NCBI RefSeq assembly: GCF_022009635.1
Contig: NZ_CP091716.1
Span: 7,310,501-7,374,500 of the forward strand
Direction: 5' to 3'
Length of the DNA: 64,000 nucleotides
From: Variovorax paradoxus
GTDB lineage: Bacteria > Pseudomonadota > Gammaproteobacteria > Burkholderiales > Burkholderiaceae_C
How positions within the stretch are numbered: position 1 is the stretch's first letter; each line of letters opens with the position of its first letter. Shown in pieces: positions 1 to 64,000 of the stretch. Made by a program: the position numbers and the translations under genes. Below the pieces are notes generated by a model, which was not told where the DNA came from, searched no databases, and was given only the letters and a program-made list of their open reading frames with translations.

Positions 1-184
1 GCCAATGATCGGCAACGCGAGGATTCTGCGGAGGCAGGGGTGTGCCCTCGGGTTGCGGCACAAGTCGCATCAACGGAGCGCTCATCGATTTTCGAGACGA
101 CACCTGTTGTGGCGCAGTGCATGCGGAAAGAATCAGTGCAGTTGCTAGCACCGCCCCAATTTCAAGCCTTCGCAGATTTCTCAT
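1..184 (-). CDS. Putative lipoprotein, partial (runs off left edge)
   Basis: Read on the minus strand from an ATG at 184-182, the frame stays open to the window edge (61 codons). It begins with a short charged N-terminus, a hydrophobic stretch and a lipobox LSAC, so it should be a signal-peptidase-II-processed lipoprotein; the mature part starts CTAPQQ. A purine-rich AGAAAGAAGAGCGG lies just upstream as a possible ribosome-binding site. It starts 44 bases after the stop of the HlyD-like adaptor, so it is probably the third gene of the secretion operon. The visible part is too short to name a family; it could be a lipoprotein accessory to the exporter or its substrate. Confidence 0.6.
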   Translation of the reverse strand, partial: MRNLRRLEIGAVLATALILSACTAPQQVSSRKSMSAPLMRLVPQPEGTPLPPQNPRVADHW

Positions 185-228
185 CTCAGTTCCGCTCTTC
201 TTTCTAGCTAGACTTTCCACGAGGTCTT

Positions 229-1713
229 TCATCGCTCCCTCATGCTTTCACCGCTCGCCCTCTGGACGGGGCTGAGCAGGAATTCAATAACTCTTCGCTT
301 GCCTGTCTTGATCTCCGCCGTGAGATTCATGCCCGGGCTCAGCTTGATAGGTTTTTCATCCACATCGATGGTCGTGTCGTTGAGGTTCAGCGTCACCGGG
401 AAGATCGCCCCGCGCTTCTCGTCATTCACGGCATCTGCGGTCACCGTCTTCACGGTCGCGTTCACCGTCCCGTAGCGCGTGTACGGGAACGTCTCCAGCT
501 TGATCGCCGCTTCCTGCATCGGGCTCACGAAGCCGATGTCCTTGTTGTCCAGCGTCACTTCGGCCGTGACCTGCGCCCCATCGGGCACGATCACCATCAG
601 GGGCTGAGCCTCCGTGACTACACCGCCTTCGGTGTGTGCGGCCAATTGCTGCACTGTGCCGGCCACCGGCGCCTTGAGCGTCGTCAAGCGTTCACGCTGA
701 CCGGCCTTGGCCAGATCCTGCGTGCCCTGCTGGCGCTTGAGCTCGGCCGCCGCTTCCCGCGTTCTCAGGCTGTGCTTGGTCTCGGCGATGTAGGCAGCCC
801 TCGTGTTCTCGCTCTCCCTCAGCGTGGCATTGGCCTCGGCCAGCCGTGCCCGTTGTGTCGCGAGGTCGCGCTCCAGCTCGATGCGCTCCCTCGTGCGGTC
901 CTGGTTCGCATGACTCGACATGAAGCCTTGGTTGGCCAGTTGATGGAAGTCGGCCTCTCTTTGCCTGGCAATCGGCACCGTGGTCTCCAGCTTGGCGACC
1001 ATCTCGCGCACCGTGGCGATCTCGGCCTGGCGACGGTTGATCTCTGCGGACGCTTTGGCCAGCTTGGCTGTGATGTCGCTCCACTCGTCGCTCAATTGCG
1101 CTCTGGCGGCGTCGATGTCGACCTCCGACCAGCTGCCGGGGATGTTCTTGCCAAGCTCGGGTGCGCGGGAAGCGGTTGTCGCGTTGAGCGCCTGTTGCAG
1201 CGCGCGTGTGCGCAGCACCTCGGATTGCACGGACTTCAGCTGTTCGTCAATGCTGGTCTTGTCGGCGTTCGCAGTGGTGGGGTCGAGTTCGACCAGCGGC
1301 TGGCCCGCTTCGACATGGTCGCCATCCCTGACCAGCACGCGCTTGACCACGCTCACCTCCAGTGGTTGGATGATCTTGGTGCGCTCGCTCACGATGATCT
1401 TGCCGGGCGCTACAGCCACGATGTCGATCTGCCCAAAGATGGACCACGTCAACGCAATGAGGAACAGGGCAATCAGCGCATAGGCCAGTCGCCTGGGTGC
1501 GGGGTGAACGGGGGTGTCTTGCAAGCTGAGTGCTGCGGGCAGGAACGCTGCTTCATCGGACAAGCGCCTGGGGCCGGCCAGTTCGTGGCGATGCTTCCAG
1601 GCGGCCTTGAAGACGGCCTTGTAGCGCCCCAGCAGCTCGAAGGCGGGGTGCCGCATGTTGCGCGCGTGCGGCGCGTTGGCCGCAGGGGCAGTGGTGGAAA
1701 CCTCTGGCGTCAT
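229..1713 (-). CDS. HlyD-family type I secretion periplasmic adaptor
   Basis: A 494-residue membrane-fusion protein that would bridge the inner-membrane ABC exporter to an outer-membrane TolC-type channel. It has an N-terminal cytoplasmic segment of about 74 residues, one membrane helix at about 75-94, a biotinyl-lipoyl-like region just after it (VLVRDGDHVEAGQPLVELDP), a long coiled coil rich in Ala/Glu/Arg, and a C-terminal beta domain ending the hairpin (TLKAPVAGTVQQL and LSPGMNLTAEIKTGKR). This is the HlyD/PrsE architecture and length. The ATG overlaps the stop of the ATPase gene by 4 bases, so translation is probably coupled. No TolC gene is in view. Confidence 0.93.
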   Translation of the reverse strand: MTPEVSTTAPAANAPHARNMRHPAFELLGRYKAVFKAAWKHRHELAGPRRLSDEAAFLPAALSLQDTPVHPAPRRLAYALIALFLIALTWSIFGQIDIVAVAPGKIIVSERTKIIQPLEVSVVKRVLVRDGDHVEAGQPLVELDPTTANADKTSIDEQLKSVQSEVLRTRALQQALNATTASRAPELGKNIPGSWSEVDIDAARAQLSDEWSDITAKLAKASAEINRRQAEIATVREMVAKLETTVPIARQREADFHQLANQGFMSSHANQDRTRERIELERDLATQRARLAEANATLRESENTRAAYIAETKHSLRTREAAAELKRQQGTQDLAKAGQRERLTTLKAPVAGTVQQLAAHTEGGVVTEAQPLMVIVPDGAQVTAEVTLDNKDIGFVSPMQEAAIKLETFPYTRYGTVNATVKTVTADAVNDEKRGAIFPVTLNLNDTTIDVDEKPIKLSPGMNLTAEIKTGKRRVIEFLLSPVQRASGESMRER

Positions 1714-3953
1714 GCTGGTGCTCCCGATCCAGCCCCGTCACTCGTCTCTGTCGGATGCCCACCGCCTTGCATGTTCCACAGGTGCGCATAGATGCCCTTG
1801 GGCCGGGCCAGCAGGCTCTCGTGGGTGCCTCCTTCGACAATCTTTCCCTTGTCCATCACGATGATGCGGTTGGCGTGCCGCACGGCGGAGAGGCGGTGGG
1901 CAATGATGAAGACGGTGCGCCCCCTGCAGATGTGCGCCATGTTGCGCTGCACGATGGCCTCGCTCTCGTAGTCCAGTGCGCTGGTGGCCTCGTCGAAGAT
2001 CAGGACGCGCGGGTGGGTGAACAGGGCTCTGGCGATGGCGATGCGCTGGCGCTGGCCTCCGGAAAGGCTGGCTCCCTGCTCGCCCACCATGGTGTCGTAG
2101 CCCTCGGGCAGCTCGCTGATGAATTCATGGGCGCCGGCCAGTTGGGCTGCATGAATGATGGCTTCGAGCGGTGCGGCCGGATCGACGATGGCGATGTTCT
2201 CGCGCACGCTGCGGTTGAAGAGGGTGTTCTCCTGCAAGACCACGCCCACTTGCATTCTCAGTTGTGCCGCGTCGATGAGGCTGATGTCGATGCCGTCGAC
2301 CAGCAAGCGTCCCTGCTCGGGGGCATACAGGCGCTGGATGAGCTTGGTCAGCGTGCTCTTGCCGGAGCCTGAGCGCCCGACGATGCCGATGACTTCGCCG
2401 GGGCGCACGTCCAGGCTGACGCCGTTGAGCACAGGTGCCGCTTCGGGGCGGTAGCGGAAGGTCAGGTTGTCCAGGGTTACGCGACCCTTGAGCGCTGGGA
2501 GCTGCGCAGCGGTGCTCGGCGGCACCTCGGTGCGGGTGTTGAGGATGTCCCCGAGCCGGGCCATGGAGATGCCGGTCTGCTGGAAGTCGGTCCACAGCTG
2601 GGCCATGCGCATGATGGGCTGCGACACGCGCTGGGCGAACATGTTGAAGGCGACGAACTGGCCGACCGTCAGGTCGTTGTTCATCACGAGGTGCGCGCCG
2701 TACCAGAGGGTGGCTGCGTTGACTAGTTTGCCGATAAGGTTGACGCCTTCGTTGGCCCAGCTCGCGAGGTTCTGGGTTCGGAAACTGGCGGAGATGTAGG
2801 CGGCCAGTTGGTTGTCCCAACGGCGCCCGAAGGCCGGTTCGAGCGCGGTGGCCTTGACGGTCTGGATGGCGCTGACGGTCTCCACCAGCATGGCCTGGTT
2901 CTCCGCGCCGCGCGCGAACTTCTCGTCCAGGCGGCTGCGCAGGATCGGCACCACCGCCAGGCTCAGGCCGAAGTACAGTGGCATGCTGGCCAGCACGATC
3001 AAGGTCAGGGGCACGCTGTAGAACAGCATGACGGCCACGAAGACGATGGAGAAGACGACGTCCAGCAGCACCGTCAGGGCATTGCCGGTCAGGAAGCTGC
3101 GGATGTTCTCCAACTCGCGCACGCGGGCAACGGAATCGCCGACGCGCCGGGCCTGGAAGTAGGCCAGGGGCAATTGCACGAGGTGGCGGAACAGCCGTGC
3201 GCCGAGTTCGACGTCGATGCGGTTCGTGGTGTGGCTGAAGACGTAGCTGCGCAAGCCGTTGAGTAATGACTCGAAGACAACAACGACCAGCAGGCCGATG
3301 ACGAGCACATCCAGCGTGGTCAGGCCGCGGTGCACGAGCACCTTGTCCATCACGACCTGGAAGAACAGCGGGCTGACCAGCGCGAACAGTTGCAGGATGA
3401 AGGAGATGAAGAGGACTTCACCGAGCAGCTTCCTGTGCTTGACGAGGCTGGGGATGAACCAGGAGAAGTCGAACTTGGCGAGGTCGCCTGCAAGGCTGGC
3501 GCGGCTGGTGATGAGGATGAGTTCGCCCGTCCAGTGTGCGGCGAAGACTTCCAGGGGTTCGATGACGGGGCGGCCGTTCGAGGAAGAGGGGTCTTGCAGC
3601 AGGACGCGTTGGGCATCGCACTGGGCAAGGATGACGAATCGTTCCTGGCCGGACTCGTCACGCAAAACTGCCAATGCGGGCAGCGGTGTCAGGGACAGGC
3701 GATCCAGCGTCGTGCGGGAGGACTTGGCCTTCAGGCCCAGATGCTTGGCTGCGCCCAGCAGCGTGGCGGTGTTGATGGGCTCGGAAGAGGCAAGGCCCAG
3801 TTGATGAGACAGCAGCGACGCATCGGCTGCAATCTGGTGGAAGCGTGCAATCGTGCACAGCGCGATGAGCGAAGGAGCCCCCGCGTCAGGTGCTTCTTGC
3901 GGGCGCGCGCGCTCCACCCCGTGCTGTTGCACGACTCCCTCCCCTATTCCCAT
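1710..3953 (-). CDS. Type I secretion ABC permease/ATPase, HlyB-like
   Basis: A 747-residue half-transporter that exports a protein with a C-terminal signal. It has an N-terminal C39-like domain (about 25-155), a six-helix ABC membrane domain (about 170-460) and a nucleotide-binding domain with Walker A GRSGSGKST near residue 525, the signature LSGGQRQR and Walker B VLIFDEATSALD. The Cys expected at the start of the C39 helix is absent (Pro in my hand alignment), as in HlyB, so it should not cleave a leader. The start is uncertain: ATG at 3953 has a weak ribosome site, while GTG at 3932 follows GGGGAGGGAG. No secreted substrate such as an RTX protein is visible; it may lie left of the window. 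Confidence 0.92.
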   Translation of the reverse strand: MGIGEGVVQQHGVERARPQEAPDAGAPSLIALCTIARFHQIAADASLLSHQLGLASSEPINTATLLGAAKHLGLKAKSSRTTLDRLSLTPLPALAVLRDESGQERFVILAQCDAQRVLLQDPSSSNGRPVIEPLEVFAAHWTGELILITSRASLAGDLAKFDFSWFIPSLVKHRKLLGEVLFISFILQLFALVSPLFFQVVMDKVLVHRGLTTLDVLVIGLLVVVVFESLLNGLRSYVFSHTTNRIDVELGARLFRHLVQLPLAYFQARRVGDSVARVRELENIRSFLTGNALTVLLDVVFSIVFVAVMLFYSVPLTLIVLASMPLYFGLSLAVVPILRSRLDEKFARGAENQAMLVETVSAIQTVKATALEPAFGRRWDNQLAAYISASFRTQNLASWANEGVNLIGKLVNAATLWYGAHLVMNNDLTVGQFVAFNMFAQRVSQPIMRMAQLWTDFQQTGISMARLGDILNTRTEVPPSTAAQLPALKGRVTLDNLTFRYRPEAAPVLNGVSLDVRPGEVIGIVGRSGSGKSTLTKLIQRLYAPEQGRLLVDGIDISLIDAAQLRMQVGVVLQENTLFNRSVRENIAIVDPAAPLEAIIHAAQLAGAHEFISELPEGYDTMVGEQGASLSGGQRQRIAIARALFTHPRVLIFDEATSALDYESEAIVQRNMAHICRGRTVFIIAHRLSAVRHANRIIVMDKGKIVEGGTHESLLARPKGIYAHLWNMQGGGHPTETSDGAGSGAPA

Positions 3954-4209
3954 TTGGGAACCCCCTGCTAAATTATTAGTGCAGCAAGATACCCGACTGC
4001 CAACCGGCTTACAAGCACAACCCTAAGGTGCATCAAGTCGTTCATTAAGTTGAACATGAAAGCCGTTATTAGCCTTCCTAGCCCATTGAGGAGGCCCGGT
4101 GCGAGATACACAAACGTTGCGACTCGATCGCATTACCTCCTCACTGCAAAAACGGATTGGTCGTGCATGGCTTGGCGCTGATGAAGAACAATCGTGACGA
4201 ACGGCAAAG

Positions 4210-5127
4210 CTACCCTCTCGCGTTAGCCATATGCTCACGCCGAAAACTGCGCGGCGTGCTCCCCACCCACTGCCGGAAGCGCCGATTGAAATACGCCTCG
4301 TCCGCGAACCCGCACTGGTGCGCGATGTCCCGCACCAGCAGCGACGTGGACGACAGCAATTCCTTCGCGCGCTCGATGCGCCGCTCGGTCACGAGGTCGG
4401 TGAAGGTGCGGTCGGTTTCCTTGCGCAGCAGGTTGGCGAGATAGTTGGGCGACAGGAACGCGGCCGCGGCGGCATCGGTGAGCGACAAGGGCTTGTCGAG
4501 GTTGTCGCGCACATAGCGCACCACGCGCTGCAACGCGTCGTGCTGCGAGGTCTTGCCGTTGTGCTGCAGCGAGAGCCGCATCAGCGCCTGCTCCTGCCGC
4601 ATGCAGGCCAGGGCGATGATCTGCTGCACGATGCCGCGCATGGCGATCTTGGCGCCGAAGCTGCGGCCCGCGTTCAGTGCATGCAACTCATCGAGCCAGC
4701 CGCGAACGCGCGCGAAGTCGGCCTCGTCGAAGGCGAAGTCGACGTACTCCTGGAACAGGAAGGGTGCAAGGTCGGGGTAGCGTGCGAGCGGCACGTCATC
4801 CAGGTCGAGCGCGTCGACGTCGAGTTCGGGCCACAGGAAGCGCTGGTCGAAGTTGACGATGCAGTACAGCGCCTCGGGCGGGTGCGGAATCACGTGCACC
4901 CGGTACGGCAGCACGAAGCTCAGGTGGCGCGGGCCGAAGGGACGCACCTCGCCGCCGATGGCTTGCTGAGAGTGCCCTTCGATGCCGATCTGGATCTGGA
5001 AGTACGCATGCCGGTGCGGCAGCGTGAGTTCGTTGCGCGCGCCCTGGAAGCGGATGTCGAAGTCGAGGTGGTCGGCACGCTCGTGCATGCCGTAGGTGCG
5101 GACGGACGTGGAATGAGAGGGGCGCAT
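4210..5127 (-). CDS. AraC-family transcriptional regulator
   Basis: A 305-residue protein with an N-terminal cupin-like ligand domain (His-rich start, LPHRHAYFQIQIG near 35-50) and a C-terminal double helix-turn-helix at about 200-300, including the conserved second-helix pattern DIAHQCGFADEAYFNRRFRQ and the closing G-x-x-P-R. It lies 85 bases downstream of the FAH-family hydrolase on the same strand, at the distal end of the leftward sulfur gene run, so it may control that run or the hydrolase. The effector cannot be read from sequence. The 256 bases between it and the secretion ATPase (3954-4209) hold an AT-rich stretch near 3970-3985, probably the promoter of the secretion operon, and no convincing gene. 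Confidence 0.9.
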   Translation of the reverse strand: MRPSHSTSVRTYGMHERADHLDFDIRFQGARNELTLPHRHAYFQIQIGIEGHSQQAIGGEVRPFGPRHLSFVLPYRVHVIPHPPEALYCIVNFDQRFLWPELDVDALDLDDVPLARYPDLAPFLFQEYVDFAFDEADFARVRGWLDELHALNAGRSFGAKIAMRGIVQQIIALACMRQEQALMRLSLQHNGKTSQHDALQRVVRYVRDNLDKPLSLTDAAAAAFLSPNYLANLLRKETDRTFTDLVTERRIERAKELLSSTSLLVRDIAHQCGFADEAYFNRRFRQWVGSTPRSFRREHMANARG

Positions 5128-5212
5128 CGGGACTGGCGTGGCGGCGGACTTCTGCCGCGAGGGTACTACGCCGGCCAGTTTGCGGCCCGATGCGCGGGCC
5201 GTCTTCAGGCGC

Positions 5213-5902
5213 TCAGACGACCACGACTTCCAGTGCGCCGACGCCCGCCACGGTGCCGCGCATGCGGTCGCCGCGCTGCACGGCCGCCACGCCGGCGGGG
5301 GTGCCGGTGAAGATCAGGTCGCCGGGCTGGAGGGTGAACAGGGTCGAGAGGTAGGCGATGGTGTCGGGCACGTTCCAGATCATGTCGCCCAGGTCGCCGA
5401 CCTGGCGTTGCGCGCCGTTGACTTCGAGGCGGATCTCGCCTGCCGCGGGGTGGCCTGCCTTGGCCACGGGCACCAGTTCGCCACAGGGGGCGGAGCCGTC
5501 GAAGGCCTTGCCGGTGTCCCAGGGGCGGCCCATTTTCTTGGCTTCGGACTGCAGGTCGCGGCGGGTCATGTCGAGGCCGACGGCGTAGCCGTACACGTGG
5601 GACAGGGCGTCGGAAGCAGCGATGTTCGAGCCGCCGGTCTTGAGCGCGACGACGAGCTCGATTTCGTGGTGCACATCGTTCGACAGCGTGGGATAGGCAA
5701 ACTCGCCGCCGTCCGCGACGATGGCATTGGCCGGCTTCATGAAGAAGAACGGGGGTTCGCGGTCGGGGTTGTGGCCCATCTCGCGGGCATGCTCGGAGTA
5801 GTTGCGGCCCACGCAGAAGATGCGGTTGACGGGAAAGCGCGCCGATTCGCCCTGGATGGGCAGGGAATGGACGGGTGCTGGGGAAATGGCATAGGAAGTC
5901 AT
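5213..5902 (-). CDS. Fumarylacetoacetate hydrolase family protein
   Basis: A 229-residue single-domain FAH-fold protein, the size of bacterial fumarylpyruvate or acylpyruvate hydrolases. Visible family features are the N-terminal IFCVGRNYSEHAREMG, the metal-binding acidic pair in HHEIELVVAL (about residues 80-90), GLDMTRRDLQ, and the C-terminal PGDLIFTGTPAGV. Such enzymes cleave C-C bonds of acylpyruvates or decarboxylate oxaloacetate, using Mg. It lies 100 bases downstream of the last sulfonate binding protein, in the same direction. Whether it handles the carbon skeleton released by the sulfur enzymes is an inference from position only. Confidence 0.9.
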   Translation of the reverse strand: MTSYAISPAPVHSLPIQGESARFPVNRIFCVGRNYSEHAREMGHNPDREPPFFFMKPANAIVADGGEFAYPTLSNDVHHEIELVVALKTGGSNIAASDALSHVYGYAVGLDMTRRDLQSEAKKMGRPWDTGKAFDGSAPCGELVPVAKAGHPAAGEIRLEVNGAQRQVGDLGDMIWNVPDTIAYLSTLFTLQPGDLIFTGTPAGVAAVQRGDRMRGTVAGVGALEVVVV

Positions 5903-6002
5903 GCGACGACTCTAGCCAGAGGCATCCCCTGTCCCAGGGACGGATCTACGCGAGTCTTGGACTCAGCTACGGTACTTGCGTCTCTCGCCGCGCGGCCGGC
6001 CC

Positions 6003-6983
6003 TCAGCCAGCCACGCCGAACGCGGTATCGAAAGTCCCTTTGACATCCAGCGGCTGCTTGATGAGCCCCACCTGCCGGTAAAAGTCCGCCGTCCCCTGCT
6101 GGTCCGAGATCACTTGCGCATCGATGGCCACCCACTTCTGCTGCCGCCGCTCGAACTGCAGCTTCGCCGCCTCGGGCGGTATGCCGATGATCCGTGCCAG
6201 CGCGGCCGAGTACGCGTCGACATTGCGGTACGACCACAGCTGTGCCTTCACCACGCGCTGCAGAAAGTCCTGCAGCACCGGACGCTTGGCCGCGATCGCG
6301 CTGTCGGTGGCCGCGAGGTAGCTCAGGCCCGGCAGCAGTCCGCGGCCGCTGACCAGCACCCGCGCATGATTGCTGACCTCGGCCAGCGCCGTATACGGCT
6401 CCCACGTGGCCCAGGCGTCGACCGAACCCTGCGTGAGCGCAAGCTTGGCGTCGGCGGGCGCAAGAAAGCGGATGTTCACGTCCTCCGGCTTCAGGCCGGC
6501 CGCGGTGATGGCCTTGAGCGTGACATAGTGGCCGATGGAACCACGGTTGGTGGCGACGCTCTTGCCCCTGAGATCGCCGGCCGCCTTCAGCGGCGAATCG
6601 GGCCGCACCAGCACCGCCGTGCCGTAGGAGTCGGAGCGGTTGGCGCCGATGGCCTTCACGCGCGTGCCGGCGGCCAACGCGAAGATCAGCGGTGCGTCGC
6701 CGATGGGGCCGGAGTCGACCGCGGCCGCGTTCAGCGCTTCGGCCAGCGGCGCGGCGGCCGGGAACTCCGACCACTGGATGTCGTAGCCGAGCCCCTCGAG
6801 CCCACCCGCCGCTTCGAGCAATGCGAGCAAGCCGCCCTTTTGGTCACCCGCCTTGAGCACCGGCCGGCCCTGTGCGGAAACAAGGGCGGGTGCTGCGGCG
6901 ATGGCGGCAGCCACCGACGCCCCCTGAACAAGAAACTGGCGGCGTGAACTGTGGACGGTCATGGCTGTGCGGTTGTTGCTCAT
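6003..6983 (-). CDS. Sulfonate/nitrate/taurine-type ABC substrate-binding protein
   Basis: A 326-residue periplasmic binding protein of the NitT/TauT (SsuA-like) family. The start at 6983 is chosen because its ATG overlaps the previous stop by 4 bases (ATGA). The N-terminus has a twin-arginine-like signal (SSRRQFLVQGA) and an AQG cleavage region. Family features are the repeated VLVRPDSPLKAAGDLRGK block, the NRGSIGHYVTLKA motif and QGSVDAWATWEPYTAL, a typical ligand-cleft segment. It is most like the proteins at 10022-11023 and 12375-13364 and less like its neighbour at 6980-7987. No ABC ATPase or permease is nearby. Confidence 0.9.
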   Translation of the reverse strand: MSNNRTAMTVHSSRRQFLVQGASVAAAIAAAPALVSAQGRPVLKAGDQKGGLLALLEAAGGLEGLGYDIQWSEFPAAAPLAEALNAAAVDSGPIGDAPLIFALAAGTRVKAIGANRSDSYGTAVLVRPDSPLKAAGDLRGKSVATNRGSIGHYVTLKAITAAGLKPEDVNIRFLAPADAKLALTQGSVDAWATWEPYTALAEVSNHARVLVSGRGLLPGLSYLAATDSAIAAKRPVLQDFLQRVVKAQLWSYRNVDAYSAALARIIGIPPEAAKLQFERRQQKWVAIDAQVISDQQGTADFYRQVGLIKQPLDVKGTFDTAFGVAG

Positions 6984-7987
6984 GCGAGCGGGTCGAAGGA
7001 AACATGGTCGGCAAAGCGCGCCGGGTCGGTGCTCTTCTTGAGCACGCCCACGCCTCGGAAGTCGCGCGCGTAGAACTCGACTTCGTCGCGCAGCGCGCGG
7101 CCCAGCGGATGGTGCTGGTGCGTGAGCGTTCCCAGCAGCGCGCGCAGGTCTTCCACCGCCACGTTGGGCGAATACTTGGCGAAAAGCCTGGCCGATTCGT
7201 TCGGGTTCTCGGCCACGTAGCTGGAAGCTTGCGCAATGGCGCGCACCAATGCGGCGACGGTGGCCTTGTCCTTGCGCACGAGCTCGCCGCGCGCGCCGAC
7301 GATGCAGCACACCTTGTCCTTGTATTCGCCCGAGAGATTGCTCGCCAACTCGACGTAGGCGCCCTGGTTGCGCTTCTCGATCAGGTAGACGTTGGGGTCG
7401 CCGTCGGCGATGGCCTGGATCTCGCCCTTCTTCACCGCCACGTCGAGCAGGTCGGCCGGGTACTGGCGCCAGGTGACGTCCTTGTCGGCGTCGATGCCGT
7501 TCTTCGCGAGCAGGATCGAAAAGAAGTTCTTGCCGGGGCTTGCGATGTCGGACACGCCGATCACCTTGCCCTTGAGACTCGCCAGGTCGCTGACGCCCGC
7601 GCTCTTCGCGCCCACCAGCCGCACGCAGCCGCCGTGCGAGCTGCCGACGATCTTCACGTCGAAGCCCGCCTCGAGCGGCTTGAGCCAGCGGTGGATCATG
7701 CCGACGGCCGCGTCGGCCTTTGCCGTGGCCAACGACTCCAGCAGCTGGTCGGTCGAGCCGGTGTAGTTGATGAGCTCGACCTGCAGGCCGTTGCGCTCGA
7801 AGTAGCCGCGCTCCTGCGCCACCACCACGGGCGACAGGCAGAACGCGGCGGCATTCCATGCGAAGGTGAGCTTGCGCGAGGACTGCGAGAAGGCCTGCGA
7901 GGCGATCAGGCCGCCGGAGGCAAGCACAGCGGCCGCGCCGCCGGCGCGCAGCACGCCGCGGCGGGAAAGGCTTGCGTTCGTCTTCAC
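6980..7987 (-). CDS. NitT/TauT-family ABC substrate-binding protein
   Basis: A 335-residue binding protein. The GTG start at 7987 overlaps the stop of the aldolase gene (GTGA), which fixes the start against the longer open frame. The signal is twin-arginine-like (LSRRGVLRAGG) with a hydrophobic core and SQAFSQ cleavage region. The body has the NMT1/SsuA-like pattern FAWNAAAFCLSPVVVAQERG, then GLQVELINYTGSTDQLLESL and SPGKNFFSILLAKNGID. It belongs to a different branch from the other three binding proteins in the cluster, so it may bind a different ligand or serve a different transporter. Translation is probably coupled to both neighbours. Confidence 0.9.
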   Translation of the reverse strand: MKTNASLSRRGVLRAGGAAAVLASGGLIASQAFSQSSRKLTFAWNAAAFCLSPVVVAQERGYFERNGLQVELINYTGSTDQLLESLATAKADAAVGMIHRWLKPLEAGFDVKIVGSSHGGCVRLVGAKSAGVSDLASLKGKVIGVSDIASPGKNFFSILLAKNGIDADKDVTWRQYPADLLDVAVKKGEIQAIADGDPNVYLIEKRNQGAYVELASNLSGEYKDKVCCIVGARGELVRKDKATVAALVRAIAQASSYVAENPNESARLFAKYSPNVAVEDLRALLGTLTHQHHPLGRALRDEVEFYARDFRGVGVLKKSTDPARFADHVSFDPLA

Positions 7988-8808
7988 AGCAGCAATTCGG
8001 GTTCGGCTTCGACCAGGCCCTCGTAGAGGCTGTCGAAGGAATGGATCGCGCCTTCGGAGCCGCCGATCTGGCCGTGCGTGTGGCGCGCGGTGGCCGCGTC
8101 GATGGGCTGCGGCTTGCCGGCGGCCTCGGCCAGCAGCTGCGTGTGGCAGGCGTTGTCCAGCGCGATGTACCACCACGCGGCCGCCTCCACCGTCGGGCCG
8201 GCCGTCAGGATGCCGTGGTTCTTGAGGATGGCGCCCTTCCTGTCGCCCAGCGCATGCGCGATGCGGTCGCCCTCGCTGCTGTCGACCACCATGCCGGTGA
8301 AATCGTCGAACAGCGCCACGTCGTCGTGGAACACGCAACTGTCCTGCGTGAGGGTGTCGAGCTTGCGGCCCAGCGTGGACCAGGCCTTGCCGTAGGTCGA
8401 ATGCGTGTGGGCCGCCGCGACGATCTTCGGGTTGTGCTCATGGATGGCTGCGTGGATGGCGAAGGCGGCCTTGTTGAGCGGCCGGTCGCCGATGACGGTC
8501 TCGCCCTTCGAATTGACGAGCAGCAAGTCGGACACCTTGATGCGCGAGAAATGAATGCCGAGCGGGTTGACCCAGAAGTGATCGGTCAGCTCGGGGTCGC
8601 GCGCCGTGATGTGGCCGGCCAGACCCTGCGCGAAACCGAACCGCGCGAACAGGCGAAAGGCACCGGCCAGGCGCTCCTGCCGATGGCGGCGCTCGGCCTC
8701 CACGGTGGGGCGCGGGGGGACGGGGTCGAACCAGTACTTCTGCTGCGGGTTCGGGTTCAGCTTCAGCGGCTGGGGGGCGTTGCGGTCGATGGAGAGAACG
8801 GCGCTCAT
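7984..8808 (-). CDS. Class II aldolase/adducin family protein
   Basis: A 274-residue class II aldolase fold protein. Typical features are GHITARDPELTDHFWVNPLGIHF near residues 60-80, the metal-binding AAHTHSTYGKAWS (His-x-His), a second metal His region near VLDNACHTQLLAEA, and KNHGILTAGPTVEAAAW. Family members use a divalent metal for retro-aldol cleavage or decarboxylation of small hydroxy acids; the substrate is unknown here. It follows the FMN monooxygenase by 60 bases containing a short palindrome, and its stop overlaps the GTG of the next binding protein. It could process the aldehyde or hydroxy acid left after desulfonation, which is an inference from position. Confidence 0.88.
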   Translation of the reverse strand: MSAVLSIDRNAPQPLKLNPNPQQKYWFDPVPPRPTVEAERRHRQERLAGAFRLFARFGFAQGLAGHITARDPELTDHFWVNPLGIHFSRIKVSDLLLVNSKGETVIGDRPLNKAAFAIHAAIHEHNPKIVAAAHTHSTYGKAWSTLGRKLDTLTQDSCVFHDDVALFDDFTGMVVDSSEGDRIAHALGDRKGAILKNHGILTAGPTVEAAAWWYIALDNACHTQLLAEAAGKPQPIDAATARHTHGQIGGSEGAIHSFDSLYEGLVEAEPELLL

Positions 8809-8834
8809 GGGGTGTCCTATGTGTTCGGTTTTTG

Positions 8835-8859
8835 CTCCCTCCCCCGGAAGGGGAGGGAG
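8835..8859. repeat. Short REP-like palindrome
   Basis: A 10-base inverted repeat (CTCCCTCCCC and GGGGAGGGAG) around a 5-base loop CGGAA sits in the 60-base gap between the monooxygenase and aldolase genes. The flank on the plus strand is TTTTTG before the stem. It has no T-run on the minus-strand side, so it is not a canonical terminator for the leftward operon. Elements of this general form are common as dispersed palindromes in Comamonadaceae (recollection, not checked). It could tune mRNA stability between the two genes. Confidence 0.5.
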
Positions 8860-8868
8860 AAAGTCAGG

Positions 8869-9990
8869 TCAGGCCGCCTTGCGGATGGAGGCTGCGCGTT
8901 GCGCAACGAGTTCGCGCGTGCGCGGAATCAACTCGCGCCCATAGTCCAGCGCATCTTCCAGCGGATCGAAGCCGCGGATCAGGAAGGTCGTCACGCCCAG
9001 GTCGTAGTAGTCCAGCAGCGCATCGGCGACCTGCTCGGGTGTGCCGACCAGTGCAGTGCTGTTCGAGCGCCCGCCGATCTCCTGCGCCACGGCGGTCCAC
9101 AACCGCTTGTCGAGCCGCGAGCCCTTCTCTGCCGCGGCCAGCAACCGCTTCGCGCCTTCGCTCTGCTGCGGGCCGCCGCGGTTGTAGCCCTGCACCACGC
9201 GCAGCCGTTTGGTCTCGGCGAGGATGTTCTCCGCGCGCGCCCATGCGGCTTCTTCGGTCTGCGCCAGGATCGGACGGAACGACACCGAGAAGCGCACGCT
9301 GCGCCCATGTTTGGCTGCCTCGGCGCGCACCCGCGTGGTCAGCTCGCGCGCCTGGTCGAGCGACTCGCCCCACAGCGCGTAGACGTCGGCGTATTTGCCG
9401 GCGACCGGAATCGCTGCTTGCGAAGCCCCGCCGAAATACACCGGCACGTGCGGCTTGCCATTGCGCGTCTGCAGCGGCTTGACTTCGGAGAACGCGTTCT
9501 GGAAGCGGTAGTGCGCGCCTTCATGGTCAAAGGGGCGCTCGGCCGTCCATACCTTGTGCAGCACGTCGAGATATTCGTCGGTGCGGGCGTAGCGCTGATC
9601 GTGGTCCAGCCAGTCGCCGTCGCGGCGCTGTTCCTCGTCGGAGCCGCCGGAGATGTAGTGCACGGCGAGCCGGCCACCGCTGAACTGGTCGAGCGAGGCG
9701 AACTGCCGCGCCGCCAGCGTGGGCGCGACGAAGCCGGGCCGGTGCGCGAGCATGAAGTGGATGCGCTCGGTCACCGAGGCGGCATGGGCCACCGTGAGCG
9801 TGGCGTCGGGGCCGGTCGAATGGTGCGGCACCAGCACGCGGTCGAAGCCGGCCGTCTCGTGCGCCTGCGCGAAGGCGCGCACGTAGTCGCGGTCGAGCGC
9901 AGGACCCTTGGCCGCGTGGATTTCCGAGACCTTCTGGCCCTGGATCATGCCGATGAATTCGACGGCACCGTCTTGCTGTGGCTGGCTCAT
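8869..9990 (-). CDS. LLM-class FMN-dependent monooxygenase, SsuD-like
   Basis: A 373-residue luciferase-like flavoprotein, close in length to alkanesulfonate monooxygenase SsuD (about 380). The start at 9990 is chosen over 10029 because AAGGAGA lies 6 bases upstream of the ATG. Features include VPHHSTGPDATLTVAHAAS, FMLAHRPGFVAPTLAARQ, the SsuD-type segment GGRLAVHYISGGSDEEQRRD, and VYFGGASQAAIPVAGKYADV. The expected reaction is FMNH2- and O2-dependent cleavage of a C-S bond to release sulfite and an aldehyde. It lies 31 bases downstream of a sulfonate-type binding protein. No flavin reductase is nearby, so reduced FMN must come from elsewhere. Confidence 0.9.
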   Translation of the reverse strand: MSQPQQDGAVEFIGMIQGQKVSEIHAAKGPALDRDYVRAFAQAHETAGFDRVLVPHHSTGPDATLTVAHAASVTERIHFMLAHRPGFVAPTLAARQFASLDQFSGGRLAVHYISGGSDEEQRRDGDWLDHDQRYARTDEYLDVLHKVWTAERPFDHEGAHYRFQNAFSEVKPLQTRNGKPHVPVYFGGASQAAIPVAGKYADVYALWGESLDQARELTTRVRAEAAKHGRSVRFSVSFRPILAQTEEAAWARAENILAETKRLRVVQGYNRGGPQQSEGAKRLLAAAEKGSRLDKRLWTAVAQEIGGRSNSTALVGTPEQVADALLDYYDLGVTTFLIRGFDPLEDALDYGRELIPRTRELVAQRAASIRKAA

Positions 9991-10021
9991 GTTGTTCTCC
10001 TTGTCGGGGGTGGAAGGGAAA

Positions 10022-11023
10022 TCAGGCAACGGGCAGGCGCAGCACGCTCTCGAAGCTGCGGTCCCACAGGGGTCTGACGTCGGCCGGGCCGTCGAGCACG
10101 CCGATCTTCAGGAAGGTGTCGGCCACGTCCTGGTGGCTGCGCACCACGGCGTCGCTGACGGGGCCCAGGCTGTAGTCGCTGCTGCGGCCGTTGAAGAGCT
10201 CGACGATGTCGCCCACCGGCACGCGGGTCTCGGCCGACTGCGCACGGGCATACGTCAGGAAGTTGCCGTTGCTCCACGCAAAGGCGCGCTGCAGACGCTG
10301 CAGCAGGTCGGCCAGCGCGGCACGGCGCGGTGCGTCGTCCAGCGCGCGCGGATTGGCGTAGATGGGGAAGTTGCCCGACAGGTAGCCCACGCCGGTCTTG
10401 ATGACGCGCGCGCCGTACTGGATGCGCGCCAGCTGGCCGTTGTAGCCGTAGATGGCCCAGGCATCGAGATCGCCGCGCGCGAAGGCCGACAGACCGTCCG
10501 ACGGCGTGAGGCTCACGGCCTGGATGTCGCTGAACGACAGGCCCGCCTCGGCCAGTTGCTTGGCCAGGTAGTAGTGCGAAGTGGTGGCGCGCACATAGCC
10601 CACGCGCTTGCCCTTGAAGTCGGCGATGGTGCGGATCGGCGCGTCCTTGCGGGCCAGCGTGGCCTGGTTGTTCAGGTCTTCATGCGTTACCGCCACCAGT
10701 CTCACGCTGGATTTCTGCCGCGCCGCGAACACCGGCGGGATCTCGCTGCCCGAGCCCAGGTCGAGCGCGTCGCCATTGATGGCCTCGATATGCAGCACGC
10801 CGTTGTTGAGTTCGCGCCAGTCGATCTTGTAGGGCGTGTTGGCCTGGCCGGATGCCGTCAGCAGCGGCCGCCAGAGTCCCTTGTAGGTACCCACGCGCAA
10901 CGTGACGCCCGAAAGGTCGGTCGCCGGTGCAGCGGCCCGGGTCCAGCCGGCGGAAGCCGCCGCGCCCAGTGCGGCGGCGGCTTGCAGCAGACGACGCCGG
11001 TCCAACGGGAAATCTGGTTTCAT
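10022..11023 (-). CDS. Sulfonate-type ABC substrate-binding protein
   Basis: A 333-residue NitT/TauT-family periplasmic binding protein, the first gene of the leftward run. The ATG at 11023 is followed by a short Arg-rich signal (LDRRRLLQAAAALGAAASAG, twin-arginine-like). The body carries TLRVGTYKGLWRPLLTASGQ, LNNGVLHIEAINGDALDLGS, TIADFKGKRVGYVRATTSHY and GDLDAWAIYGYNGQLA, typical of SsuA/TauA relatives. It faces an acyl-CoA-dehydrogenase-like gene across a 110-base divergent promoter that contains an inverted repeat. It and the monooxygenase downstream probably form the import-and-cleave core of the operon, but no membrane component of a transporter is present. Confidence 0.9.
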   Translation of the reverse strand: MKPDFPLDRRRLLQAAAALGAAASAGWTRAAAPATDLSGVTLRVGTYKGLWRPLLTASGQANTPYKIDWRELNNGVLHIEAINGDALDLGSGSEIPPVFAARQKSSVRLVAVTHEDLNNQATLARKDAPIRTIADFKGKRVGYVRATTSHYYLAKQLAEAGLSFSDIQAVSLTPSDGLSAFARGDLDAWAIYGYNGQLARIQYGARVIKTGVGYLSGNFPIYANPRALDDAPRRAALADLLQRLQRAFAWSNGNFLTYARAQSAETRVPVGDIVELFNGRSSDYSLGPVSDAVVRSHQDVADTFLKIGVLDGPADVRPLWDRSFESVLRLPVA

Positions 11024-11065
11024 GGACCGGACCGTACCCAGAGGCGGCATGGAAGCGAACGCAGA

Positions 11066-11099
11066 AAAACGAGTTTGCATATGCGGGATGCATCGTTTT
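11066..11099. promoter_or_regulatory. Inverted repeat in divergent sulfur promoter
   Basis: Between the two divergent sulfur operons (starts at 11023 and 11134) there is a dyad with arms AAAACGA (11066-11072) and TCGTTTT (11093-11099). Nested inside are TGCAT (11076-11080) and ATGCA (11088-11092). It is the only AT-richer stretch in the gap. It could be an operator read by a regulator common to both directions, for example a CysB/Cbl-type or the AraC protein at 4210-5127. It could also form a hairpin in the short rightward leader. Binding is not shown by sequence alone. Confidence 0.45.
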
Positions 11100-11133
11100 C
11101 CGGCGCCGGCCGGCCGGCTACCGTGCGGAAACC

Positions 11134-12378
11134 ATGAGTGCACTCCCTTTGCGACGCCCCTCGGCCACGGCCGAAGAACACCCATCCGCAGCCCAGGGCG
11201 TCCCGGCCGCGCCCGCGCTGCTGGCGCAGTTGTCGGCGCGTTTCGCGGCCACCGCCGCCGACCACGACCACAGCGGCGCCTTCCCGCGCGAGAACTTCGA
11301 CGCGCTGCAGGCGCACGGGCTCATCGGCCTGGTGGCGCCCGCCGCGTACGGCGGCGGCGGGGCCACGCTGGCCACGGCGCGGCGCGTGATCGCGGCCGTG
11401 GCACGCGGGGAGCCGGCCACCGCGCTGATCCTCACCATGACCTATCTGCAGCACCACGCGCTGACACGCGGCGACAGCCGCTGGCCGGCGCACCTGCGCG
11501 AACGCGTGACGCGCGACGCGGTGGAGCGCGGCGCGCTGATCAACGCGCTGCGCGTGGAACCCGCGCTGGGCTCGCCCGCGCGCGGCGGCCTTCCGGCCAC
11601 TGTGGCTCGCCGCGACGCCTCCGGCTGGAAAATCGACGGCCACAAGCTCTACACGACCGGCATCGAAGGCCTCTCGTGGCTCGCAGTCTGGGCACGCACC
11701 GACGAAGCCACACCGCGCACTGGCGTGTTCCTGGTGCCGCGGCATGCCCCCGGCGTGCGCGTGATCGCCAGTTGGGACCATCTGGGCCTGCGGGCCTCGG
11801 GCAGCCACGAGGTGGTGTTCGAGAACGTCGCCATCGGCGCCGACCACGCGGTCGACCTGCGCGCGCCCGCCGACTGGGCGCCCGACGCCGGCAGCCAGAC
11901 CGACATCGACGCCCACGCCACGCAGCAGGCGTGGATGACGGTGCTGCTGGGCAGCCTCTACGACGCGGTGGCCGCGTCCGCACGCGACTGGCTGGTGGGC
12001 TTCCTGAACCAGCGCGCGCCCGGCAGCCTCGGCGCGCCGCTGGCGAGCCTGCCGCGCGTGCATGAGCACGTCGGCGAAATCGAAGCACTGCTGCGCACCA
12101 ACCGCGTGCTGCTCGACGACGCCACCGCCGCCGTGGACGGCGGCCATGCGCAACCCGCCATCGACAGCGGCCTGTTGAAGTACACGGTCACTGGCAACGC
12201 GGTTCGCGCGGTCGAACTGGCGCTGCAACTCAGCGGCAACCACGGGCTCACGCGGCAGAACCCGCTGGAGCGGCACTACCGCGACGTGCTGTGCAGCCGC
12301 ATTCATACGCCGCAGAACGACGCGATCCTGGTCGCCGCGGGCAGGCGCGCGCTGCTGCCATCGGGAGGCGCCGCATGA
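11134..12378 (+). CDS. Acyl-CoA dehydrogenase-like flavoprotein (SfnC/DszC type)
   Basis: A 414-residue protein with the acyl-CoA dehydrogenase fold. The ATG at 11134 is used; the longer open frame upstream covers the divergent promoter. Features include the N-terminal helical part with HGLIGLVAPAAYGGGGA, the flavin-domain strand KIDGHKLYTTGIEGLSWLAV, the DHLGLRASGSHEVVFENVAI segment and a C-terminal helical domain with SGNHGLTRQNPLERHYRD. The context of sulfur genes suggests a desulfurising flavin monooxygenase like SfnC/DszC rather than a fatty-acid enzyme. A 3-sulfinopropionyl-CoA desulfinase, also of this fold, is an alternative given the thiol dioxygenase two genes downstream. Its stop overlaps the next start by 4 bases. 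Confidence 0.85.
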   Translation: MSALPLRRPSATAEEHPSAAQGVPAAPALLAQLSARFAATAADHDHSGAFPRENFDALQAHGLIGLVAPAAYGGGGATLATARRVIAAVARGEPATALILTMTYLQHHALTRGDSRWPAHLRERVTRDAVERGALINALRVEPALGSPARGGLPATVARRDASGWKIDGHKLYTTGIEGLSWLAVWARTDEATPRTGVFLVPRHAPGVRVIASWDHLGLRASGSHEVVFENVAIGADHAVDLRAPADWAPDAGSQTDIDAHATQQAWMTVLLGSLYDAVAASARDWLVGFLNQRAPGSLGAPLASLPRVHEHVGEIEALLRTNRVLLDDATAAVDGGHAQPAIDSGLLKYTVTGNAVRAVELALQLSGNHGLTRQNPLERHYRDVLCSRIHTPQNDAILVAAGRRALLPSGGAA

Positions 12379-13364
12379 CTTCCCTGCTTTTCTCCAAGGC
12401 CTCCCGCCGCGACTGGCTGAAGCAAGGCACGGCGCTGTCGCTGGCCGCCGCCGGTTCGCTGCGTGCCTCCTTTGCCCAGGCGCAGCCGCAGACCACGCTG
12501 GTGCTCGGCGACCAGGCGGGCGGGCTGCGCTCGCTGTTCGAGGCTTCGCGCGCGCTCGAAGGCGCGCCGTTCGCCTACCGCTGGGCCAACTTCCAGGGCG
12601 CCGCTCCGTTGTTCGAAGCGCAGCGCGGCGCGGCGGTCGACACGGCCATGGCCGGCGACCTGCCGGTGCTGGCCGCCGCCGTCGGCAAGACGCCGCTGAA
12701 GATCGTCGCCACGCGCGTCGGCAAGGCCGATTCGCTGGGCATCGTGGTGCAGCCCGATTCGCCGCTGCGCAGCGTGACGGACCTGCGCGGCAAGACGGTG
12801 ATCGTGTCGTCCGCGCGCGGCAGCATCTCGCAATACCAGCTGTACGGCGCGCTCGAAGAGGCCGGCGTGAAGCGCGAAGAGGTGACGGTGAAGTTCGTGC
12901 TGCCCACCGACGCGGCCGCCGCCTTCGCGTCGAGGCAGATCGACGCCTGGGCCATCTTCAATCCGTACTACACCATCGCCGTGCAGCAAGGCGGGCGCAT
13001 CCTGCGCGACGGGCGCGGCATCAACACCGCGCTGGGCTTCATCACCGCGAGCGAGCATTCGCTGGCCGATCCGGCCCGGCGCGCGGCCATCGTTCAGTTT
13101 CTCGATCGGCTCGGCCGCGCGGGCGACTGGGCACTGGCCAACCCCGAAGCCTATGCGCAGTCGTACAGCCAGCTCACGCGGCTGCCGATCGAGGCCTCCC
13201 GCATCATCACCGCGCGGGCGTCGGTGGCGGGCCGGCCGGTGAGCGAGGCGGACATCGTCGCGTTGCAGGCCGTGGCCGACCGCTCGGCGCGCGACGGCAT
13301 CCTGCCCGCGCGGGTGGACGTGCGCGCGATCACCGACACGCAACTCTGGAAACGCGCCGCGTGA
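12375..13364 (+). CDS. Sulfonate-type ABC substrate-binding protein
   Basis: A 329-residue NitT/TauT-family binding protein. The start at 12375 overlaps the preceding stop (ATGA), which decides it over the longer frame. The signal is twin-arginine-like (ASRRDWLKQGT) with cleavage near AQAQ. The core has LVLGDQAGGLRSLFEASRAL, IVVQPDSPLRSVTDLRGKT, SSARGSISQYQLYGALEEAG and SRQIDAWAIFNPYYTIAV, closely parallel in order to the binding protein at 6003-6983. It sits between a flavoprotein and a thiol dioxygenase with overlapping ends on both sides, so it belongs firmly to this operon although no permease or ATPase does. Confidence 0.9.
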   Translation: MTSLLFSKASRRDWLKQGTALSLAAAGSLRASFAQAQPQTTLVLGDQAGGLRSLFEASRALEGAPFAYRWANFQGAAPLFEAQRGAAVDTAMAGDLPVLAAAVGKTPLKIVATRVGKADSLGIVVQPDSPLRSVTDLRGKTVIVSSARGSISQYQLYGALEEAGVKREEVTVKFVLPTDAAAAFASRQIDAWAIFNPYYTIAVQQGGRILRDGRGINTALGFITASEHSLADPARRAAIVQFLDRLGRAGDWALANPEAYAQSYSQLTRLPIEASRIITARASVAGRPVSEADIVALQAVADRSARDGILPARVDVRAITDTQLWKRAA

Positions 13365-13966
13365 TCGCGCCGCTTCGCGAATTCGTCGGCGCCTTCGGCC
13401 GGCTGCTCGACACCGCGCCCGACGAGCCCCGCATTCTTTCGGATGGCGGCGCGCTGCTGCGCACGCTGGTGGCACGGGACAACTGGCTGCCTGAGGCCTT
13501 CGCGCAGCCCGACCCGGCGCGCTACCAGCAGTTCCTGCTGCATGCGGACAGCACCGAGCGCTTCTCTGTTGTGAGCTTCGTGTGGGGGCCTGGGCAGGCC
13601 ACGCCGGTGCACGACCACACGGTGTGGGGGCTGATCGGCATGCTGCGCGGGGCCGAGTACAGCCAGGGCCATGCGCTCGATGCGCATGGGCATGCGCAGC
13701 CGTGGGGCGAGGCGGTGCGGCTCGACGCCGGCGACGTGGAAGCGGTGTCGCCCACCGTCGGCGACCTGCACCGCGTGCACAACGCGTACGCGGACCGGGT
13801 GTCAATCAGCATCCACGTCTACGGCGCCAACATCGGCGCCGTGCGGCGGCATACTTACACGGCGGAGGGCGGACGCAAGCCCTTCGTCTCCGGATACTCC
13901 AACGCGCTGTTGCCCAACCTGTGGGATCGCAGCGCCGAACTCAGACCTTCTCCGACCGCTGCATGA
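13361..13966 (+). CDS. Thiol dioxygenase, Gln-type (cysteine or 3-mercaptopropionate dioxygenase family)
   Basis: A 201-residue cupin; the GTG start overlaps the previous stop (GTGA). Iron ligands are visible as H84 and H86 (PVHDHTVWG) and H137 (DLHRVHNAY). The Ser-His-Tyr triad of this family is present as S150, H152 and Y154 (SIHVY). Where mammalian cysteine dioxygenase has the carboxylate-binding Arg60, this protein has Gln57 (RYQQFLLH), and where the Cys93 crosslink sits it has Gly90. That pattern is the one reported for 3-mercaptopropionate dioxygenases, known from Variovorax among others. So it should oxidise a thiol to a sulfinate, with 3-mercaptopropionate a better guess than cysteine. 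The residue alignment was done by eye. Confidence 0.88.
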   Translation: MIAPLREFVGAFGRLLDTAPDEPRILSDGGALLRTLVARDNWLPEAFAQPDPARYQQFLLHADSTERFSVVSFVWGPGQATPVHDHTVWGLIGMLRGAEYSQGHALDAHGHAQPWGEAVRLDAGDVEAVSPTVGDLHRVHNAYADRVSISIHVYGANIGAVRRHTYTAEGGRKPFVSGYSNALLPNLWDRSAELRPSPTAA

Positions 13967-15633
13967 CGACTGCTTTCTTTCCCTTCCTGTCTTTTGCCGC
14001 CGTGCGCGAGCGCCTGCTGGCCCGCGAAGAAACCGCGCTGCTCGACGTGCGCGAGGAAGACCCTTTCGCGCAGGAGCACCCGCTGTGGGCCGCGAACCTG
14101 CCGCTCTCGCGCATCGAGATCGAGGCATGGCGGCGCATTCCGCGGCGCGACACGCTGATCGTGCTGTACGGCGAACACGCCGGCACCGACCTCGCGCCGC
14201 TGGCCGCGAAGACGCTCGCGGCGCTGGGCTACACGCACGTGCATCTGCTCGAAGGCGGCCTCGAGGGCTGGCGCAAGGCAGGCGGCGAACTGTTCCGCGA
14301 CGTGAACGTGCCGAGCAAGTCGTTTGGCGAACTGGTCGAGCACGAGCGGCAGACGCCTTCGCTGTCGGCGCCCGAGGTGAAGGCGCTGATCGACGCCAAG
14401 GCCGACGTGGTGGTGCTCGACGCACGCCGCTTCGACGAATACCAGACGATGAGCATTCCGTCGGCCACCAGCGTGCCCGGCGCGGAACTGGTACTGCGGG
14501 TGCGCGAACTCGCGCCCGATCCGGCAACGCGGGTGATCGTGAATTGCGCGGGCCGCACGCGCAGCATCATCGGCACGCAGTCGCTGGTGAACGCGGGCAT
14601 TCCGAACCCGGTGGCCGCCCTGCGCAATGGCACGATCGGCTGGAAGCTGGCGGGGCAGGTGCTGGACCACGGTGCCGGCCGGCAAGCGCCTGCCGGGGTG
14701 TCCGACGCTCACCGCAAGCAGGCACGGGCCGATGCGCGCCGCGTGGCCGATGCAGCGGGCGTGCGGCGCATCGACCTTGCCGCGCTGTGGACGCTGGAGG
14801 AGCCGGGACGCACCGTGTACCGCTTCGACGTGCGCACGCCCGAGGAATACGCGGCGGGCCACGTGCCGGGCTTTGCGAGCGCACCTGGCGGCCAGTTGGT
14901 GCAGGAGACCGATCACCAGGTGCCCGTGCGCGGCGCGCGCATCGTGCTGGTGGACGACGACGGCGTGCGTGCATCGATGAGCGCTTCGTGGCTCGCACAG
15001 ATGGGATGGGAGGTCCATGTGCCGGACGCCGTGCCAGAGGCCGCTGCGTTCAGCGAAGCGGCCGCGCCCTCATCCGCCTATCCGCCCATCGCGGCCGCGG
15101 TGGCGGAGATCACGCCGCGCGAATTGGCGGCGCTGCAGCAGCAGCAGCCGTCATCCGGCATGGCGGTGATCGACGTGACCACGAGCGCCAACTATGTCAG
15201 GCGCCACATCCCGGGCGCGTGGTACGCCATCCGCGCGCAGCTGGCGCACGCGCTGGAGGCGGTCATTCCCGCATCGCGTCGCTACGTGCTGACCTGCGGC
15301 AGCAGCCTGCTCGCGCGCTACGCGGCGGCCGACCTTCGCGTGCTGCTCGATGCCCAAGGCAAGCGCGATGTCGAAGTGCTGGTGCTCGCAGGTGGCAACG
15401 CCGCCTGGTTTGCCGCAGGGCTCGAAGCCGAGAGCGGCGAGACGCGCCTGGCAACGCCGCGCACCGACCGCTACCGCCGCCCCTATGAAGGCACCGATGC
15501 GCCGGCGGAGGCGATGCAGGCCTATCTCGATTGGGAGTACGGCCTGGTGGCGCAGTTGGGGCGCGATGGAACCCATCATTTCGAGGTGTTGTCCAACACG
15601 GGTCATTCGAGCGAAAGCGGCCTGAAAGGATGA
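13963..15633 (+). CDS. Four-domain rhodanese-like sulfurtransferase
   Basis: A 556-residue protein made of four rhodanese domains, roughly 1-112, 133-232, 268-355 and 383-490. Domain 2 has the active-site Cys195 (VNCAGRTRS) and domain 4 has Cys445 (LTCGSSLLA). At the same place domain 1 reads LYGEHAG and domain 3 reads VDDDGVR, so both lack Cys and should be inactive. Active and inactive domains alternate as two tandem pairs. The enzyme would move sulfane sulfur or act on thiosulfate. Its ATG overlaps the dioxygenase stop (ATGA). No terminator is seen just after it; the 114 bases to the next gene include that gene's ribosome site. Confidence 0.9.
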   Translation: MTTAFFPFLSFAAVRERLLAREETALLDVREEDPFAQEHPLWAANLPLSRIEIEAWRRIPRRDTLIVLYGEHAGTDLAPLAAKTLAALGYTHVHLLEGGLEGWRKAGGELFRDVNVPSKSFGELVEHERQTPSLSAPEVKALIDAKADVVVLDARRFDEYQTMSIPSATSVPGAELVLRVRELAPDPATRVIVNCAGRTRSIIGTQSLVNAGIPNPVAALRNGTIGWKLAGQVLDHGAGRQAPAGVSDAHRKQARADARRVADAAGVRRIDLAALWTLEEPGRTVYRFDVRTPEEYAAGHVPGFASAPGGQLVQETDHQVPVRGARIVLVDDDGVRASMSASWLAQMGWEVHVPDAVPEAAAFSEAAAPSSAYPPIAAAVAEITPRELAALQQQQPSSGMAVIDVTTSANYVRRHIPGAWYAIRAQLAHALEAVIPASRRYVLTCGSSLLARYAAADLRVLLDAQGKRDVEVLVLAGGNAAWFAAGLEAESGETRLATPRTDRYRRPYEGTDAPAEAMQAYLDWEYGLVAQLGRDGTHHFEVLSNTGHSSESGLKG

Positions 15634-15747
15634 CAACACGGCGGTGACACTGTGTAGGCCGGGTAAAGGCGGCAAAGGCCGTCATCCGGCGAAAGGCCGA
15701 AGCGTTGGTTGTGCATAGCGACAACAACTCATCAAAGGAGCTTCGCC

Positions 15748-15972
15748 ATGAGAGTCCCGATCCTTGCCTTGTCCGCCGCCGCGTTGGCCGCCGCAGTCCT
15801 GACCGGCTGCGTGGTCGCCCCGGCCGCCCCCGTTTACTCGGCGCCTCCGGGCGTGGCCTATGTGGCGCCGACGTATGTCTCGCCTGGCGTCGGCTTTGTC
15901 TGGGCCTATCACCCGCGCTACGGCTGGGGCTGGCACCACCCGCAGTACGGCTGGCACCGCGGCTGGCGTTGA
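15748..15972 (+). CDS. Small lipoprotein, hypothetical
   Basis: A 74-residue protein beginning with a signal peptide and lipobox LTGC (Cys near residue 21). The mature part is rich in Pro, Tyr, Trp, Gly and His, with imperfect repeats such as YHPRYGWGW and HHPQYGWHR. A good AAAGGAG lies 7 bases upstream of the ATG at 15748, so I prefer this start to 15709. A strong terminator follows 10 bases after its stop. Small Tyr/Trp/His-rich lipoproteins like this are common in Burkholderiales and have no agreed function; it could be an envelope or metal-binding protein. Confidence 0.75.
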   Translation: MRVPILALSAAALAAAVLTGCVVAPAAPVYSAPPGVAYVAPTYVSPGVGFVWAYHPRYGWGWHHPQYGWHRGWR

Positions 15973-15982
15973 ACTGAAATGC

Positions 15983-16012
15983 AAAAACGGCGCCCTCGGG
16001 CGCCGTTTTTTT
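15983..16012. terminator. Bidirectional rho-independent terminator
   Basis: A perfect GC stem (ACGGCGCC and GGCGCCGT) with a short CTC-type loop is preceded by AAAAA and followed by TTTTTTT. It lies between the convergent small lipoprotein (stop at 15972) and the helicase gene (stop at 16032). The A-run and T-run on opposite sides let it end transcription in both directions. Confidence 0.92.
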
Positions 16013-16031
16013 ACGTCGGAGCTTGGTCAGC

Positions 16032-17501
16032 TCAGCTCGGCTCGGCGCTCTTGAACAGCGCGGCAACCTTGCGCTTGCTCTTGATGTTGCTCGAGATGCC
16101 ACGCGCGGGCGTGGCCTTGGCGGCAGCTTCCCAGGCCGGCGTGGTGTCGGGCTCGCCCGGCTCGTAGGGCTTGTCGAAGAACGGATCGCGCGGCGCCGCG
16201 GGCGCGCGGTGCGGGCGTCCGCCACCGCGTCGGGCGTCGCCGCTCAGGCTGCTGCTGCGTTCGCGCGGCTGATCGAGCACATCGCGTGCGTCGCCGGCTT
16301 CGCCTTCTTCGCGCCAATGGCGGCGTCCGTCGTTGATGCGGCCGCGCGGGCGGTCTTCCTCGAACTCGACGGGTTCAAGCTCGATCTTCTTCTTGATCAG
16401 CTTCTCGATATCGGCCACCAGGCGCGCATCGTTGCCTCCGCTGGCAAAGCTCACGGCCAGGCCCGAAGCGCCGGCACGGCCCGTGCGGCCGATGCGGTGC
16501 ACGTAGTCTTCGGCGTTGAACGGAATGTCGAAGTTGAAGACGGCGGGTACGTCCTTGATGTCGAGGCCGCGGGCCGCGACATCGGTGCACACCAGCAGGT
16601 CGACCTCGCCGGCCTTGAACGAGGCCAGCGCCTTCAGGCGTTCGTCCTGGCTCTTGTCGCCGTGCAGCGCGGTGGTGCGCAGACCGTCGCGCTCCAGCGA
16701 GCGTGCGAGGCGCGCGCAACCGAGCTTGCTGTTGACGAACACGAAGGCCTGCGTGATGCCGCGCTGACGCACGATCTGCTTGAGCGCACGGCGCTTGTCG
16801 TCGTCGCTCACGCTGTAGAAATGCTGCTCGACCGTGGAGGCCGTTTCGTTCGGGCGCGCCACCTCGATGGTGATCGGGTTCTGCAGGTAGCTGCTGGCGA
16901 GCCGCTTGATTTCAGGGGAGAACGTGGCCGAGAAGAGCAGCGTGGTGCGCTGCTTGGGCAGGTAGCTCAGGATGCGCTGCAGGTCGGGCAGAAAGCCGAT
17001 GTCGAGCATGCGGTCGGCTTCGTCGAGCACCACGTATTCGACCTGGTTGAGCACCGCGTTCTTGGCTTCGATGTGATCGAGCAGCCGGCCCGGCGTGGCC
17101 ACCAGGACTTCGACGCCCTTCTTCAGCTCCAGCGTCTGCGGCTTCATGTCGATGCCGCCGAACACGACGGTGCTGCGCAGGTTGGTGTACTTGGCGTACA
17201 GCTTGATCTGCTGCGCGACCTGGTCGGCCAGTTCGCGGGTGGGCAGCAGCACCAGGGCCCGGACCGGATGCCGCGCGGGCGAGGTCGAGGCGTTTTCATG
17301 CTTGAGCATGCGCTGCAGCAACGGCAGCGAGAACGCCGCCGTCTTGCCGGTGCCGGTCTGGGCGGCGCCCATCACATCCTGCCCGGAAAGCACGACCGGA
17401 ATGGCCTGCTCCTGGATCGGTGTCATGGTCTCGTAGCCCATTTCGGCCACGGCGCGCGCCAGCGGTTCCGCCAGCGATAGATTGGAGAAGGAACTTGTCA
17501 T
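16032..17501 (-). CDS. rhlE: DEAD-box ATP-dependent RNA helicase, RhlE type
   Basis: A 489-residue RNA helicase. The Q-motif region (MGYETMTPIQEQAIPVVLSG), Walker A (AQTGTGKT), motif II DEAD (VLDEADRMLD), motif III SAT (LFSATF) and motif VI (YVHRIGRTGRAG) are all present in order. The C-terminal third is a basic, Arg-rich tail typical of the RhlE group. It would unwind RNA duplexes during ribosome maturation or RNA decay. It stands alone, with a bidirectional terminator downstream and a metallopeptidase gene 131 bases upstream in the same direction. RhlE is the best fit, but close paralogues exist in the order. Confidence 0.93.
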   Translation of the reverse strand: MTSSFSNLSLAEPLARAVAEMGYETMTPIQEQAIPVVLSGQDVMGAAQTGTGKTAAFSLPLLQRMLKHENASTSPARHPVRALVLLPTRELADQVAQQIKLYAKYTNLRSTVVFGGIDMKPQTLELKKGVEVLVATPGRLLDHIEAKNAVLNQVEYVVLDEADRMLDIGFLPDLQRILSYLPKQRTTLLFSATFSPEIKRLASSYLQNPITIEVARPNETASTVEQHFYSVSDDDKRRALKQIVRQRGITQAFVFVNSKLGCARLARSLERDGLRTTALHGDKSQDERLKALASFKAGEVDLLVCTDVAARGLDIKDVPAVFNFDIPFNAEDYVHRIGRTGRAGASGLAVSFASGGNDARLVADIEKLIKKKIELEPVEFEEDRPRGRINDGRRHWREEGEAGDARDVLDQPRERSSSLSGDARRGGGRPHRAPAAPRDPFFDKPYEPGEPDTTPAWEAAAKATPARGISSNIKSKRKVAALFKSAEPS

Positions 17502-17608
17502 TGAGCCCGCTATTGTCGCATTGCCGCAAAAAACAGCAGTGACCGCGGCGTGACAACGTCCGTGCCGACGGAATTGCTATTTATTCAATAGCACCAAAGA
17601 CAACAGGC

Positions 17609-17627
17609 ACGGGCTCTGCGAGCCCGT
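17609..17627. terminator. Possible weak terminator hairpin
   Basis: An 8-base stem (ACGGGCTC and GAGCCCGT) with a 3-base loop lies 6 bases past the stop of the zinc metallopeptidase gene. On the minus strand it is followed by GCCTGTTG rather than a clean T-run, so termination would be weak. The rest of the 131-base gap holds the AT-rich presumed promoter of the helicase gene (near 17575-17590). Confidence 0.4.
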
Positions 17628-17632
17628 CAAAC

Positions 17633-18520
17633 TCAAAGGCTGCGCGCGTTGAAAGTGTCGCAGGCCTTGATCTCGCCGCTCTGGTAGCCCGCGCCGAACC
17701 ATCTTTGGCGCTGCGCGCTGGTGCCATGGGTGAAGCTGTCGGGCACCACCGCGCGGCCTGCGGAACGCTGCAGGGCATCGTCACCGATCTTCTGCGCGGC
17801 GTTCATGGCGGACTCGATGTCGCCCGGATCGAGCCACTTCTTCGACTCCTGGGAATGGTGGGCCCACACGCCCGCGAAGCAGTCGGCCTGCAGCTCGACG
17901 CGCACGCTCATCGCGTTGTTCTGGGTCTGGCTCAGGCGGTTGCGCATGCCGTCGACCTTGGCGGTGATGCCAAGCTCGTCCTGCACATGGTGGCCCACCT
18001 CGTGCGCGATGACGTAGGCCTGCGCGAACTCGCCCGGCGCGCCGAGCTGGTTCTTGAGCGTGTCGTAGAAGCCGAGGTCGATGTAGACCTTCTGGTCACC
18101 GGGGCAGTAGAACGGCCCCATGGCCGACTGCCCGGTGCCGCAGGCGGTGGGCGTGGCATTGCGGAACAGCACGAGCCGCGGTGGGTGATACGTGCCGCCG
18201 TTCTGCTTGAAGATGTCGGTCCAGACCACTTCGGTGTTCCGCAGCACGGTCGAGACGAAGGCTGCTTCGCGGTCGTTCGACGGCGGCTTGGGCGCCGGCC
18301 CCTGCTGGGGTTGCTGCTGCACCTGGGCAGGCCCGCCGCCGCTGAGCAGGCCCAGCACGGTGAGCGGGTTGATACCGAAGACCCAGCCCGCGATCAGCGC
18401 GACCGCGATGGTGCCGATGCCGATGCCGCGGCCGCCGATGAAGCCGCCACCACCGCCCCCGCCGCCTTCACCGCGGCGGTCCTCGACGTTGTCCGATTGT
18501 TCGTTGCCTTCCCATCTCAT
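17633..18520 (-). CDS. Neutral zinc metallopeptidase, YpfJ family
   Basis: A 295-residue membrane-anchored protein. A Gly-rich N-terminus is followed by one membrane helix at about residues 33-58, then a Pro/Gln linker and a catalytic domain with the zinc motif HEVGH at 173-177. Other family features are PPRLVLFR, CGTGQSAMGPFYCPGDQKVY and the C-terminal RQRWFGAGYQSGEIKACDTF. This is the widespread YpfJ/neutral zinc metallopeptidase family, whose substrate is unknown. Length and motif order are normal. It is flanked by the dCTP deaminase and helicase genes on the same strand with gaps over 100 bases, so it is probably its own unit. Confidence 0.92.
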   Translation of the reverse strand: MRWEGNEQSDNVEDRRGEGGGGGGGGFIGGRGIGIGTIAVALIAGWVFGINPLTVLGLLSGGGPAQVQQQPQQGPAPKPPSNDREAAFVSTVLRNTEVVWTDIFKQNGGTYHPPRLVLFRNATPTACGTGQSAMGPFYCPGDQKVYIDLGFYDTLKNQLGAPGEFAQAYVIAHEVGHHVQDELGITAKVDGMRNRLSQTQNNAMSVRVELQADCFAGVWAHHSQESKKWLDPGDIESAMNAAQKIGDDALQRSAGRAVVPDSFTHGTSAQRQRWFGAGYQSGEIKACDTFNARSL

Positions 18521-18631
18521 CGCGCGCTCCTTACCGGCCTTTTGCAGGAGTTGTTGCCGGTGACCGCAGGATGGTACTTGGCCCGGCGGACACCGGGGTA
18601 ACCGGCCGTCAGCGAAAGGCGCGACGGCGCG

Positions 18632-19198
<567 letters not shown>

Positions 19199-19284
19199 AT
19201 GCGCTCGCTGCTGCTGCGGGGGAAATCGGGGGGCGAATTGTGGCATGCGCCACCGCCCTGCCCTTGCGGGAGACCCGCCGCTTG

Positions 19285-20571
19285 CTACAGCGCCTGCGAG
19301 ATCACCGTGCGCTCGACCAGCCGGTCGTCGCCCAGCACGATCATCGCGAACAGCATTTCCTCGAGCGTGTTCGCCCGCTTCGTCTTGCGCGCCAGCAGCG
19401 GCGTGGCCGAAGGGTCAAGCACCAGGAAGTCGGCTTCGCAACCCGGCTGCAGGTTGCCGATCACGCCATCGAGCCCCAGCGCGCGCGCCGCGCCGCCGGT
19501 GTGGCGCCACCAGAGTTCCGAAGGCGCGATGCTCAGGCCGGTCTTGGTCTGGCCTTCGCGGCCCACGTAGTAGGCGGCCATCATGGTGTGGAACGGGCTG
19601 AAGCTGGTGCCGCCGCCCACGTCGCTGGCCAGCCCGTAGGGATAGCCCACGCGGTCGGCCGCGCCGAAGTCGAAGAAACCGCTGCCCAGGAACAGGTTGC
19701 TGGTCGGGCTCACCGCGGCGGCGGTCTTGGTGTCGCGCAGCAGTGCGCGGTCGGTGTCGTCGAGGTAGATGCAGTGGGCGTACACCGCGCGCTCGCGCAT
19801 CAGGCCGAAGCCGGTGTACACGTCGAGGTAGGAGCGCGCCTTCGGATAGAGCTCGCGCACCCAGGTCACTTCGTCGCGGTTCTCGGCCACATGCGACTGG
19901 ATCCAGGTGTCGGCGTACCTGGCGGCCAGCTCGCTCGCACCACGCATCTGGGCGTCGGTGCTCGCGGGAGCGAAACGCGGGGTGATGGCGTAGCCCAGCC
20001 GGTCGGTGTTGTGCCACTTGCGGATCAGCGCCTCGCTGTCGATCAGGCTCTGCTCGGTCTGGTCGCGCACGCCGTCAGGCGAGTTGCGGTCCTGCAGCAC
20101 CTTGCCCGTGATCATGCGCAGGCTGCGCCGCCGAGCGCCCTCGAAGAAGGCCTCGACCGACGCCACGTGCGAGGTCGCGAAAGTCAGCGAGGTGGTGACG
20201 CCATTGCGCAGCAACTCGTCGAAGAACACGTCGGCCACTTCGCTCGAATGCGCGGGATCGGCGAACCGGCTTTCCTCCGGAAAGGTGTAGTTCTCGAGCC
20301 AGGGCAGCAGCCCCGGCGAGGGCGAGCCGATGATGTCGGTCTGCGGGAAGTGGATGTGCATGTCCACGAAGCCCGGCGCGAGGATGCGTCCCGGCAGGTG
20401 GGTCGTGTGGGCATCCGGGTGGCGCGGCGCGACGGCGGCATGACTGCCGGCATCGAGCACGCGCTGGCGGCCCGTGCCGTCGGGCGCCACGACCAGCAGG
20501 CCGTCTTCATCGAACAGGGGCTGGCCGGCGGCATCGAATCGCAGGAGGGAGGCGCGGTAGGCTTTTTTCAT
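19285..20571 (-). CDS. guaD: Guanine deaminase
   Basis: A 428-residue amidohydrolase that converts guanine to xanthine. The ATG at 20571 gives the normal N-terminus. The first zinc motif is [20 protein letters not shown], diagnostic for guanine deaminase; further metal ligands lie in [11 protein letters not shown] and [11 protein letters not shown], and the C-terminal [15 protein letters not shown] is typical. It is transcribed in the same direction as the atypical SDR upstream (78-base gap). A BMP-family binding protein of the kind often used for nucleosides or purines lies 1.7 kb away on the same strand, which suggests but does not prove a purine-salvage neighbourhood. Confidence 0.95.
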
Positions 20572-20649
20572 CGTGGTTGCGGAGGGTAATCCAGCCCCGG
20601 CCCACCGCAATTTCCATGCGTGTATGAGTGCTATACGCCGAACGCACTC

Positions 20650-21255
20650 TCACTGCCACACCCGAAACACCCTTCCCGTGAGCGGTCCTTCGATGCTGCG
20701 CACATAGGCCAGCGCCACGCGCGCGGCCGGCACGGTTTCGACGCCCGGAAAGAGCGCGCCATATGCCGCGAGAGATTCGGTCAGCAGCGTGGGACTCACC
20801 GCGTTGATGCGCAGGCCGCGTGGCAGCTCGATCGTCGCGCCCAAGACGAAACCCTCGACCGCCGCATTCACGGCCGCGGCGTTGCTTCCCCCGCGAACCG
20901 GGTCGTCGGCCGCGACACCGGTGGTCAGCGTGATCGAGCCGCCGTCATTGAGCACATGCTGGCCGAGCAACGCAAGCCGCACCTGGCCGAGCAGCTTGTC
21001 CTGCAGGCCGATGTTGAAGTTGGCGGCCGTCATCTCGGCCAACGGCGCGAAGTGCAGCCCACCCGCCGCCGACACGATCGCATCGACCCGCCCCACGGCC
21101 GCATACAGCGCCTGGACGCTCGCCTCGCTCGTGATGTCGACCTGGTGATCGCCCCGCGTGCGGCCCGCGCGCACCACCGCATGCCCGCGCTCCGCCAGCG
21201 CCTGCACGACCGCGCGGCCGATCTCGCCCGTCGCGCCCACAACCAGAACCTTCAT
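20650..21255 (-). CDS. Atypical short-chain dehydrogenase-like protein
   Basis: A 201-residue Rossmann protein with the nucleotide motif VVGATGEIGRAVVQAL at its N-terminus and RINAVSPTLLTES near the C-terminus. The usual catalytic Tyr-x-x-x-Lys is absent: the corresponding region reads GGSNAAAVNAAVEGF. Ser (SLTLTTG region) is also weakly conserved. This short SDR-like group is known in proteobacteria, usually beside a LysR regulator as here. It may bind NAD(P) without classical catalysis, or use another base. The ATG at 21255 is chosen since the longer frame would run through the divergent LysR gene start. Confidence 0.82.
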   Translation of the reverse strand: MKVLVVGATGEIGRAVVQALAERGHAVVRAGRTRGDHQVDITSEASVQALYAAVGRVDAIVSAAGGLHFAPLAEMTAANFNIGLQDKLLGQVRLALLGQHVLNDGGSITLTTGVAADDPVRGGSNAAAVNAAVEGFVLGATIELPRGLRINAVSPTLLTESLAAYGALFPGVETVPAARVALAYVRSIEGPLTGRVFRVWQ

Positions 21256-21299
21256 GGAAAACCTCGCCAAAAGTGAATCTAGGAAGCGCTCATTGTTTT

Positions 21300-21336
21300 G
21301 CGAACCATTGATTTGATAAATTGCCAACCAGTTCGC
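21300..21336. promoter_or_regulatory. Divergent LysR-type promoter with inverted repeat
   Basis: The 106 bases between the SDR-like gene and the LysR gene are AT-rich for this genome. They contain GCGAAC (21300-21305) and GTTCGC (21331-21336) as a separated inverted repeat. This arrangement is the usual binding-site context for a LysR protein controlling a divergent partner. The exact operator is a guess. Confidence 0.35.
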
Positions 21337-21361
21337 CAATTCGAAACTTTTGGTTCTCAAT

Positions 21362-22243
21362 ATGGACAAGCTTCGCGCCATGGAAGTCTTCGTCGCCACG
21401 GTCGACGCGGGCAGCTTCGCGGCCGCCGCCGAGGCGCTCGATTTGTCGGCCGTGATGGTCGGCAAGCACATCCGCGCGCTGGAGGAACAGCTCGGCGCCC
21501 GCCTGCTGGAACGCACCACGCGCCGCCATGCGCTCACCGAGATCGGCGCCGCGTACCTTGAACGCTGCCGCGACGTGCTCGCCAGCGTGCACACCGCCGA
21601 CGGCGTGGCCGAGTCGCTGCGCGCCGTGCCGCAGGGCGTGCTGCGCGTCACCGCGCCGGTGGCCTACGGCGCGCACAGGCTCACGCCGGTGATCGGCGAA
21701 TACATCGCCGCCTATCCGCAGGTGAAAGTCGACCTGAGCCTCAACGACCGCGTGGTCGATCTCGCGGAGGAAGGCTTCGACTGCGGCATCCGCTCGGGCG
21801 CCGCGGTCGACGAACGGCTCATCGCCAGGCCGCTGGCCCTGGCCCGCATGTTCGCCGTGGCCAGCCCCGCATGGGTGGAACGCCACGGGCAGCCAAAGCA
21901 TCCGTCCGACCTGGAGGCCTTTGCGCTGCTGGGCTTCGCAAGCTGGGGGCCGGACCATTCATGGCGCTTCACGCGCAACGGCCAGACGGTGCATGTGCCC
22001 GTGCGCGGTCCGCTCACCACCAACAACGGCCAGGCGCTGCTGGCCGCGGCCATGGCCGGCATGGGTGTGATCGTGCAGGCCGATGCGCTGCTGGGTCCTG
22101 CCCTGGCATCGGGCCAGGTGGTGCAACTGTTGCCCGACTGGGAACTGCCCACGCGGCAGGTGCACATCATGCGGCTGCCCGAAGCCCGGCCAAGCGCGAA
22201 GCTGCGGACCTTTGTCGACTTCGTGGTCGAGCGGCTGGGCTAG
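21362..22243 (+). CDS. LysR-family transcriptional regulator
   Basis: A 293-residue regulator with an N-terminal winged helix-turn-helix (MEVFVATVDAGSFAAAAEAL, then GKHIRALEEQLGARLLERTT) and a C-terminal effector domain of the CrgA-like group (GVLRVTAPVAYGAHRLTPVI). The ATG at 21362 is preferred to the in-frame TTG at 21350. It is divergent from the atypical SDR gene and likely controls it. Its stop abuts, with no gap, the stop of the convergent BMP-family gene. Confidence 0.93.
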   Translation: MDKLRAMEVFVATVDAGSFAAAAEALDLSAVMVGKHIRALEEQLGARLLERTTRRHALTEIGAAYLERCRDVLASVHTADGVAESLRAVPQGVLRVTAPVAYGAHRLTPVIGEYIAAYPQVKVDLSLNDRVVDLAEEGFDCGIRSGAAVDERLIARPLALARMFAVASPAWVERHGQPKHPSDLEAFALLGFASWGPDHSWRFTRNGQTVHVPVRGPLTTNNGQALLAAAMAGMGVIVQADALLGPALASGQVVQLLPDWELPTRQVHIMRLPEARPSAKLRTFVDFVVERLG

Positions 22244-23335
22244 CTAGCGCCCCACCCGCCCCTGCACGCCCTCGACCAGCCAGTTCATCTTCAGAATCTG
22301 CTCGTCGCTCAACTGCGCGCCCTTGGCGATCACGACGTGGCCTTCGTTGTCGCGCACATCGGCCGCCACGGCGCGAAACGGCTGCAGCTTGCCGGCAGCG
22401 ATGTCTTTCTGGCGCGCCAGCACTTCGTCCTGCACGGTCTTGGGTACCTTGGAGCCGAAGTCGCCGACGCGGATCATTCCTTCTTTCACGCCGCCCCAGA
22501 GGTTGCCGCTCTTCCAGGTGCCGTCGAGCACGGCCTTCGCGCGCTGCGTGTAGTAGCCGCCCCACTGGTGCGTGACCGCGACGATCTGCGCGTCGGGTGC
22601 GATCTTGCGCATGTCGGAGTGGTACGCAATGGCCAGCTTGCCGCGCTCCTGCGCCGCGGACATCACGGCCGTCGAGCCCGTGTGGAAGGCCACCACGTCG
22701 GCGTTCTGGTTGAACAGCGCCATCGCCGCGTCGCGCTCCTTCGGCGGATCGAACCACTCGTTGAGCCACACGACATGCACCTTGGCATTCGGGTTCACCG
22801 AACGCATGCCGAGCGTGAAAGCGTTGATGCCCTGCAGCACCTCGGGAATCGGAAAGCCCGCGACGTACCCCGCCACGTTGGTCTTGGTCATGCGGCCGGC
22901 CGCGATGCCCGCGAGGTAGCGGCCCTCGTAATAGCGCGCATTGGCCGTCGCCACGTTGGGCGCGGTCTTGTAGCCGGTGATCGACTCGAACTTCACGTCG
23001 GGAAAGTCCTTCGCCACCTTCAGCGTCGGCTCCATGTAGCCGAAGCTCGGCGTGAAGATGAGCCGGTTGCCCTGCTGCGCGAGGTCGCGGATCACGCGCT
23101 CGGCATCGGCGCCTTCGGACACGTTCTCCACGTAGGTGGTCTTGACCTTGTCGCCGAGCGCCGCTTCGACGGCCTTGCGGCCTTCTTCATGCTGGCGCAC
23201 CCAGCCGGCGTCGGTGACCGGCGTGACATAGACAAAGCCGATCTTCAGGGGGACCTGCGGCTGCGAAAAGGCGGGAGATAAAAAACAGGCGGCTGCCCAC
23301 ACCAGAACGGCGCGGCCCGCGAGGTTTTTGTACAT
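22244..23335 (-). CDS. BMP-family ABC transporter substrate-binding protein
   Basis: A 363-residue periplasmic protein of the basic membrane protein (PnrA-like) family, with a cleaved signal peptide ending near PAFSQ. Segments such as IGFVYVTPVTDAGWVRQHEE, IFTPSFGYMEPTLKVAKDFP, GRYLAGIAAGRMTKTN and WLNEWFDPPKERDAA are typical. Members bind nucleosides or purines for an ABC importer. The importer genes are not adjacent. GAGGAA lies just before the ATG, and the leader contains a strong hairpin with a short T-run (23365-23403). Guanine deaminase on the same strand nearby fits a purine role, but the ligand is inferred. Confidence 0.92.
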   Translation of the reverse strand: MYKNLAGRAVLVWAAACFLSPAFSQPQVPLKIGFVYVTPVTDAGWVRQHEEGRKAVEAALGDKVKTTYVENVSEGADAERVIRDLAQQGNRLIFTPSFGYMEPTLKVAKDFPDVKFESITGYKTAPNVATANARYYEGRYLAGIAAGRMTKTNVAGYVAGFPIPEVLQGINAFTLGMRSVNPNAKVHVVWLNEWFDPPKERDAAMALFNQNADVVAFHTGSTAVMSAAQERGKLAIAYHSDMRKIAPDAQIVAVTHQWGGYYTQRAKAVLDGTWKSGNLWGGVKEGMIRVGDFGSKVPKTVQDEVLARQKDIAAGKLQPFRAVAADVRDNEGHVVIAKGAQLSDEQILKMNWLVEGVQGRVGR

Positions 23336-23364
23336 GGTGTTCCTCTACATGGCCCCGGAAATGC

Positions 23365-23403
23365 AAAACCCCGCAGTCGGCCGGGACGCCCGGCTGCGAG
23401 GGG
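23365..23403 (-). promoter_or_regulatory. Hairpin with T-run in the leader of the BMP-family gene
   Basis: On the minus strand, 30 bases before the BMP start codon, the sequence folds as CCCC/GGGG, GCAG/CTGC and CCGGG/CCCGG around a 3-base loop, then TTTT. It looks like an intrinsic terminator. No minus-strand gene ends just upstream (the next upstream gene is divergent), so it would lie inside the BMP gene's own leader if its promoter is the AT-rich stretch at about 23408-23418 or further upstream. It may be an attenuator or part of a riboswitch; the sensing part, if any, is not recognised. Confidence 0.45.
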
Positions 23404-23558
23404 AGCAGGATTTTAAACGGGCCCACCGCCCACGACGCGGCCGGGGCATTGGCCTACTTCAATGTCGGCGCTTCGCCTTAGGCCCGCGGCGCCGGGCTGC
23501 GCGAGCCTTGCGCCACAGATTGATTCATCACCGAGAGAAGAAAGAAAGGCCAGCCACC

Positions 23559-23813
23559 ATGACCGCATCCACCGTCAACGACTCGCTGACCCCGCTCGAC
23601 ATTTCGCAAGCCGTGCTCGAGGGCGAAGAAAACCCGAACATCGCGCGCCCGCTCACGCCCAAGGAGCAGGCCGCGCGCGGCGTGCGTGCAGAACCGGGAC
23701 GCCGTGCCCGCCTGCAACGCGCGTTGCGCAGCCCGGCTTTTGCCTGGGGCGGTGCAGCGGTCACGGGCCTGGCGCTCGCGATGTTCTACGCGCGCCGTAC
23801 CCACCGCATCTGA
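23559..23813 (+). CDS. Small single-helix membrane protein, hypothetical
   Basis: An 84-residue protein starting MTASTVNDSLTPLDISQAVL. The N-terminal half is polar and the C-terminus carries one hydrophobic helix (about 62-76, WGGAAVTGLALAMFYA) followed by ARRTHRI, so the N-terminus probably lies outside or the tail is cytoplasmic. A GAAAGG lies 8-9 bases upstream of the ATG. It is divergent from the BMP gene and convergent with the next unknown gene, with a 17-base gap. No family is recognised. Confidence 0.6.
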   Translation: MTASTVNDSLTPLDISQAVLEGEENPNIARPLTPKEQAARGVRAEPGRRARLQRALRSPAFAWGGAAVTGLALAMFYARRTHRI

Positions 23814-23830
23814 ACTCAAGGCGTGTTCGG

Positions 23831-24487
23831 CTAGGGCGCTGCGGGGTCGTGCGCGGTATCGCCGTGCAGGCCCATGCCGAGGCCGCCACCACCGCCCTCG
23901 CCGCCGCCACTCTTCGCACCACCACCGCCGCCTTTGCCTGCGCCTCCTTCGCGCGGAGTCGCACCCTTTGCGCGCACCGGCCCTTGCTTGGGAATTCCGA
24001 GTTGCGGCGGAATCGGATCGAGGTCGAGCACGTCGCGAATGAAGAGCCGCAGCGACACCACCAGGTCCGCCGTCTCCACCGGCCGGCCCGCCACCATGTC
24101 GTTGGCGGCCTGCGCAGCCAGGCGCACCTGCTCTTCGGTGCCCAGCAGGATCACGTCCGAAAGCGCGGCTTCCACCGCATCGCGGATGCGCCGGCGCCTG
24201 TCGGATGCAGCGAGCGCCGATGCTTGCGCGCCTTCACGCGCGCGCAGTTCGCGCAGGTGGCTCGGGTCCACCGACAGGTCGCCGGTGAACGAACCGCCGA
24301 GCACCTTGTAGGCCGCGATCAGCGTCTTGAGCCGCTCGTTGATCTGCCGGTTCTGCCGCTCGCGCCGCTGCTGCACGCTGTGCATCACCACGAGTCGGAT
24401 GCCCACCGCCACCAGGGACACCACCACGAGGCCGAGCAGCGTCGTCAGAAGGCCCTGCCAGGAACTGAAGTCGAGTGAGTTGCGCAT
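23831..24487 (-). CDS. Hypothetical membrane-anchored protein with Gly-rich tail
   Basis: A 218-residue protein with one N-terminal membrane helix (about 12-35, LLTTLLGLVVVSLVAVGIRL), a charged helical stretch (QQRRERQNRQINERLK), a middle soluble domain (DRRRRIRDAVEAALSDVILL) and a low-complexity Gly/Lys tail from about 180. The middle part is like a conserved family of unknown function in Burkholderiales (recollection). The ATG at 24487 is preceded by a 46-base gap to the SDR stop on the same strand, so it may be the second gene of an SDR unit. Function unknown. Confidence 0.7.
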   Translation of the reverse strand: MRNSLDFSSWQGLLTTLLGLVVVSLVAVGIRLVVMHSVQQRRERQNRQINERLKTLIAAYKVLGGSFTGDLSVDPSHLRELRAREGAQASALAASDRRRRIRDAVEAALSDVILLGTEEQVRLAAQAANDMVAGRPVETADLVVSLRLFIRDVLDLDPIPPQLGIPKQGPVRAKGATPREGGAGKGGGGGAKSGGGEGGGGGLGMGLHGDTAHDPAAP

Positions 24488-24533
24488 GGTCCCGGAAGAT
24501 CATACGGCCGCACCCGGCCCGCGGTGACAGCGC

Positions 24534-25343
24534 TCAGGCCGATACGGCCGCCGCTCGATAGCGCTGCGCCGGCAGCGTGCTGGAAAGCCGGCCCGACATC
24601 GCACGCCGCGCCGCCTCGAAGGCATCCCACTCGGCCAGGTCCGGCAGCGCGGGAATGGTGACGCGCTCGCCCTGGTCGAGCCCGGCCAGCGCCGCGTCGA
24701 CCATGTCTTCGGCGGTCATGACGATCTCGCTCGGCAGGTGCTGTACCGGCAGGCCGGCAATACCCCAGAACTCGGTGGCGGTCGCGCCCGGCAGCACCGC
24801 CTGCACGCGAACGCCCTTGCCGGCCAGTTCATGCTGCAGCGAATGGCTCAGGGCCAGCACGAAGGCCTTGCTGCCGCCGTAAACGCCGTTGAGCGTCTCG
24901 GGCGAGAGCGCCACGACCGATGCGATGTTGATCAGCGTGCCCGCGCCGCGGGCCACGAAGCCCGGTACCGCCGCGTAGGTCAGGCGCGTGAGCACGTTCA
25001 CGTTGAGCGCGATCATCTCGTCCATCTTGTCGATGTCCGAGGCCAGCAACGGCGCGGTGGCGCCGACGCCCGCGTTGTTCACCAGCACGGTGATCGCGCT
25101 GTCGGCGCGCAGCACGGCTTCGACGCGTGCGATGTCCTGCCGGTCGGTGAGGTCGGCCACCAGCGTGTCGACCTTGCGTCCGGTTTCACCCGCGAGCCTG
25201 TCGGCCAGCTTGCGCAGGCGCTCGCCATTGCGCGCCACCAGGATCAGGTCAAAGCCGCGCCGGGCGAGCCGGTCGGCATAGACGGCGCCGATGCCGGACG
25301 AGGCACCGGTAATGAGGGCTGTGCCCTTGAGGTTCGTTGTCAT
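24534..25343 (-). CDS. SDR-family NAD(P)-dependent oxidoreductase
   Basis: A 269-residue classical SDR. The cofactor motif TGASSGIG is at about residues 13-20, NNAG near 90, the catalytic Ser in INIASVVALS, and Tyr-x-x-x-Lys in VYGGSKAFV. The downstream PGATATEF is also typical. The substrate is not evident. The gene lies 120 bases downstream of a GlxA-type regulator on the same strand, with an AT-rich stretch (25400-25430) that is probably its own promoter; the regulator is the likely controller. Confidence 0.92.
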   Translation of the reverse strand: MTTNLKGTALITGASSGIGAVYADRLARRGFDLILVARNGERLRKLADRLAGETGRKVDTLVADLTDRQDIARVEAVLRADSAITVLVNNAGVGATAPLLASDIDKMDEMIALNVNVLTRLTYAAVPGFVARGAGTLINIASVVALSPETLNGVYGGSKAFVLALSHSLQHELAGKGVRVQAVLPGATATEFWGIAGLPVQHLPSEIVMTAEDMVDAALAGLDQGERVTIPALPDLAEWDAFEAARRAMSGRLSSTLPAQRYRAAAVSA

Positions 25344-25463
25344 GGAGCTTCCTTTGTCGCCACGTCGTGTGGGCGTGAGAGGAAGTTTCCGCCTGTAGCG
25401 TTATGGCGTAAATGTCATATAAGCCACCTTTTAGGCCATGCGCCGGTCTACCGATCTACGCCT

Positions 25464-26411
25464 TCATGCAGCCATCGCCTGCTGGCGCGCCACGCGCCGC
25501 ACACTCTGCGGCGGCTGGCCCAGCGTGCGCAGGAAGGCGCGGCGCATGCGCTCGGGGTCGCCGAAGCCCACTTCCTGCGCGACCACGCCGAGCGCCAGCC
25601 GGCCCTCGTCGATCAACGCCCGCGCCGCTTCCACGCGCAGGCTCTCGACCGCCTGCGCGGGCGACTGGCCGGTCTCGGCCTTGAAGGCGCGGCTGAACTG
25701 GCGCGGGCTCAGGTGCGCCACCTCGGCCAGCTCCTCGACCGACAGCCCTTCGCGCAGATGCGCCCGCGCATAGGCCAACGCGAGCTGGATGCGATCCGAC
25801 TTGGGCTCCAGTTCCAGCAGCGCCGAGAACTGCGACTGCCCACCCGCGCGCCGGTGGTACACGACCAGCTTCTTCGCAATCAACCGGGCCATGTCGACGC
25901 CCAGGTCCTCCTCCACCAGCGCGAGCACGAGATCGATGCCGGCGGTCATGCCGGCCGAGGTCCAGAGCGAGTCGTCGTTGATGAAGATGCGGTCGGGCTG
26001 CACCTTGGCGAGCGGATGGCAACGCTGCAGCTCCTGCGCAAAGGCCCAGTGCGTGGTCACGCGGCGCCCGTCGAGCAGCCCCGCGTCGGCCAGCCCGAAG
26101 GCGCCGGTGCAGATGCTCGCCACGCGGCGCGCGCTGCGCCGGCCGGAGCGCAGGATCTGACAGAGCTTCTCGGAGGTGGGAGTGATGGTGAGCGAACCGG
26201 TCATCACCAGGGTGTCGAACTTCGCGGCGGTGTAGCGCTTGCTGTCGACCGTCACGCCCGAGGAACTGACGACGGGGCCGCCCGTCTCGGACAGCATTTC
26301 CACGCAGTAGACCGGCTGGTCAAGGTGCATGTTCGCAAGCTCGAAAGCAGCGATCGCGGCCAGGTCGAGGATCTGGAAGCCGGGGAAGACGAGCACGCCG
26401 ATGCGCTTCAT
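25464..26411 (-). CDS. GlxA-type transcriptional regulator (DJ-1/PfpI plus AraC HTH)
   Basis: A 315-residue two-domain regulator. Residues 1-185 form a DJ-1/PfpI-like domain (IGVLVFPGFQILDLAAIAAF and the nucleophile-elbow Cys in SICTGAFGLADAGLL). Residues about 210-310 form an AraC-type double helix-turn-helix (LSVEELAEVAHLSPRQFSRA, then VAQEVGFGDPERMRRAFLRT). Such proteins usually act on adjacent genes; here the SDR downstream is the likely target. The DJ-1 domain probably senses a small ligand rather than acting as an enzyme. Confidence 0.93.
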   Translation of the reverse strand: MKRIGVLVFPGFQILDLAAIAAFELANMHLDQPVYCVEMLSETGGPVVSSSGVTVDSKRYTAAKFDTLVMTGSLTITPTSEKLCQILRSGRRSARRVASICTGAFGLADAGLLDGRRVTTHWAFAQELQRCHPLAKVQPDRIFINDDSLWTSAGMTAGIDLVLALVEEDLGVDMARLIAKKLVVYHRRAGGQSQFSALLELEPKSDRIQLALAYARAHLREGLSVEELAEVAHLSPRQFSRAFKAETGQSPAQAVESLRVEAARALIDEGRLALGVVAQEVGFGDPERMRRAFLRTLGQPPQSVRRVARQQAMAA

Positions 26412-26579
26412 GCCGATGTCCTGAAAAGAGGTTTATCTATTGTTCGGGACGACAGCCTAAGCAGCTTGCACGAGGCGAGCGAGCCCCAGGGTCATTGAAG
26501 CGGGCAATGGGCACGGCCGAGAGGCCCACCGTGACCGGGCCCCCTCTTGTCGGACTGTGGCTCTCTGGCATCGAAAATT

Positions 26580-26595
26580 TGTGAACAAGTTCACA
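26580..26595. promoter_or_regulatory. CRP-like palindrome
   Basis: TGTGAACAAGTTCACA is a dyad with 7-base arms and matches the CRP/Vfr core TGTGA-N6-TCACA. It lies in the 410-base gap (26412-26821) between the GlxA-type regulator and the unknown lipoprotein, about 50 bases upstream of a promoter-like sequence. That spacing would suit activation of the lipoprotein gene. Apart from this and the promoter, I see no gene or repeat in the gap. Confidence 0.5.
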
Positions 26596-26645
26596 GAAGT
26601 CTTCGCCACGGCCTGCCCGGCCACATCCCTGTCAGAAACGATTTA

Positions 26646-26673
26646 CTGACATTTAGATACGTCAAGTTACGAT
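26646..26673 (+). promoter_or_regulatory. Putative sigma-70 promoter
   Basis: CTGACA (26646-26651), a 16-base spacer and TACGAT (26668-26673) resemble -35 and -10 boxes. The stretch is AT-rich against a GC-rich background and lies about 150 bases before the lipoprotein start, implying a long leader. Confidence 0.4.
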
Positions 26674-26821
26674 TGCGCAGTCAGGCCCCGGTCAGTTCGG
26701 CCGCCGGGCTCACTCTTCCTCAAGCACAACGAACGGAGTCCCGGTGATTGCTGTCAGCGGCGCATTGCAGCGCGAATTCGAAACCTCTCCTGCCCTGCCC
26801 GAGCCCCGGAACGGTTCTCCC

Positions 26822-27601
26822 ATGCGCACCCTCTGCTGCGTCGTCGCCATCTCGGTTTTCGTCAGCGGCTGCGCCACGGCCAACATCGCCTACACGCCGC
26901 GCGCCAGCCAGGACACCGCGCAGACAATCAAGTACACCGACGGGGTGGGCACGCTGTCCGAGAAGGACGAATCACGCGAGCTCTTCGTCTACTCGCGCTT
27001 CAAGATGCAGGGGCCGACCCAGCCGACCTTCACGCTGGGCTACGCCAACAACACGGCTGCGCCCGTGAACTTCAGCACCGACAACGTCAAGGCCTACTTC
27101 CGCGGCGCGCCGGTGCAGATCTACACCTACAGCGAGCGCATTGCCGAGATCCAGTCCGAGAAGCAGGCCAAGCAGGTGGCGCTGGCCATCATCGGCGGAC
27201 TGGCGGCCGGCGCGGCGGCCTATGGCGCCTCGCGCCAGACCTACCGGCAGAACTACTCGGGTTCCGTGGTCGGCCGCCACGGCATCACGAGCTTCGCCGG
27301 CACGAACACGGTGCGCGTGTACGACCCCGTGGCCGGCATGCTGGCGGGCGCGGCCGTGGGCGGCGCGACGGTGCTGGGCATCCGGCAGATCGAGTACAAC
27401 GCAGAGAGCCAGGAGCAGTCGGCCAACTCGATCCTGCAATTGAACACGGTGGAGCCGCTGCAGATGGTGACGGGCGACCTGGTGCTGAAGAACTGCTGCG
27501 ACCCCAACCCGCGGCCCGACGACGTGATCCGCCTCGAGGTGACGGCGAGCGAGAAGACCTCGGTGTTCGAGTTCGTACGCTCGCAGGTCAAGACCCGCTG
27601 A
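26822..27601 (+). CDS. Hypothetical lipoprotein
   Basis: A 259-residue protein with a signal peptide and lipobox VSGC (Cys near residue 18). The ATG at 26822 fits the lipoprotein signal; the longer frame from 26744 does not. The mature part has a beta-like region (TFTLGYANNTAAPVNFSTDN), two Gly/Ala-rich hydrophobic stretches resembling glycine zippers (LAIIGGLAAGAAAYGA and VAGMLAGAAVGGATVLG), and a Cys-Cys pair (LKNCCDPN). No known family is recognised. It is followed after 21 bases by a zinc-ribbon protein, so the two probably form an operon under the CRP-like site upstream. Confidence 0.75.
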   Translation: MRTLCCVVAISVFVSGCATANIAYTPRASQDTAQTIKYTDGVGTLSEKDESRELFVYSRFKMQGPTQPTFTLGYANNTAAPVNFSTDNVKAYFRGAPVQIYTYSERIAEIQSEKQAKQVALAIIGGLAAGAAAYGASRQTYRQNYSGSVVGRHGITSFAGTNTVRVYDPVAGMLAGAAVGGATVLGIRQIEYNAESQEQSANSILQLNTVEPLQMVTGDLVLKNCCDPNPRPDDVIRLEVTASEKTSVFEFVRSQVKTR

Positions 27602-27622
27602 AACTCCCCCTCCACAGCCGCC

Positions 27623-28372
27623 ATGACGTCACCCCTGCGCCTCGACTTCAATTTCACGCCGCTGCCGAACACGCCCACGCTGCCGAAATGCACGGTCGTG
27701 AGCGCGGCAGGCTATGCCTTCTTCAGCGACGAGAAGGTCGCGCTGGCCTTCGGCACGACCTGCGTGGCCGTGGCCGTGGAAGGACGGGACCCCGTGGCGG
27801 TGCCCTATTTCGAACTCGCCGAACTCTCGCTCGGCAATCACGCGATCACGACGACGGGGCACACCTACCCGGACTTCGGCCTGTTCGGCGGCCTGCTGTC
27901 CGGCGGCGCCACGAACAAGGAGGTCACCAGCTCCACCACGCAGCCGAGCGCCCAGACCTTCATCTCGCTGGTCACGCACGTCGGCGAGCTGCACCTGCTC
28001 TTCACCGGCCTGTCGCCGGCCGTGTTGCGCATGTTGCTGGCGGAGGCCTTCACCGTATGGCGCCAGAACCAGCCGGACTGGCTCGAGAAGCGGCGCAAGT
28101 CCGTCGATGCCTACGTCGATCGCGAAGGGCTCGACGAGCAGACGCGCACCGCGCTGAAGGAACGACTGCTCACGTCGCTGGTGCCGGTCGCGCCACCACC
28201 GGCACCGTCCGGCCCGTTCGCCGGCACGGCCATGGCAGGCGATTTCGAGGCCCCCGTGCGCATGGGGGTGTGCCCCTCGTGCAAGACGACGATTCCGTTC
28301 TTCTCCGAGGAATGCCCCAAGTGCCAGGCACTGTTCGGGCCCGACTCGGCATGGCAGGTCCGGCCGCTTTGA
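27623..28372 (+). CDS. Hypothetical protein with C-terminal zinc ribbon
   Basis: A 249-residue cytoplasmic protein without signal or membrane helix. The N-terminal part (about 20-150) looks like a mixed alpha/beta domain, followed by a charged helix (WLEKRRKSVDAYVDREGLDE) and a Pro-rich linker. The C-terminus has a four-Cys zinc ribbon, CPSC-x10-CPKC. No function is recognised. It is 21 bases downstream of the unknown lipoprotein and 106 bases upstream of an MFS exporter on the same strand. Confidence 0.72.
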   Translation: MTSPLRLDFNFTPLPNTPTLPKCTVVSAAGYAFFSDEKVALAFGTTCVAVAVEGRDPVAVPYFELAELSLGNHAITTTGHTYPDFGLFGGLLSGGATNKEVTSSTTQPSAQTFISLVTHVGELHLLFTGLSPAVLRMLLAEAFTVWRQNQPDWLEKRRKSVDAYVDREGLDEQTRTALKERLLTSLVPVAPPPAPSGPFAGTAMAGDFEAPVRMGVCPSCKTTIPFFSEECPKCQALFGPDSAWQVRPL

Positions 28373-28478
28373 CCTGACCGGGCCACCGCGGCGCGCCCTT
28401 CCCGCGCGGCGATGGGCCCCGCCGCCAATGGGCAAGCGCGCGATCGGCCGCGCCGCCACACAATGGATTCGCCCCATC

Positions 28479-29720
28479 ATGACGAATCCGACGACTCCCG
28501 ACGCGCCCGCGGCGCACACCGGCACCGACACCCACTGGCAGCGCAACCTCGCCGTGTGCATGTTCGGCTCCTTCACCACCATCATCGCGATGACGCTGCT
28601 GCTGCCGTTTCTGCCGCTGTACGTCGAGCAGCTGGGCGTGAGCGACCACGCGGCCATCGTGCAGTGGTCGGGCGCAGCCTATGGCGCGACCTTCTTCAGC
28701 GCCGCGCTGGTGGCGCCGCTGTGGGGCCGGCTGGCCGACCGCTATGGCCGCAAGCCGATGCTGATCCGCGCGAGCCTGGGCATGTCGGTGGCGATGGCGC
28801 TCATCGGCATCGCGGGCAACGTGTGGCAGCTCGTCGGCCTGCGCCTGCTGGCCGGGCTGCTGGGCGGCTACGCCTCGGGATCGATGGTGCTCGTGGCCAC
28901 GCAGACGCCCAAGGCACGCACCGGCTGGGCACTGGGCACCATGTCGTCGGCCATCATGGCGGGCAACCTCGTGGGCCCGCTGGTGGGCGGCGTTCTGCCG
29001 CCACTGATCGGCATCCGCGCGACCTTCTTCGCCGCGGGCGCGATGATCTTCGTGGCCTTCCTGGCCACCGCCTTCCTGATCCGCGAAGAAAAGAAAACCC
29101 CCGGCGCCTCGAAGCAGCGCGGCACCGCCGACGCCGGCTGGGCGGCCGTGCCCGACAAGCGCCCGCTGGTCGCGATGCTCTTGACCGGCATGCTGCTGAT
29201 GCTGGCGAACATGTCGATCGAGCCGATCATCACGGTGTACGTGGCCACGCTGGTCGAGGACCCGAACCGCGTGACGATGATGGCCGGCCTCGTGATGTCC
29301 GCGGCCGCGCTGGGCAGCATCCTCTCGGCTTCGCGGCTGGGCAAGCTGGCCGACCGTGTGGGCCACTGGAACGTCATCGTCGGCTGTCTCGCGGTGTCGG
29401 CGGTGCTGCTGGTGCCGCAGGCCTTCGTGACCTCGGGCTGGCAGCTGGTGGTGCTGCGCTTCCTGATGGGGCTGTCGCTCGGCGGGCTGCTGCCGTGCAT
29501 CGCGAGCGTGATCCGCCACAACGTGCCCGAGCGCGTGGCCGGCAACATGCTCGGCTACTCGACCTCGGCGCAGTACACGGGCCAGGTCGCGGGGCCGCTG
29601 CTCGGCGGCTTCGTGGGCGGCCATGTGGGCATGCGCGCCGTGTTCCTCGGCACCTGCGTGCTGATGGCCGCGGGCGCTGGCTGGAACTGGCTCGCGAAGC
29701 GCCGGCAGCCGCCAGGCTGA
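28479..29720 (+). CDS. MFS transporter, drug-efflux type
   Basis: A 413-residue major-facilitator protein with about 12 hydrophobic helices. The loop 2-3 motif is present as GRLADRYGRKPMLI, and the second half has SASRLGKLADRVG. The ATG at 28479 is used; no strong ribosome site is visible. The sequence resembles TetA/YitG-like multidrug exporters, but the substrate is not evident. It ends 39 bases before the convergent acylase gene. Confidence 0.88.
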   Translation: MTNPTTPDAPAAHTGTDTHWQRNLAVCMFGSFTTIIAMTLLLPFLPLYVEQLGVSDHAAIVQWSGAAYGATFFSAALVAPLWGRLADRYGRKPMLIRASLGMSVAMALIGIAGNVWQLVGLRLLAGLLGGYASGSMVLVATQTPKARTGWALGTMSSAIMAGNLVGPLVGGVLPPLIGIRATFFAAGAMIFVAFLATAFLIREEKKTPGASKQRGTADAGWAAVPDKRPLVAMLLTGMLLMLANMSIEPIITVYVATLVEDPNRVTMMAGLVMSAAALGSILSASRLGKLADRVGHWNVIVGCLAVSAVLLVPQAFVTSGWQLVVLRFLMGLSLGGLLPCIASVIRHNVPERVAGNMLGYSTSAQYTGQVAGPLLGGFVGGHVGMRAVFLGTCVLMAAGAGWNWLAKRRQPPG

Positions 29721-29759
29721 CCGCCGCGCCTCGCGAGCCTCGCTTTTCGGACCTCGGAC

Positions 29760-32318
29760 TTACTCGTTGATCGACGTGCTGCGCAAGGCCGCGTCGGCCT
29801 TGATCTCCGACTCCGAGAACGGCACCTTCAGCCACTGCCCGGCGCTGTAGGCGCGGGTGTAGTCGCCGTTGTGCTCGGACGCAGGGTCGTCCGACAGCGA
29901 GAAGGTCAGGAAGGTGTGGGCCTCCACGCCGCCCTCGGGGAAGCGCACGATCTGCATGTAGCTGTTGCCGTTCGGGTCCTTGTCCATCGTGTAGCCGCCC
30001 TTGTCGAGGCGGTTGTCCGAGCACGAGATGGTGAAGTAGCCCGGCCCGCCGCAGCCGCCGTACAGCGGGATCTTCTTGCCGCCGCGGGTGGCGAACAGGT
30101 AGTCGCCACGCTGCGCGTCGACCGCATAGCCGCTGGCTTCCACGCGCAGCACCGCGGCGCCGAAGGCCTGGCGCAAGTTCTGCGCGGTGGTCGGGTCGGT
30201 CTTCAGGCCGCGTGGCGTCTGGATCGGCGCATCCGGGTCGAACGGCGTGGTGTAGATCGCGCTGCTGGGCAGCAGTGCGCGGTTCCAGAACTCGTCCCAC
30301 AGGTGGGCGCCGCGCGAGGCGGTGACGCCGGTGTTGTCCCAGCTGCGCAGCGCATTGCAGGCGGCCGTGGTGTCAACGTTGCGTGCCGGCGTGAACGTTT
30401 CCTTGGCCTGCAGGTCGCCGTTGACCGCGAAGGTCGCCGGCAACGCGCACACGATGTCCAGCGCCTCGTTCTTGAACACCTCGGCCGTAAGCACGCGGCT
30501 GTTGAGCACCATGCGCTTGACCGTGTCGACCGTCGCGCCCTTGGCGCCGTAGCTGTCGGTGCCGTCGATGCGGCCCTGCGCCAGCAGGTTGCCCATGCGG
30601 GTGCGGAAGCTCACCGCTTCGGTGCGGGCCGCGCCCATGATGTCCGGGTAGCCGGTCAGCGGCACCTTCGGATTGGCGAGCCAGTAGCTGTCGTTCATGT
30701 TGGCGACGTAGTCGTCGCGCATCAGGCTGGGCATGCGCGACGGGCCGATGGCGCCCTTCTGCACCGAGTCGGCATCGGTCTGCCAGTCGCAGGCGCTGCG
30801 CGAACCATCCAGGATCGGCACGCGCGGAGACGAACCGCGCAGGGCGTTGGCGACCTGGCTCTGGCTCGAGCAGCTCGCCATCTGGTCGGCCGAGACGTTG
30901 GGCACGGCGCCGATGTCGGCATACCAGGCCTTGTCGCTGCCACGGCCGACGGCCACGGTGTTGACCCACGGGATGGCCGCTTCTTCACGCTGGATGGCGA
31001 TGAATTCGTCGAGCGACTTCGCCTGGTTCCAGCGCAGCCAGTTGCGGAAGGTGCGGTAGTTCTCGCCGTTGATGTCGCGCATCGCATAGGCCGTGGCCTG
31101 GCCCCACGGCGGCAACATGGAATTGGCCGCATTCAGGTTGAGCATCGGCCCGTACTCGGACTTGTAGAGCGTGCGCGTCACCTGCGTCATCTCGCCGGTC
31201 GCGGCCTTCACCTTGATGGTGATGGCGTCCGCCTGCATCTTCACGGCCTTGCCGTCGCGCATGTAGCTCGTCGGATCGCCCGAGGCCAGCTGCAGCTCGT
31301 AGATGCCGAAGCGCCGCGCGGTCGACACCGTGTGGCTCCAGGCGATGTTGTCGTTGAAGCCGATCAGGATCACCGGAATGCCCAGGAACGAGGTGCCGCT
31401 GATGTTCAGCTGCCCCGGGATGGTGAGCTGCGCCTGATAGAAGCGGTCGGGCCCGCGCCAGTACCAGTGCGGGTTGCCGAACAGCAGCGGGCTCTTGTCG
31501 CCGGTGGCCGCCGTGCCGAAACCGATCATGTTGCTGCCCACGCCTTCGTGGCCGCCGACCTGCATCGGGAGTTCGCCGATGTTCAGCGCCGCGTGCTGGA
31601 CCCCGAGTTTGCGGACGTGGCTGCGCGCGCTCAGCTTCTGCGGACCGTTCGGCTCGGGCGCGACAGCGGTGGCGATGGCCGTCAGGAAGTTGCTGTATCC
31701 CCCCGCCAGGTTGGCCGCATACATGCGGCGATAGATGTCGTCGGTGGTGATGGGCTGCACCCATGCCTCGGTGCGGCAGGCCGCATGCGCGCTGCCGCCA
31801 GCCCTGGCCTCCCGCACATAGCGGTTGTAGCCCGCCGTGAAGCCCTCGACCATCTTCTTCAGGTTGTCGGGCTGCGCGTCGATCATCTTCTTCAGCACAT
31901 CGGCCGATATCACGTGGCGGTGGAAGAAGTCGGAGTCGATGTTCTTCGGCCGAGCGATGGTGCTGCTGGCCACGAGCTGCGCATCGGCGCCGAGATACTG
32001 CGAGCGCTCGCCGCGATAGGTGAGGAACGAGTCGGCCATGGTGCAGAGGTTGTCCTCCGCCTGCGCATAGCCGTAGCCGTAGCCCACGCCCGCGAAGTTG
32101 TCGGCCTTGATGTGCGGCACGCCCATGGCGGTGCGGCGTATCTCGGCCTTATAGGTGGCATCGGCCTGCGGATTGCCCGGGTTGGCGGGGCTGCCAGGCG
32201 TCGGAATGAACGAGAAGCCGTTGTTGCCGCCGCCACCGCAGGCGACCAGGGCGGCTGACGCCGCGAGTGCGAGCATGAACGGCGGCACGAAGCCGCGACG
32301 GGATGTCTGTTGTCTCAT
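29760..32318 (-). CDS. Penicillin acylase-family Ntn-hydrolase (possible AHL acylase), lipoprotein signal
   Basis: An 852-residue exported enzyme. Lipobox LVAC gives Cys27. After an alpha chain (about 50-260) the autoproteolytic site is GVGSNMIGFG, with Ser262 as the expected nucleophile at the start of the beta chain; DKSPLLFGNPHW, IGFNDNIAWSHT and YIYTTPF-like segments follow. It would be cleaved into two chains and hydrolyse amide bonds in the envelope. Relatives include N-acyl-homoserine-lactone acylases and penicillin-type acylases; substrate cannot be fixed. The start ATG at 32318 has GGAG 5 bases upstream, but that GGAG sits in a hairpin (32324-32359). The 267-base gap to the nuclease gene holds no other gene. 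Confidence 0.88.
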   Translation of the reverse strand: MRQQTSRRGFVPPFMLALAASAALVACGGGGNNGFSFIPTPGSPANPGNPQADATYKAEIRRTAMGVPHIKADNFAGVGYGYGYAQAEDNLCTMADSFLTYRGERSQYLGADAQLVASSTIARPKNIDSDFFHRHVISADVLKKMIDAQPDNLKKMVEGFTAGYNRYVREARAGGSAHAACRTEAWVQPITTDDIYRRMYAANLAGGYSNFLTAIATAVAPEPNGPQKLSARSHVRKLGVQHAALNIGELPMQVGGHEGVGSNMIGFGTAATGDKSPLLFGNPHWYWRGPDRFYQAQLTIPGQLNISGTSFLGIPVILIGFNDNIAWSHTVSTARRFGIYELQLASGDPTSYMRDGKAVKMQADAITIKVKAATGEMTQVTRTLYKSEYGPMLNLNAANSMLPPWGQATAYAMRDINGENYRTFRNWLRWNQAKSLDEFIAIQREEAAIPWVNTVAVGRGSDKAWYADIGAVPNVSADQMASCSSQSQVANALRGSSPRVPILDGSRSACDWQTDADSVQKGAIGPSRMPSLMRDDYVANMNDSYWLANPKVPLTGYPDIMGAARTEAVSFRTRMGNLLAQGRIDGTDSYGAKGATVDTVKRMVLNSRVLTAEVFKNEALDIVCALPATFAVNGDLQAKETFTPARNVDTTAACNALRSWDNTGVTASRGAHLWDEFWNRALLPSSAIYTTPFDPDAPIQTPRGLKTDPTTAQNLRQAFGAAVLRVEASGYAVDAQRGDYLFATRGGKKIPLYGGCGGPGYFTISCSDNRLDKGGYTMDKDPNGNSYMQIVRFPEGGVEAHTFLTFSLSDDPASEHNGDYTRAYSAGQWLKVPFSESEIKADAALRSTSINE

Positions 32319-32323
32319 GAAGT

Positions 32324-32359
32324 CTCCGGTTGATGCTCTCTTGATGGAGCATGCCGGAG
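32324..32359 (-). promoter_or_regulatory. Hairpin covering the acylase ribosome-binding site
   Basis: In the acylase mRNA the Shine-Dalgarno GGAG (32327-32324) is part of CCGGAG, which pairs with an upstream CTCCGG (32359-32354). A second stem, ATGCTC with GAGCAT, continues the hairpin around an 8-base loop. The arrangement would hide the ribosome site until the hairpin opens. This could be translational control, for example by temperature or a ligand; which one is not shown. Confidence 0.55.
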
Positions 32360-32585
32360 CATAGGCACGGGCGCGGCCCGTGGCTTGAACGCAGCCGCTG
32401 TGATGCGCGGGCAGCACCACGCATTCAGTTTCTGTGCATGCGTAGATCAACCACGCCGAACGACCTGGACAGAAAAACGCTTGTGGTCCAGGTCGGTCGG
32501 CGTGCACAAGGTCAGATCGCGCCCCCGGCAAGTCCCCGCGAGATCGTGAGAATGGGCGCGCTCCTTGGCGGGACTAAATTCGGGC

Positions 32586-35419
32586 TCAGTTCACTTTCAC
32601 GGTGTGAGAGCCCAGGCCCGAGAAGGTGTCGGCCGGGATGCCCGTGTTTGTCCACTGCACCGACGGATCGAAAGGAGCCATCGGATTGGGGTCCCCAGCG
32701 GTGACCTCCGACTTGCGGCGCAGAGTCTGATCCAAGGTGCTGACGCGCTCCTCCCCAGCGACGCTGACCGGCTGCCCAAGCCAAGCGGTTCCAGGGTCCG
32801 TGCCCACTTGACCGAACCTGTCGATAACCACACCCGACTTTTCGAGCGTCAACGCGTCGTTGCCATTGAAGTTGACTACGTTGCTCATGATTGAGCCTGC
32901 GATCTTGAGTGCCGGGTCGGCACTTGGGTGGACCACCACCAACACGCCTTTCCCCGCCAGTGAACCACTCAGCTTGAGCGAGTTGGTCGACGTTTTCGCG
33001 CCGTTGGCGTACAGCTTGATGGTGTAGAGGCTCAGGTCGAGGGCTGAAGAGGTCGGGTTGTAGAGCTCAATCGCCTTGTTGCTGCCTGTCTTGCCCTCCA
33101 CGTATTCACTGAAGAACAAATCGGGCGGTCCGGGTGGCAGCAGCACCACCGCAGTGCTGACATTCACGCCGCCCAATTTCGTGCCCGTCTGGCCAGCCGA
33201 GTCGATCAGTGTGACCACCACGTTGAAGGTGCCAGCGGTCGCATAAGTGTGCGTGACGATGCCAGTGCCTGGCGCAGGGTTGGCAGCTGTGCCGTCGCCC
33301 CAGTCGACCGAGAGGGCAGTCAGCGTGGCCGAACCGCCAGGAATGGCTTCCGAGATGTCGATGCCGTAAGTCTCGCCGGTCTTCACGGAACCCGGAATCG
33401 TCGCGTTGACGATGGGCTGACTCACCGCGGCGTCGGCCACGAGATTCAAACCGACCAGCACCGGGTCATGGTCCGACGCGCGGAACGGCGTGGGCGCGTA
33501 GCGATCGTCGGGCTTTGATCCGGTGTTGTAGTCCAGCACGGGCGGCTCGTCGGAGTTGATGTGCCACACGCTCACGCCGCTGACCTGCGTGGCCAGCGAC
33601 GCCGAGGCATAGGCATGGTCGAGCGCGCCCGTTTCGCCGCCGAACACGTAGGTATAGCGGTCGCCAGCAGGCATACGCTTGAGCAGGCTCTCGTTGCCAG
33701 CGCTTTCCAGCACCTTCGTCGGGTCTTCCAGCAGGTAGCTGTTGAAGTCGCCCATCATCAGCACGTCGCTCTCACCCATGGCCTTGAGCTTGCTCACGAA
33801 GCTGTTGAGTGCCGTTGCCTGCTTGGTGCGCGCCAGATTCCAGCAACCTTGACCCTGGTCAATGTCGCCAGTCGTGAGACAACTGCCCTTGCTCTTCAGA
33901 TGGTTGACCACGAACCAGAAGCCACCGTTGTTGCCCACCGCGCTGAAGCGCTGGGCCAGAGGCGGCCGGCCGCTGGCAGCAATGTAGTCCGTCAAGTCCG
34001 CGCCCGTCGGCAGCACGACACCGCCGACGCGCTGCACTTTCGCGGGCTTGTAGAGGATGTCCACCTTGATCAGATCTGTGCCGAACACGCCGCTGTTGAC
34101 GGCCGCGTAGGTGTTCGCGCCCACCTTGGCGTTGAGGGCAGCCAGCAGGTCTTTCGTTGCGATGTCCGTGTTCTGGATCTCCATCAGGCCGATCACGTCG
34201 GCGTCCAGCCCTGCAATGGCGGCCACGATCTTGGCCTGCTGCCGCTCGAACTCGGTCAGGTTGTCCGCGCCGCGGCATGTGTCCGGGAATCCTGTACCGA
34301 GCAGGCAGACCTGGCCGGTCTGCCCTGCGGCGTTCTTGCCGTCCACGAAGGTGGTGAAGTAGTTGAGCACGTTGAGGCTGGCCACCTTGAGTGAGCCACC
34401 GACCACCGGTGCCGTAGGCTGGCGCGGATTGCTCTGCGCGAACACCGGCGCCACGGTGGGCTGGATGCGGTAGGCGCCGAAGCTGTGGCTCAGTATGCCA
34501 GTCACCTTCTGCGTCGTATCGCCGATCCGGCGAGTACCGTCGGTGCCCGCCGCGCTCAGATACGGAATGGGATTGGGGTTCGAACGCGAAGATCCATCGT
34601 CAATCACGATGCGTGAAAGCATGTTCTGCGCGTTGGTGGACGTCGAGTTGCCATTGGTGGCATTGAACTGGCGTCCGTTCAGCGCTAGCACCAACTGGCC
34701 ATATTGGCCGAGCTGGTAGGTCTCCGTCACGGCCAGCGGCTGCGAGATCTCGACCAGCATGCCTTCATAGCGCTCGAGAGCGGATTCGTCAGCCACGGGT
34801 AGCGTGATCTTCGTCGGGGCGACGGTCAGGCCGCTCGCGCAGACGCTGATGGCGGTGGGTTCCGGAGCCTTGCCGGCGATCTGCGTGATGCTGTCGGCTT
34901 GGCCCCTGCGCTGGCGGTCTGGCCGAACTCGGCGACCACGCCGGAGACCTGAACGAAGTCACCCACCGCCACGCGGGTGGTGCTTTTCGAGGTATAGACG
35001 AAGATGCCCTCCGAGGTCATGGGATCGGCATCGGGGTCGAGTTGCTGCACGAAGAAACCGTCCAGCTTGGCGGTCGTGGTGTCGGTGTTCTGAAAGTCGC
35101 CGACCACCACGCCGCGCACGGTCACGGTCTGGTTCAGCAGGGGGCTGATATCGCCTGTGCCCTGCACGGCCGAGATGGCTTTCAGCGGCGCGTTGGCCGG
35201 GACGGCTGCAGCACACGTGGGCGTGATCGGCGGCTCCGAGGCGGGCAGCGTTTCTTGAGCCGTGTCATTGGCCGCGGAGGCATTGCTGGCTGGTGGTGTG
35301 GCAACCAGCGGAAAAGATGCATTGTCGCCACCACCGCCGCCACAGGCGGTCAGCAGGAGGGCCAATGTCAGCGCAAAGGTCTTGATCGGCCACGCTGGCC
35401 GAGGGGAATGGTGAGTCAT
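32586..35419 (-). pseudogene. ExeM/NucH-type extracellular endonuclease, frameshifted
   Basis: Two frames together make one secreted nuclease. The first runs from the ATG at 35419 (lipobox LTAC, then an OB-like domain ending VSGVVAEFGQTASAGAK). It then leaves frame near 34896-34904. The second frame picks up at DSITQIAGKAPEP and continues to 32586 through an exonuclease/endonuclease/phosphatase domain (ASLNVLNYFTTFVDGK, MEIQNTD, DFNSYLLED), a PKD domain (WGDGTA) and a C-terminal lamin-tail domain. One missing base (AAGCCGAC for AAGGCCGAC) restores a full protein of about 943 residues. Either the gene is inactive, or this is a sequencing error or a programmed shift; the downstream part remains intact over 2.2 kb. 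Confidence 0.85.
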
Positions 35420-35628
35420 CGGGGGGATTTCTTTGGAATGGAGGAGGACCGGCAAGCGGCCCGCGGTCATTTATATGAACCGGCCGTGTAACCTTCGCGA
35501 CACCAAAGCAAACCAGCGCTATTGCGCAATCATCTCTTCGCTGGTAGAGCAGCCGCAAAACATCGGCCCCTCGAAATCCGGCGTACCCCCGATCGGAGAA
35601 GAACGCCACCCCGTCTCTGCAGAACCGG

Positions 35629-36516
35629 CTACGGCATCCCGCGTGCCAGCAAGTGATCCACCAGCCGCCGCTGCGGGAAGCTCAACGCCTCCTGCCGCGT
35701 ACACAGATACATGCGGCGCGAAGCCCATGCATCGGTGAGGTTGATGAAGCGCAGCTTCATCTCCTTGCGATAGGTCACCGCGGCACCTTCGGGCAGGATG
35801 CCCACGCCCATGCCCGCCTCGATCATCCGGCACACAGCCTCGAAGCTTTTCACGCGCACACGCAGGCGAAGCACCTTGCGCGCGCTCATCGCGGCGTCCT
35901 CCATCGTGCGGGAGATGGCCGAGTCGTCTTCCAGCCCCACGAAATCGAAGTCGAGCAGCTCCTCGAAAGACACCTCGCGCCCGCGCCATGGATGCTTCTG
36001 CCGCACGATGGCCACCAGCCGGTCGGTGCGGTAGGGAATGAAGTTGAGCGCGGGGTCGACCGCTTCGCTGGTGATGACGCCCACATCGGCCTGACGGTCG
36101 CGGATGGCCTGCACGATGTAGACGCTGCGGTGCTCCTCCACGCTCACGCGGATCTCGGGGTAGCGCACGCGAAAGCTGGCCACGTCGTCGGGCAGGAACT
36201 GGCCCATGGCCGAGGCGTTGGCATGCAGCCGCACGCGGCCGGTGGCGCCCTGCGCGTAGTCCGACAGGTCGGCGCGCATGCGGTCGACGTCGCGCAGGAT
36301 CTGCCGCGCATGCATGGCCAGCGACTCGCCGGCGCCGGTGGGCGTCACGCCCTTCGATGTGCGGTTCAGCAGCGCCACGCCCAGGTGCCCCTCGAGGATG
36401 GCCAGGCGGCGGCTCGCGGCCGACAGCACCATGTGGCTCTCGGCGGCAGCCTTCGACAGGCTGCCGTGCTCAATGGCGCGCAGGAAAAGCGCCAGCGAAT
36501 CGAGGTCGGGTCTCAT
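35629..36516 (-). CDS. LysR-family transcriptional regulator
   Basis: A 295-residue regulator: winged helix-turn-helix at the N-terminus (LFLRAIEHGSLSKAAAES, then LAILEGHLGVALLNRTSKG) and a PBP2-type effector domain (RVRLHANASAMGQFLPDDVA, FIPYRTDRLVAIV). It is divergent from the indolepyruvate oxidoreductase gene across 265 bases with several dyads, so it probably controls that gene. The 209 bases between it and the nuclease start hold no recognisable gene. Confidence 0.92.
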   Translation of the reverse strand: MRPDLDSLALFLRAIEHGSLSKAAAESHMVLSAASRRLAILEGHLGVALLNRTSKGVTPTGAGESLAMHARQILRDVDRMRADLSDYAQGATGRVRLHANASAMGQFLPDDVASFRVRYPEIRVSVEEHRSVYIVQAIRDRQADVGVITSEAVDPALNFIPYRTDRLVAIVRQKHPWRGREVSFEELLDFDFVGLEDDSAISRTMEDAAMSARKVLRLRVRVKSFEAVCRMIEAGMGVGILPEGAAVTYRKEMKLRFINLTDAWASRRMYLCTRQEALSFPQRRLVDHLLARGMP

Positions 36517-36585
36517 CGGGTTCTCGTCGTTCTGCGGGGCCGCCATTGTCGGGCCGGCGCGGCACCGACAGTCCACCGAAACCCT

Positions 36586-36675
36586 TTCGGCCGAATGCAG
36601 CGGAAAAAGACAAATCTTCCGTAAAGCGCGCCCGCTCGCCAAAACGAAGAAGCACTTTCCGCGCGCTTGGCGGAA
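36586..36675. promoter_or_regulatory. Dyad-rich divergent promoter (LysR / indolepyruvate oxidoreductase)
   Basis: Within the gap 36517-36781 there are three dyads: TTCGGCCGAA (36586-36595, perfect), GCGGAA-N11-TTCCGT (36600-36622) and TTCCGC-N7-GCGGAA (36657-36675, perfect arms). The repeated TTCCGC/GCGGAA half-site is consistent with two binding sites of a dimeric LysR protein. Contact with the regulator at 35629-36516 is inferred. Confidence 0.45.
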
Positions 36676-36781
36676 GAATCGTTGCTGCCTCGCCGCCTAC
36701 CCCGGCGAGGCGTTTCGCGGGCCGGCACCCTACCGGGGCCATGTCCGCATTCCACGAGTCCTACCCGGAGTCCTTTCTGTC

Positions 36782-39700
36782 ATGGCATCCCACGAACTGG
36801 CCAGCGTTGCGCTGGACGACAAATACACGGCCACCGAAGGCCGGATCTACCTCAGCGGCATCCAGGCACTGGTGCGCCTCATGCTCGTGCAGAAATGGCG
36901 CGACCAGAAGGCGGGGCTGAACACCGCGGGCTTCGTCTCGGGCTACCGCGGCTCCCCGCTAGGTGGCCTGGACGAGGCGCTGTGGAAGGCGCAGCCCCAG
37001 CTCGAAGCCAACGCCGTGAAGTTCCTGCCCGGCGTGAACGAGGAACTGGCCGCCACCGCCGTCTGGGGCACGCAGCAGGTGCACCTGACCGGCGAAGCCG
37101 CGGTCGACGGCGTGTTCGCCATGTGGTACGGCAAGGCGCCCGGGGTGGACCGCTGCGGCGACGTGTTCAAGCACATGAGCCATGCCGGCACCTCGCCCAA
37201 TGGCGGCATCCTGCTGGTGGCGGGCGATGACCACGGCGCGTCTTCGTCCACGCTGCCCAACCAGAGCGACCACCTGTTCGCGGCCTCGATGATCCCGATG
37301 CTTTATCCGCAGAGCGTGGAGGAATACATCGAGCTGGGCCTGCACGGCTTTGCCATGTCGCGCTTTGCCGGACTGCCGGTGGGATTCAAGGCGCTGGCGG
37401 ACACGGTGGAATCTTCCGGCTCCATTCCGGCCGGCGCGCTCGACGTGCACACGCGGCTGCCTTCGGACTTCGTGTTCCCGCCCGGCGGCGTGCATGCGCG
37501 CCTGTCGACCGACACGCTCGGCGTACAGGCGCGCAAGCAGGAAGCGCTGATGCAGGACTACAAGATCTACGCCGCCATTGCCTATGCACGCGAGAACCGG
37601 CTGAACCGCGTGACCATCGATTCGCCGAAGGCGCGCCTGGGCATCGTGGCCTCGGGCAAGTCGTACCGCGACGTGCTGGAGGCGCTGGAAGAACTGGGCA
37701 TCGATGCCGACGAAGCCGCGCGCATCGGCATTCGCCTCTTCAAGGTGTCGATGCCCTGGCCGCTGGAGCCCGATTCGATCCGCGAGTTCGCCGACGGGCT
37801 CGAGGAGATCCTGGTGGTGGAAGAAAAGCGCCAGATCGTCGAATACCAGCTCAAGGAGCATCTCTACAACTGGCGCGAAGACGTGCGCCCGCGCGTGATC
37901 GGCAAGTTCGACGAGCAGGGCGAATGGGGCGCACACCCACGCGGCAAATGGCTGCTGCCGGCCACGGCCGACTTCTCGGTGGCGCAGATCGCGCGCGTCG
38001 TCGCGGCGCGCGTGGCGCGCTTCCACACCAGCGACCGCATCCGCATGCGGCTCGCGATCCTCGACGCGAAGGACGTGGTGCTCGGCAAGGCCGTGGCCAC
38101 GCCTTCGCGACCGGCCTGGTACTGCTCGGGCTGCCCGCACAACACATCGACCAAGGTGCCCGAAGGCAGCCTGGCGCTTGCGGGCATCGGCTGCCATGTG
38201 ATGGCCACCGCCATCTATCCGGAGCACAACAAGACCACCACGCACATGGGCGGTGAAGGCGCGCCCTGGCTGGGCCAGGCCTGGTTTTCCAAGCGCAGGC
38301 ATGTGTTCGCGAACCTGGGCGACGGCACCTACTACCACTCGGGCTCGCTGGCCATCCGCGCGGCCGTGGCCGCGGGCGTGAACATCACCTACAAGATCCT
38401 CTACAACGACGCGGTGGCCATGACGGGCGGCCAGCCGGTCGACGGCCCCATCACCGTGCCGCGCATCGCGCACCAGATGGCGGCCGAGGGCGTCAAGCGC
38501 CTGGCGCTGGTGGCCGAAGACCCGACGCGCTGGGCCGACCGCAGCGTGCTGCCGCCCGAGCGCGACGGCTTCGTGCTCACCGTGCACCACCGCGACCAGA
38601 TGGATACCGTGCAGCGCGAGTTGCGCGAATTCAAGGGCGTCTCGGTGCTCATCTACGACCAAGTCTGCGCGGCCGAGAAGCGCCGCCGGCGCAAGAAGGG
38701 CGAGTTCCCGCCGGCCGCGCGCCGCGTGTTCATCAACGACGCGGTGTGCGAAGGCTGCGGCGACTGCGGCGAGCAGTCGAACTGCACCGCGCTGCTGCCG
38801 AAGCAAACCGAGTTGGGCCTCAAGCGCAGCGTGGACCAGAGCGCCTGCAATGCCGACGAGTCCTGCATCAAGGGGTTCTGCCCGAGCTTCGTGACCGTGG
38901 AAGGCGTGAAGCCGCGCAAGCAGGCGCCCGTGGCCGCGAAGGCCGCGGCCGACGAGGCGCCGCTGCCAGAGCCGAAGCAGCTCGCGCTCGACGGCATGCA
39001 CAACATCCTGATCACCGGCATCGGCGGCACGGGCGTCATCACCATCGGCGCGCTGATCGGCATGGCGGCGCACCTCGAAGGCAAGGGGGTGAGCGTGCTC
39101 GACATGACGGGCATGTCGCAGAAGAACGGCTCGGTAACTTCGCACGTGCGCATCGCGCGCGATGCGGCCCAACTGAAGGCGCAGCGCATTCCCACCGGCG
39201 AGGCCGACCTGATCCTGGGCTGCGACATGCTGACCGCCGGCGCCCCCGACGCGATCGCGCGCATGCGCCCGGGACGCACCTATGCGCTGGTCAACACCTT
39301 CGAGCAGCCGACCGGGCATTTCGCGCAGCAGCCCGACTGGGAATTTCCGGCGGCGCAGGTGCGCGCGCTGATCGAGGAATCAGTGGAAGGACGCGCCGAC
39401 TTCATCGACGCGACGCAGCTGGCGACGCGGCTCATGGGTGACGCCATCGCGGCCAACCTGTTCCTGCTGGGCCTCGCGTTCCAGAAGGGCTTCGTGCCGC
39501 TGTCGGCCGAGGCGCTCGACAAGGCCATCGAGATCAACGGCGTGGCCGTGAAGGCGAACCAGGCCGCCTTCCGCTGGGGCCGCAAGGCGGCGCTCGACCT
39601 CGCGGCAGTGACGCGCGAGGCCTCGCCGCGGAAGGTCGTGGCGCTGCAGCGGCCGCAGAGCTTCGAGGCGCTGGTGAAAGACCGCACCGCCTTCCTGGCG

Positions 39701-40324
39701 TCGTACCAGAACGCCGCCTATGCGCAGCGCTATGCGGAACTGGTCGAGCGCGTGCGCGTGCTCGAACAGCGCGAGCGCGGCGGCACCGTGCTGGCGAAGG
39801 CCGTGGCATCGGGCCTGTTCAAGCTCATGGCCTACAAAGACGAGTACGAGGTCGCAAGGCTCTACACCGACCCGCGCTTCATGGAAAAGCTCGCCGAGCA
39901 GTTCGAAGGCAAGCCCGTGCTGCGCTTCAACCTCGCCCCGCCGGTCCTCGGCCGCCGCGATGCCGAAGGCCGCGCGGTGAAAACCAGCTTCGGCCCTTGG
40001 ATGATGGGCGCGTTCCGCGTGCTCGCGAAGCTGCGCGGCCTGCGCGGCACGGCCTTCGACGTGTTCGGCCGCACCGCCGAGCGGCGCATGGAGCGGCAGT
40101 TGATCGAGGACTACCGCGCGATGGTCGAGGACCTGCTGGCACGCTTCGACCGCATCGACTTCGACACCGCGCTGTCGCTGGCGCGGCTGCCGGAGCAGAT
40201 CCGCGGCTTCGGGTATGTGAAGGAAGAGAGCGTGGTGGCCGCGCGGGTGCGCTGGCAGGCGCTGGCGAAACAGCTGGAGGCTGCGCCGCAACGCGAGAGG
40301 GAACTCAGCGCCGCCGCTTCATGA
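36782..40324 (+). CDS. Indolepyruvate:ferredoxin oxidoreductase, fused alpha-beta-gamma
   Basis: A 1180-residue enzyme that oxidatively decarboxylates aryl pyruvates to acyl-CoA with ferredoxin. The order is a TPP pyrimidine domain (VSGYRGSPLGGLDEALWKAQ), a TPP pyrophosphate domain (SGCPHNTSTKVPEGSLALAG, NLGDGTYYHSG), a 4Fe-4S region at about 655-705 (CEGCGDCGEQSNC and CNADESCIKGFCPSF), and a gamma domain (ILITGIGGTGVITIGALIG). The ATG at 36782 follows GGAG at 10 bases. Single-chain fusions like this are common in Betaproteobacteria, and often act in phenylacetate or aromatic amino acid catabolism. Its last 6 bases overlap the end of the convergent HAD gene. A second, unrelated 2-oxoacid oxidoreductase is at 56383-61057. 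Confidence 0.95.
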   Translation: MASHELASVALDDKYTATEGRIYLSGIQALVRLMLVQKWRDQKAGLNTAGFVSGYRGSPLGGLDEALWKAQPQLEANAVKFLPGVNEELAATAVWGTQQVHLTGEAAVDGVFAMWYGKAPGVDRCGDVFKHMSHAGTSPNGGILLVAGDDHGASSSTLPNQSDHLFAASMIPMLYPQSVEEYIELGLHGFAMSRFAGLPVGFKALADTVESSGSIPAGALDVHTRLPSDFVFPPGGVHARLSTDTLGVQARKQEALMQDYKIYAAIAYARENRLNRVTIDSPKARLGIVASGKSYRDVLEALEELGIDADEAARIGIRLFKVSMPWPLEPDSIREFADGLEEILVVEEKRQIVEYQLKEHLYNWREDVRPRVIGKFDEQGEWGAHPRGKWLLPATADFSVAQIARVVAARVARFHTSDRIRMRLAILDAKDVVLGKAVATPSRPAWYCSGCPHNTSTKVPEGSLALAGIGCHVMATAIYPEHNKTTTHMGGEGAPWLGQAWFSKRRHVFANLGDGTYYHSGSLAIRAAVAAGVNITYKILYNDAVAMTGGQPVDGPITVPRIAHQMAAEGVKRLALVAEDPTRWADRSVLPPERDGFVLTVHHRDQMDTVQRELREFKGVSVLIYDQVCAAEKRRRRKKGEFPPAARRVFINDAVCEGCGDCGEQSNCTALLPKQTELGLKRSVDQSACNADESCIKGFCPSFVTVEGVKPRKQAPVAAKAAADEAPLPEPKQLALDGMHNILITGIGGTGVITIGALIGMAAHLEGKGVSVLDMTGMSQKNGSVTSHVRIARDAAQLKAQRIPTGEADLILGCDMLTAGAPDAIARMRPGRTYALVNTFEQPTGHFAQQPDWEFPAAQVRALIEESVEGRADFIDATQLATRLMGDAIAANLFLLGLAFQKGFVPLSAEALDKAIEINGVAVKANQAAFRWGRKAALDLAAVTREASPRKVVALQRPQSFEALVKDRTAFLASYQNAAYAQRYAELVERVRVLEQRERGGTVLAKAVASGLFKLMAYKDEYEVARLYTDPRFMEKLAEQFEGKPVLRFNLAPPVLGRRDAEGRAVKTSFGPWMMGAFRVLAKLRGLRGTAFDVFGRTAERRMERQLIEDYRAMVEDLLARFDRIDFDTALSLARLPEQIRGFGYVKEESVVAARVRWQALAKQLEAAPQRERELSAAAS

Positions 40325-40972
40325 CGGCAGGGCCGTGGCTGCTGTGGGAACGGCGGGGAGCACGGGCAATTCGCCGTCGCCCCGCAGCCACGGCCGGTCG
40401 GCCAGCGCGAGCAGCTCGCGATCGCCCCGGCTGTCGCCATAGGCATAGAGCATGGCGGGCTGCTCGCCGGCCAGCCACTCCCGCAGGCGCCGTGTCTTCT
40501 CGGGGCCCCAGCAGTTGGCCGAAGCCAGCCGGCCGGAAAAGCGGTCACCGGCAAATTCGAGTTCGGTCGCCAGCACGGCGTCGAAGCCGGCCTGCGCCGC
40601 CCAGGGCCGCAGATAGAGCGACGGCGATGCGCTGATCAGCACCAGCCGGTGCCCCAGCCGCTTGTGCGCCTGGACTCTTTCGAGCATCTCCGGGCGAACC
40701 AGCGCCGGCAGCTCGCTGGACGCGAAATGCCGCGCGGCGTCTTCCAGTTCATGACGCCCCATGCCGCCGAGTGTGGACGCGAGGAAATGCGCCTTGGCCA
40801 CACCGCGGTCGCAGGCCCCGGTCCATGCGCCGAGCAGCCACGGGGCGGAGCGCACCACGCCGGCGGCGAATCGCCCGCGGCCGGCCACGCCTCGCACGAA
40901 TTCCTGCAGGCTGTCGCAAGTGGTGATGGTGCCGTCGAAGTCGAAAGCGGCAAGGGTGGCGAGGTCTGGCAT
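40319..40972 (-). CDS. HAD-superfamily phosphatase (subfamily IB)
   Basis: A 217-residue HAD hydrolase. Motif I DFDGT has Asp11 and Asp13; motif II is LVLISASPSLYL; the Lys and motif III are ECWGPEKTRR-like (CWGPEKTRR) and YAYGDSRGDRELL. This resembles SerB-type or phosphatidylglycerophosphate-type IB phosphatases (HAD-IB, PSPase-like). The substrate is unknown. It converges with the indolepyruvate oxidoreductase gene with a 6-base overlap. Confidence 0.88.
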   Translation of the reverse strand: MPDLATLAAFDFDGTITTCDSLQEFVRGVAGRGRFAAGVVRSAPWLLGAWTGACDRGVAKAHFLASTLGGMGRHELEDAARHFASSELPALVRPEMLERVQAHKRLGHRLVLISASPSLYLRPWAAQAGFDAVLATELEFAGDRFSGRLASANCWGPEKTRRLREWLAGEQPAMLYAYGDSRGDRELLALADRPWLRGDGELPVLPAVPTAATALPS

Positions 40973-41094
40973 CCGGAGGGTCGGCTGCCTTCAAGGCGGC
41001 GGTGCTGGGTACGGCCCGAGTTTAGCGACGCCGGCCTTCTGCAGCGATCAGGGCAAAATTCTGCTCGCCGCGCCGCTCGGCCCCGCCCCCTTTC

Positions 41095-43269
41095 ATGCCA
41101 CCCACTTCGCTCGAACCGCCTGTTCCCCCATTTCGCCCGCGCCTGCGCTATCGCACCGTGGCCGCGTGGACGGCGGCCTGCGCGTTCGCGCTGCTGCTGA
41201 TCGGCCTTGCGGGCCAGTGGGCCGCCGTGCGCGAGGCGAACTTCCAGGCCGACTCGATCCGCCGCGCCATGGAAGTGCATGTGCTCGGCCTGCGCGACTC
41301 CGCCGGCAAATACAGCTACCTGCCCTTCACCACCGGACTGCATCCGGAAGTGCTGGCCGCGCTCGCCCACCCGGAAGACGCCGCCGTGAAGCAGCGCGCC
41401 AACCTCTACATCGAGGAAGTGAACCGCCAGGCGGGCTCCGACGCGCTCTACCTGAGCGACCTGCAGGGCCTCACGCTGGCCGCGAGCAACTGGGACACGC
41501 CGCAGAGCTTCGTCGGCGAGTCCTACGCCAACCGGCCCTACTTCAGAGATGCGCGTGCGGGCCGCAGCGGCCTGTTCTACGGCCTGGGCCAGACGACCGG
41601 CGAGCCGGGCCTGTTCATCTCGGCGCCGGTGCGGCCGGACGGCGGCGCGGTGCTGGGCGTGGTGACGGTCAAGGTCAGCCTGCGCCAGTTGCAGGAGGCC
41701 TGGACCTTCGTGCGCGACCCGATCCTGCTGACCGACGCACGCGGCATCGTGTTCCTGAGTTCGGTGCCGTCGTGGATGTACCAGGCCACGCGCGCCTTGT
41801 CGCCCACCGACGTGGAAGGCATTCGGCGCGACCAGCAGTACGGCGCACGCACCGATTTCCCGCCGCTGCCGTGGCAACTGGAGCGCGACGACGGCCAGCC
41901 CGGCTACCTGGTGCGCACCAGCATCGGCGGCAAGCCGCGCCGCTTTCTCGCGGTCGACGAACCGCTGCCCGACCTGGGCTGGACGCTGACGGTGATGGCC
42001 GACCATGCCGAAGTCAGCCGCGCGCGCGAACGCACCTGGATGCTGGGCCTGCTGGTCGCGGGCGTGCTGCTGCTCGGAGGCCTGTACTGGCAACTGCGCG
42101 AACGCCGCTTCGCCGAACAGCGCGACGCGCGCCGCGACCTGGAGCTGCGCGTTCGCGAACGCACCCACGCACTGGACGAAGCCCACGCCTTCCGCAAGGC
42201 GATGGAAGACTCGCTGCTGGTCGGCATGCGCGCACGCGACCTCGAAGGCCGCATCACCTACGTCAACCCGGCCTTCTGCGACATGACGGGGTACGGCGCC
42301 GACGAACTGCTCGGCCGGCTGCCGCCCTACCCTTACTGGCACCCCGACGACGTGACCCAGCACTGGCACCACTACGACGCCATGATGAGCGGCCAGCCCG
42401 CCCGCTCGGGCTTCGAGTCGCGCCTTCGGCATCGCGATGGACGCGAGGTGATCACCATGGTTTACACCGCGCGGCTGATCGACGCCGACGGACGGCACAG
42501 CGGCTGGATGAGTTCGGTGGTGGATATCACCGAGCAGAAGCGCGCCGAGTTGCGCCAGCGCCAGAACGACGAACAGCTGCAACATGCCCAACGCCTCGCG
42601 AGCCTCGGCGAAATGGCGTCCACCCTGGCTCACGAACTCAACCAGCCGCTGATGGCCCTGAGCAACTTCGCGAGCGCGGCCAAGGCCTTTGCCGAACAAG
42701 GCAACCAGGCGCTGCTGGTAAGCAGCCTCGACGAGACCATGGCGCAGGCCCAGCGCAGCGCCGAGATCGTGCGTCGCATACGCGGCTTCGTGCGCCAGCG
42801 CACCGTCGGCACCGAAGACTGCGCGGTGCCGGCGCTGGTGACCAACGTGCTCGCCCTGCTGCAGGGCGAGATGCGGCAGCGCCAGGTGCGCGCCGAGGTG
42901 CGCGTGCCCGCCAACCTGCCGCCGGTGCGCGGCGACCGCGTGCTGCTCGAGCAGGTGCTGCTCAACCTGCTCTCCAACAGCCTGCAGGCCATGCAGTCCA
43001 CGCCGCAGGAAAAGCGCGTGGTCGAAATCGACGCCGAAGCGCTCGACGGGCGCATGCGCATCCGTATTGCCGACCGCGGCGCGGGCATCGACGCCAGCCT
43101 GGCCGAACAGGTGTTCGCGCCCTTCTTCACCACCAAGGCCGGCGGCCTGGGCCTGGGGCTCAACATCTGCCGCACCATCGTCGAAGCCCACCGGGGTCGC
43201 CTCTCCTTTGCCGACCGGCCCGGTGGTGGCACAGTCTTCACCCTTGCGCTGGAAATCTCACCGCCATGA
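41095..43269 (+). CDS. Sensor histidine kinase with periplasmic Cache and PAS domains
   Basis: A 724-residue membrane kinase. It has TM1 at about 21-40, a periplasmic double-Cache sensor (SDALYLSDLQGLTLAASNWD, then SYANRPYFRDARAGRSG), TM2 at about 312-333, a PAS domain at about 372-485 (DLEGRITYVNPAFCDMTGYG), a HisKA with phospho-acceptor His513 in STLAHELNQP, an N-box near 621-633 and ATP lid DRGAGIDASL with GGLGLGLNI. This is the DctB/FixL-like organisation for sensing external carboxylates or similar ligands. Its stop overlaps the start of the response regulator (ATGA). Targets are not adjacent, so the ligand remains open. Confidence 0.93.
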   Translation: MPPTSLEPPVPPFRPRLRYRTVAAWTAACAFALLLIGLAGQWAAVREANFQADSIRRAMEVHVLGLRDSAGKYSYLPFTTGLHPEVLAALAHPEDAAVKQRANLYIEEVNRQAGSDALYLSDLQGLTLAASNWDTPQSFVGESYANRPYFRDARAGRSGLFYGLGQTTGEPGLFISAPVRPDGGAVLGVVTVKVSLRQLQEAWTFVRDPILLTDARGIVFLSSVPSWMYQATRALSPTDVEGIRRDQQYGARTDFPPLPWQLERDDGQPGYLVRTSIGGKPRRFLAVDEPLPDLGWTLTVMADHAEVSRARERTWMLGLLVAGVLLLGGLYWQLRERRFAEQRDARRDLELRVRERTHALDEAHAFRKAMEDSLLVGMRARDLEGRITYVNPAFCDMTGYGADELLGRLPPYPYWHPDDVTQHWHHYDAMMSGQPARSGFESRLRHRDGREVITMVYTARLIDADGRHSGWMSSVVDITEQKRAELRQRQNDEQLQHAQRLASLGEMASTLAHELNQPLMALSNFASAAKAFAEQGNQALLVSSLDETMAQAQRSAEIVRRIRGFVRQRTVGTEDCAVPALVTNVLALLQGEMRQRQVRAEVRVPANLPPVRGDRVLLEQVLLNLLSNSLQAMQSTPQEKRVVEIDAEALDGRMRIRIADRGAGIDASLAEQVFAPFFTTKAGGLGLGLNICRTIVEAHRGRLSFADRPGGGTVFTLALEISPP

Positions 43270-43880
43270 ACGCTCTCGCCAACAACCTGTGCATCGTGGA
43301 CGACGACGAGGCCGTGCGCCGCTCGCTGGGTCTGCTGCTGCTGTCGCGCGGCTATGCGGTGCAGACCTTCGCTTCGGGCGAGGCCTTCCTGGAAGGCGCC
43401 GACCTGCAGCGCGCGGGCTGCGCCATTCTCGACCTGCGCATGGACGGCATGAGCGGCCTGCAGGTGTTCGATGCGCTGCGCGCGCAGGACAGCCCCCTGG
43501 TGGTGATCTTCCTGTCCGGCCACGGCGACATCCCCATGGCGGTCGAGGCCGTGCAGAACGGCGCCTTCGGCTGGCTGGAGAAACCCTGCAACGACGAACA
43601 GTTGCTCGACAGCATCGCCCGCGCGCTGCGCCAGGCCGGCGAGAACGCCGTGCGACGGCAGGCCCGGCAGGCGGCACAGGCGCTGTGGGACAAGCTCACG
43701 CCGCGCGAGATGCAGGTGGCCCGCCTCGTCGCCGAAGGAAAGCCCAACAAGCAGATCGCGCTGGAACTCGCGCCACTGGAACAGCGCACGGTAGAAACGC
43801 ACCGCGCGCACGTGTTTGCGAAGCTGGGCTTGTCGAACAGCCACCAGCTCGATCGGTTCTTGCGTGAGCATGCGCTGTAG
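43266..43880 (+). CDS. FixJ/NarL-type response regulator
   Basis: A 204-residue partner of the kinase upstream, with a receiver domain (acidic pair at 12-14, phospho-acceptor Asp56 in LDLRMDG, Lys106 in LEKPC) and a LuxR-type helix-turn-helix at about 139-200 (KLTPREMQVARLVAEGKPNK, then RTVETHRAHVFAKLGLSN). The ATG at 43266 overlaps the kinase stop. It is likely to activate a transport or catabolic operon elsewhere, as FixJ/DctR/TodT relatives do. Confidence 0.94.
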   Translation: MNALANNLCIVDDDEAVRRSLGLLLLSRGYAVQTFASGEAFLEGADLQRAGCAILDLRMDGMSGLQVFDALRAQDSPLVVIFLSGHGDIPMAVEAVQNGAFGWLEKPCNDEQLLDSIARALRQAGENAVRRQARQAAQALWDKLTPREMQVARLVAEGKPNKQIALELAPLEQRTVETHRAHVFAKLGLSNSHQLDRFLREHAL

Positions 43881-43901
43881 CGCTGCGAGCCGGCACGCCG
43901 C

Positions 43902-44411
43902 ATGAACCCCTTGTCCGACATTCGCGCCGTGTGTTTCGATTGGGGCGGCACCCTGATGTCCGAAGAGGGGCCTCCCGACATCTCCATGGGCTTGTGGCCG
44001 ACCGTCCATGCCATCTCCGGCGCCGCCGAGTGCCTTGCCAGGCTGGCGAATCGGGTGCCACTTGCAATTGCGACCAACGCCTCGGTATCGCGCCGACCGA
44101 TGATCGAGCTCGCGCTCCAGCGGGTAGGCTTTGCCACTTATTTTTCCGAGATCTTTTGCTTCACGGATCTGGGCTATCGAAAGAGCCAACCCGAGTTCTG
44201 GCACGCAGTTGGCTCCGGACTCGGCCTGCAGCCGCAGCAGATCGCCATGATCGGCGACTCCTTCGAGCAGGACGCCTTCTACCCGAGGCGATTCGGCATC
44301 CAGGGTGTCTGGTTCAACCCGGCCGGGGCGCAGGCTCCAAGCCCACACTCCGGGATCCCGCAAGTGGCCGATCTTTCTGTCTTCGCGTCGTGGGTTCTTG
44401 AGGCGATCTGA
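43902..44411 (+). CDS. HAD-family hydrolase with DWGGT motif
   Basis: A 169-residue HAD-like protein. Motif I reads CFDWGGTL (Asp13 nucleophile), with Gly where most phosphatases have the second, general-acid Asp. Motif II is AIATNAS, the Lys region is LGYRKSQPEFW, and motif III is IGDSFEQDAF. The DWGGT form occurs in a known HAD subgroup (recollection), so it may still be active on a phosphoester or be a regulatory member. There is no clear ribosome site; the start follows the response regulator by 21 bases. Base composition falls below the genome average from here to about 45.66 kb. Confidence 0.8.
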   Translation: MNPLSDIRAVCFDWGGTLMSEEGPPDISMGLWPTVHAISGAAECLARLANRVPLAIATNASVSRRPMIELALQRVGFATYFSEIFCFTDLGYRKSQPEFWHAVGSGLGLQPQQIAMIGDSFEQDAFYPRRFGIQGVWFNPAGAQAPSPHSGIPQVADLSVFASWVLEAI

Positions 44412-44462
44412 TCTCAGGGTCAACGCATTCGACTGGTCAACACTTATCACTCCCGAATTGCC

Positions 44463-44891
44463 ATGGGCTACAACGTATACATCACTCGCCGCGAAGACTG
44501 GTTCGCCGAAGACGGTCCTGAGATCTCCCAGCAGGAGTGGATCGACCTCGTTCATACCGACAAGGAAATGCGGCTCGACGGATACGCCGAAGCCAGAACA
44601 GCCAACGGAGATGTGCTTCGCGTGAATGACGAGAGCATGGCCGTATGGATCGAGTATTCCAAGCACGACGTCGACGGAAACGCGGCCTGGATCTGGCACC
44701 ACCAAGGCAACATCGTCGCAAAGAACCCCGATCAAGAAATTCGGCGCAAGATGTGGCGGTTGGCTCAAGCCGTTTCGGCCAAGGTGCAGGGAGACGACTC
44801 AGAACTCTACGGCGCAGATGGCCAGATGTTGTTTCAGGAAACACCCGTGGAGGAAGAGGCCCGGAGCAAACCTTGGTGGCGTGTCTGGTGA
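44463..44891 (+). CDS. Hypothetical protein
   Basis: A 142-residue soluble acidic protein starting MGYNVYITRREDWFAE, with no signal or membrane helix. It is rich in Trp and Asp/Glu (QQEWIDLVHTDKEM, WIEYSKHDVDGNAAWIWHHQ) and ends in KPWWRVW. No family was recognised. Proteins of this kind are often found in accessory clusters, sometimes as immunity proteins, but that is speculative here. GC is lower than in the flanking core genes. Confidence 0.7.
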   Translation: MGYNVYITRREDWFAEDGPEISQQEWIDLVHTDKEMRLDGYAEARTANGDVLRVNDESMAVWIEYSKHDVDGNAAWIWHHQGNIVAKNPDQEIRRKMWRLAQAVSAKVQGDDSELYGADGQMLFQETPVEEEARSKPWWRVW

Positions 44892-44918
44892 GAACTAGGT
44901 CACCCCGAATGGAGAGCG

Positions 44919-45329
44919 ATGATGGAAGAGCAGATTGTTCGAGCGGCTATCGATCGACATTGGGCCGCGTCCGCTGCGGGCGATCGGGTCACCGAGCACG
45001 AGATCTATCACGACGACGCCGTATGCACCTACCCGCAGTCAGGTGAGGTCATCCATGGGCGGCAGAACCTGCAAGCACTACGAAGCCATCACCCAGGCAA
45101 GCCTTCAGGGTTTGTTGTCCGGCGAATCGTAGGAGAGGGAAATCTCTGGGTGACCGAATATGCGATCGACTATGAGGGCAAGAGCGCCTTCACGGTGAGC
45201 ATCATGGAATTCCGGGATGGAAAGGTCGCGCGCGAGACCCAGTACTTTGCAGATCCTTTCGAGGCTCCTGCCTGGCGCGAGCAGTGGGTTCAGACAGGAA
45301 CGCCAGGCAAAGCAGTAGACCGTCAATGA
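44919..45329 (+). CDS. NTF2/SnoaL-like family protein
   Basis: A 136-residue protein with the cone-like NTF2 fold signature: RAAIDRHWAASAAGD, then VTEHEIYHDDAVCTYPQSGE, VIHGRQNLQALRS and a closing FRDGKVARETQYFADPFE. Proteins of this fold include isomerases, dehydratases and many uncharacterised binding proteins. GGAGA precedes the ATG at 44919. Its stop overlaps the start of the next small gene by 4 bases. Confidence 0.85.
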   Translation: MMEEQIVRAAIDRHWAASAAGDRVTEHEIYHDDAVCTYPQSGEVIHGRQNLQALRSHHPGKPSGFVVRRIVGEGNLWVTEYAIDYEGKSAFTVSIMEFRDGKVARETQYFADPFEAPAWREQWVQTGTPGKAVDRQ

Positions 45330-45661
45330 GCAGACAGACTTCGACTGCTGCACCGCCTCCGAGAGAAATCAATCTATCGGACGCACGAGCGCTCGCTGCC
45401 GTGCAAGCGAAGGCCATGCTCGACACCAGCGAGGCCGATATGCTGTCTCCCGACTACGTCGAGGCCGAAGGCTGCTGGATTTTCTTCAGAAGTCGCGAAC
45501 TGACGTTACCGTCGCACATGGAGCTCCCCGCTTCTGCGGCTTAGGCCGTCAGCAAATGGGGCGAAGTTCGAATAGTTGCGGATTGCTCCGACAGCCCAGA
45601 TCAAATGAATTCGCTGCTCGCGCTTCTATCCGACTTTTTCCTTCGCAACGAGCGGCGATAA
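45326..45661 (+). pseudogene. Imm35/YrhB-like small protein interrupted by an amber codon
   Basis: The ATG at 45326 overlaps the NTF2-like stop. The frame reads 72 residues (YVEAEGCWIFFRSREL near the middle), then TAG at 45542-45544, and stays open for a further 38 codons, AVSKWGEVRIVADCSDSP and onward, to TAA at 45661. The halves join as one protein of about 111 residues resembling Imm35/YrhB-domain proteins, where Trp is likely at the TAG position; TGG to TAG is a single change. So the gene is probably truncated. The family assignment is from memory of the motif pattern. Confidence 0.6.
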
Positions 45662-45711
45662 AGAACAACCGACTCACTCGCGGGTCGGTCGATCGACGGC
45701 CGCACCACCCG

Positions 45712-46455
45712 CTACGGCGCCGACCTCGTCAACCGCATCGAGACCGAGAACCTGTCCGCCGGATGAACCGAAATGGACACCTCGAAGGCCTGCCCATCGG
45801 CATCCAGGTACTGCCGCACGATCTTCAGTGCGGCAGCGCCCTGCTCCACGAGCAGGGCCTTCGCCATTGCGGCGTCCTTCACGGTGCAGGCGCGCACGTC
45901 CTGGTGGATCTCGGCGATCTGGCGGTCATAGCGGGTGCCGATGAGTGAACTGATCAAGGTCTCGGGCGACTCGCGCACGATCTCGCCGATTTCCGAATAG
46001 GCCGGGTCGACGTACACATCGGTCCACCCGATGGGGCCGCTCTCGCTGCCGCCGTCGAGCCGCAGGCTGGAGATTCGCAGCCAGCGCGCGCCGGGCGCGC
46101 ACCCCAGGTCCTCGGCCACCGCGCCGGCAACGGCCACCTCCTCGATCGATTGCACCTGCCGCAAGTGCTCGGTGCCGAAGTGCACCAGGTCGTCCACCGA
46201 CGCGAGCGTCGGGCGAAAGGTGTCGCGCGGCTTGGCGGCCTCGACGCGCGTGCCCACGTTCTTGCGGCGCGACACCAGGCCCAGGCGCTGGAGTTCGGCC
46301 AGCGCGGCGCGCACGGTGTGCCGGCTGGTCTTGTAGTGATTGCAGAGCTCGAGCTCCGTGGGAAGCAGCGACCCGAGGGCGAAGTGACCGCTCGTGATGG
46401 CGTCGGTCAGGTGGCGCGAAATGTCGCTGTGGTGAGGCTTGGTTGGCGAAGACAT
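45712..46455 (-). CDS. GntR-family transcriptional regulator, HutC/UTRA type
   Basis: A 247-residue regulator with an N-terminal winged helix-turn-helix (LLPTELELCNHYKTSRHTVR, then LAELQRLGLVSRRKNVGTRV) and a C-terminal UTRA effector domain (about 85-240). The start at 46455 is chosen because TTGAGGG lies just upstream; longer starts at 46479 and 46500 have no ribosome site. It is divergent from the lyase-DctA-Bug-fumarase operon, and two palindromic operators lie between them. Loss of repression by a substrate or product of the operon is the simplest model. Confidence 0.92.
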   Translation of the reverse strand: MSSPTKPHHSDISRHLTDAITSGHFALGSLLPTELELCNHYKTSRHTVRAALAELQRLGLVSRRKNVGTRVEAAKPRDTFRPTLASVDDLVHFGTEHLRQVQSIEEVAVAGAVAEDLGCAPGARWLRISSLRLDGGSESGPIGWTDVYVDPAYSEIGEIVRESPETLISSLIGTRYDRQIAEIHQDVRACTVKDAAMAKALLVEQGAAALKIVRQYLDADGQAFEVSISVHPADRFSVSMRLTRSAP

Positions 46456-46507
46456 GTTGCCCTCAAGGATCGCATTCATGGTGCCAAGGGTAAACCCCAA
46501 TTCGCCG

Positions 46508-46550
46508 AATATGTTCGGACATATTAAAGTTCAATATGTCCGAACATATT
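46508..46550. promoter_or_regulatory. Twin palindromic operators for the GntR regulator
   Basis: AATATGTTCGGACATATT (46508-46525) and AATATGTCCGAACATATT (46533-46550) are exact reverse complements of each other, and each is nearly palindromic. They are spaced 25 bases centre to centre, close to two helix turns plus, in the 127-base divergent gap between the GntR gene and the lyase. Cooperative binding of two dimers is likely. The regulator's identity is inferred from adjacency. Confidence 0.75.
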
Positions 46551-46582
46551 AACGTTCGTCAGTTCCATATTCAACGACTCCA

Positions 46583-47965
46583 ATGAACACCACCCGCACC
46601 TCGATCCCGATGGCCAGCACCGTCGTCGACTCCATCCTGTTCCGCGACGCCTTCGGCACGCAGAAGATGCGGCAGCTGTTTTCCGACGGCGCGCTGGTCC
46701 AGCGCTACATCGACGCCGAAGTCGCGCTGGCCAAGGCCGAGGCGCGCGTCGGCGTGATCCCGGCCGAGGCGGCCGAGGTGATCGAGCGCGAATCGAAGAT
46801 CGAGCGCATCGACTTCGACCACATGCGCGAAGAGACGGACATCGTCGGCTACCCGATCCTGCCGCTGGTGCACCAGCTGGTCGCCATGTGCGGCGAAGCG
46901 GGCCGCTACGTGCACTGGGGCGCGACCACGCAGGACATCATGGACACCGCGGTGGCACTGCAGGTGCGCGACGCGCTCGACAGCATCGACGGGGACATCC
47001 GCGAGCTGCGCGGCATCCTGGCCGAACTTGCGAAGAAGCACCGCGATACGCCGATGGCCGGCCGCACCCACCTGCAGCAGGCGCTGCCCGTGACCTTCGG
47101 CTACAAGGTCGCGATCTGGCTGGCCATGTTCGACCGGCACCAGCAGCGCATTGCCGAGCTGCGCCCGCGCGTGGCGGTGGTCGAGTTCGCGGGCGCCGCG
47201 GGCACGCTGGCCTCGCTGGGCGACAAGGGCTTCGAAGTGCAGAAGGCCATGGCCGAGGAACTGAAGCTGGGCGTGCCCGCCACCACCTGGCACGTGGCGC
47301 GCGACGGCTTCGCGGAGGCAGTGAACCTGCTGGCGCTGGTCACGGGCTCGCTGGGCAAGATCGCGCTGGACATCATGATCATGGCCTCGACGGAGTTCGC
47401 CGAGGTGTACGAGCCCTTCGTGAAGGGCCGCGGCGCCTCGAGCACGATGCCGCAGAAGCGCAACCCGATCTCCAGCGAGCTGATGCTGGCCGCCTCCAAG
47501 GCGGTGCGCCAGCACGCGGGGCTGATGGTCGACGCCATGGTGCAGGACTTCGAGCGCGCCACGGGCCCGTGGCATGCCGAGTGGATCGCGATTCCCGAGA
47601 GCTTCATCCTCACCTCGGGCGCGTTGCACCAGGCCAAGTTCGCGCTGGGCGGACTGATCGTCGACGAGGCGCGCATGAAGCACAACCTGGGCATCAGCCG
47701 AGGCCTGATCGTGGCCGAGGCCGTGATGATGGGCATGGCGCCTCACATCGGCCGCCAGCAGGCGCACGACGTGGTCTACGACGCCTGCCGCACCGTCAAT
47801 GAAAAGGGCGGCACGCTGGCCGAGGCGCTCGCCGCGCTGCCCGAAGTCACGAAGCACTTCGACCGCGCCACCATCGACCGCCTGACCGACCCGGCCAACT
47901 ACCTGGGCCTCGCACCGCAGATGGTGGACCGCGCGCTCGCGCTGTCCGCCGAAGTGGCGCACTGA
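46583..47965 (+). CDS. Aspartase/fumarase-superfamily lyase
   Basis: A 460-residue lyase of the superfamily that includes adenylosuccinate lyase, argininosuccinate lyase and 3-carboxymuconate cycloisomerase. Visible signatures are GATTQDIMDTAV, AGRTHLQQALPVTFG and the loop GASSTMPQKRNPISSE at about residues 284-299. Enzymes of this group eliminate fumarate or cyclise a carboxymuconate. An aspartate-N-adduct substrate yielding fumarate would fit the fumarase and dicarboxylate transporter downstream, but PcaB-like activity cannot be excluded. The start at 46583 has only a weak ribosome site; MASTVVDSI at 46610 is an alternative. Confidence 0.82.
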   Translation: MNTTRTSIPMASTVVDSILFRDAFGTQKMRQLFSDGALVQRYIDAEVALAKAEARVGVIPAEAAEVIERESKIERIDFDHMREETDIVGYPILPLVHQLVAMCGEAGRYVHWGATTQDIMDTAVALQVRDALDSIDGDIRELRGILAELAKKHRDTPMAGRTHLQQALPVTFGYKVAIWLAMFDRHQQRIAELRPRVAVVEFAGAAGTLASLGDKGFEVQKAMAEELKLGVPATTWHVARDGFAEAVNLLALVTGSLGKIALDIMIMASTEFAEVYEPFVKGRGASSTMPQKRNPISSELMLAASKAVRQHAGLMVDAMVQDFERATGPWHAEWIAIPESFILTSGALHQAKFALGGLIVDEARMKHNLGISRGLIVAEAVMMGMAPHIGRQQAHDVVYDACRTVNEKGGTLAEALAALPEVTKHFDRATIDRLTDPANYLGLAPQMVDRALALSAEVAH

Positions 47966-47986
47966 ACCTCGGCGCGGAGAAACTTC

Positions 47987-49375
47987 ATGACCACCATGCA
48001 AGCGCCCAAGCCGCTGCCCTGGTATCGCAAGCTCGGCATGCAGGTGCTGCTGTCGCTGGTACTGGGCATCGCCGTCGGCTTCGTGTTTCCGAAGTTCGCC
48101 TCGCAGCTCAAGCTGCTGGGCGACATGTTCCTGTCGCTCATCAAGGCCGGCGTCGCGCCGCTCGTGTTTCTCACCATCGTGCACGGCATTGCCTCGGCGG
48201 GCGACGTGAAGAGCGCCGGGCGGGTCGGCTGGCGCGCCATTCTCTATTTCGAGGTGGTCTCGACGATCGCGCTGGTGGTGGGCCTCTTCGCGGGCAACCT
48301 GCTGGGCATCGGCAAAGGCATGGCCACCGTGGCGGGCGGCGCGGCGGCACCGGCCGCGGCCAAGGCGGCGCCGCCGCAGGGCTTCCTGGAGTTCATGGCG
48401 CACATCGTGCCGGACAACTTCGTCGGCGCCTTCGCCAAGGGCGAACTGCTGCAGGTGGTGGTGCTGGCGGTGATGGTGGGCATCGGCATCCTGGCCATTC
48501 CGGATGCACGCCGCGCGCGCATCAACGAGGGCCTGGACAACATCTCCGAAGTGCTGTTCTCGTTCATCAACCTGGTGATGAAGCTCGCGCCCATCGGCAC
48601 TTTCGGCGCGGTGGCCTATTCGGTGGGCAGCAACGGCACTGCCGTGCTGGTGGCGCTCGCGCAGTTGGTGCTGAGCTTCTATGCCGTGGTGTTCCTCTTC
48701 ATCGCGGTGGTGATGGGGCTGATCGCCAGGCTGGCCGGCTTCAGCCTGTGGCGCTTTCTTCGCTTCATCAAGGACGAGATCCTGATCGTGCTGGGCACCG
48801 CGTCTTCGGAAAGCGCCCTGCCCCGCCTGCTGATCAAGCTGGAACGCCTCGGCTGCGCCAAGCAGACGGTGGGCCTGGTGCTGCCCACCGGCTATGCCTT
48901 CAACCTGGACGGCACCTCGCTGTTCATGGCCATGGGCGTGATGTTCATCTCGCATGCCTACGGCGTTCCGCTCACGCTCGACCACCAGATCGGCATCCTG
49001 CTGCTGATGCTGCTGACCTCGAAGGGCGCCGCAACCGTCTCTGGCGGCTCGTTCGTGGTGTTCGCGGCGACCGTCACCTCCACCGGCATGCTGCCCGTCG
49101 AGGGGCTGGCCGTGATCTTCGGCGTGTACCGCTTCCTGTCGATGGCCATCGCCACCTGCAACACCATCGGCAACAGCGTGGCGACGGTGGTGGTCGCCAA
49201 GTGGTCCGGCACCTTCGACGCGAAGACCGCCGAGCGGCACCTGTACCCCGAGCGCCATCCCGATGCCGCCGCGGCCGACGCGGCCCTTGCCGACGGCAAC
49301 CTGCTGAACGAAGACGCGCGCGATGCCAACCCGCACCCGGGCGGCATCCCCACGTCCAGGCCCCACCCGGTCTGA
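47987..49375 (+). CDS. DctA-like dicarboxylate:cation symporter (DAACS family)
   Basis: A 462-residue membrane protein of the DAACS family, with GGAG 7 bases before the ATG. It has about eight hydrophobic helices plus the re-entrant Ser-rich motif (LGTASSESALPRLLIKLE) and the conserved GYAFNLDGTSLFMAM and SKGAATVSGGSFVV segments. It would import a C4-dicarboxylate or related acid with cations. The Ala/Pro-rich insert around residues 115-125 and the extended C-terminus are mild oddities. It lies 21 bases after the lyase, in the same operon. Confidence 0.93.
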   Translation: MTTMQAPKPLPWYRKLGMQVLLSLVLGIAVGFVFPKFASQLKLLGDMFLSLIKAGVAPLVFLTIVHGIASAGDVKSAGRVGWRAILYFEVVSTIALVVGLFAGNLLGIGKGMATVAGGAAAPAAAKAAPPQGFLEFMAHIVPDNFVGAFAKGELLQVVVLAVMVGIGILAIPDARRARINEGLDNISEVLFSFINLVMKLAPIGTFGAVAYSVGSNGTAVLVALAQLVLSFYAVVFLFIAVVMGLIARLAGFSLWRFLRFIKDEILIVLGTASSESALPRLLIKLERLGCAKQTVGLVLPTGYAFNLDGTSLFMAMGVMFISHAYGVPLTLDHQIGILLLMLLTSKGAATVSGGSFVVFAATVTSTGMLPVEGLAVIFGVYRFLSMAIATCNTIGNSVATVVVAKWSGTFDAKTAERHLYPERHPDAAAADAALADGNLLNEDARDANPHPGGIPTSRPHPV

Positions 49376-49405
49376 ACAAGAAAACCAACCGAGGAGACAA
49401 GCAAG

Positions 49406-50395
49406 ATGATCGATATCAGGAAACTCGCCGCCCGCGCCCTTTTGGGCACGGCGCTCGCCACGGCCGCCTATGGCGCCGTCGCGCAGGCCTGGCCCGCCAA
49501 GCCGGTGACATGGATCGTGCCGTTCGCGGCCGGCGGGCCCACCGATGCACTGGCGCGTGCGATGGCCGAGCGGGTCGCGCGGGAGCTGGGCCAGCCGATC
49601 GTCATCGACAACGCACCCGGCGCCGGCGGCACGGTGGGGGCGGCCAAGGCATCGCGTGCGGTACCCGACGGCTACACGATGCTGGTCGGGCACATGGGCT
49701 ACATGGGCGCGGCGCCCGCCCTCTACAAGAAGCTCGCCTACGACCCGGTGAAAGACTTCGCGCCCGTGTTCCGCTTTCCCGATACGCCGCTGGTGCTGAT
49801 GGTGCGCAAGGAACACCCGGCCAAGGACATCAAGGCGCTGGTCGACTTCGGCAAGGCCAACCCCGACAAGCTCTTCATCAGCAACGCCGGCGTCGGCTCC
49901 AGCTCGCACCTCATCGCGGCACTGTTCGCGGCTTCGGCCGGCATCAGGATCTCGCAGGTGCCGTACAAGGGCGCGGGGCCGGCGCTGATCGACGTGATCG
50001 GCGGCCAGGTCGACGGCATCTTCGACCAGACCAACACCGCGCTGCCGCAGATCAAGGAAGCGAAAGTGCGTGCGCTGGCCGTGACCTCGAAGGTGCGGCT
50101 GCCGCAGCTCAAAGACGTGCCGACGCTCGCCGAAACGGTGCTGCCGGGCTTCGAGGCCTCGACGTGGTACGGCATCTACGCGCCCAGGGGCACGCCGCAA
50201 TCGGTGCTCGACAAGGTGCAGCAGGCCTACATGAAGGTCATGGGCGACAAGGCCTTCACCGACAAGCTCGCCGAGCAAGCCATACAGATGCTGCCGACGG
50301 AGCAATACACGGGCGCCGCGCTCGGCAGGCACACCGAGGTCGAGGTGGCGCGATGGAAGACCGTGGCCGCCAAGACCAACATCTCGCTGGACTGA
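49406..50395 (+). CDS. Bug-family tripartite tricarboxylate transporter binding protein
   Basis: A 329-residue periplasmic protein with a signal peptide ending near VAQA. Features are the Bug pattern WPAKPVTWIVPFAAGGPTDA, IVIDNAPGAGGTVGAAKASR and GQVDGIFDQTNTALPQIKEA. It has AGGAG before its start. These proteins usually bind carboxylic acids for a TctAB permease, but no TctA or TctB gene is near, a common state for Bug proteins in Burkholderiales. Its stop is 4 bases before the fumarase start. Confidence 0.92.
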   Translation: MIDIRKLAARALLGTALATAAYGAVAQAWPAKPVTWIVPFAAGGPTDALARAMAERVARELGQPIVIDNAPGAGGTVGAAKASRAVPDGYTMLVGHMGYMGAAPALYKKLAYDPVKDFAPVFRFPDTPLVLMVRKEHPAKDIKALVDFGKANPDKLFISNAGVGSSSHLIAALFAASAGIRISQVPYKGAGPALIDVIGGQVDGIFDQTNTALPQIKEAKVRALAVTSKVRLPQLKDVPTLAETVLPGFEASTWYGIYAPRGTPQSVLDKVQQAYMKVMGDKAFTDKLAEQAIQMLPTEQYTGAALGRHTEVEVARWKTVAAKTNISLD

Positions 50396-50399
50396 CACG

Positions 50400-51782
50400 A
50401 TGACCGCCATGCGCATCGAGCACGACGCCTTCGGCCCGGTGGAAATCCCGGCCGGTAAATACTGGGGCGCGCAGACGCAACGCGCCGCGAGCGTATTCGA
50501 GGTCGGCACCGAGCGCTTTCCTGCCTGTCTGCTGCATGCCTTCGGCCTGCAGAAGATCGCGGCGGCCCGGGCCAACGAACGCTGCGGCGCGCTCGACGCC
50601 GCGTTGGCCGCGCAGATCGTCGTCGCGGCCGAAGAGCTGTCGCGTGGCCTCTTCGACGCGCATTTTCCGCTCACCGTCTGGCAGACCGGCTCGGGTACGC
50701 AGACGAACATGAATGCCAACGAGGTCATCGCGAACCGCGCCAACGAACTGCTCGGGCAGCCGCTGGGCACCAAGTCGCCGGTGCATCCCAACGACCACGT
50801 GAACGCCTCGCAGTCGTCCAACGACAGCTTCCCGACGGTGATGCACATCGCTGCCGCCATGGAGCTGACCGGGCGCCTGCTGCCATCGCTTGCCGTGTTG
50901 AAAAGCGCCCTGGAGGAACGCGCCCTCGCCTTCGCCGGCGCCGTCAAAGTGGCGCGCACGCACCTGATGGACGCCGTGCCGATGACCATGGGCCAAGCCT
51001 TCGATGCCTTCGCATGGCAGGTGGGCAACGGCATGGCGCGGCTGCAGGACGCCTTGCCGCGTCTGCTGGTGGTCGCGCAGGGCGGCACGGCGGCCGGCAC
51101 CGGGCTCAATGCGCCGAAGAATTTCGACGTGCTGTTCTGCGAGGAACTCGTCGGCCTGACCAATCTTCAGTTCAAGCCGCATCCGTGCAAGTTCGAGGGC
51201 ATGTCGGGCCACGACGCGCTGGTGGAGCTGTCGGGGGCGCTGAACGTGGTCGCCACCTCGCTGATGAAGATCGCCAACGACATCCGCTGGATGGGGTCGG
51301 GCCCGCGCTGCGGCATCGGCGAACTGGTGGTGCCGGACGACGGCCTGACCTCGTCGATCATGCCCGGCAAGCGCAACCCGACCATCGCGGAAGTGCTGGC
51401 CCAGGCGGCCATGCAGGTCATCGGCAACCACGTGACGGTGACCATGGCCGGCGCATCGGGCAACTTCGAACTCAACGTGGCCAAGCCGGTGCTGATCCAC
51501 AACGTGCTCCAGTCCATTCGCGTGATGGCGGACAGCGCGCGCGTCTTCGCAGGCAAACTGGTGGCCGGGCTGGAAGTCGACCGCGAGCGCCTGGCGTCGA
51601 ACCTGGGCAATGCGCTGCTGGCAGTGACCGCGCTGAATCCGGTGCTGGGCTACGACAAGGTGGCGCGCATCACGCGCACGGCCATGGAGCGCGGCATCTC
51701 ACCGCGCGATGCGGCCGTCGAACTCGGCCTCCTCAGCGCCGAGACGTACGACAGGCTGATGGCTGAATCGCTTCCCCGGTGA
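50400..51782 (+). CDS. fumC: Class II fumarate hydratase
   Basis: A 460-residue fumarase that hydrates fumarate to malate. Signatures are SGTQTNMNANEV, HPNDHVNASQSSNDSFPT (about 128-145) and the loop TSSIMPGKRNPT (about 318-329). In most FumC proteins the loop is GSSIMPGKVNP, so Arg replaces Val here. It is the last gene of the GntR-controlled operon. Having fumarase beside a fumarate-releasing lyase and a dicarboxylate porter suggests the operon channels a substrate through fumarate to malate. Confidence 0.93.
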   Translation: MTAMRIEHDAFGPVEIPAGKYWGAQTQRAASVFEVGTERFPACLLHAFGLQKIAAARANERCGALDAALAAQIVVAAEELSRGLFDAHFPLTVWQTGSGTQTNMNANEVIANRANELLGQPLGTKSPVHPNDHVNASQSSNDSFPTVMHIAAAMELTGRLLPSLAVLKSALEERALAFAGAVKVARTHLMDAVPMTMGQAFDAFAWQVGNGMARLQDALPRLLVVAQGGTAAGTGLNAPKNFDVLFCEELVGLTNLQFKPHPCKFEGMSGHDALVELSGALNVVATSLMKIANDIRWMGSGPRCGIGELVVPDDGLTSSIMPGKRNPTIAEVLAQAAMQVIGNHVTVTMAGASGNFELNVAKPVLIHNVLQSIRVMADSARVFAGKLVAGLEVDRERLASNLGNALLAVTALNPVLGYDKVARITRTAMERGISPRDAAVELGLLSAETYDRLMAESLPR

Positions 51783-51798
51783 GCCTCGGTTGGGCGCT

Positions 51799-53859
51799 TC
51801 AATCGTCCTCATGCACCCGGTACTGCCCCGTCAGCGTCTGCTGCGTCGCCGCAGGCACGGCCTCGTAGTGCGACAGGGCCATCGTGTAGCGCCCCTGCCC
51901 GCTGGTCATCGCATTGAGCCGCGACTGGTAGCTCGCCAGTTCGGCCATCGGCACCTGGCCGCGAACGACCACGGTGCCCGCACCCACGGCCGACGTGCCG
52001 GTGACAAGGCCCCGGCGGGTTGAAAGATCGCTGGTGACATCACCGACCGACTGTTCGGGCGCGACGATCTCGACCTGCACGATCGGCTCGAGCACCACCG
52101 GGCGTGCCTCGCGAATGGCCGCCATGAAAGCCTTGCGGCCGGCGGTCGCGAAGGCGATGTCCTTGCTGTCCACGCTGTGGTGCTTGCCGTCGTACACCAC
52201 CACGCGCACATCGACTACCGGATAGCCGGCGATCGCGCCGCACACCAACACTTCGCGCACGCCCTTCTCGACCGCTGGAATGAACTGGCCCGGAATCGTG
52301 CCGCCCCGTACCTCGTCGGCAAACTCGAAGCCGCCGCCACGCGCCAGCGGCTCGATGCGCAGGAAGACCTCACCGAACTGGCCGGCGCCGCCGGTCTGCT
52401 TCTTGTGGCGGTGGTGGCCCTCGGCCGGCGCGGTCACCGTCTCGCGGTAGGCGATGCGCGGTGGCCGCGTCAGCACTTCGAAGCGGTACACCTCGCGCAA
52501 GCGGTCGAGCACGATGCGCAGATGCAGTTCGCTCAGGCCGTAGAGCACCGTCTCGTTGGTCGCCATCACATGCTCGATGCGCAGGCACGGGTCCTCGGCC
52601 GCGAGCTTGCCAAGGATCTCCCAGGCGCGCTGCTCGTCGCCGTGGCGCTTGGGCTCCACGGCCAGGCCGTGCACCGGCACCGGAAACGCCAGCGGCGCAA
52701 GGTGGACATGGCTGTCTTCGGCCGCATCGTGCAGCACGGCATCGAAGTGGATCTCGTCGACCTTGGCCACCGCCACGATGTCGCCCGGCACCGCGTGCGA
52801 CACCTCGACATGGTCCTTGCCCTGGAGCATGAACAGGTGCCCCACCTTGAAGGGCTTGCGGCCGTCGCCGATGTAGAGCTGGCTGTCGCGCGAGAGCGTG
52901 CCCTGGTGCACGCGGAAGATGCCCATCTTGCCCACATAAGGGTCGATCGTCACCTTGAACACATGCGCCAGCACATGCAGCGACGGGTCGGGCCGGGCCT
53001 GCATCGGCTTGGCCTCCGCGCCCTCGCCGACGATGAACTCCGGCGGGTTGGCCTCGGTCGGGTCGGGCAGGAGCTTGACGATCACGTCCAGCAGTTCGGC
53101 CACGCCGGCGCCGCTGCGCGAAGAGACGAAGCACACCGGGATCAGGTGGCCCTCACGCAGCGCCTGTTCGAGCGGCGCATGCAGCTCGCCCGGGTTCACG
53201 TCGCCCTCTTCGAGGTAGCGGTCGACGAAGGCCGCGTCGACCTCGACCACCTGCTCCACCAGCGCGCGGTGCGCCGTCTCGACGGGGCCGAAGTCGGACT
53301 GTCCGAAACGGTTGAAGAAGCAGTCCACCACCTGCCTGCCGACCCCGTCGGGCAGGTTCAGCGGCAGGCATTCGCGGCCGAAGGTGATCTGGATGTCGGC
53401 CAGCAGGCCCGCCAACGAGACGCCCTGCGAGTCGATCTTGTTGACGATGATCATGCGGGCGAGATGGCGCGATGCCGCGTACTCCATCATGCGCACCGCC
53501 ATCGGCTCGATGCCGGCGGCGGCATTGATGACCACCGCCACCGTTTCGACCGCTTCCAGCGTCGGCAGGCTCTGGCCGAGGAAGTCGGGGCCGCCAGGCG
53601 TGTCGATGAGGTGGATGCGCGTGCCGGCATGCGTGAGATGCATCACCGATGCGTTGAGCGAGTGCTGCATGCGCCGCTCCAGCGGGTCGTGGTCGCTGAC
53701 GGTGCTGCCGCGCTCCACGCTGCCGCACACCTTGACGGCACCCGCCTTGAACAACAGGGCCTCGGCCAGGGAGGTCTTGCCGGCGGCGGCGGCGCCGACG
53801 AGCGCCAGTGTTCGCACCGCTTCCATTTCGGCCGCGAGGCCGTTCGATCGGCTTGGCAT
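51799..53859 (-). CDS. Elongation factor G-like GTPase (EF-G paralogue)
   Basis: A 686-residue translational GTPase-like protein with EF-G domains in order. Walker A is GAAAAGKTS (22-30), the G3 motif reads DTPGGPDF (86-93) where canonical EF-G has DTPGHVDF, so the catalytic His is Gly, and NKID is at 139-142. Domains II-V follow (IAYRETVTAPAEGHHRHKKQ near 465-485). AAGGAGT precedes the ATG at 53859, which decides the start. It belongs to the EF-G-like paralogue group, not the str-operon fusA. Its cellular role is uncertain; it is convergent with the fumarase operon, with a 16-base gap. Confidence 0.9.
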   Translation of the reverse strand: MPSRSNGLAAEMEAVRTLALVGAAAAGKTSLAEALLFKAGAVKVCGSVERGSTVSDHDPLERRMQHSLNASVMHLTHAGTRIHLIDTPGGPDFLGQSLPTLEAVETVAVVINAAAGIEPMAVRMMEYAASRHLARMIIVNKIDSQGVSLAGLLADIQITFGRECLPLNLPDGVGRQVVDCFFNRFGQSDFGPVETAHRALVEQVVEVDAAFVDRYLEEGDVNPGELHAPLEQALREGHLIPVCFVSSRSGAGVAELLDVIVKLLPDPTEANPPEFIVGEGAEAKPMQARPDPSLHVLAHVFKVTIDPYVGKMGIFRVHQGTLSRDSQLYIGDGRKPFKVGHLFMLQGKDHVEVSHAVPGDIVAVAKVDEIHFDAVLHDAAEDSHVHLAPLAFPVPVHGLAVEPKRHGDEQRAWEILGKLAAEDPCLRIEHVMATNETVLYGLSELHLRIVLDRLREVYRFEVLTRPPRIAYRETVTAPAEGHHRHKKQTGGAGQFGEVFLRIEPLARGGGFEFADEVRGGTIPGQFIPAVEKGVREVLVCGAIAGYPVVDVRVVVYDGKHHSVDSKDIAFATAGRKAFMAAIREARPVVLEPIVQVEIVAPEQSVGDVTSDLSTRRGLVTGTSAVGAGTVVVRGQVPMAELASYQSRLNAMTSGQGRYTMALSHYEAVPAATQQTLTGQYRVHEDD

Positions 53860-53983
53860 GGCTGGACTCCTTCGCATCCGGAAGGCCGGCCCGGCGGCCC
53901 GCAAGGGCTCGGGTTCAGCGCACGGACGCCGGGTCAGCGTACGGGATTGGCCGGGCCGATGCAAGCCGGTGGCGGCCCGCCCT

Positions 53984-55366
53984 TCAGAACACGGCCGACA
54001 GCGCGAGCGTCAGCAGCAGCCCCATCACGGAGATGACCGTCTCCATCACGGACCAGGTCTTGATGGTCTGCCCCACCGTCAGCCCGAAATATTCCTTCAC
54101 CAGCCAGAAGCCCGCATCGTTCACGTGGGAGAAGAACAGCGAGCCCGCGCCGATGGCCAGTACCACGAGCGACAGGTGGTTGGTCGACAGGCCGCCGGCC
54201 AGGGGCGCGATGATGCCGGCCGCAGTGACGGTCGCCACCGTTGCGGAGCCGGTCGCCAACCGGATCAGCACCGCCACGATCCAGCCCAGCACCAGCGTCG
54301 ACAGGCCCGCCGCGAGCGCGATCTTGGCGATGGCGTTGCCGGTGCCGCCGTCGACGAGCGCCTGCTTGAAACCGCCCCCCGCGCCCACGATGAGCATCAC
54401 GCCGACCACCGGCAGCAGGCTGTCGGCGATCTTTTTCGCCAGCACGGGCACGGTGAAGCCCACGGCGGTGCCGAAGGTCACCATGGCCAGCAGCACCGCC
54501 ACCAGCAGCGCGAAGACCGGGTCGCCGACGAAGTCGAGCACGGGCCGCAGCGCGGCGGTCTTGTCCATCCAGATGTCGGCCGCCGCCTTCAGCAGCATCA
54601 GCACCAGGGGAGACAGCAGCGTGATCAGGGTCCAGGCGAAGGTCGGGCTGCCGGTCGGCTTCTGGTCGCCAGCGCCGGTGGACGACCCCGAGGCGGTGAC
54701 GGCAAGCCCCGCGCCGGCCGCGCCGATCGGTACCAGCCTGGCGGCCAGCAGGCCGAAGAGCGGTCCGGCCACGGCCACCGTCGGAATGGCGATCAGCAAC
54801 CCGAGCGCCAGGGTCACGCCCACGTTCGCATGCAGGATGGCGATGGCAGCAAGCGGCCCCGGGTGCGGCGGAATGAACCCGTGCAGCACCGACAGCCCGG
54901 CCAGCGCCGGAATCCCCAGCTTCATGGCGGGGCCCTTGGAGCGGTGCACCGCGAGCATGACCACGGGGATCAGCAGCACGAGCCCGATCTCGAAGAACAT
55001 CGGGATGCCGATGATGCTGGCGACCAGCGCCATCTTCCAGGGCAGCGTGGCGGGGCGGCCTCGCAGCAGCGTCTCGACCAGCCTGTCGGCGCCGCCGGAA
55101 TCCGCCAGCAGCTTGCCGAGCATCGCCCCCAGCGCGATGAGCACGCCGACATAGCCCAGCACGCCGCCCACGCCGTTCTCGTAGGACGCCGTCACCTTGT
55201 CCAGCGGAATGCCCGAGCCCACGCCGACGAAGAGCGCGCCGATGGTCAGGGCCAGGAAGGCATGCAGCTTCAGCCACACGATCAGCACGACCAGCAGCGC
55301 GATGCCGACGGCCGCGACGGCCAGCACCTGGATGTCGTGCGCGTTCAGCGCGGTGGAAGCGTTCAT
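53984..55366 (-). CDS. GntP-family gluconate:H+ symporter
   Basis: A 460-residue permease with about 12-14 hydrophobic helices. GntP-family segments include LKLHAFLALTIGALFVGVGS, GYVGVLIALGAMLGKLLADS, GFIPPHPGPLAAIAILHANV and LIVGAGGGFKQALVD. It imports gluconate or a close sugar acid. It begins directly after the gluconokinase stop, with no gap, so import and phosphorylation are made together. No GntR-type regulator of gluconate genes is adjacent; control is unknown. Confidence 0.93.
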   Translation of the reverse strand: MNASTALNAHDIQVLAVAAVGIALLVVLIVWLKLHAFLALTIGALFVGVGSGIPLDKVTASYENGVGGVLGYVGVLIALGAMLGKLLADSGGADRLVETLLRGRPATLPWKMALVASIIGIPMFFEIGLVLLIPVVMLAVHRSKGPAMKLGIPALAGLSVLHGFIPPHPGPLAAIAILHANVGVTLALGLLIAIPTVAVAGPLFGLLAARLVPIGAAGAGLAVTASGSSTGAGDQKPTGSPTFAWTLITLLSPLVLMLLKAAADIWMDKTAALRPVLDFVGDPVFALLVAVLLAMVTFGTAVGFTVPVLAKKIADSLLPVVGVMLIVGAGGGFKQALVDGGTGNAIAKIALAAGLSTLVLGWIVAVLIRLATGSATVATVTAAGIIAPLAGGLSTNHLSLVVLAIGAGSLFFSHVNDAGFWLVKEYFGLTVGQTIKTWSVMETVISVMGLLLTLALSAVF

Positions 55367-55888
55367 TTATTTCAGGCCCAGGCTGTCGATGATGGTCTGG
55401 GCCAGCGCGGAGGGCGCCGGGCCGATGTCGACGCGAATCGAGGGCTCGTCCGCCGAGGGCTCCTCCAGGTCGGCGAACTGGCTGTCGAGCAGGCTGGGCG
55501 GCATGAAGTGGCCGTGGCGTGCCATCAGGCGCGCGGCGATGGTCTCGCGCGAGCCGTGCAAGTAGACGAACACCACGCCCGCGCCGCGCCGGTTGATCAC
55601 CTCGCGGTACGAGCGCTTCAGGGCCGAACAGGTGATGAGCCCGTTCTCGCCGGCGTCGATGCGCTCGTCCACCCAGTCGGCAACCTTGCGCAGCCAGGGC
55701 GCGCGGTCTTCGTCGGTGAGCGGATGGCCTGCCTCCATCTTGGCGATGTTCGAGGGCGGATGCAGCGCATCGCCCTCCTCGAAGGGCCATGAGAGACGAC
55801 CCGCGAGGATGGCGGCCACGGTCGTCTTGCCGCAGCCGGAGACGCCCATGAGCACCAGCACCTGCGGTTTTTCGGAGGAAAGAGGCAT
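55367..55888 (-). CDS. gntK: Gluconokinase
   Basis: A 173-residue kinase of the GntK/shikimate-kinase-like fold that makes 6-phosphogluconate from gluconate and ATP. The P-loop is MGVSGCGKTT (14-23), followed by EEGDALHPPSNIAKMEAGHP, CSALKRSYREVI and the GHFMPPSLLDSQFADLE segment typical of gluconokinase. Length is normal. The permease follows immediately, giving a two-gene gluconate operon. A CBS-domain protein lies 11 bases upstream. Confidence 0.95.
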   Translation of the reverse strand: MPLSSEKPQVLVLMGVSGCGKTTVAAILAGRLSWPFEEGDALHPPSNIAKMEAGHPLTDEDRAPWLRKVADWVDERIDAGENGLITCSALKRSYREVINRRGAGVVFVYLHGSRETIAARLMARHGHFMPPSLLDSQFADLEEPSADEPSIRVDIGPAPSALAQTIIDSLGLK

Positions 55889-55899
55889 TGGTTTCCTTG

Positions 55900-56337
55900 T
55901 CAGCCCAGCGCGTCGTTCAGTTGTTCGCGGAACTCGGTGAGGCTCACGGCCGCGCCGATCTCGCGCGGCAGCGCATCGCGCATCGAGAACACGCCGAGGA
56001 TCTTCTTTTCCGTGGCCAGCGGCAGATGGCGAAATCCCCGCTCGATCATGAGCACCACGGCGTCGGACACCGGTGTTTCGGGCGGCACGCAGATCGGGTT
56101 GGGCGTCATGACTTCGCGCACCGGCGTGCGATCGGGGTCGAGCCCCCGCGCCAGCACACGGGTCATGAGGTCGCGCTCGGTCAGGATGCCCAGCAGGCTG
56201 TCGGGCAGCTCCATCACGAGCACGCTGCCGCAGTTGGCGCGCGTCATGACGCACGCGGCATCGCGAACGCTGGCCTGCGGCGTCAGGCTGACCAGGTGCG
56301 TGCGCGAGATCGATTGGAAAACGGTGCGCTCGACCAT
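55900..56337 (-). CDS. Tandem CBS-domain protein
   Basis: A 145-residue protein made of two CBS motifs (VRDAACVMTRANCGSVLVME with ILTERDLMTRVLARG, then VREVMTPNPICVPPETPVSD with VFSMRDALPREIG). Such small proteins bind adenosine nucleotides and report energy state. It sits 11 bases upstream of the gluconokinase and 45 bases downstream of the 2-oxoacid oxidoreductase beta subunit, all on the minus strand. Its partner is not evident. Confidence 0.92.
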   Translation of the reverse strand: MVERTVFQSISRTHLVSLTPQASVRDAACVMTRANCGSVLVMELPDSLLGILTERDLMTRVLARGLDPDRTPVREVMTPNPICVPPETPVSDAVVLMIERGFRHLPLATEKKILGVFSMRDALPREIGAAVSLTEFREQLNDALG

Positions 56338-56382
56338 GTTGCGCCCTCCAGAAAGAGCGTCAATGGTGCCCCCGGCCGCCGA

Positions 56383-57438
56383 TCAGCGCAAGGAGGCGTT
56401 GAGCCGCTGCAGCGCCGAGGCGCCCGGGCACAGCTCGGCCGGCCCCAGCGCGTTGAGCGGCCGGTCGCTGGTGTTGAGCGCGGTGTGCAGGTCGGTGGCC
56501 AGCGGATCGACATAGAGCAGGCCGGTGACCACCTCGCCCATTTCATGGTGCCGCTGCATGTAGGCCATGGCCGCGTAGCGGTCGCCGGGCGTGTATTCGG
56601 GGTGCAGGCTGCGCAGGCGCAGCAGCGTGCCGTCGTGCTGGCGCACGTCCAGCACCTCGCCCGGCGCCATGCCGATGCTGATCTCTTCCCGTTCGCTGAT
56701 GAAGTCGATGCGGCTCACGGCCTCGTTGTGCTCGCGCACGTAGTCGTAGCTCTTGGTGCTGCCCGGATGGTTGTTGAAGGCAACGCAGGGGCTGATCACG
56801 TCGATGAAGGCCGAACCGCCGTGGCTGATCGCGCCCTTGATGAGCGGCACCAGTTGCGCCTTGTTGCCAGAGAAGCCGCGCCCCACGTAGCTGGCGCCCA
56901 GCTGCAGCGCCATGGCCACCAGGTCGACCGGGCTGTCGGTGTTGACGACGCCTTTCTTGCTCTTGGAGCCCTGGTCGGCCGTGGCCGAGAACTGGCCCTT
57001 GGTCAGGCCGTAGACGCCGTTGTTCTCCACGATGTAGGCCATGCGCACGCCGCGCCGCATGGCGTGCGCGAACTGGCCCAGGCCGATGGAAGCCGAGTCC
57101 CCGTCCCCGGAAACGCCCAGATACAGCAAGTCGCGGTTGGCCAGGTTGGCGCCGGTCAGCACGCTGGGCATGCGGCCGTGCACGGTGTTGAAGCCGTGCG
57201 AGGCGCCCAGGAAGTAGTCCGGCGTCTTGGAGCTGCAGCCGATGCCCGAGAGCTTGGCCACGCGGTGCGGCTCGATATCCAGTTCCCAGCAGGCCTCGAT
57301 GATGGCTGCCGAGATCGAGTCGTGACCGCAGCCGGCGCACAGCGTGGAGATCTTGCCCTCGTAGTCGCGCCGCGTGTAGCCGACCTTGTTGGCGGCCAGC
57401 GTCGGGTGGCGCAGCCTGGGCTTGGCGAGGTAGGTCAT
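56383..57438 (-). CDS. 2-oxoacid:ferredoxin oxidoreductase, beta subunit
   Basis: A 351-residue TPP-binding subunit. STLCAGCGHDSISAAIIEAC holds the first iron-sulfur-type Cys pair, GIGCSSKTPDYF follows, and the TPP GDG motif is LYLGVSGDGDSASIGLGQ with NNGVYGLTKGQFSAT. It oxidises a 2-oxoacid to acyl-CoA together with the alpha subunit, whose stop overlaps its ATG (57438). The substrate (2-oxoglutarate, pyruvate or an aryl pyruvate) cannot be told by eye. Confidence 0.92.
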   Translation of the reverse strand: MTYLAKPRLRHPTLAANKVGYTRRDYEGKISTLCAGCGHDSISAAIIEACWELDIEPHRVAKLSGIGCSSKTPDYFLGASHGFNTVHGRMPSVLTGANLANRDLLYLGVSGDGDSASIGLGQFAHAMRRGVRMAYIVENNGVYGLTKGQFSATADQGSKSKKGVVNTDSPVDLVAMALQLGASYVGRGFSGNKAQLVPLIKGAISHGGSAFIDVISPCVAFNNHPGSTKSYDYVREHNEAVSRIDFISEREEISIGMAPGEVLDVRQHDGTLLRLRSLHPEYTPGDRYAAMAYMQRHHEMGEVVTGLLYVDPLATDLHTALNTSDRPLNALGPAELCPGASALQRLNASLR

Positions 57439-59261
57439 GCCGCTTCCTTCGTCGGATGAACATGCGTGGCGATGGCCTGCACGATGAAGCGCGCGGTGAT
57501 GGGCGTGCCGTCGAAATGCAGCACCCGGACCAGCCGCGCCGGATCGGCGTCCAGCTCGTTGACCAGCAGGCTGCGCATCTGCGCATCGCGGTTCTGCTCG
57601 ACCACGAAGACCTTGTCGTGCTGCGCGACGAACCGCGCCACGCTCTCCGGAAAGGGAAAGGCGCGCAGCCGCATGGCGTCCAGGTGGATATCGCGCGCCT
57701 CGAGCGCGTCCAGCGCCTCGTGCATGGACGGGCTGGTCGAGCCGAAATAGATCACGCCCAGAGCGGTCTTGCGGGCCGCGGGCCGCAGCACCGGCTGCGG
57801 CACCAGCGTGGCGGCGGTCGCGAACTTCTTCAGCAGCCGCTCCATGTTGTAGATGTAGTCCGGCCCGCGCTCCGAGTACCGGGCGTAGGCGTCGCGCGTG
57901 GTGCCGCGGGTGAAGTAGCTGCCCTTGGTCGGGTGCGTGCCCGGCAGCGTGCGCCAGGGAATGCCGTCGCCGTCCACGTCCTTGTAGCGGCCGAAGTCGC
58001 GGCCCGCTTCCAGCTCTTCGGCGCTCATGACCTTGCCGCGGTCGTAGGCCTGGCTGTCGTTCCAGGCAAAGGGCTCGCACAGGCGCTGGTTCATGCCGAT
58101 GTCCAGGTCGGTCATCAGGAACACCGGCGTCTGCAGCCGGTCGGCCAAATCCAGCGCCGCCGCCGCGTGCTCGAAGCACTCGTGCGGGTCTTCCGGGAAC
58201 AGCAGCACGTGCTTGGTGTCGCCGTGCGAGGCATAGGCGCAGGCCAGGATGTCGGCCTGCTGCGTGCGCGTGGGCATGCCGGTGGAAGGCCCGCCGCGCT
58301 GCACGTTGATCAGCGTGATCGGAATCTCGGCAAAGTAGGCCAGCCCGATGAACTCGGCCATCAGCGAAATGCCCGGTCCCGAGGTCGCGGTGAAGGCCCG
58401 CGCGCCGTTCCAGCCGGCGCCGACCACCATGCCGATGGAGGCCAGTTCGTCTTCCGCCTGCACGATGGCAAAGCGGTGCTGGCCGGTGGAAGGGTCCACG
58501 CGGAACTTGGTGCAGTATTTCTGGAAGGCCTCGGCCACCGAGGACGACGGCGTGATCGGATACCAGGCCGCGACCGTGGCGCCGCCATACACGCAGCCCA
58601 GCGCCGCGGCGCTGTTGCCGTCCACGAAGATGCGCCCGCCCACCCGGTCGGCGCGCCGCACCTTCAGCCCCACCGGCTCGCGCAGGTTCTCCCGCGCGAA
58701 ATCGCAACCCAGGTGCAGCGCCTGCACATTGGAGGCCAGCAGCTTTTCCTTGCCCTTGTACTGCTCGCCGAACAGCTTCTCGACCACCTCGGGCTCGATG
58801 CCCAGCAGGATGGCCAGCGCGCCCACGTAGACGATGTTCTTGAACAGCTGGCGCTGGCGCGGGTCCTGATAGACGGCGTTGCAGATCTCGGTGAGCGGCA
58901 TGCCGATCACGCGGATGTCGTCGCGGAATTTCGACGGCGGCAGCGGCCGGGTGCTGTCGTAGAAAAGATAGCCGCCCGGTTCCAGCTCGGCCACGTCGGC
59001 GTCCCAGGTCTGCGGGTTCATCGCCACCATCATGTCGGTGCCGCCGCGCCGCCCCAGATGCCCGTCTTCGGTCACGCGCACCTCGTACCAGGTCGGCAGG
59101 CCCTGGATGTTGCTCGGGAAGATGTTGCGCGGGCTCACCGGCACGCCCATGCGCAGGATGGCCTTGGCGAACAGCTCGTTGGCCGAGGCCGAGCCCGAGC
59201 CGTTGACGTTGGCGAACTTGATGACGAAGTCGTTGACCGCCTCGATCTGCTTTTGCGTCAT
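57435..59261 (-). CDS. 2-oxoacid:ferredoxin oxidoreductase, alpha subunit with fused gamma domain
   Basis: A 608-residue subunit with an N-terminal gamma domain (FANVNGSGSASANELFAKAI, to about residue 190) and an alpha pyrimidine-binding domain (AAWYPITPSSSVAEAF, then ATSGPGISLMAEFIGLAYFA and RGGPSTGMPTRTQQAD). This is the KorA/IorA-type fusion. Its ATG at 59261 overlaps the upstream flavoprotein stop, and its stop overlaps the beta start, so the three genes are tightly coupled. Confidence 0.93.
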   Translation of the reverse strand: MTQKQIEAVNDFVIKFANVNGSGSASANELFAKAILRMGVPVSPRNIFPSNIQGLPTWYEVRVTEDGHLGRRGGTDMMVAMNPQTWDADVAELEPGGYLFYDSTRPLPPSKFRDDIRVIGMPLTEICNAVYQDPRQRQLFKNIVYVGALAILLGIEPEVVEKLFGEQYKGKEKLLASNVQALHLGCDFARENLREPVGLKVRRADRVGGRIFVDGNSAAALGCVYGGATVAAWYPITPSSSVAEAFQKYCTKFRVDPSTGQHRFAIVQAEDELASIGMVVGAGWNGARAFTATSGPGISLMAEFIGLAYFAEIPITLINVQRGGPSTGMPTRTQQADILACAYASHGDTKHVLLFPEDPHECFEHAAAALDLADRLQTPVFLMTDLDIGMNQRLCEPFAWNDSQAYDRGKVMSAEELEAGRDFGRYKDVDGDGIPWRTLPGTHPTKGSYFTRGTTRDAYARYSERGPDYIYNMERLLKKFATAATLVPQPVLRPAARKTALGVIYFGSTSPSMHEALDALEARDIHLDAMRLRAFPFPESVARFVAQHDKVFVVEQNRDAQMRSLLVNELDADPARLVRVLHFDGTPITARFIVQAIATHVHPTKEAA

Positions 59262-61057
59262 GCGGCCACCCCCTGCCCTGCCGGCGTCATCTTCAGCAGG
59301 AACTTCTGCATGTCCCAGGCCCCCGTGGGGCAGCGCTCGGCGCACAGGCCGCAGTGCAGGCAGACGTCTTCGTCCTTGACCATGACGCGGCCTGTCTTGA
59401 GCCCGCCGGACACATACAGGTCCTGCGCCAGGTTGAGCGCCGGGGCCTTGAGCCGGGGCCGCAATTCGTCTTCTTCCGCGTTGTCGATGAAGTTGATGCA
59501 GTCCATCGGGCAGATGTCCACGCAGGCGTCGCATTCGATGCAGGCGGCCTCGGTGAACACGGTCTGCACGTCGCAGTTCAGGCAGCGTTCGGCCTCCTTG
59601 AAGGCGGTGGCGGCGTCGAAGCCCAGCTCCACTTCCACGCGGATGCTGGCCAGCGCCGCCTCGGCCTTGGCCCACGGCACCTTGTAGCGCAGGTCGTTGG
59701 AGGTGTCGTTGTCGTAGCTCCACTCATGGATGCCCATCTTCTGCGACACCAGGTTGGTCATGGGCGCCGGCCGCTCGTACACGGGTTCAGCGCGCAGCAG
59801 CTTGTCGATGGACACCGCCGCCTCGTGGCCATGGGCGACGGCCGTGATGATGTTCTTGGGGCCGAAGGCCGCATCGCCGCCGAAGAACACGTTGGGCACC
59901 GAGGACTGGAAGGTGTTCTTGTCCAGCACCGGCAGGCCCCACTTGTCGAAGTCGATGCCGCAGTCGCGCTCGATCCAGGGGAACGCGTTTTCCTGGCCCA
60001 CCGCCACCAGCACTTCGTCGCACTCGAAATACGCCTCCGGCTCGCCGGTGGGCACCAGTTCGCGGCGGCCCTTGTCGTCGTACTCGGCGCGCACGATCTC
60101 GAAGCGCATGCCCACGAGCTTGCCGTCTTCGTGCACGAAGGCCTTCGGCACATGGAAATTGATGATCGGAATCCCCTCGTGCGCGGCGTCTTCCTTCTCC
60201 CAGGGCGAGGCCTTCATTTCCTCGAAGCCGCTGCGCACGATGACCTTCACGTCGGTGCCGCCCAGACGGCGCGCCGAACGGCAGCAGTCCATGGCCGTAT
60301 TGCCGCCGCCCAGCACGATCACGCGCCGGCCGATGCTGCTGACGTGGCCGAAGGACACGGAGTTCAGCCAGTCGATGCCGATGTGGATGCCGGCCGCGGC
60401 TTCCTGCCGGCCGGGCACGTCGAGGTCGCGTCCGCGCGGTGCGCCGCAGCCGACGAAGATCGCGTCCCAGTCCTGCGCCATCAGCGCCTGCATCGACGCG
60501 ATGCGCTCGCCGCCGCGGAACTCGACGCCCAGGTCGAGCACATAGCCCGTCTCTTCGTCGATGACGCTCTCGGGCAGGCGAAAGCGCGGAATCTGCGTGC
60601 GGATGAAGCCGCCGGCCTTGGCCTCGCCGTCGAACACCGTCACCTCGTAGCCCAGCGGCGCCAGGTCGCGCGCGACGGTGAGCGAGGCCGGCCCGGCGCC
60701 GATGCAGGCGACGCGCTTGCCGTTCTTCGGCCCGGCCGTCGGCATGCGCGCGCGCACGTCGTCCTTCATGTCGGCCGCCACGCGCTTGAGCCGGCAGATC
60801 GCCACCGGCTCCGGCGCCTCGGCGTTGCTTTCTTCGACCCGCCCGCGCCGGCAGGCCGGCTCGCAGGGCCGATCGCAGGTGCGCCCCAGGATGCCGGGGA
60901 AGACGTTGGAAGCCCAGTTGATCATGTAGGCGTCGCCGTAGCGACGCTGAGCGATCATGCGTATGTATTCGGGGACAGGAGTGTGCGCCGGGCAGGCGTA
61001 CTGGCAATCGACGACTTTGTGGAAATAGGTCGGGTCCGCAATATTCGTTCGCTGCAA
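59258..61057 (-). CDS. FAD/iron-sulfur NAD(P)-dependent oxidoreductase subunit
   Basis: A 599-residue protein like the small subunit of glutamate synthase, with extra ferredoxin domains. The first part has Cys sets (CQYACPAHTPVPEY, CDRPCEPACRRG), then an FAD Rossmann motif GAGPASLTVARDLAPLGY, an NAD(P) motif VLGGGNTAMDCCRSARRL, and two C-terminal 4Fe-4S motifs (CIECDACVDICPMDC and CLHCGLCAERCPTG). The start is TTG at 61057 because AGGAG lies 7 bases upstream; the ATG at 61138 would extend it with Arg/Ser-rich residues. It probably moves electrons between ferredoxin and NAD(P) for the oxidoreductase genes downstream. Confidence 0.9.
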   Translation of the reverse strand: MQRTNIADPTYFHKVVDCQYACPAHTPVPEYIRMIAQRRYGDAYMINWASNVFPGILGRTCDRPCEPACRRGRVEESNAEAPEPVAICRLKRVAADMKDDVRARMPTAGPKNGKRVACIGAGPASLTVARDLAPLGYEVTVFDGEAKAGGFIRTQIPRFRLPESVIDEETGYVLDLGVEFRGGERIASMQALMAQDWDAIFVGCGAPRGRDLDVPGRQEAAAGIHIGIDWLNSVSFGHVSSIGRRVIVLGGGNTAMDCCRSARRLGGTDVKVIVRSGFEEMKASPWEKEDAAHEGIPIINFHVPKAFVHEDGKLVGMRFEIVRAEYDDKGRRELVPTGEPEAYFECDEVLVAVGQENAFPWIERDCGIDFDKWGLPVLDKNTFQSSVPNVFFGGDAAFGPKNIITAVAHGHEAAVSIDKLLRAEPVYERPAPMTNLVSQKMGIHEWSYDNDTSNDLRYKVPWAKAEAALASIRVEVELGFDAATAFKEAERCLNCDVQTVFTEAACIECDACVDICPMDCINFIDNAEEDELRPRLKAPALNLAQDLYVSGGLKTGRVMVKDEDVCLHCGLCAERCPTGAWDMQKFLLKMTPAGQGVAA

Positions 61058-61336
61058 CGCATATCTCCTGGCTGTCGCCTGGAGCCCCGGAGGGGCCGGC
61101 GAGTGGCTTTTGCGCGAGTATGCGCCGCGCCTGCGCAAGCGCGGCCTTGGTGGAATCCCGCAGCATGGCCTGGGGGGCCGGCCATCGCGCCATCTAGGTG
61201 TTTACCCTTGCGTACCGATACGTAGACCCCCGGCGGCCGGCTACGGACGACAGCGCCTCGGCGGCCGGACAGACTCGCCGCAACGGCCTCGCGCGGCTTC
61301 GCGGCGGGCCGCAGCCAGAGACAAGGACCCCTTTCC

Positions 61337-62683
61337 ATGACCGCCTTCGCAAGCAGCGCGACCGCCGGCGCCTCCAGCCCCGACGCCACCGCCGATCAGA
61401 ACACCCCCTACACCTTCGAGGAAAAGCGCAAGCGCATCTTCGCCATCTTCGCCGCCTCGTCCGGCAACCTGGTGGAGTGGTTCGACTTCTACGTCTACGC
61501 CTTCTGCGCCATCTATTTCGCGCCGGCGTTCTTCCCCAAGTCCGACCCGACCGTGCAGCTGCTGAACACGGCCGGCGTGTTCGCCGCCGGCTTCCTGATG
61601 CGCCCGATCGGCGGCTGGCTGTTCGGCCGGCTGGCCGACCGCAAGGGCCGCAAGACTTCGATGGTGACCTCGGTGGTCATGATGTGCGTGGGCTCGCTGG
61701 TGATCGCCTGCCTGCCGACCTACGCGCAGATCGGCGCCGCGGCCCCCGCGCTGCTGCTGCTCGCGCGGCTGCTGCAGGGCCTGTCGGTCGGCGGCGAGTA
61801 CGGAACCACCGCCACCTACATGAGCGAAGTGGCGATGCGCGGACAGCGCGGCTTCTTCTCGTCCTTCCAGTACGTCACGCTGATCGGCGGCCAGTTGCTG
61901 GCCGTGGTCGTGGTCGTGGTGCTGCAGCAGGTGCTGGACGAGGCCGAACTGCGCAGCTGGGGCTGGCGCATTCCCTTCGTGCTGGGCGCCGTGGCCGCCA
62001 TCGTGGCCCTGATGCTGCGCCGCACGCTGACCGAGACCGCCAGCACCAAGACCCGCGCCGCCAAGGGCGCCGGCAGCGTGGCCGAACTGTTCAAGCACCA
62101 CAAGCGCGCTTTCTTCGTGGTGCTGGGCTACACGGCCGGCGGCTCGCTGATCTTCTACACCTTCACCACCTACATGCAGAAGTACCTGGTGAACTCGGCC
62201 GGCATGTCGATCAAGACCGCCAGCAACATCATGACGGCCTGCCTGTTCATCTACATGTGCATGCAGCCGCTGTTCGGCGCGCTGTCGGACCGCATCGGCC
62301 GCCGCAGCAACATGCTGCTGTTCGGCGCCCTGGGTGTGCTGATGACGGTGCCGGTGCTGACCAGCCTGCAGAACGTGAGCAGCCCGCTGATGGCCGGCGT
62401 GCTCATCACCCTGGCGCTGGCGGTGGTGAGCTTCTACACCTCGATCAGCGGCATCGTGAAGGCCGAGATGTTCCCGCCCGAAGTGCGCGCACTGGGCGTG
62501 GGCCTGTCGTACGCGGTGGGCAATGCCATCTTCGGCGGCAGCGCCGAATACGTCGCGCTGGGGCTGAAGTCGATCGGCCACGAGTCGTACTTCTACTGGT
62601 ACGTGACCGGCATGATGGCTCTGGCGTTCCTGGTGAGCCTGCTGCTGCCCAAGCAGGCGACCTACCTGCACAACGACAAGTAA
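61337..62683 (+). CDS. MHS-family MFS permease (2-oxoacid/carboxylate type)
   Basis: A 448-residue major-facilitator protein of the metabolite:H+ symporter group, like KgtP. Visible are [20 protein letters not shown], the loop [28 protein letters not shown] and [14 protein letters not shown]. It is divergent from the 2-oxoacid oxidoreductase operon across 279 bases (61058-61336); that gap holds no gene and I see only a modest inverted repeat near 61216-61233. Co-location suggests it imports the 2-oxoacid used by that enzyme. Confidence 0.92.
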
Positions 62684-62714
62684 GCAAAGAGCCCGGCCAG
62701 GTGCCGAGCGCGGT

Positions 62715-63125
62715 TCAGAGCATCTCGAACGCGATGTCCTGCGCGCCTTCCCACAGCACCTTCTTGCCGAGCGCGCGCAACTGCTCCTTGCCTTCCACGA
62801 TGGTGAGGAAGTGGTTGCCCGCCAGCGGCCCCATCTTGCTGGCGAAGCTGCAGCTGCCGTAGGCCAGGATGATCTCGGTTTCGCTGTAGCCGCCGGGGTA
62901 GAACAGGATGTCGCCCGCCGACGGGTGGCAGGTGTGGTTCTCGAAGCCCACGCCCAGCTCGAAGTCGCCGAGCGGGATCCAGCAGCCCTCGCCGCTCCAT
63001 CGCACATGGATGATCTTCTGCGTGTAGGGCAGCAGCCTGGTGAAGGCCTCGACGGTTTGGGGTGCCTCGGGGTTCGTTTCCGCGACGAAGCGAAAGCCCG
63101 CGGCCTGGATGCCGATTCTTGCCAT
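62715..63125 (-). CDS. DUF3830-family protein
   Basis: A 136-residue protein of the DUF3830 (cyclophilin-like) type. Features are LLPYTQKIIHVRWSGEGCWI, FENHTCHPSAGDILFYPGG and YGSCSFASKMGPLAGNHFLT. Its function is unknown. It lies 33 bases downstream of an amino-acid-type ABC ATPase on the same strand, and genes of this family are often beside transporters. It converges with the MFS permease with a 31-base gap. Confidence 0.85.
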   Translation of the reverse strand: MARIGIQAAGFRFVAETNPEAPQTVEAFTRLLPYTQKIIHVRWSGEGCWIPLGDFELGVGFENHTCHPSAGDILFYPGGYSETEIILAYGSCSFASKMGPLAGNHFLTIVEGKEQLRALGKKVLWEGAQDIAFEML

Positions 63126-63158
63126 GGTGTCCGATCGAATAATAAAAAGTAGGGGGGG

Positions 63159-63941
63159 TCAGTGCAGCAACTGGCTCAGGAAGAGCCGGGTGCGTTCGTG
63201 TTTCGGGTTCCCGAAGAACTCCTGCGGCGGCGCCTGCTCGACGATGGCGCCCCGGTCCATGAAGATCACGCGGTTGGCGACCTGCCGCGCGAAGTTCATC
63301 TCGTGCGTCACCGACAGCATGGTCATGCCGTCGTCGGCGAGCGAGACCATGGTGTCCAGCACTTCCTTGACCATTTCGGGGTCCAGCGCCGAGGTCGGCT
63401 CGTCGAACAGCATGACCTTCGGGCCCATGCACAGCGCACGCGCAATGGCCACGCGCTGCTGCTGGCCGCCGGAGAGCTGCGACGGATATTTGTTGGCCTG
63501 CTCCGGAATGCGCACGCGCTCCAGGTACGACATGGCCACTTCCTTCGCCTCCTTGGGCGAATATTTCTTGCTCCACACCGGCGCCAGCGTGCAGTTCTCC
63601 AGGATGGTGAGGTGCGGGAACAGGTTGAAGTGCTGGAACACCATGCCCACGTCGCGCCGCACGGCGTCGATGCGCCGCATGTCGGCCGTGAGCTCGGCGC
63701 GGTTCACCACGATCTGCCCCTGCTGGTGCTCCTCGAGGCGGTTGATGCAACGCAGCAGCGTCGACTTGCCCGAGCCCGAAGGCCCGCAGATCACGATGCG
63801 TTCGCCGCGCTGCACTTCGAGGTCGATGTCGCGCAGCACCTGGAAGTCGCCGTACCACTTCTGCACGCCGACCATGCGGATGACGAGTTCGGCCCGGCCA
63901 TCGGCGTTCGATGCGGGTGTGTCCGGTTGCAAAGCGCTCAT
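63159..63941 (-). CDS. Polar amino acid-type ABC transporter ATP-binding protein
   Basis: A 260-residue ATPase of the GlnQ/HisP type. Walker A is GPSGSGKST (53-61), the Q-loop region [16 protein letters not shown], the signature [16 protein letters not shown] and Walker [13 protein letters not shown] are all present, with the His-loop [14 protein letters not shown]. It begins 9 bases after the stop of a gene that runs off the right edge, likely a permease. Confidence 0.95.
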
Positions 63942-63950
63942 GGCAATACC

Positions 63951-64000
63951 TCAGGCGGTGGTGGTTTGGATCTTCAGGCCGAGCTCGTCGACCAGTCGCT
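63951..64000 (-). CDS. C-terminal end of a gene upstream of the ABC ATPase, probably a permease
   Basis: On the minus strand the last 16 codons before a TGA at 63953-63951 read LVDELGLKIQTTTA and stop. The gene is open to the window edge, so it is partial. Its close placement before the ATPase suggests an ABC permease, but this short piece has no diagnostic feature. Confidence 0.4.
   Translation of the reverse strand, partial: RLVDELGLKIQTTTA

Follow-up and report, generated by a model that had tools for sequence, protein, structure and literature searches.

How do four exported binding proteins work when the gene cluster that encodes them contains no membrane part of an importer? The question is raised by positions 4210-15633 of the window, the stretch of 64,000 nucleotides of Variovorax paradoxus DNA analysed here. 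A sequence-only reading of this DNA had proposed either one shared transporter elsewhere or a role such as sensing or periplasmic chaperoning of substrates. The answer that we consider probable combines three elements: a pump block would have been lost from the cluster, one binding protein (BP2) would work in trans with a distant homologous pump, and the other three (BP1, BP3 and BP4) would work with the canonical SsuBC.

Content of the gene cluster

The cluster consists of eleven genes, placed as in the sequence-only reading. Gene-by-gene annotation covers the first 21 kb of the window, and gene starts were refined for BP1-BP4, the two flavoenzymes (LLM and ACAD), the thiol dioxygenase (CDO) and the rhodanese protein. 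The features are as follows.

4210..5127, minus strand: AraC-type regulator, 305 aa (HTH_18, E 2.7e-22)
5213..5902, minus strand: FAA-hydrolase family protein, 229 aa (PF01557, E 4e-57)
6003..6983, minus strand: BP1, SsuA-family binding protein with RR signal (TIGR01728, 199 bits; 2x26, E 6e-40)
6980..6983, minus strand: ATGA shared by the end of BP2 and the beginning of BP1; relatives have permease, ATPase and cytochrome here
6980..7987, minus strand, GTG start: BP2, binding protein of the apparently lost transporter, with RR signal (NMT1, E 1.8e-23)
7984..8808, minus strand: class II aldolase/adducin-family protein (PF00596, E 2.6e-46)
8869..9990, minus strand: SsuD-like FMN monooxygenase, LLM (PF00296, E 3e-73; 7jv3, E 1e-60)
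10022..11023, minus strand: BP3, SsuA-like binding protein with RR signal (2x26, E 2e-32)
11024..11133, no strand: divergent promoter region of 110 bases between BP3 and ACAD
11134..12378, plus strand: acyl-CoA-dehydrogenase-fold flavoenzyme, SfnB/DszC-like, ACAD (PF00441, E 2e-13; 5gj7, E 9e-50)
12375..13364, plus strand: BP4, SsuA-like binding protein with RR signal (2x26, E 2e-26)
13361..13966, plus strand: thiol dioxygenase of the 3-mercaptopropionate dioxygenase type, CDO (4qma, E 2e-90; 3uss, E 1e-82)
13963..15633, plus strand: protein with four rhodanese domains (PF00581 in four stretches, E 8e-44)

Of the nine same-strand junctions, five overlap by 4 bases and four are gaps of 31-100 bases; with the 110-base divergent gap, the coordinates give the ten overlaps or short gaps counted earlier. 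The AraC and FAA-hydrolase genes are present in the clade of the window and in G007/G056, and neither is found within the mapped flank of the other loci of the genus. As for the enzymes, the likeness of LLM to SsuD stands, with a score (232-233 bits) far under the SsuD equivalog cut-offs of 510 and 518 bits, and ACAD reaches 107 bits against the SfnB model, whose cut-off is 431. The thiol dioxygenase recognized by the sequence-only reading can be narrowed down: it matches 3-mercaptopropionate dioxygenase structures at E 1e-81 to 1e-90 (3uss/4tlf at E 1e-82 across residues 4-194 of 201), and its predicted activity is of this type. The whole would be an organosulfur-scavenging locus that formerly possessed a complete NitT/TauT-type importer made of BP2, a permease (pC), an ATPase (pB) and a c-type cytochrome (cyt).

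Four intact binding proteins lacking importer parts

All four binding proteins exceed the Pfam cut-off for NMT1 (E 1.6e-9 to 1.8e-23), and BP1, BP3 and BP4 match 2x26, the solved structure of a periplasmic aliphatic sulfonate-binding protein. Since BP3 and BP4 (138 bits each) and BP2 (93 bits) remain under the cut-off of the SsuA-family model TIGR01728 (163.5 bits), only BP1 is filed in that family. In pairwise comparison, BP2 does not match BP1, BP3 or BP4 significantly. The twin-arginine-like signals attributed to all four proteins are there, judged by pattern and eye only, as an RR motif ahead of a hydrophobic stretch. By the same means, RR signals were also recognized in this genome in the canonical SsuA1 and SsuA2 and in a paralogue of BP2; they are therefore not distinctive of the cluster, and we rejected them as a special feature. 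Decay into pseudogenes was likewise rejected, with no internal stop in any of the binding-protein genes across 38-40 genomes each.

The association of four intact SsuA/NMT1-type binding proteins with no permease or ATPase of an ABC importer at 4210-15633 was borne out. The binding-protein-dependent permease family PF00528 has no match in the 64-kb window, its nearest match starting at least 59 kb from those of the binding proteins, and no pB- or SsuB-like ATPase was detected in the first 19-21 kb. The gene at 1710-3953 does encode an ABC protein, which was rejected as an importer part: it is an exporter with C39, ABC_membrane and ABC_tran fused, adjoining an HlyD protein. Genome-wide, an inventory of 36 matches, from which the nine weakest (at most 30.8 bits) were left out, yields 25 places with at least 38 bits. 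Nineteen of them have an SsuC-type permease no more than 3.5 kb away, and BP1-BP4 account for four of the six that do not. Among the best 24 of 28 SsuC-type permease matches (four weaker ones left out), there is no orphan in this genome: for 23, an NMT1/SsuA-type match (a weak one of 36.7 bits in one case) lies no further than 2.5 kb away, and the 24th, at 3566412, belongs by eye to a ProU-type system. The search suggested earlier for SsuB/SsuC homologues devoid of their own binding protein was thus negative here and positive in three relatives (see below).

A pump block missing from the cluster

Related loci indicate what the cluster may have contained. The permease pC is found in 55 of 80 such loci (merely as a remnant in one of them, L067), directly after BP2 in most cases, and the order BP2-pC-pB-cyt-BP1 is seen in 37 of the 80, Ralstonia included. 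Cupriavidus loci mostly display BP2-pC-pB-cyt without BP1. In the clade of the window the pC-pB-cyt block is absent, and the BP2-ATGA junction is identical in all ten members of this pump-less clade that retain BP2. The absence apparently results from one shared loss: the block would have disappeared in the ancestor of the clade, BP2 becoming directly coupled to BP1, and this history would explain why the binding proteins have no local pump. BP2-BP1 without pC is the arrangement of L014, a locus matched to none of the searched genomes. The reverse, pC without BP2, concerns the remnant in L067 and G054, where pC sits at a contig end; pC was also found in ten plasmid records of Shinella, a genus missing from those named for BP2 with an unchanged threshold. 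Both BP2 and pC score far beneath the cut-offs of their better-known counterparts (SsuA family/SaoX and SsuC/TauC/SaoP, respectively).

BP2 and the distant pump

A second copy of the pump is located 3.3 Mb away, at C1:3.991-3.995 Mb. Its permease pC' (C1:3993009-3994007; 76% identical) is the sole pC homologue of the genome, and the ATPase and the cytochrome are 92% and 69% identical, respectively. It lies beside BP2' (C1:3994073-3995059), a paralogue 70% identical to BP2. We rejected a recent move of the pump from the cluster, as pC' is just 76% identical to the permease of locus L010, whereas the LLM of sister species such as that of L010 is 94-96% identical to the LLM of the window. In addition, the distant pC groups with permeases adjoining BP2 in basal Variovorax (support 99, in a tree without the distant pump of G060). 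These two observations together make pC' an older separate lineage.

The distribution of both genes was assessed in 101 congeneric genomes, with the best 19-24 candidates scored per genome. BP2-type genes occur in 62 of them and pC in 63, and not a single genome has BP2 without pC. In each genome pC is single copy, whereas BP2-type genes number up to three (the two pC matches of G100 are one gene split over contigs). The cluster is present in 72 genomes, 26 of which have no local pC; three of these (G054, G074 and G099) were dropped as fragmented or 73% complete, G100 being on the same exclusion list but having a local pC. The 23 assessable genomes divide into 11 with BP2 and a distant pC and 12 with neither, with no mixed case. 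Fisher p values for this co-occurrence ignore kinship; after correction, four independent contrasts are obtained, all concordant (sign test p 0.125), on a tree that is without G074 and in which G054 and G099 stand outside the state counts. In the clade of the window, BP2 was lost on two separate occasions (G038 with G040; G080), each time with no pC anywhere in the genome. Moreover, the nearest relative (G048), G020 and G091 have a distant pC-pB-cyt without an adjoining binding protein, and in the genomes of G048 and G020 no BP2-type gene was found besides the BP2 of the cluster. The cluster layout of G048 recurs in Variovorax sp. PDNC026, on a plasmid of 1.24 Mb.

Because BP2 is kept only with pC and the distant pumps of these three relatives have no binding protein of their own, the distant pump is, as far as comparative genomics can tell, the most likely partner of BP2, which would act in trans. 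BP2 would dock with pC' and hand its cargo to the homologous permease-ATPase at C1:3.991-3.995 Mb, which also has BP2'. For BP2, the proposal of a transporter elsewhere therefore gains support, the local pump being gone and BP2 being kept only with a homologous transporter. In the same vein, BP2, a BP2'-type gene and a single pC-pB-cyt stand in one row in Pseudorhodoferax (L044).

Could BP2 instead be a decaying leftover, with BP2' alone serving the distant pump and BP1, BP3 and BP4 working with SsuBC? Eight of the 11 split genomes, that of the window among them, encode a BP2' beside the distant pump, so BP2 is not strictly needed there. All binding-protein genes are under purifying selection in the pump-less clade (omega of 0.08-0.13; BP1 0.084-0.088, BP3 0.103, BP4 0.13), and BP2 alone shows an increase, from 0.076 in 28 genomes hand-picked from clades with a local pC to 0.127 (ratio 1.67, codon-bootstrap interval 1.10-2.42), which is compatible with partial relaxation. 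However, an omega of 0.127 is still low and BP2 has no stop in ten genomes, G048 and G020 keep a pC-pB-cyt for which BP2 is the only candidate of its type, and in both losses mentioned above the absence of BP2 goes with that of the unlinked pump. A leftover is unlikely on this evidence, and BP2 is probably not a relic.

The cluster and the distant pump seem not to be tied by a common regulatory element. In the divergent promoter region, the block 11062-11091 is nearly invariant (alignment of 16 genomes chosen from 49 available), and a search of the genome with a 23-base piece of it, allowing up to 3 mismatches, gave a single occurrence. The block was found neither at the distant pump nor at the ssu locus, and a shared operator of cluster and pump was rejected on this ground.

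Possible partners of BP1, BP3 and BP4

BP1 is retained in 11 of the 12 genomes without pC, several of which also have BP3 or BP4. These proteins are therefore independent of the distant pump, and BP1 needs another partner. Canonical SsuC is present in all 71 BP1 genomes versus 19 of the 30 others, is single copy in 71 of the 72 cluster genomes, and lies within 9 kb of LLM in G054, G059, G070 and G072, which form two pairs of sister genomes. Owing to this common occurrence and adjacency, the canonical SsuBC at C1:4.277 Mb, already accompanied by two SsuA genes, may be the best candidate: BP1, BP3 and BP4, being of the SsuA kind, would load its permease/ATPase. The cargoes of the binding proteins can be proposed only as tentatively as this pairing.

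Alternatively, BP1, BP3 and BP4 might have become periplasmic sensors or carriers that no longer feed an ABC importer. The distance of 59 kb within which no permease match starts and the retention of the three proteins in genomes without a local pump would suit such a role. Nevertheless, the eleven genes include no sensor kinase or receptor, the AraC-type protein being the only regulator, and each BP1 genome has a canonical SsuC. Nothing that we found supports the sensing or chaperoning function proposed from the sequence, and we regard it as quite unlikely.

A genome-wide hub, in which all four binding proteins load one shared importer (pC'pB' or SsuBC), would agree with the contrast between single-copy pC and up to three BP2-type proteins, with the single-copy SsuC of nearly all cluster genomes and with the two SsuA-type genes of the canonical ssu cluster. 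The persistence of BP1 in pC-less genomes shows, on the other hand, that pC is not its sole partner, and BP2 resembles none of the other three in pairwise comparison. One transporter as the server of all four, the broader form of the earlier proposal, is thus very unlikely.

Finally, DszB is an enzyme with a binding-protein fold and a catalytic cysteine nucleophile. That some of the four proteins are DszB-like desulfinases acting with the SsuD/DszA-like and DszC-like flavoenzymes, which weakly resemble DszA (54 bits) and DszC (39 bits), was rejected as extremely improbable, since no DszB structure appears among the PDB matches of any binding protein at E 0.001, BP1, BP3 and BP4 have no cysteine (BP2 has four) and all four carry export signals.

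Significance and comparison with known systems

The pairing of a binding protein with its permease is commonly taken as fixed and inferred from operons. Here, one importer is linked, split or lost among close genomes, and its binding protein tracks the distant pump. This series offers a natural test of how a binding protein and a permease encoded at separate loci stay compatible, and warns that operon-based annotation can miss transporter partners. It is also conceivable, although we hold this more general view only tentatively, that the one copy of the unusual pC-type cytochrome-linked NitT/TauT pump per Variovorax genome acts as a hub, around which binding proteins duplicate, spread across chromosome and megaplasmids and come and go independently, with BP1, BP3 and BP4 as a parallel pool around single-copy SsuBC. 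If so, uptake specificity would evolve by trading binding proteins rather than transporters. In the open-licence literature, searched by title and abstract, no description of this cluster or of a split NitT/TauT importer in Variovorax was found.

The cluster resembles SsuABC and other NitT/TauT importers in its SsuA-like binding proteins, its SsuD-like monooxygenase and the SsuB/SsuC-type pair standing in row in the loci of relatives. It differs from them by the missing permease and ATPase in the window and by a c-type cytochrome gene in the lost set. The accounts of other systems consulted here provide several partial parallels. Mercaptosuccinate loci are described with a thiol dioxygenase clustered with a rhodanese-domain protein, V. 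paradoxus B4 being mentioned (PMC5373536); the mercaptosuccinate enzyme 8vni matches the CDO of the window at E 6e-6 only, the latter being of the 3-mercaptopropionate type. Orphan Bug/TctC binding proteins of Bordetella and relatives are also beta-proteobacterial and without nearby membrane parts (PMC5812351), but they belong to the TTT class and not to ABC systems, and 19 of the 25 clear NMT1 places of the present genome are near an SsuC-type permease. The multitask ATPases MsmX/MsmK are shared and supplied in trans from another locus (PMC7658222); in the systems so described the ATPase is the shared part, whereas in Variovorax permease, ATPase and cytochrome are all remote and the binding protein stayed. 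The pairing of binding protein and permease is reported as usually highly specific, and the same source names the Cbc (choline/betaine/carnitine) importer and HisQMP, in which several binding proteins, some encoded elsewhere, share one permease/ATPase (PMC7731109). Compared with what is described there, the substrate class is another one and Variovorax shows linked, split and lost states within one genus. An ABC motor shared by several unlinked binding proteins is therefore known in principle, and the Variovorax arrangement would add a new form to it.

Results

The cluster and its binding proteins

The cluster, in a genome of 7.95 Mb (G000; window at contig C1:7310501-7374500), consists of two divergent gene rows with 4-base overlaps at five gene junctions:

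4210-15633, whole cluster
leftward row, in order: BP3 (binding protein, 10022-11023); LLM (SsuD-like FMN monooxygenase, 8869-9990); class II aldolase-family protein; BP2 (binding protein, 6980-7987); BP1 (binding protein, 6003-6983); FAA-hydrolase-family protein; AraC-type regulator
11024-11133, 110-base intergenic stretch where the rows meet
rightward row, in order: ACAD (acyl-CoA-dehydrogenase-fold flavoenzyme, 11134-12378); BP4 (binding protein, 12375-13364); thiol dioxygenase; four-domain rhodanese

Profile and structure-sequence matches identify BP1-BP4 as NMT1/SsuA-type proteins and, as the sequence-only reading had noticed, no binding-protein-dependent permease accompanies them: a PF00528 search found no match anywhere in the 64-kb window. 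In the divergent promoter, a block of ~30 bases (11062-11091, minus strand) containing GCATATGC hardly varies in an alignment of 16 genomes and is likely an operator; 23 bases taken from it occur only once in the genome. BP1 and the FAA-hydrolase gene lie from ~90 to >4000 bases apart in the window clade (L134, L141, L204 versus L002), which suggests insertions there. Adjoining the cluster, an HlyD-type adaptor and a fused C39-ABC exporter (229-3953) look like a type I secretion pair.

Judged from sequence, the thiol dioxygenase is of the 3-mercaptopropionate type, and LLM and ACAD are closest to alkanesulfonate monooxygenase and to 5gj7/5z8t, respectively. These matches would suit a pathway that scavenges sulfur from sulfonates, sulfinates or thiols. 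Internal stops were seen in the matches to the thiol dioxygenase in G055 and to the cytochrome of the importer set in G081.

Genome-wide, the NMT1 profile PF09084 matched 35 places and PF00528 matched 132. An SsuC-type permease (best 24 of 28 matches) lies within 3.5 kb of 20 of the 35 NMT1 places; for those of at least 38 bits the count is 19/25, and the window cluster supplies four of the six without one. Two other NMT1/SsuA-type genes have no SsuC-type permease nearby: C1:4241459-4242304 (L082), which by eye adjoins an amino-acid-type permease and an FAD oxidoreductase, and C1:7641315-7641959 (L087). The canonical ssu cluster (C1:4.276-4.282 Mb; SsuE, SsuA, SsuD, SsuC, second SsuA and SsuB-like genes, named by eye) has two SsuA genes, both exceeding the SsuA-family cut-off.

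A pump is present in many related loci

The best 80 of 401 loci from an LLM scan of genome contigs were mapped. A NitT/TauT-type permease (pC) was matched in 55/80, from Variovorax, Pseudorhodoferax, Xenophilus, Pseudacidovorax, Ralstonia and Cupriavidus, and 37 of these 55 show the full order BP2, pC, ATPase (pB), c-type cytochrome (cyt, PF13442), BP1. The cytochrome follows pB in 50/55 (e.g. L010:15077-16237; distant copy L121:7048-8208); of the other five loci, four stop short of it, and L067 has a pC remnant only. BP2 occurs without pC in 7/80 loci, BP1 directly following it in all seven, and 18/80 have neither, several being cut by contig ends. In L067 (Cupriavidus pinatubonensis), a 55-residue pC remnant stands after LLM with no BP2 match, apparently a further pump loss under way. 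None of L061-L080 matched BP3, and BP4 was matched in L071 alone, where it comes after BP1; BP3 and BP4 therefore look either added later or lost separately.

BP2 and pC co-occur in the genomes searched

Among 101 genomes of the genus, matches were found to LLM in 72 (E 1e-100), pC in 63 (1e-60), BP2-type proteins in 62 (1e-60), BP1 in 71 (1e-90) and canonical SsuC in 90 (1e-80). The 72 cluster genomes sort into 46 in which BP2 and pC are both local (G007 having an extra unlinked BP2', the second BP2-type gene, and G100 a pC divided between contigs), 11 in which BP2 is local but the one pC is distant, and 13 with neither (the fragmented G099 among them); G054 (contig end) and G074 (73% completeness) were not placed. 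None of the 101 genomes has BP2 without pC, and pC without BP2 occurs in G054 only, its pC starting 31 bases from a contig end. L014, with BP2 directly before BP1, was not matched to a searched genome and lies outside all genome counts.

Of the assessable cluster genomes, 23 lack local pC; 11 of them have both BP2 and distant pC, 12 have neither and 0 are mixed (Fisher p 7e-7, kinship ignored). A 78-row tree built from the DNA of LLM, ACAD and aldolase places the window inside a 14-row clade (support 99), nearest to G048; local pC is found in 0/13 assessable genomes of this clade (G099 is cut), and G038+G040 and G080 have neither BP2 nor distant pC. The split within this clade alone is 10 versus 3 (Fisher p 0.0035, kinship ignored). 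At least 10 changes in the state of local pC are needed over the whole tree. With kinship taken in, only four independent pairs remain, all concordant (p 0.125), and it is by this figure that the statistical strength of the association should be judged.

The distant pump

The single pC homologue of the window's genome (pC', C1:3993009-3994007) shares its row with cyt' (69%), pB' (92%) and BP2' (70% to the window BP2). In the pC tree, distant copies cluster with permeases beside BP2 in basal Variovorax and Pseudorhodoferax (support 99) and are separate from sister-species permeases (support 98). A one-clade constraint on 13 distant copies, including G018 and G035 (without LLM) and G054 (contig end), is not rejected (p-AU 0.706). 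A simple move of the pump from the cluster to the distant site is rejected by the separation of pC' from the sister-species permeases and by its 76% identity to L010 pC. In L121 (G000:C1:3984000-4002000) and L124 alike, the surroundings of the distant pump encode an FMN monooxygenase (TIGR04027) together with an alkylhydroperoxidase-domain protein (TIGR04030); a CMD-domain protein (TIGR04029) was looked for in L124 and is present there. Each scores over its cut-off, and together they are perhaps the pathway fed by BP2'.

BP2' stands beside distant pC in 8/11 split genomes and is absent there in G048, G020 and G091, where mapping of the loci around pC-pB-cyt found nothing that matches a BP, SsuA or BP2'. 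In G048 and G020 a LysR gene directly precedes pC; its counterpart in the window's genome precedes BP2' (LysR domains confirmed in L124). G048 carries the cluster on a 1.14-Mb contig and the pump on a 5.87-Mb contig, and in Variovorax sp. PDNC026 a 1.24-Mb plasmid carries a cluster of the same layout, with BP1 directly after BP2. A plasmid collection gave BP2-type matches in 64 records and pC in 74; the counts are equal in 9/10 genera named for BP2, which does not by itself prove the same records. The exception is Variovorax, with two BP2 records and none among the best 20 of the 74 pC records, an absence inferred from ranking. Conversely, Shinella is named for pC, with 10 plasmid records, but not for BP2.

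Selection and partners of the binding proteins

Median pairwise dN/dS was compared between clade members keeping BP2 (9-10 genomes) and 26-28 chosen pump-bearing genomes. The values were 0.084 versus 0.085 for BP1 (0.088 in the clade when pairs were filtered by dS), 0.127 versus 0.076 for BP2 (ratio 1.67, interval 1.10-2.42), 0.103 versus 0.107 for BP3 and 0.131 versus 0.114 for BP4 (clade 0.129 when filtered). A clear shift is thus seen in BP2 only, and may reflect load shared with BP2', adaptation to a different permease, or else mild decay. Internal stop codons were found in none of the four genes.

BP1 is retained in 11/12 genomes without pC. Since canonical SsuC is present in 71/71 BP1 genomes versus 19/30 BP1-less ones, and lies within 9 kb of LLM in G059, G070, G072 (L136, L135, L137) and G054, which form two sister pairs in the tree, the canonical SsuB ATPase and SsuC permease are, circumstantially, the best candidate partner of BP1, BP3 and BP4.

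Discussion

The sequence-only reading had envisaged, as one of two options, a shared transporter elsewhere; we propose instead two, BP2 most likely working in trans with the distant pump and the other three possibly with SsuBC. According to PMC7731109, a permease usually pairs with a single specific binding protein; its cases of several binding proteins, some encoded elsewhere, are HisQMP and, by way of its reference 6, the Cbc importer. ATPases shared in trans (PMC7658222) and orphan Bug proteins (PMC5812351) are likewise described, so that one transporter serving unlinked or several binding proteins is of an already known kind. Searching titles and abstracts of the open-licence literature returned no paper on this cluster or split importer. 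What is new here is the occurrence of linked, split and lost states of one NitT/TauT-type importer within a single genus.
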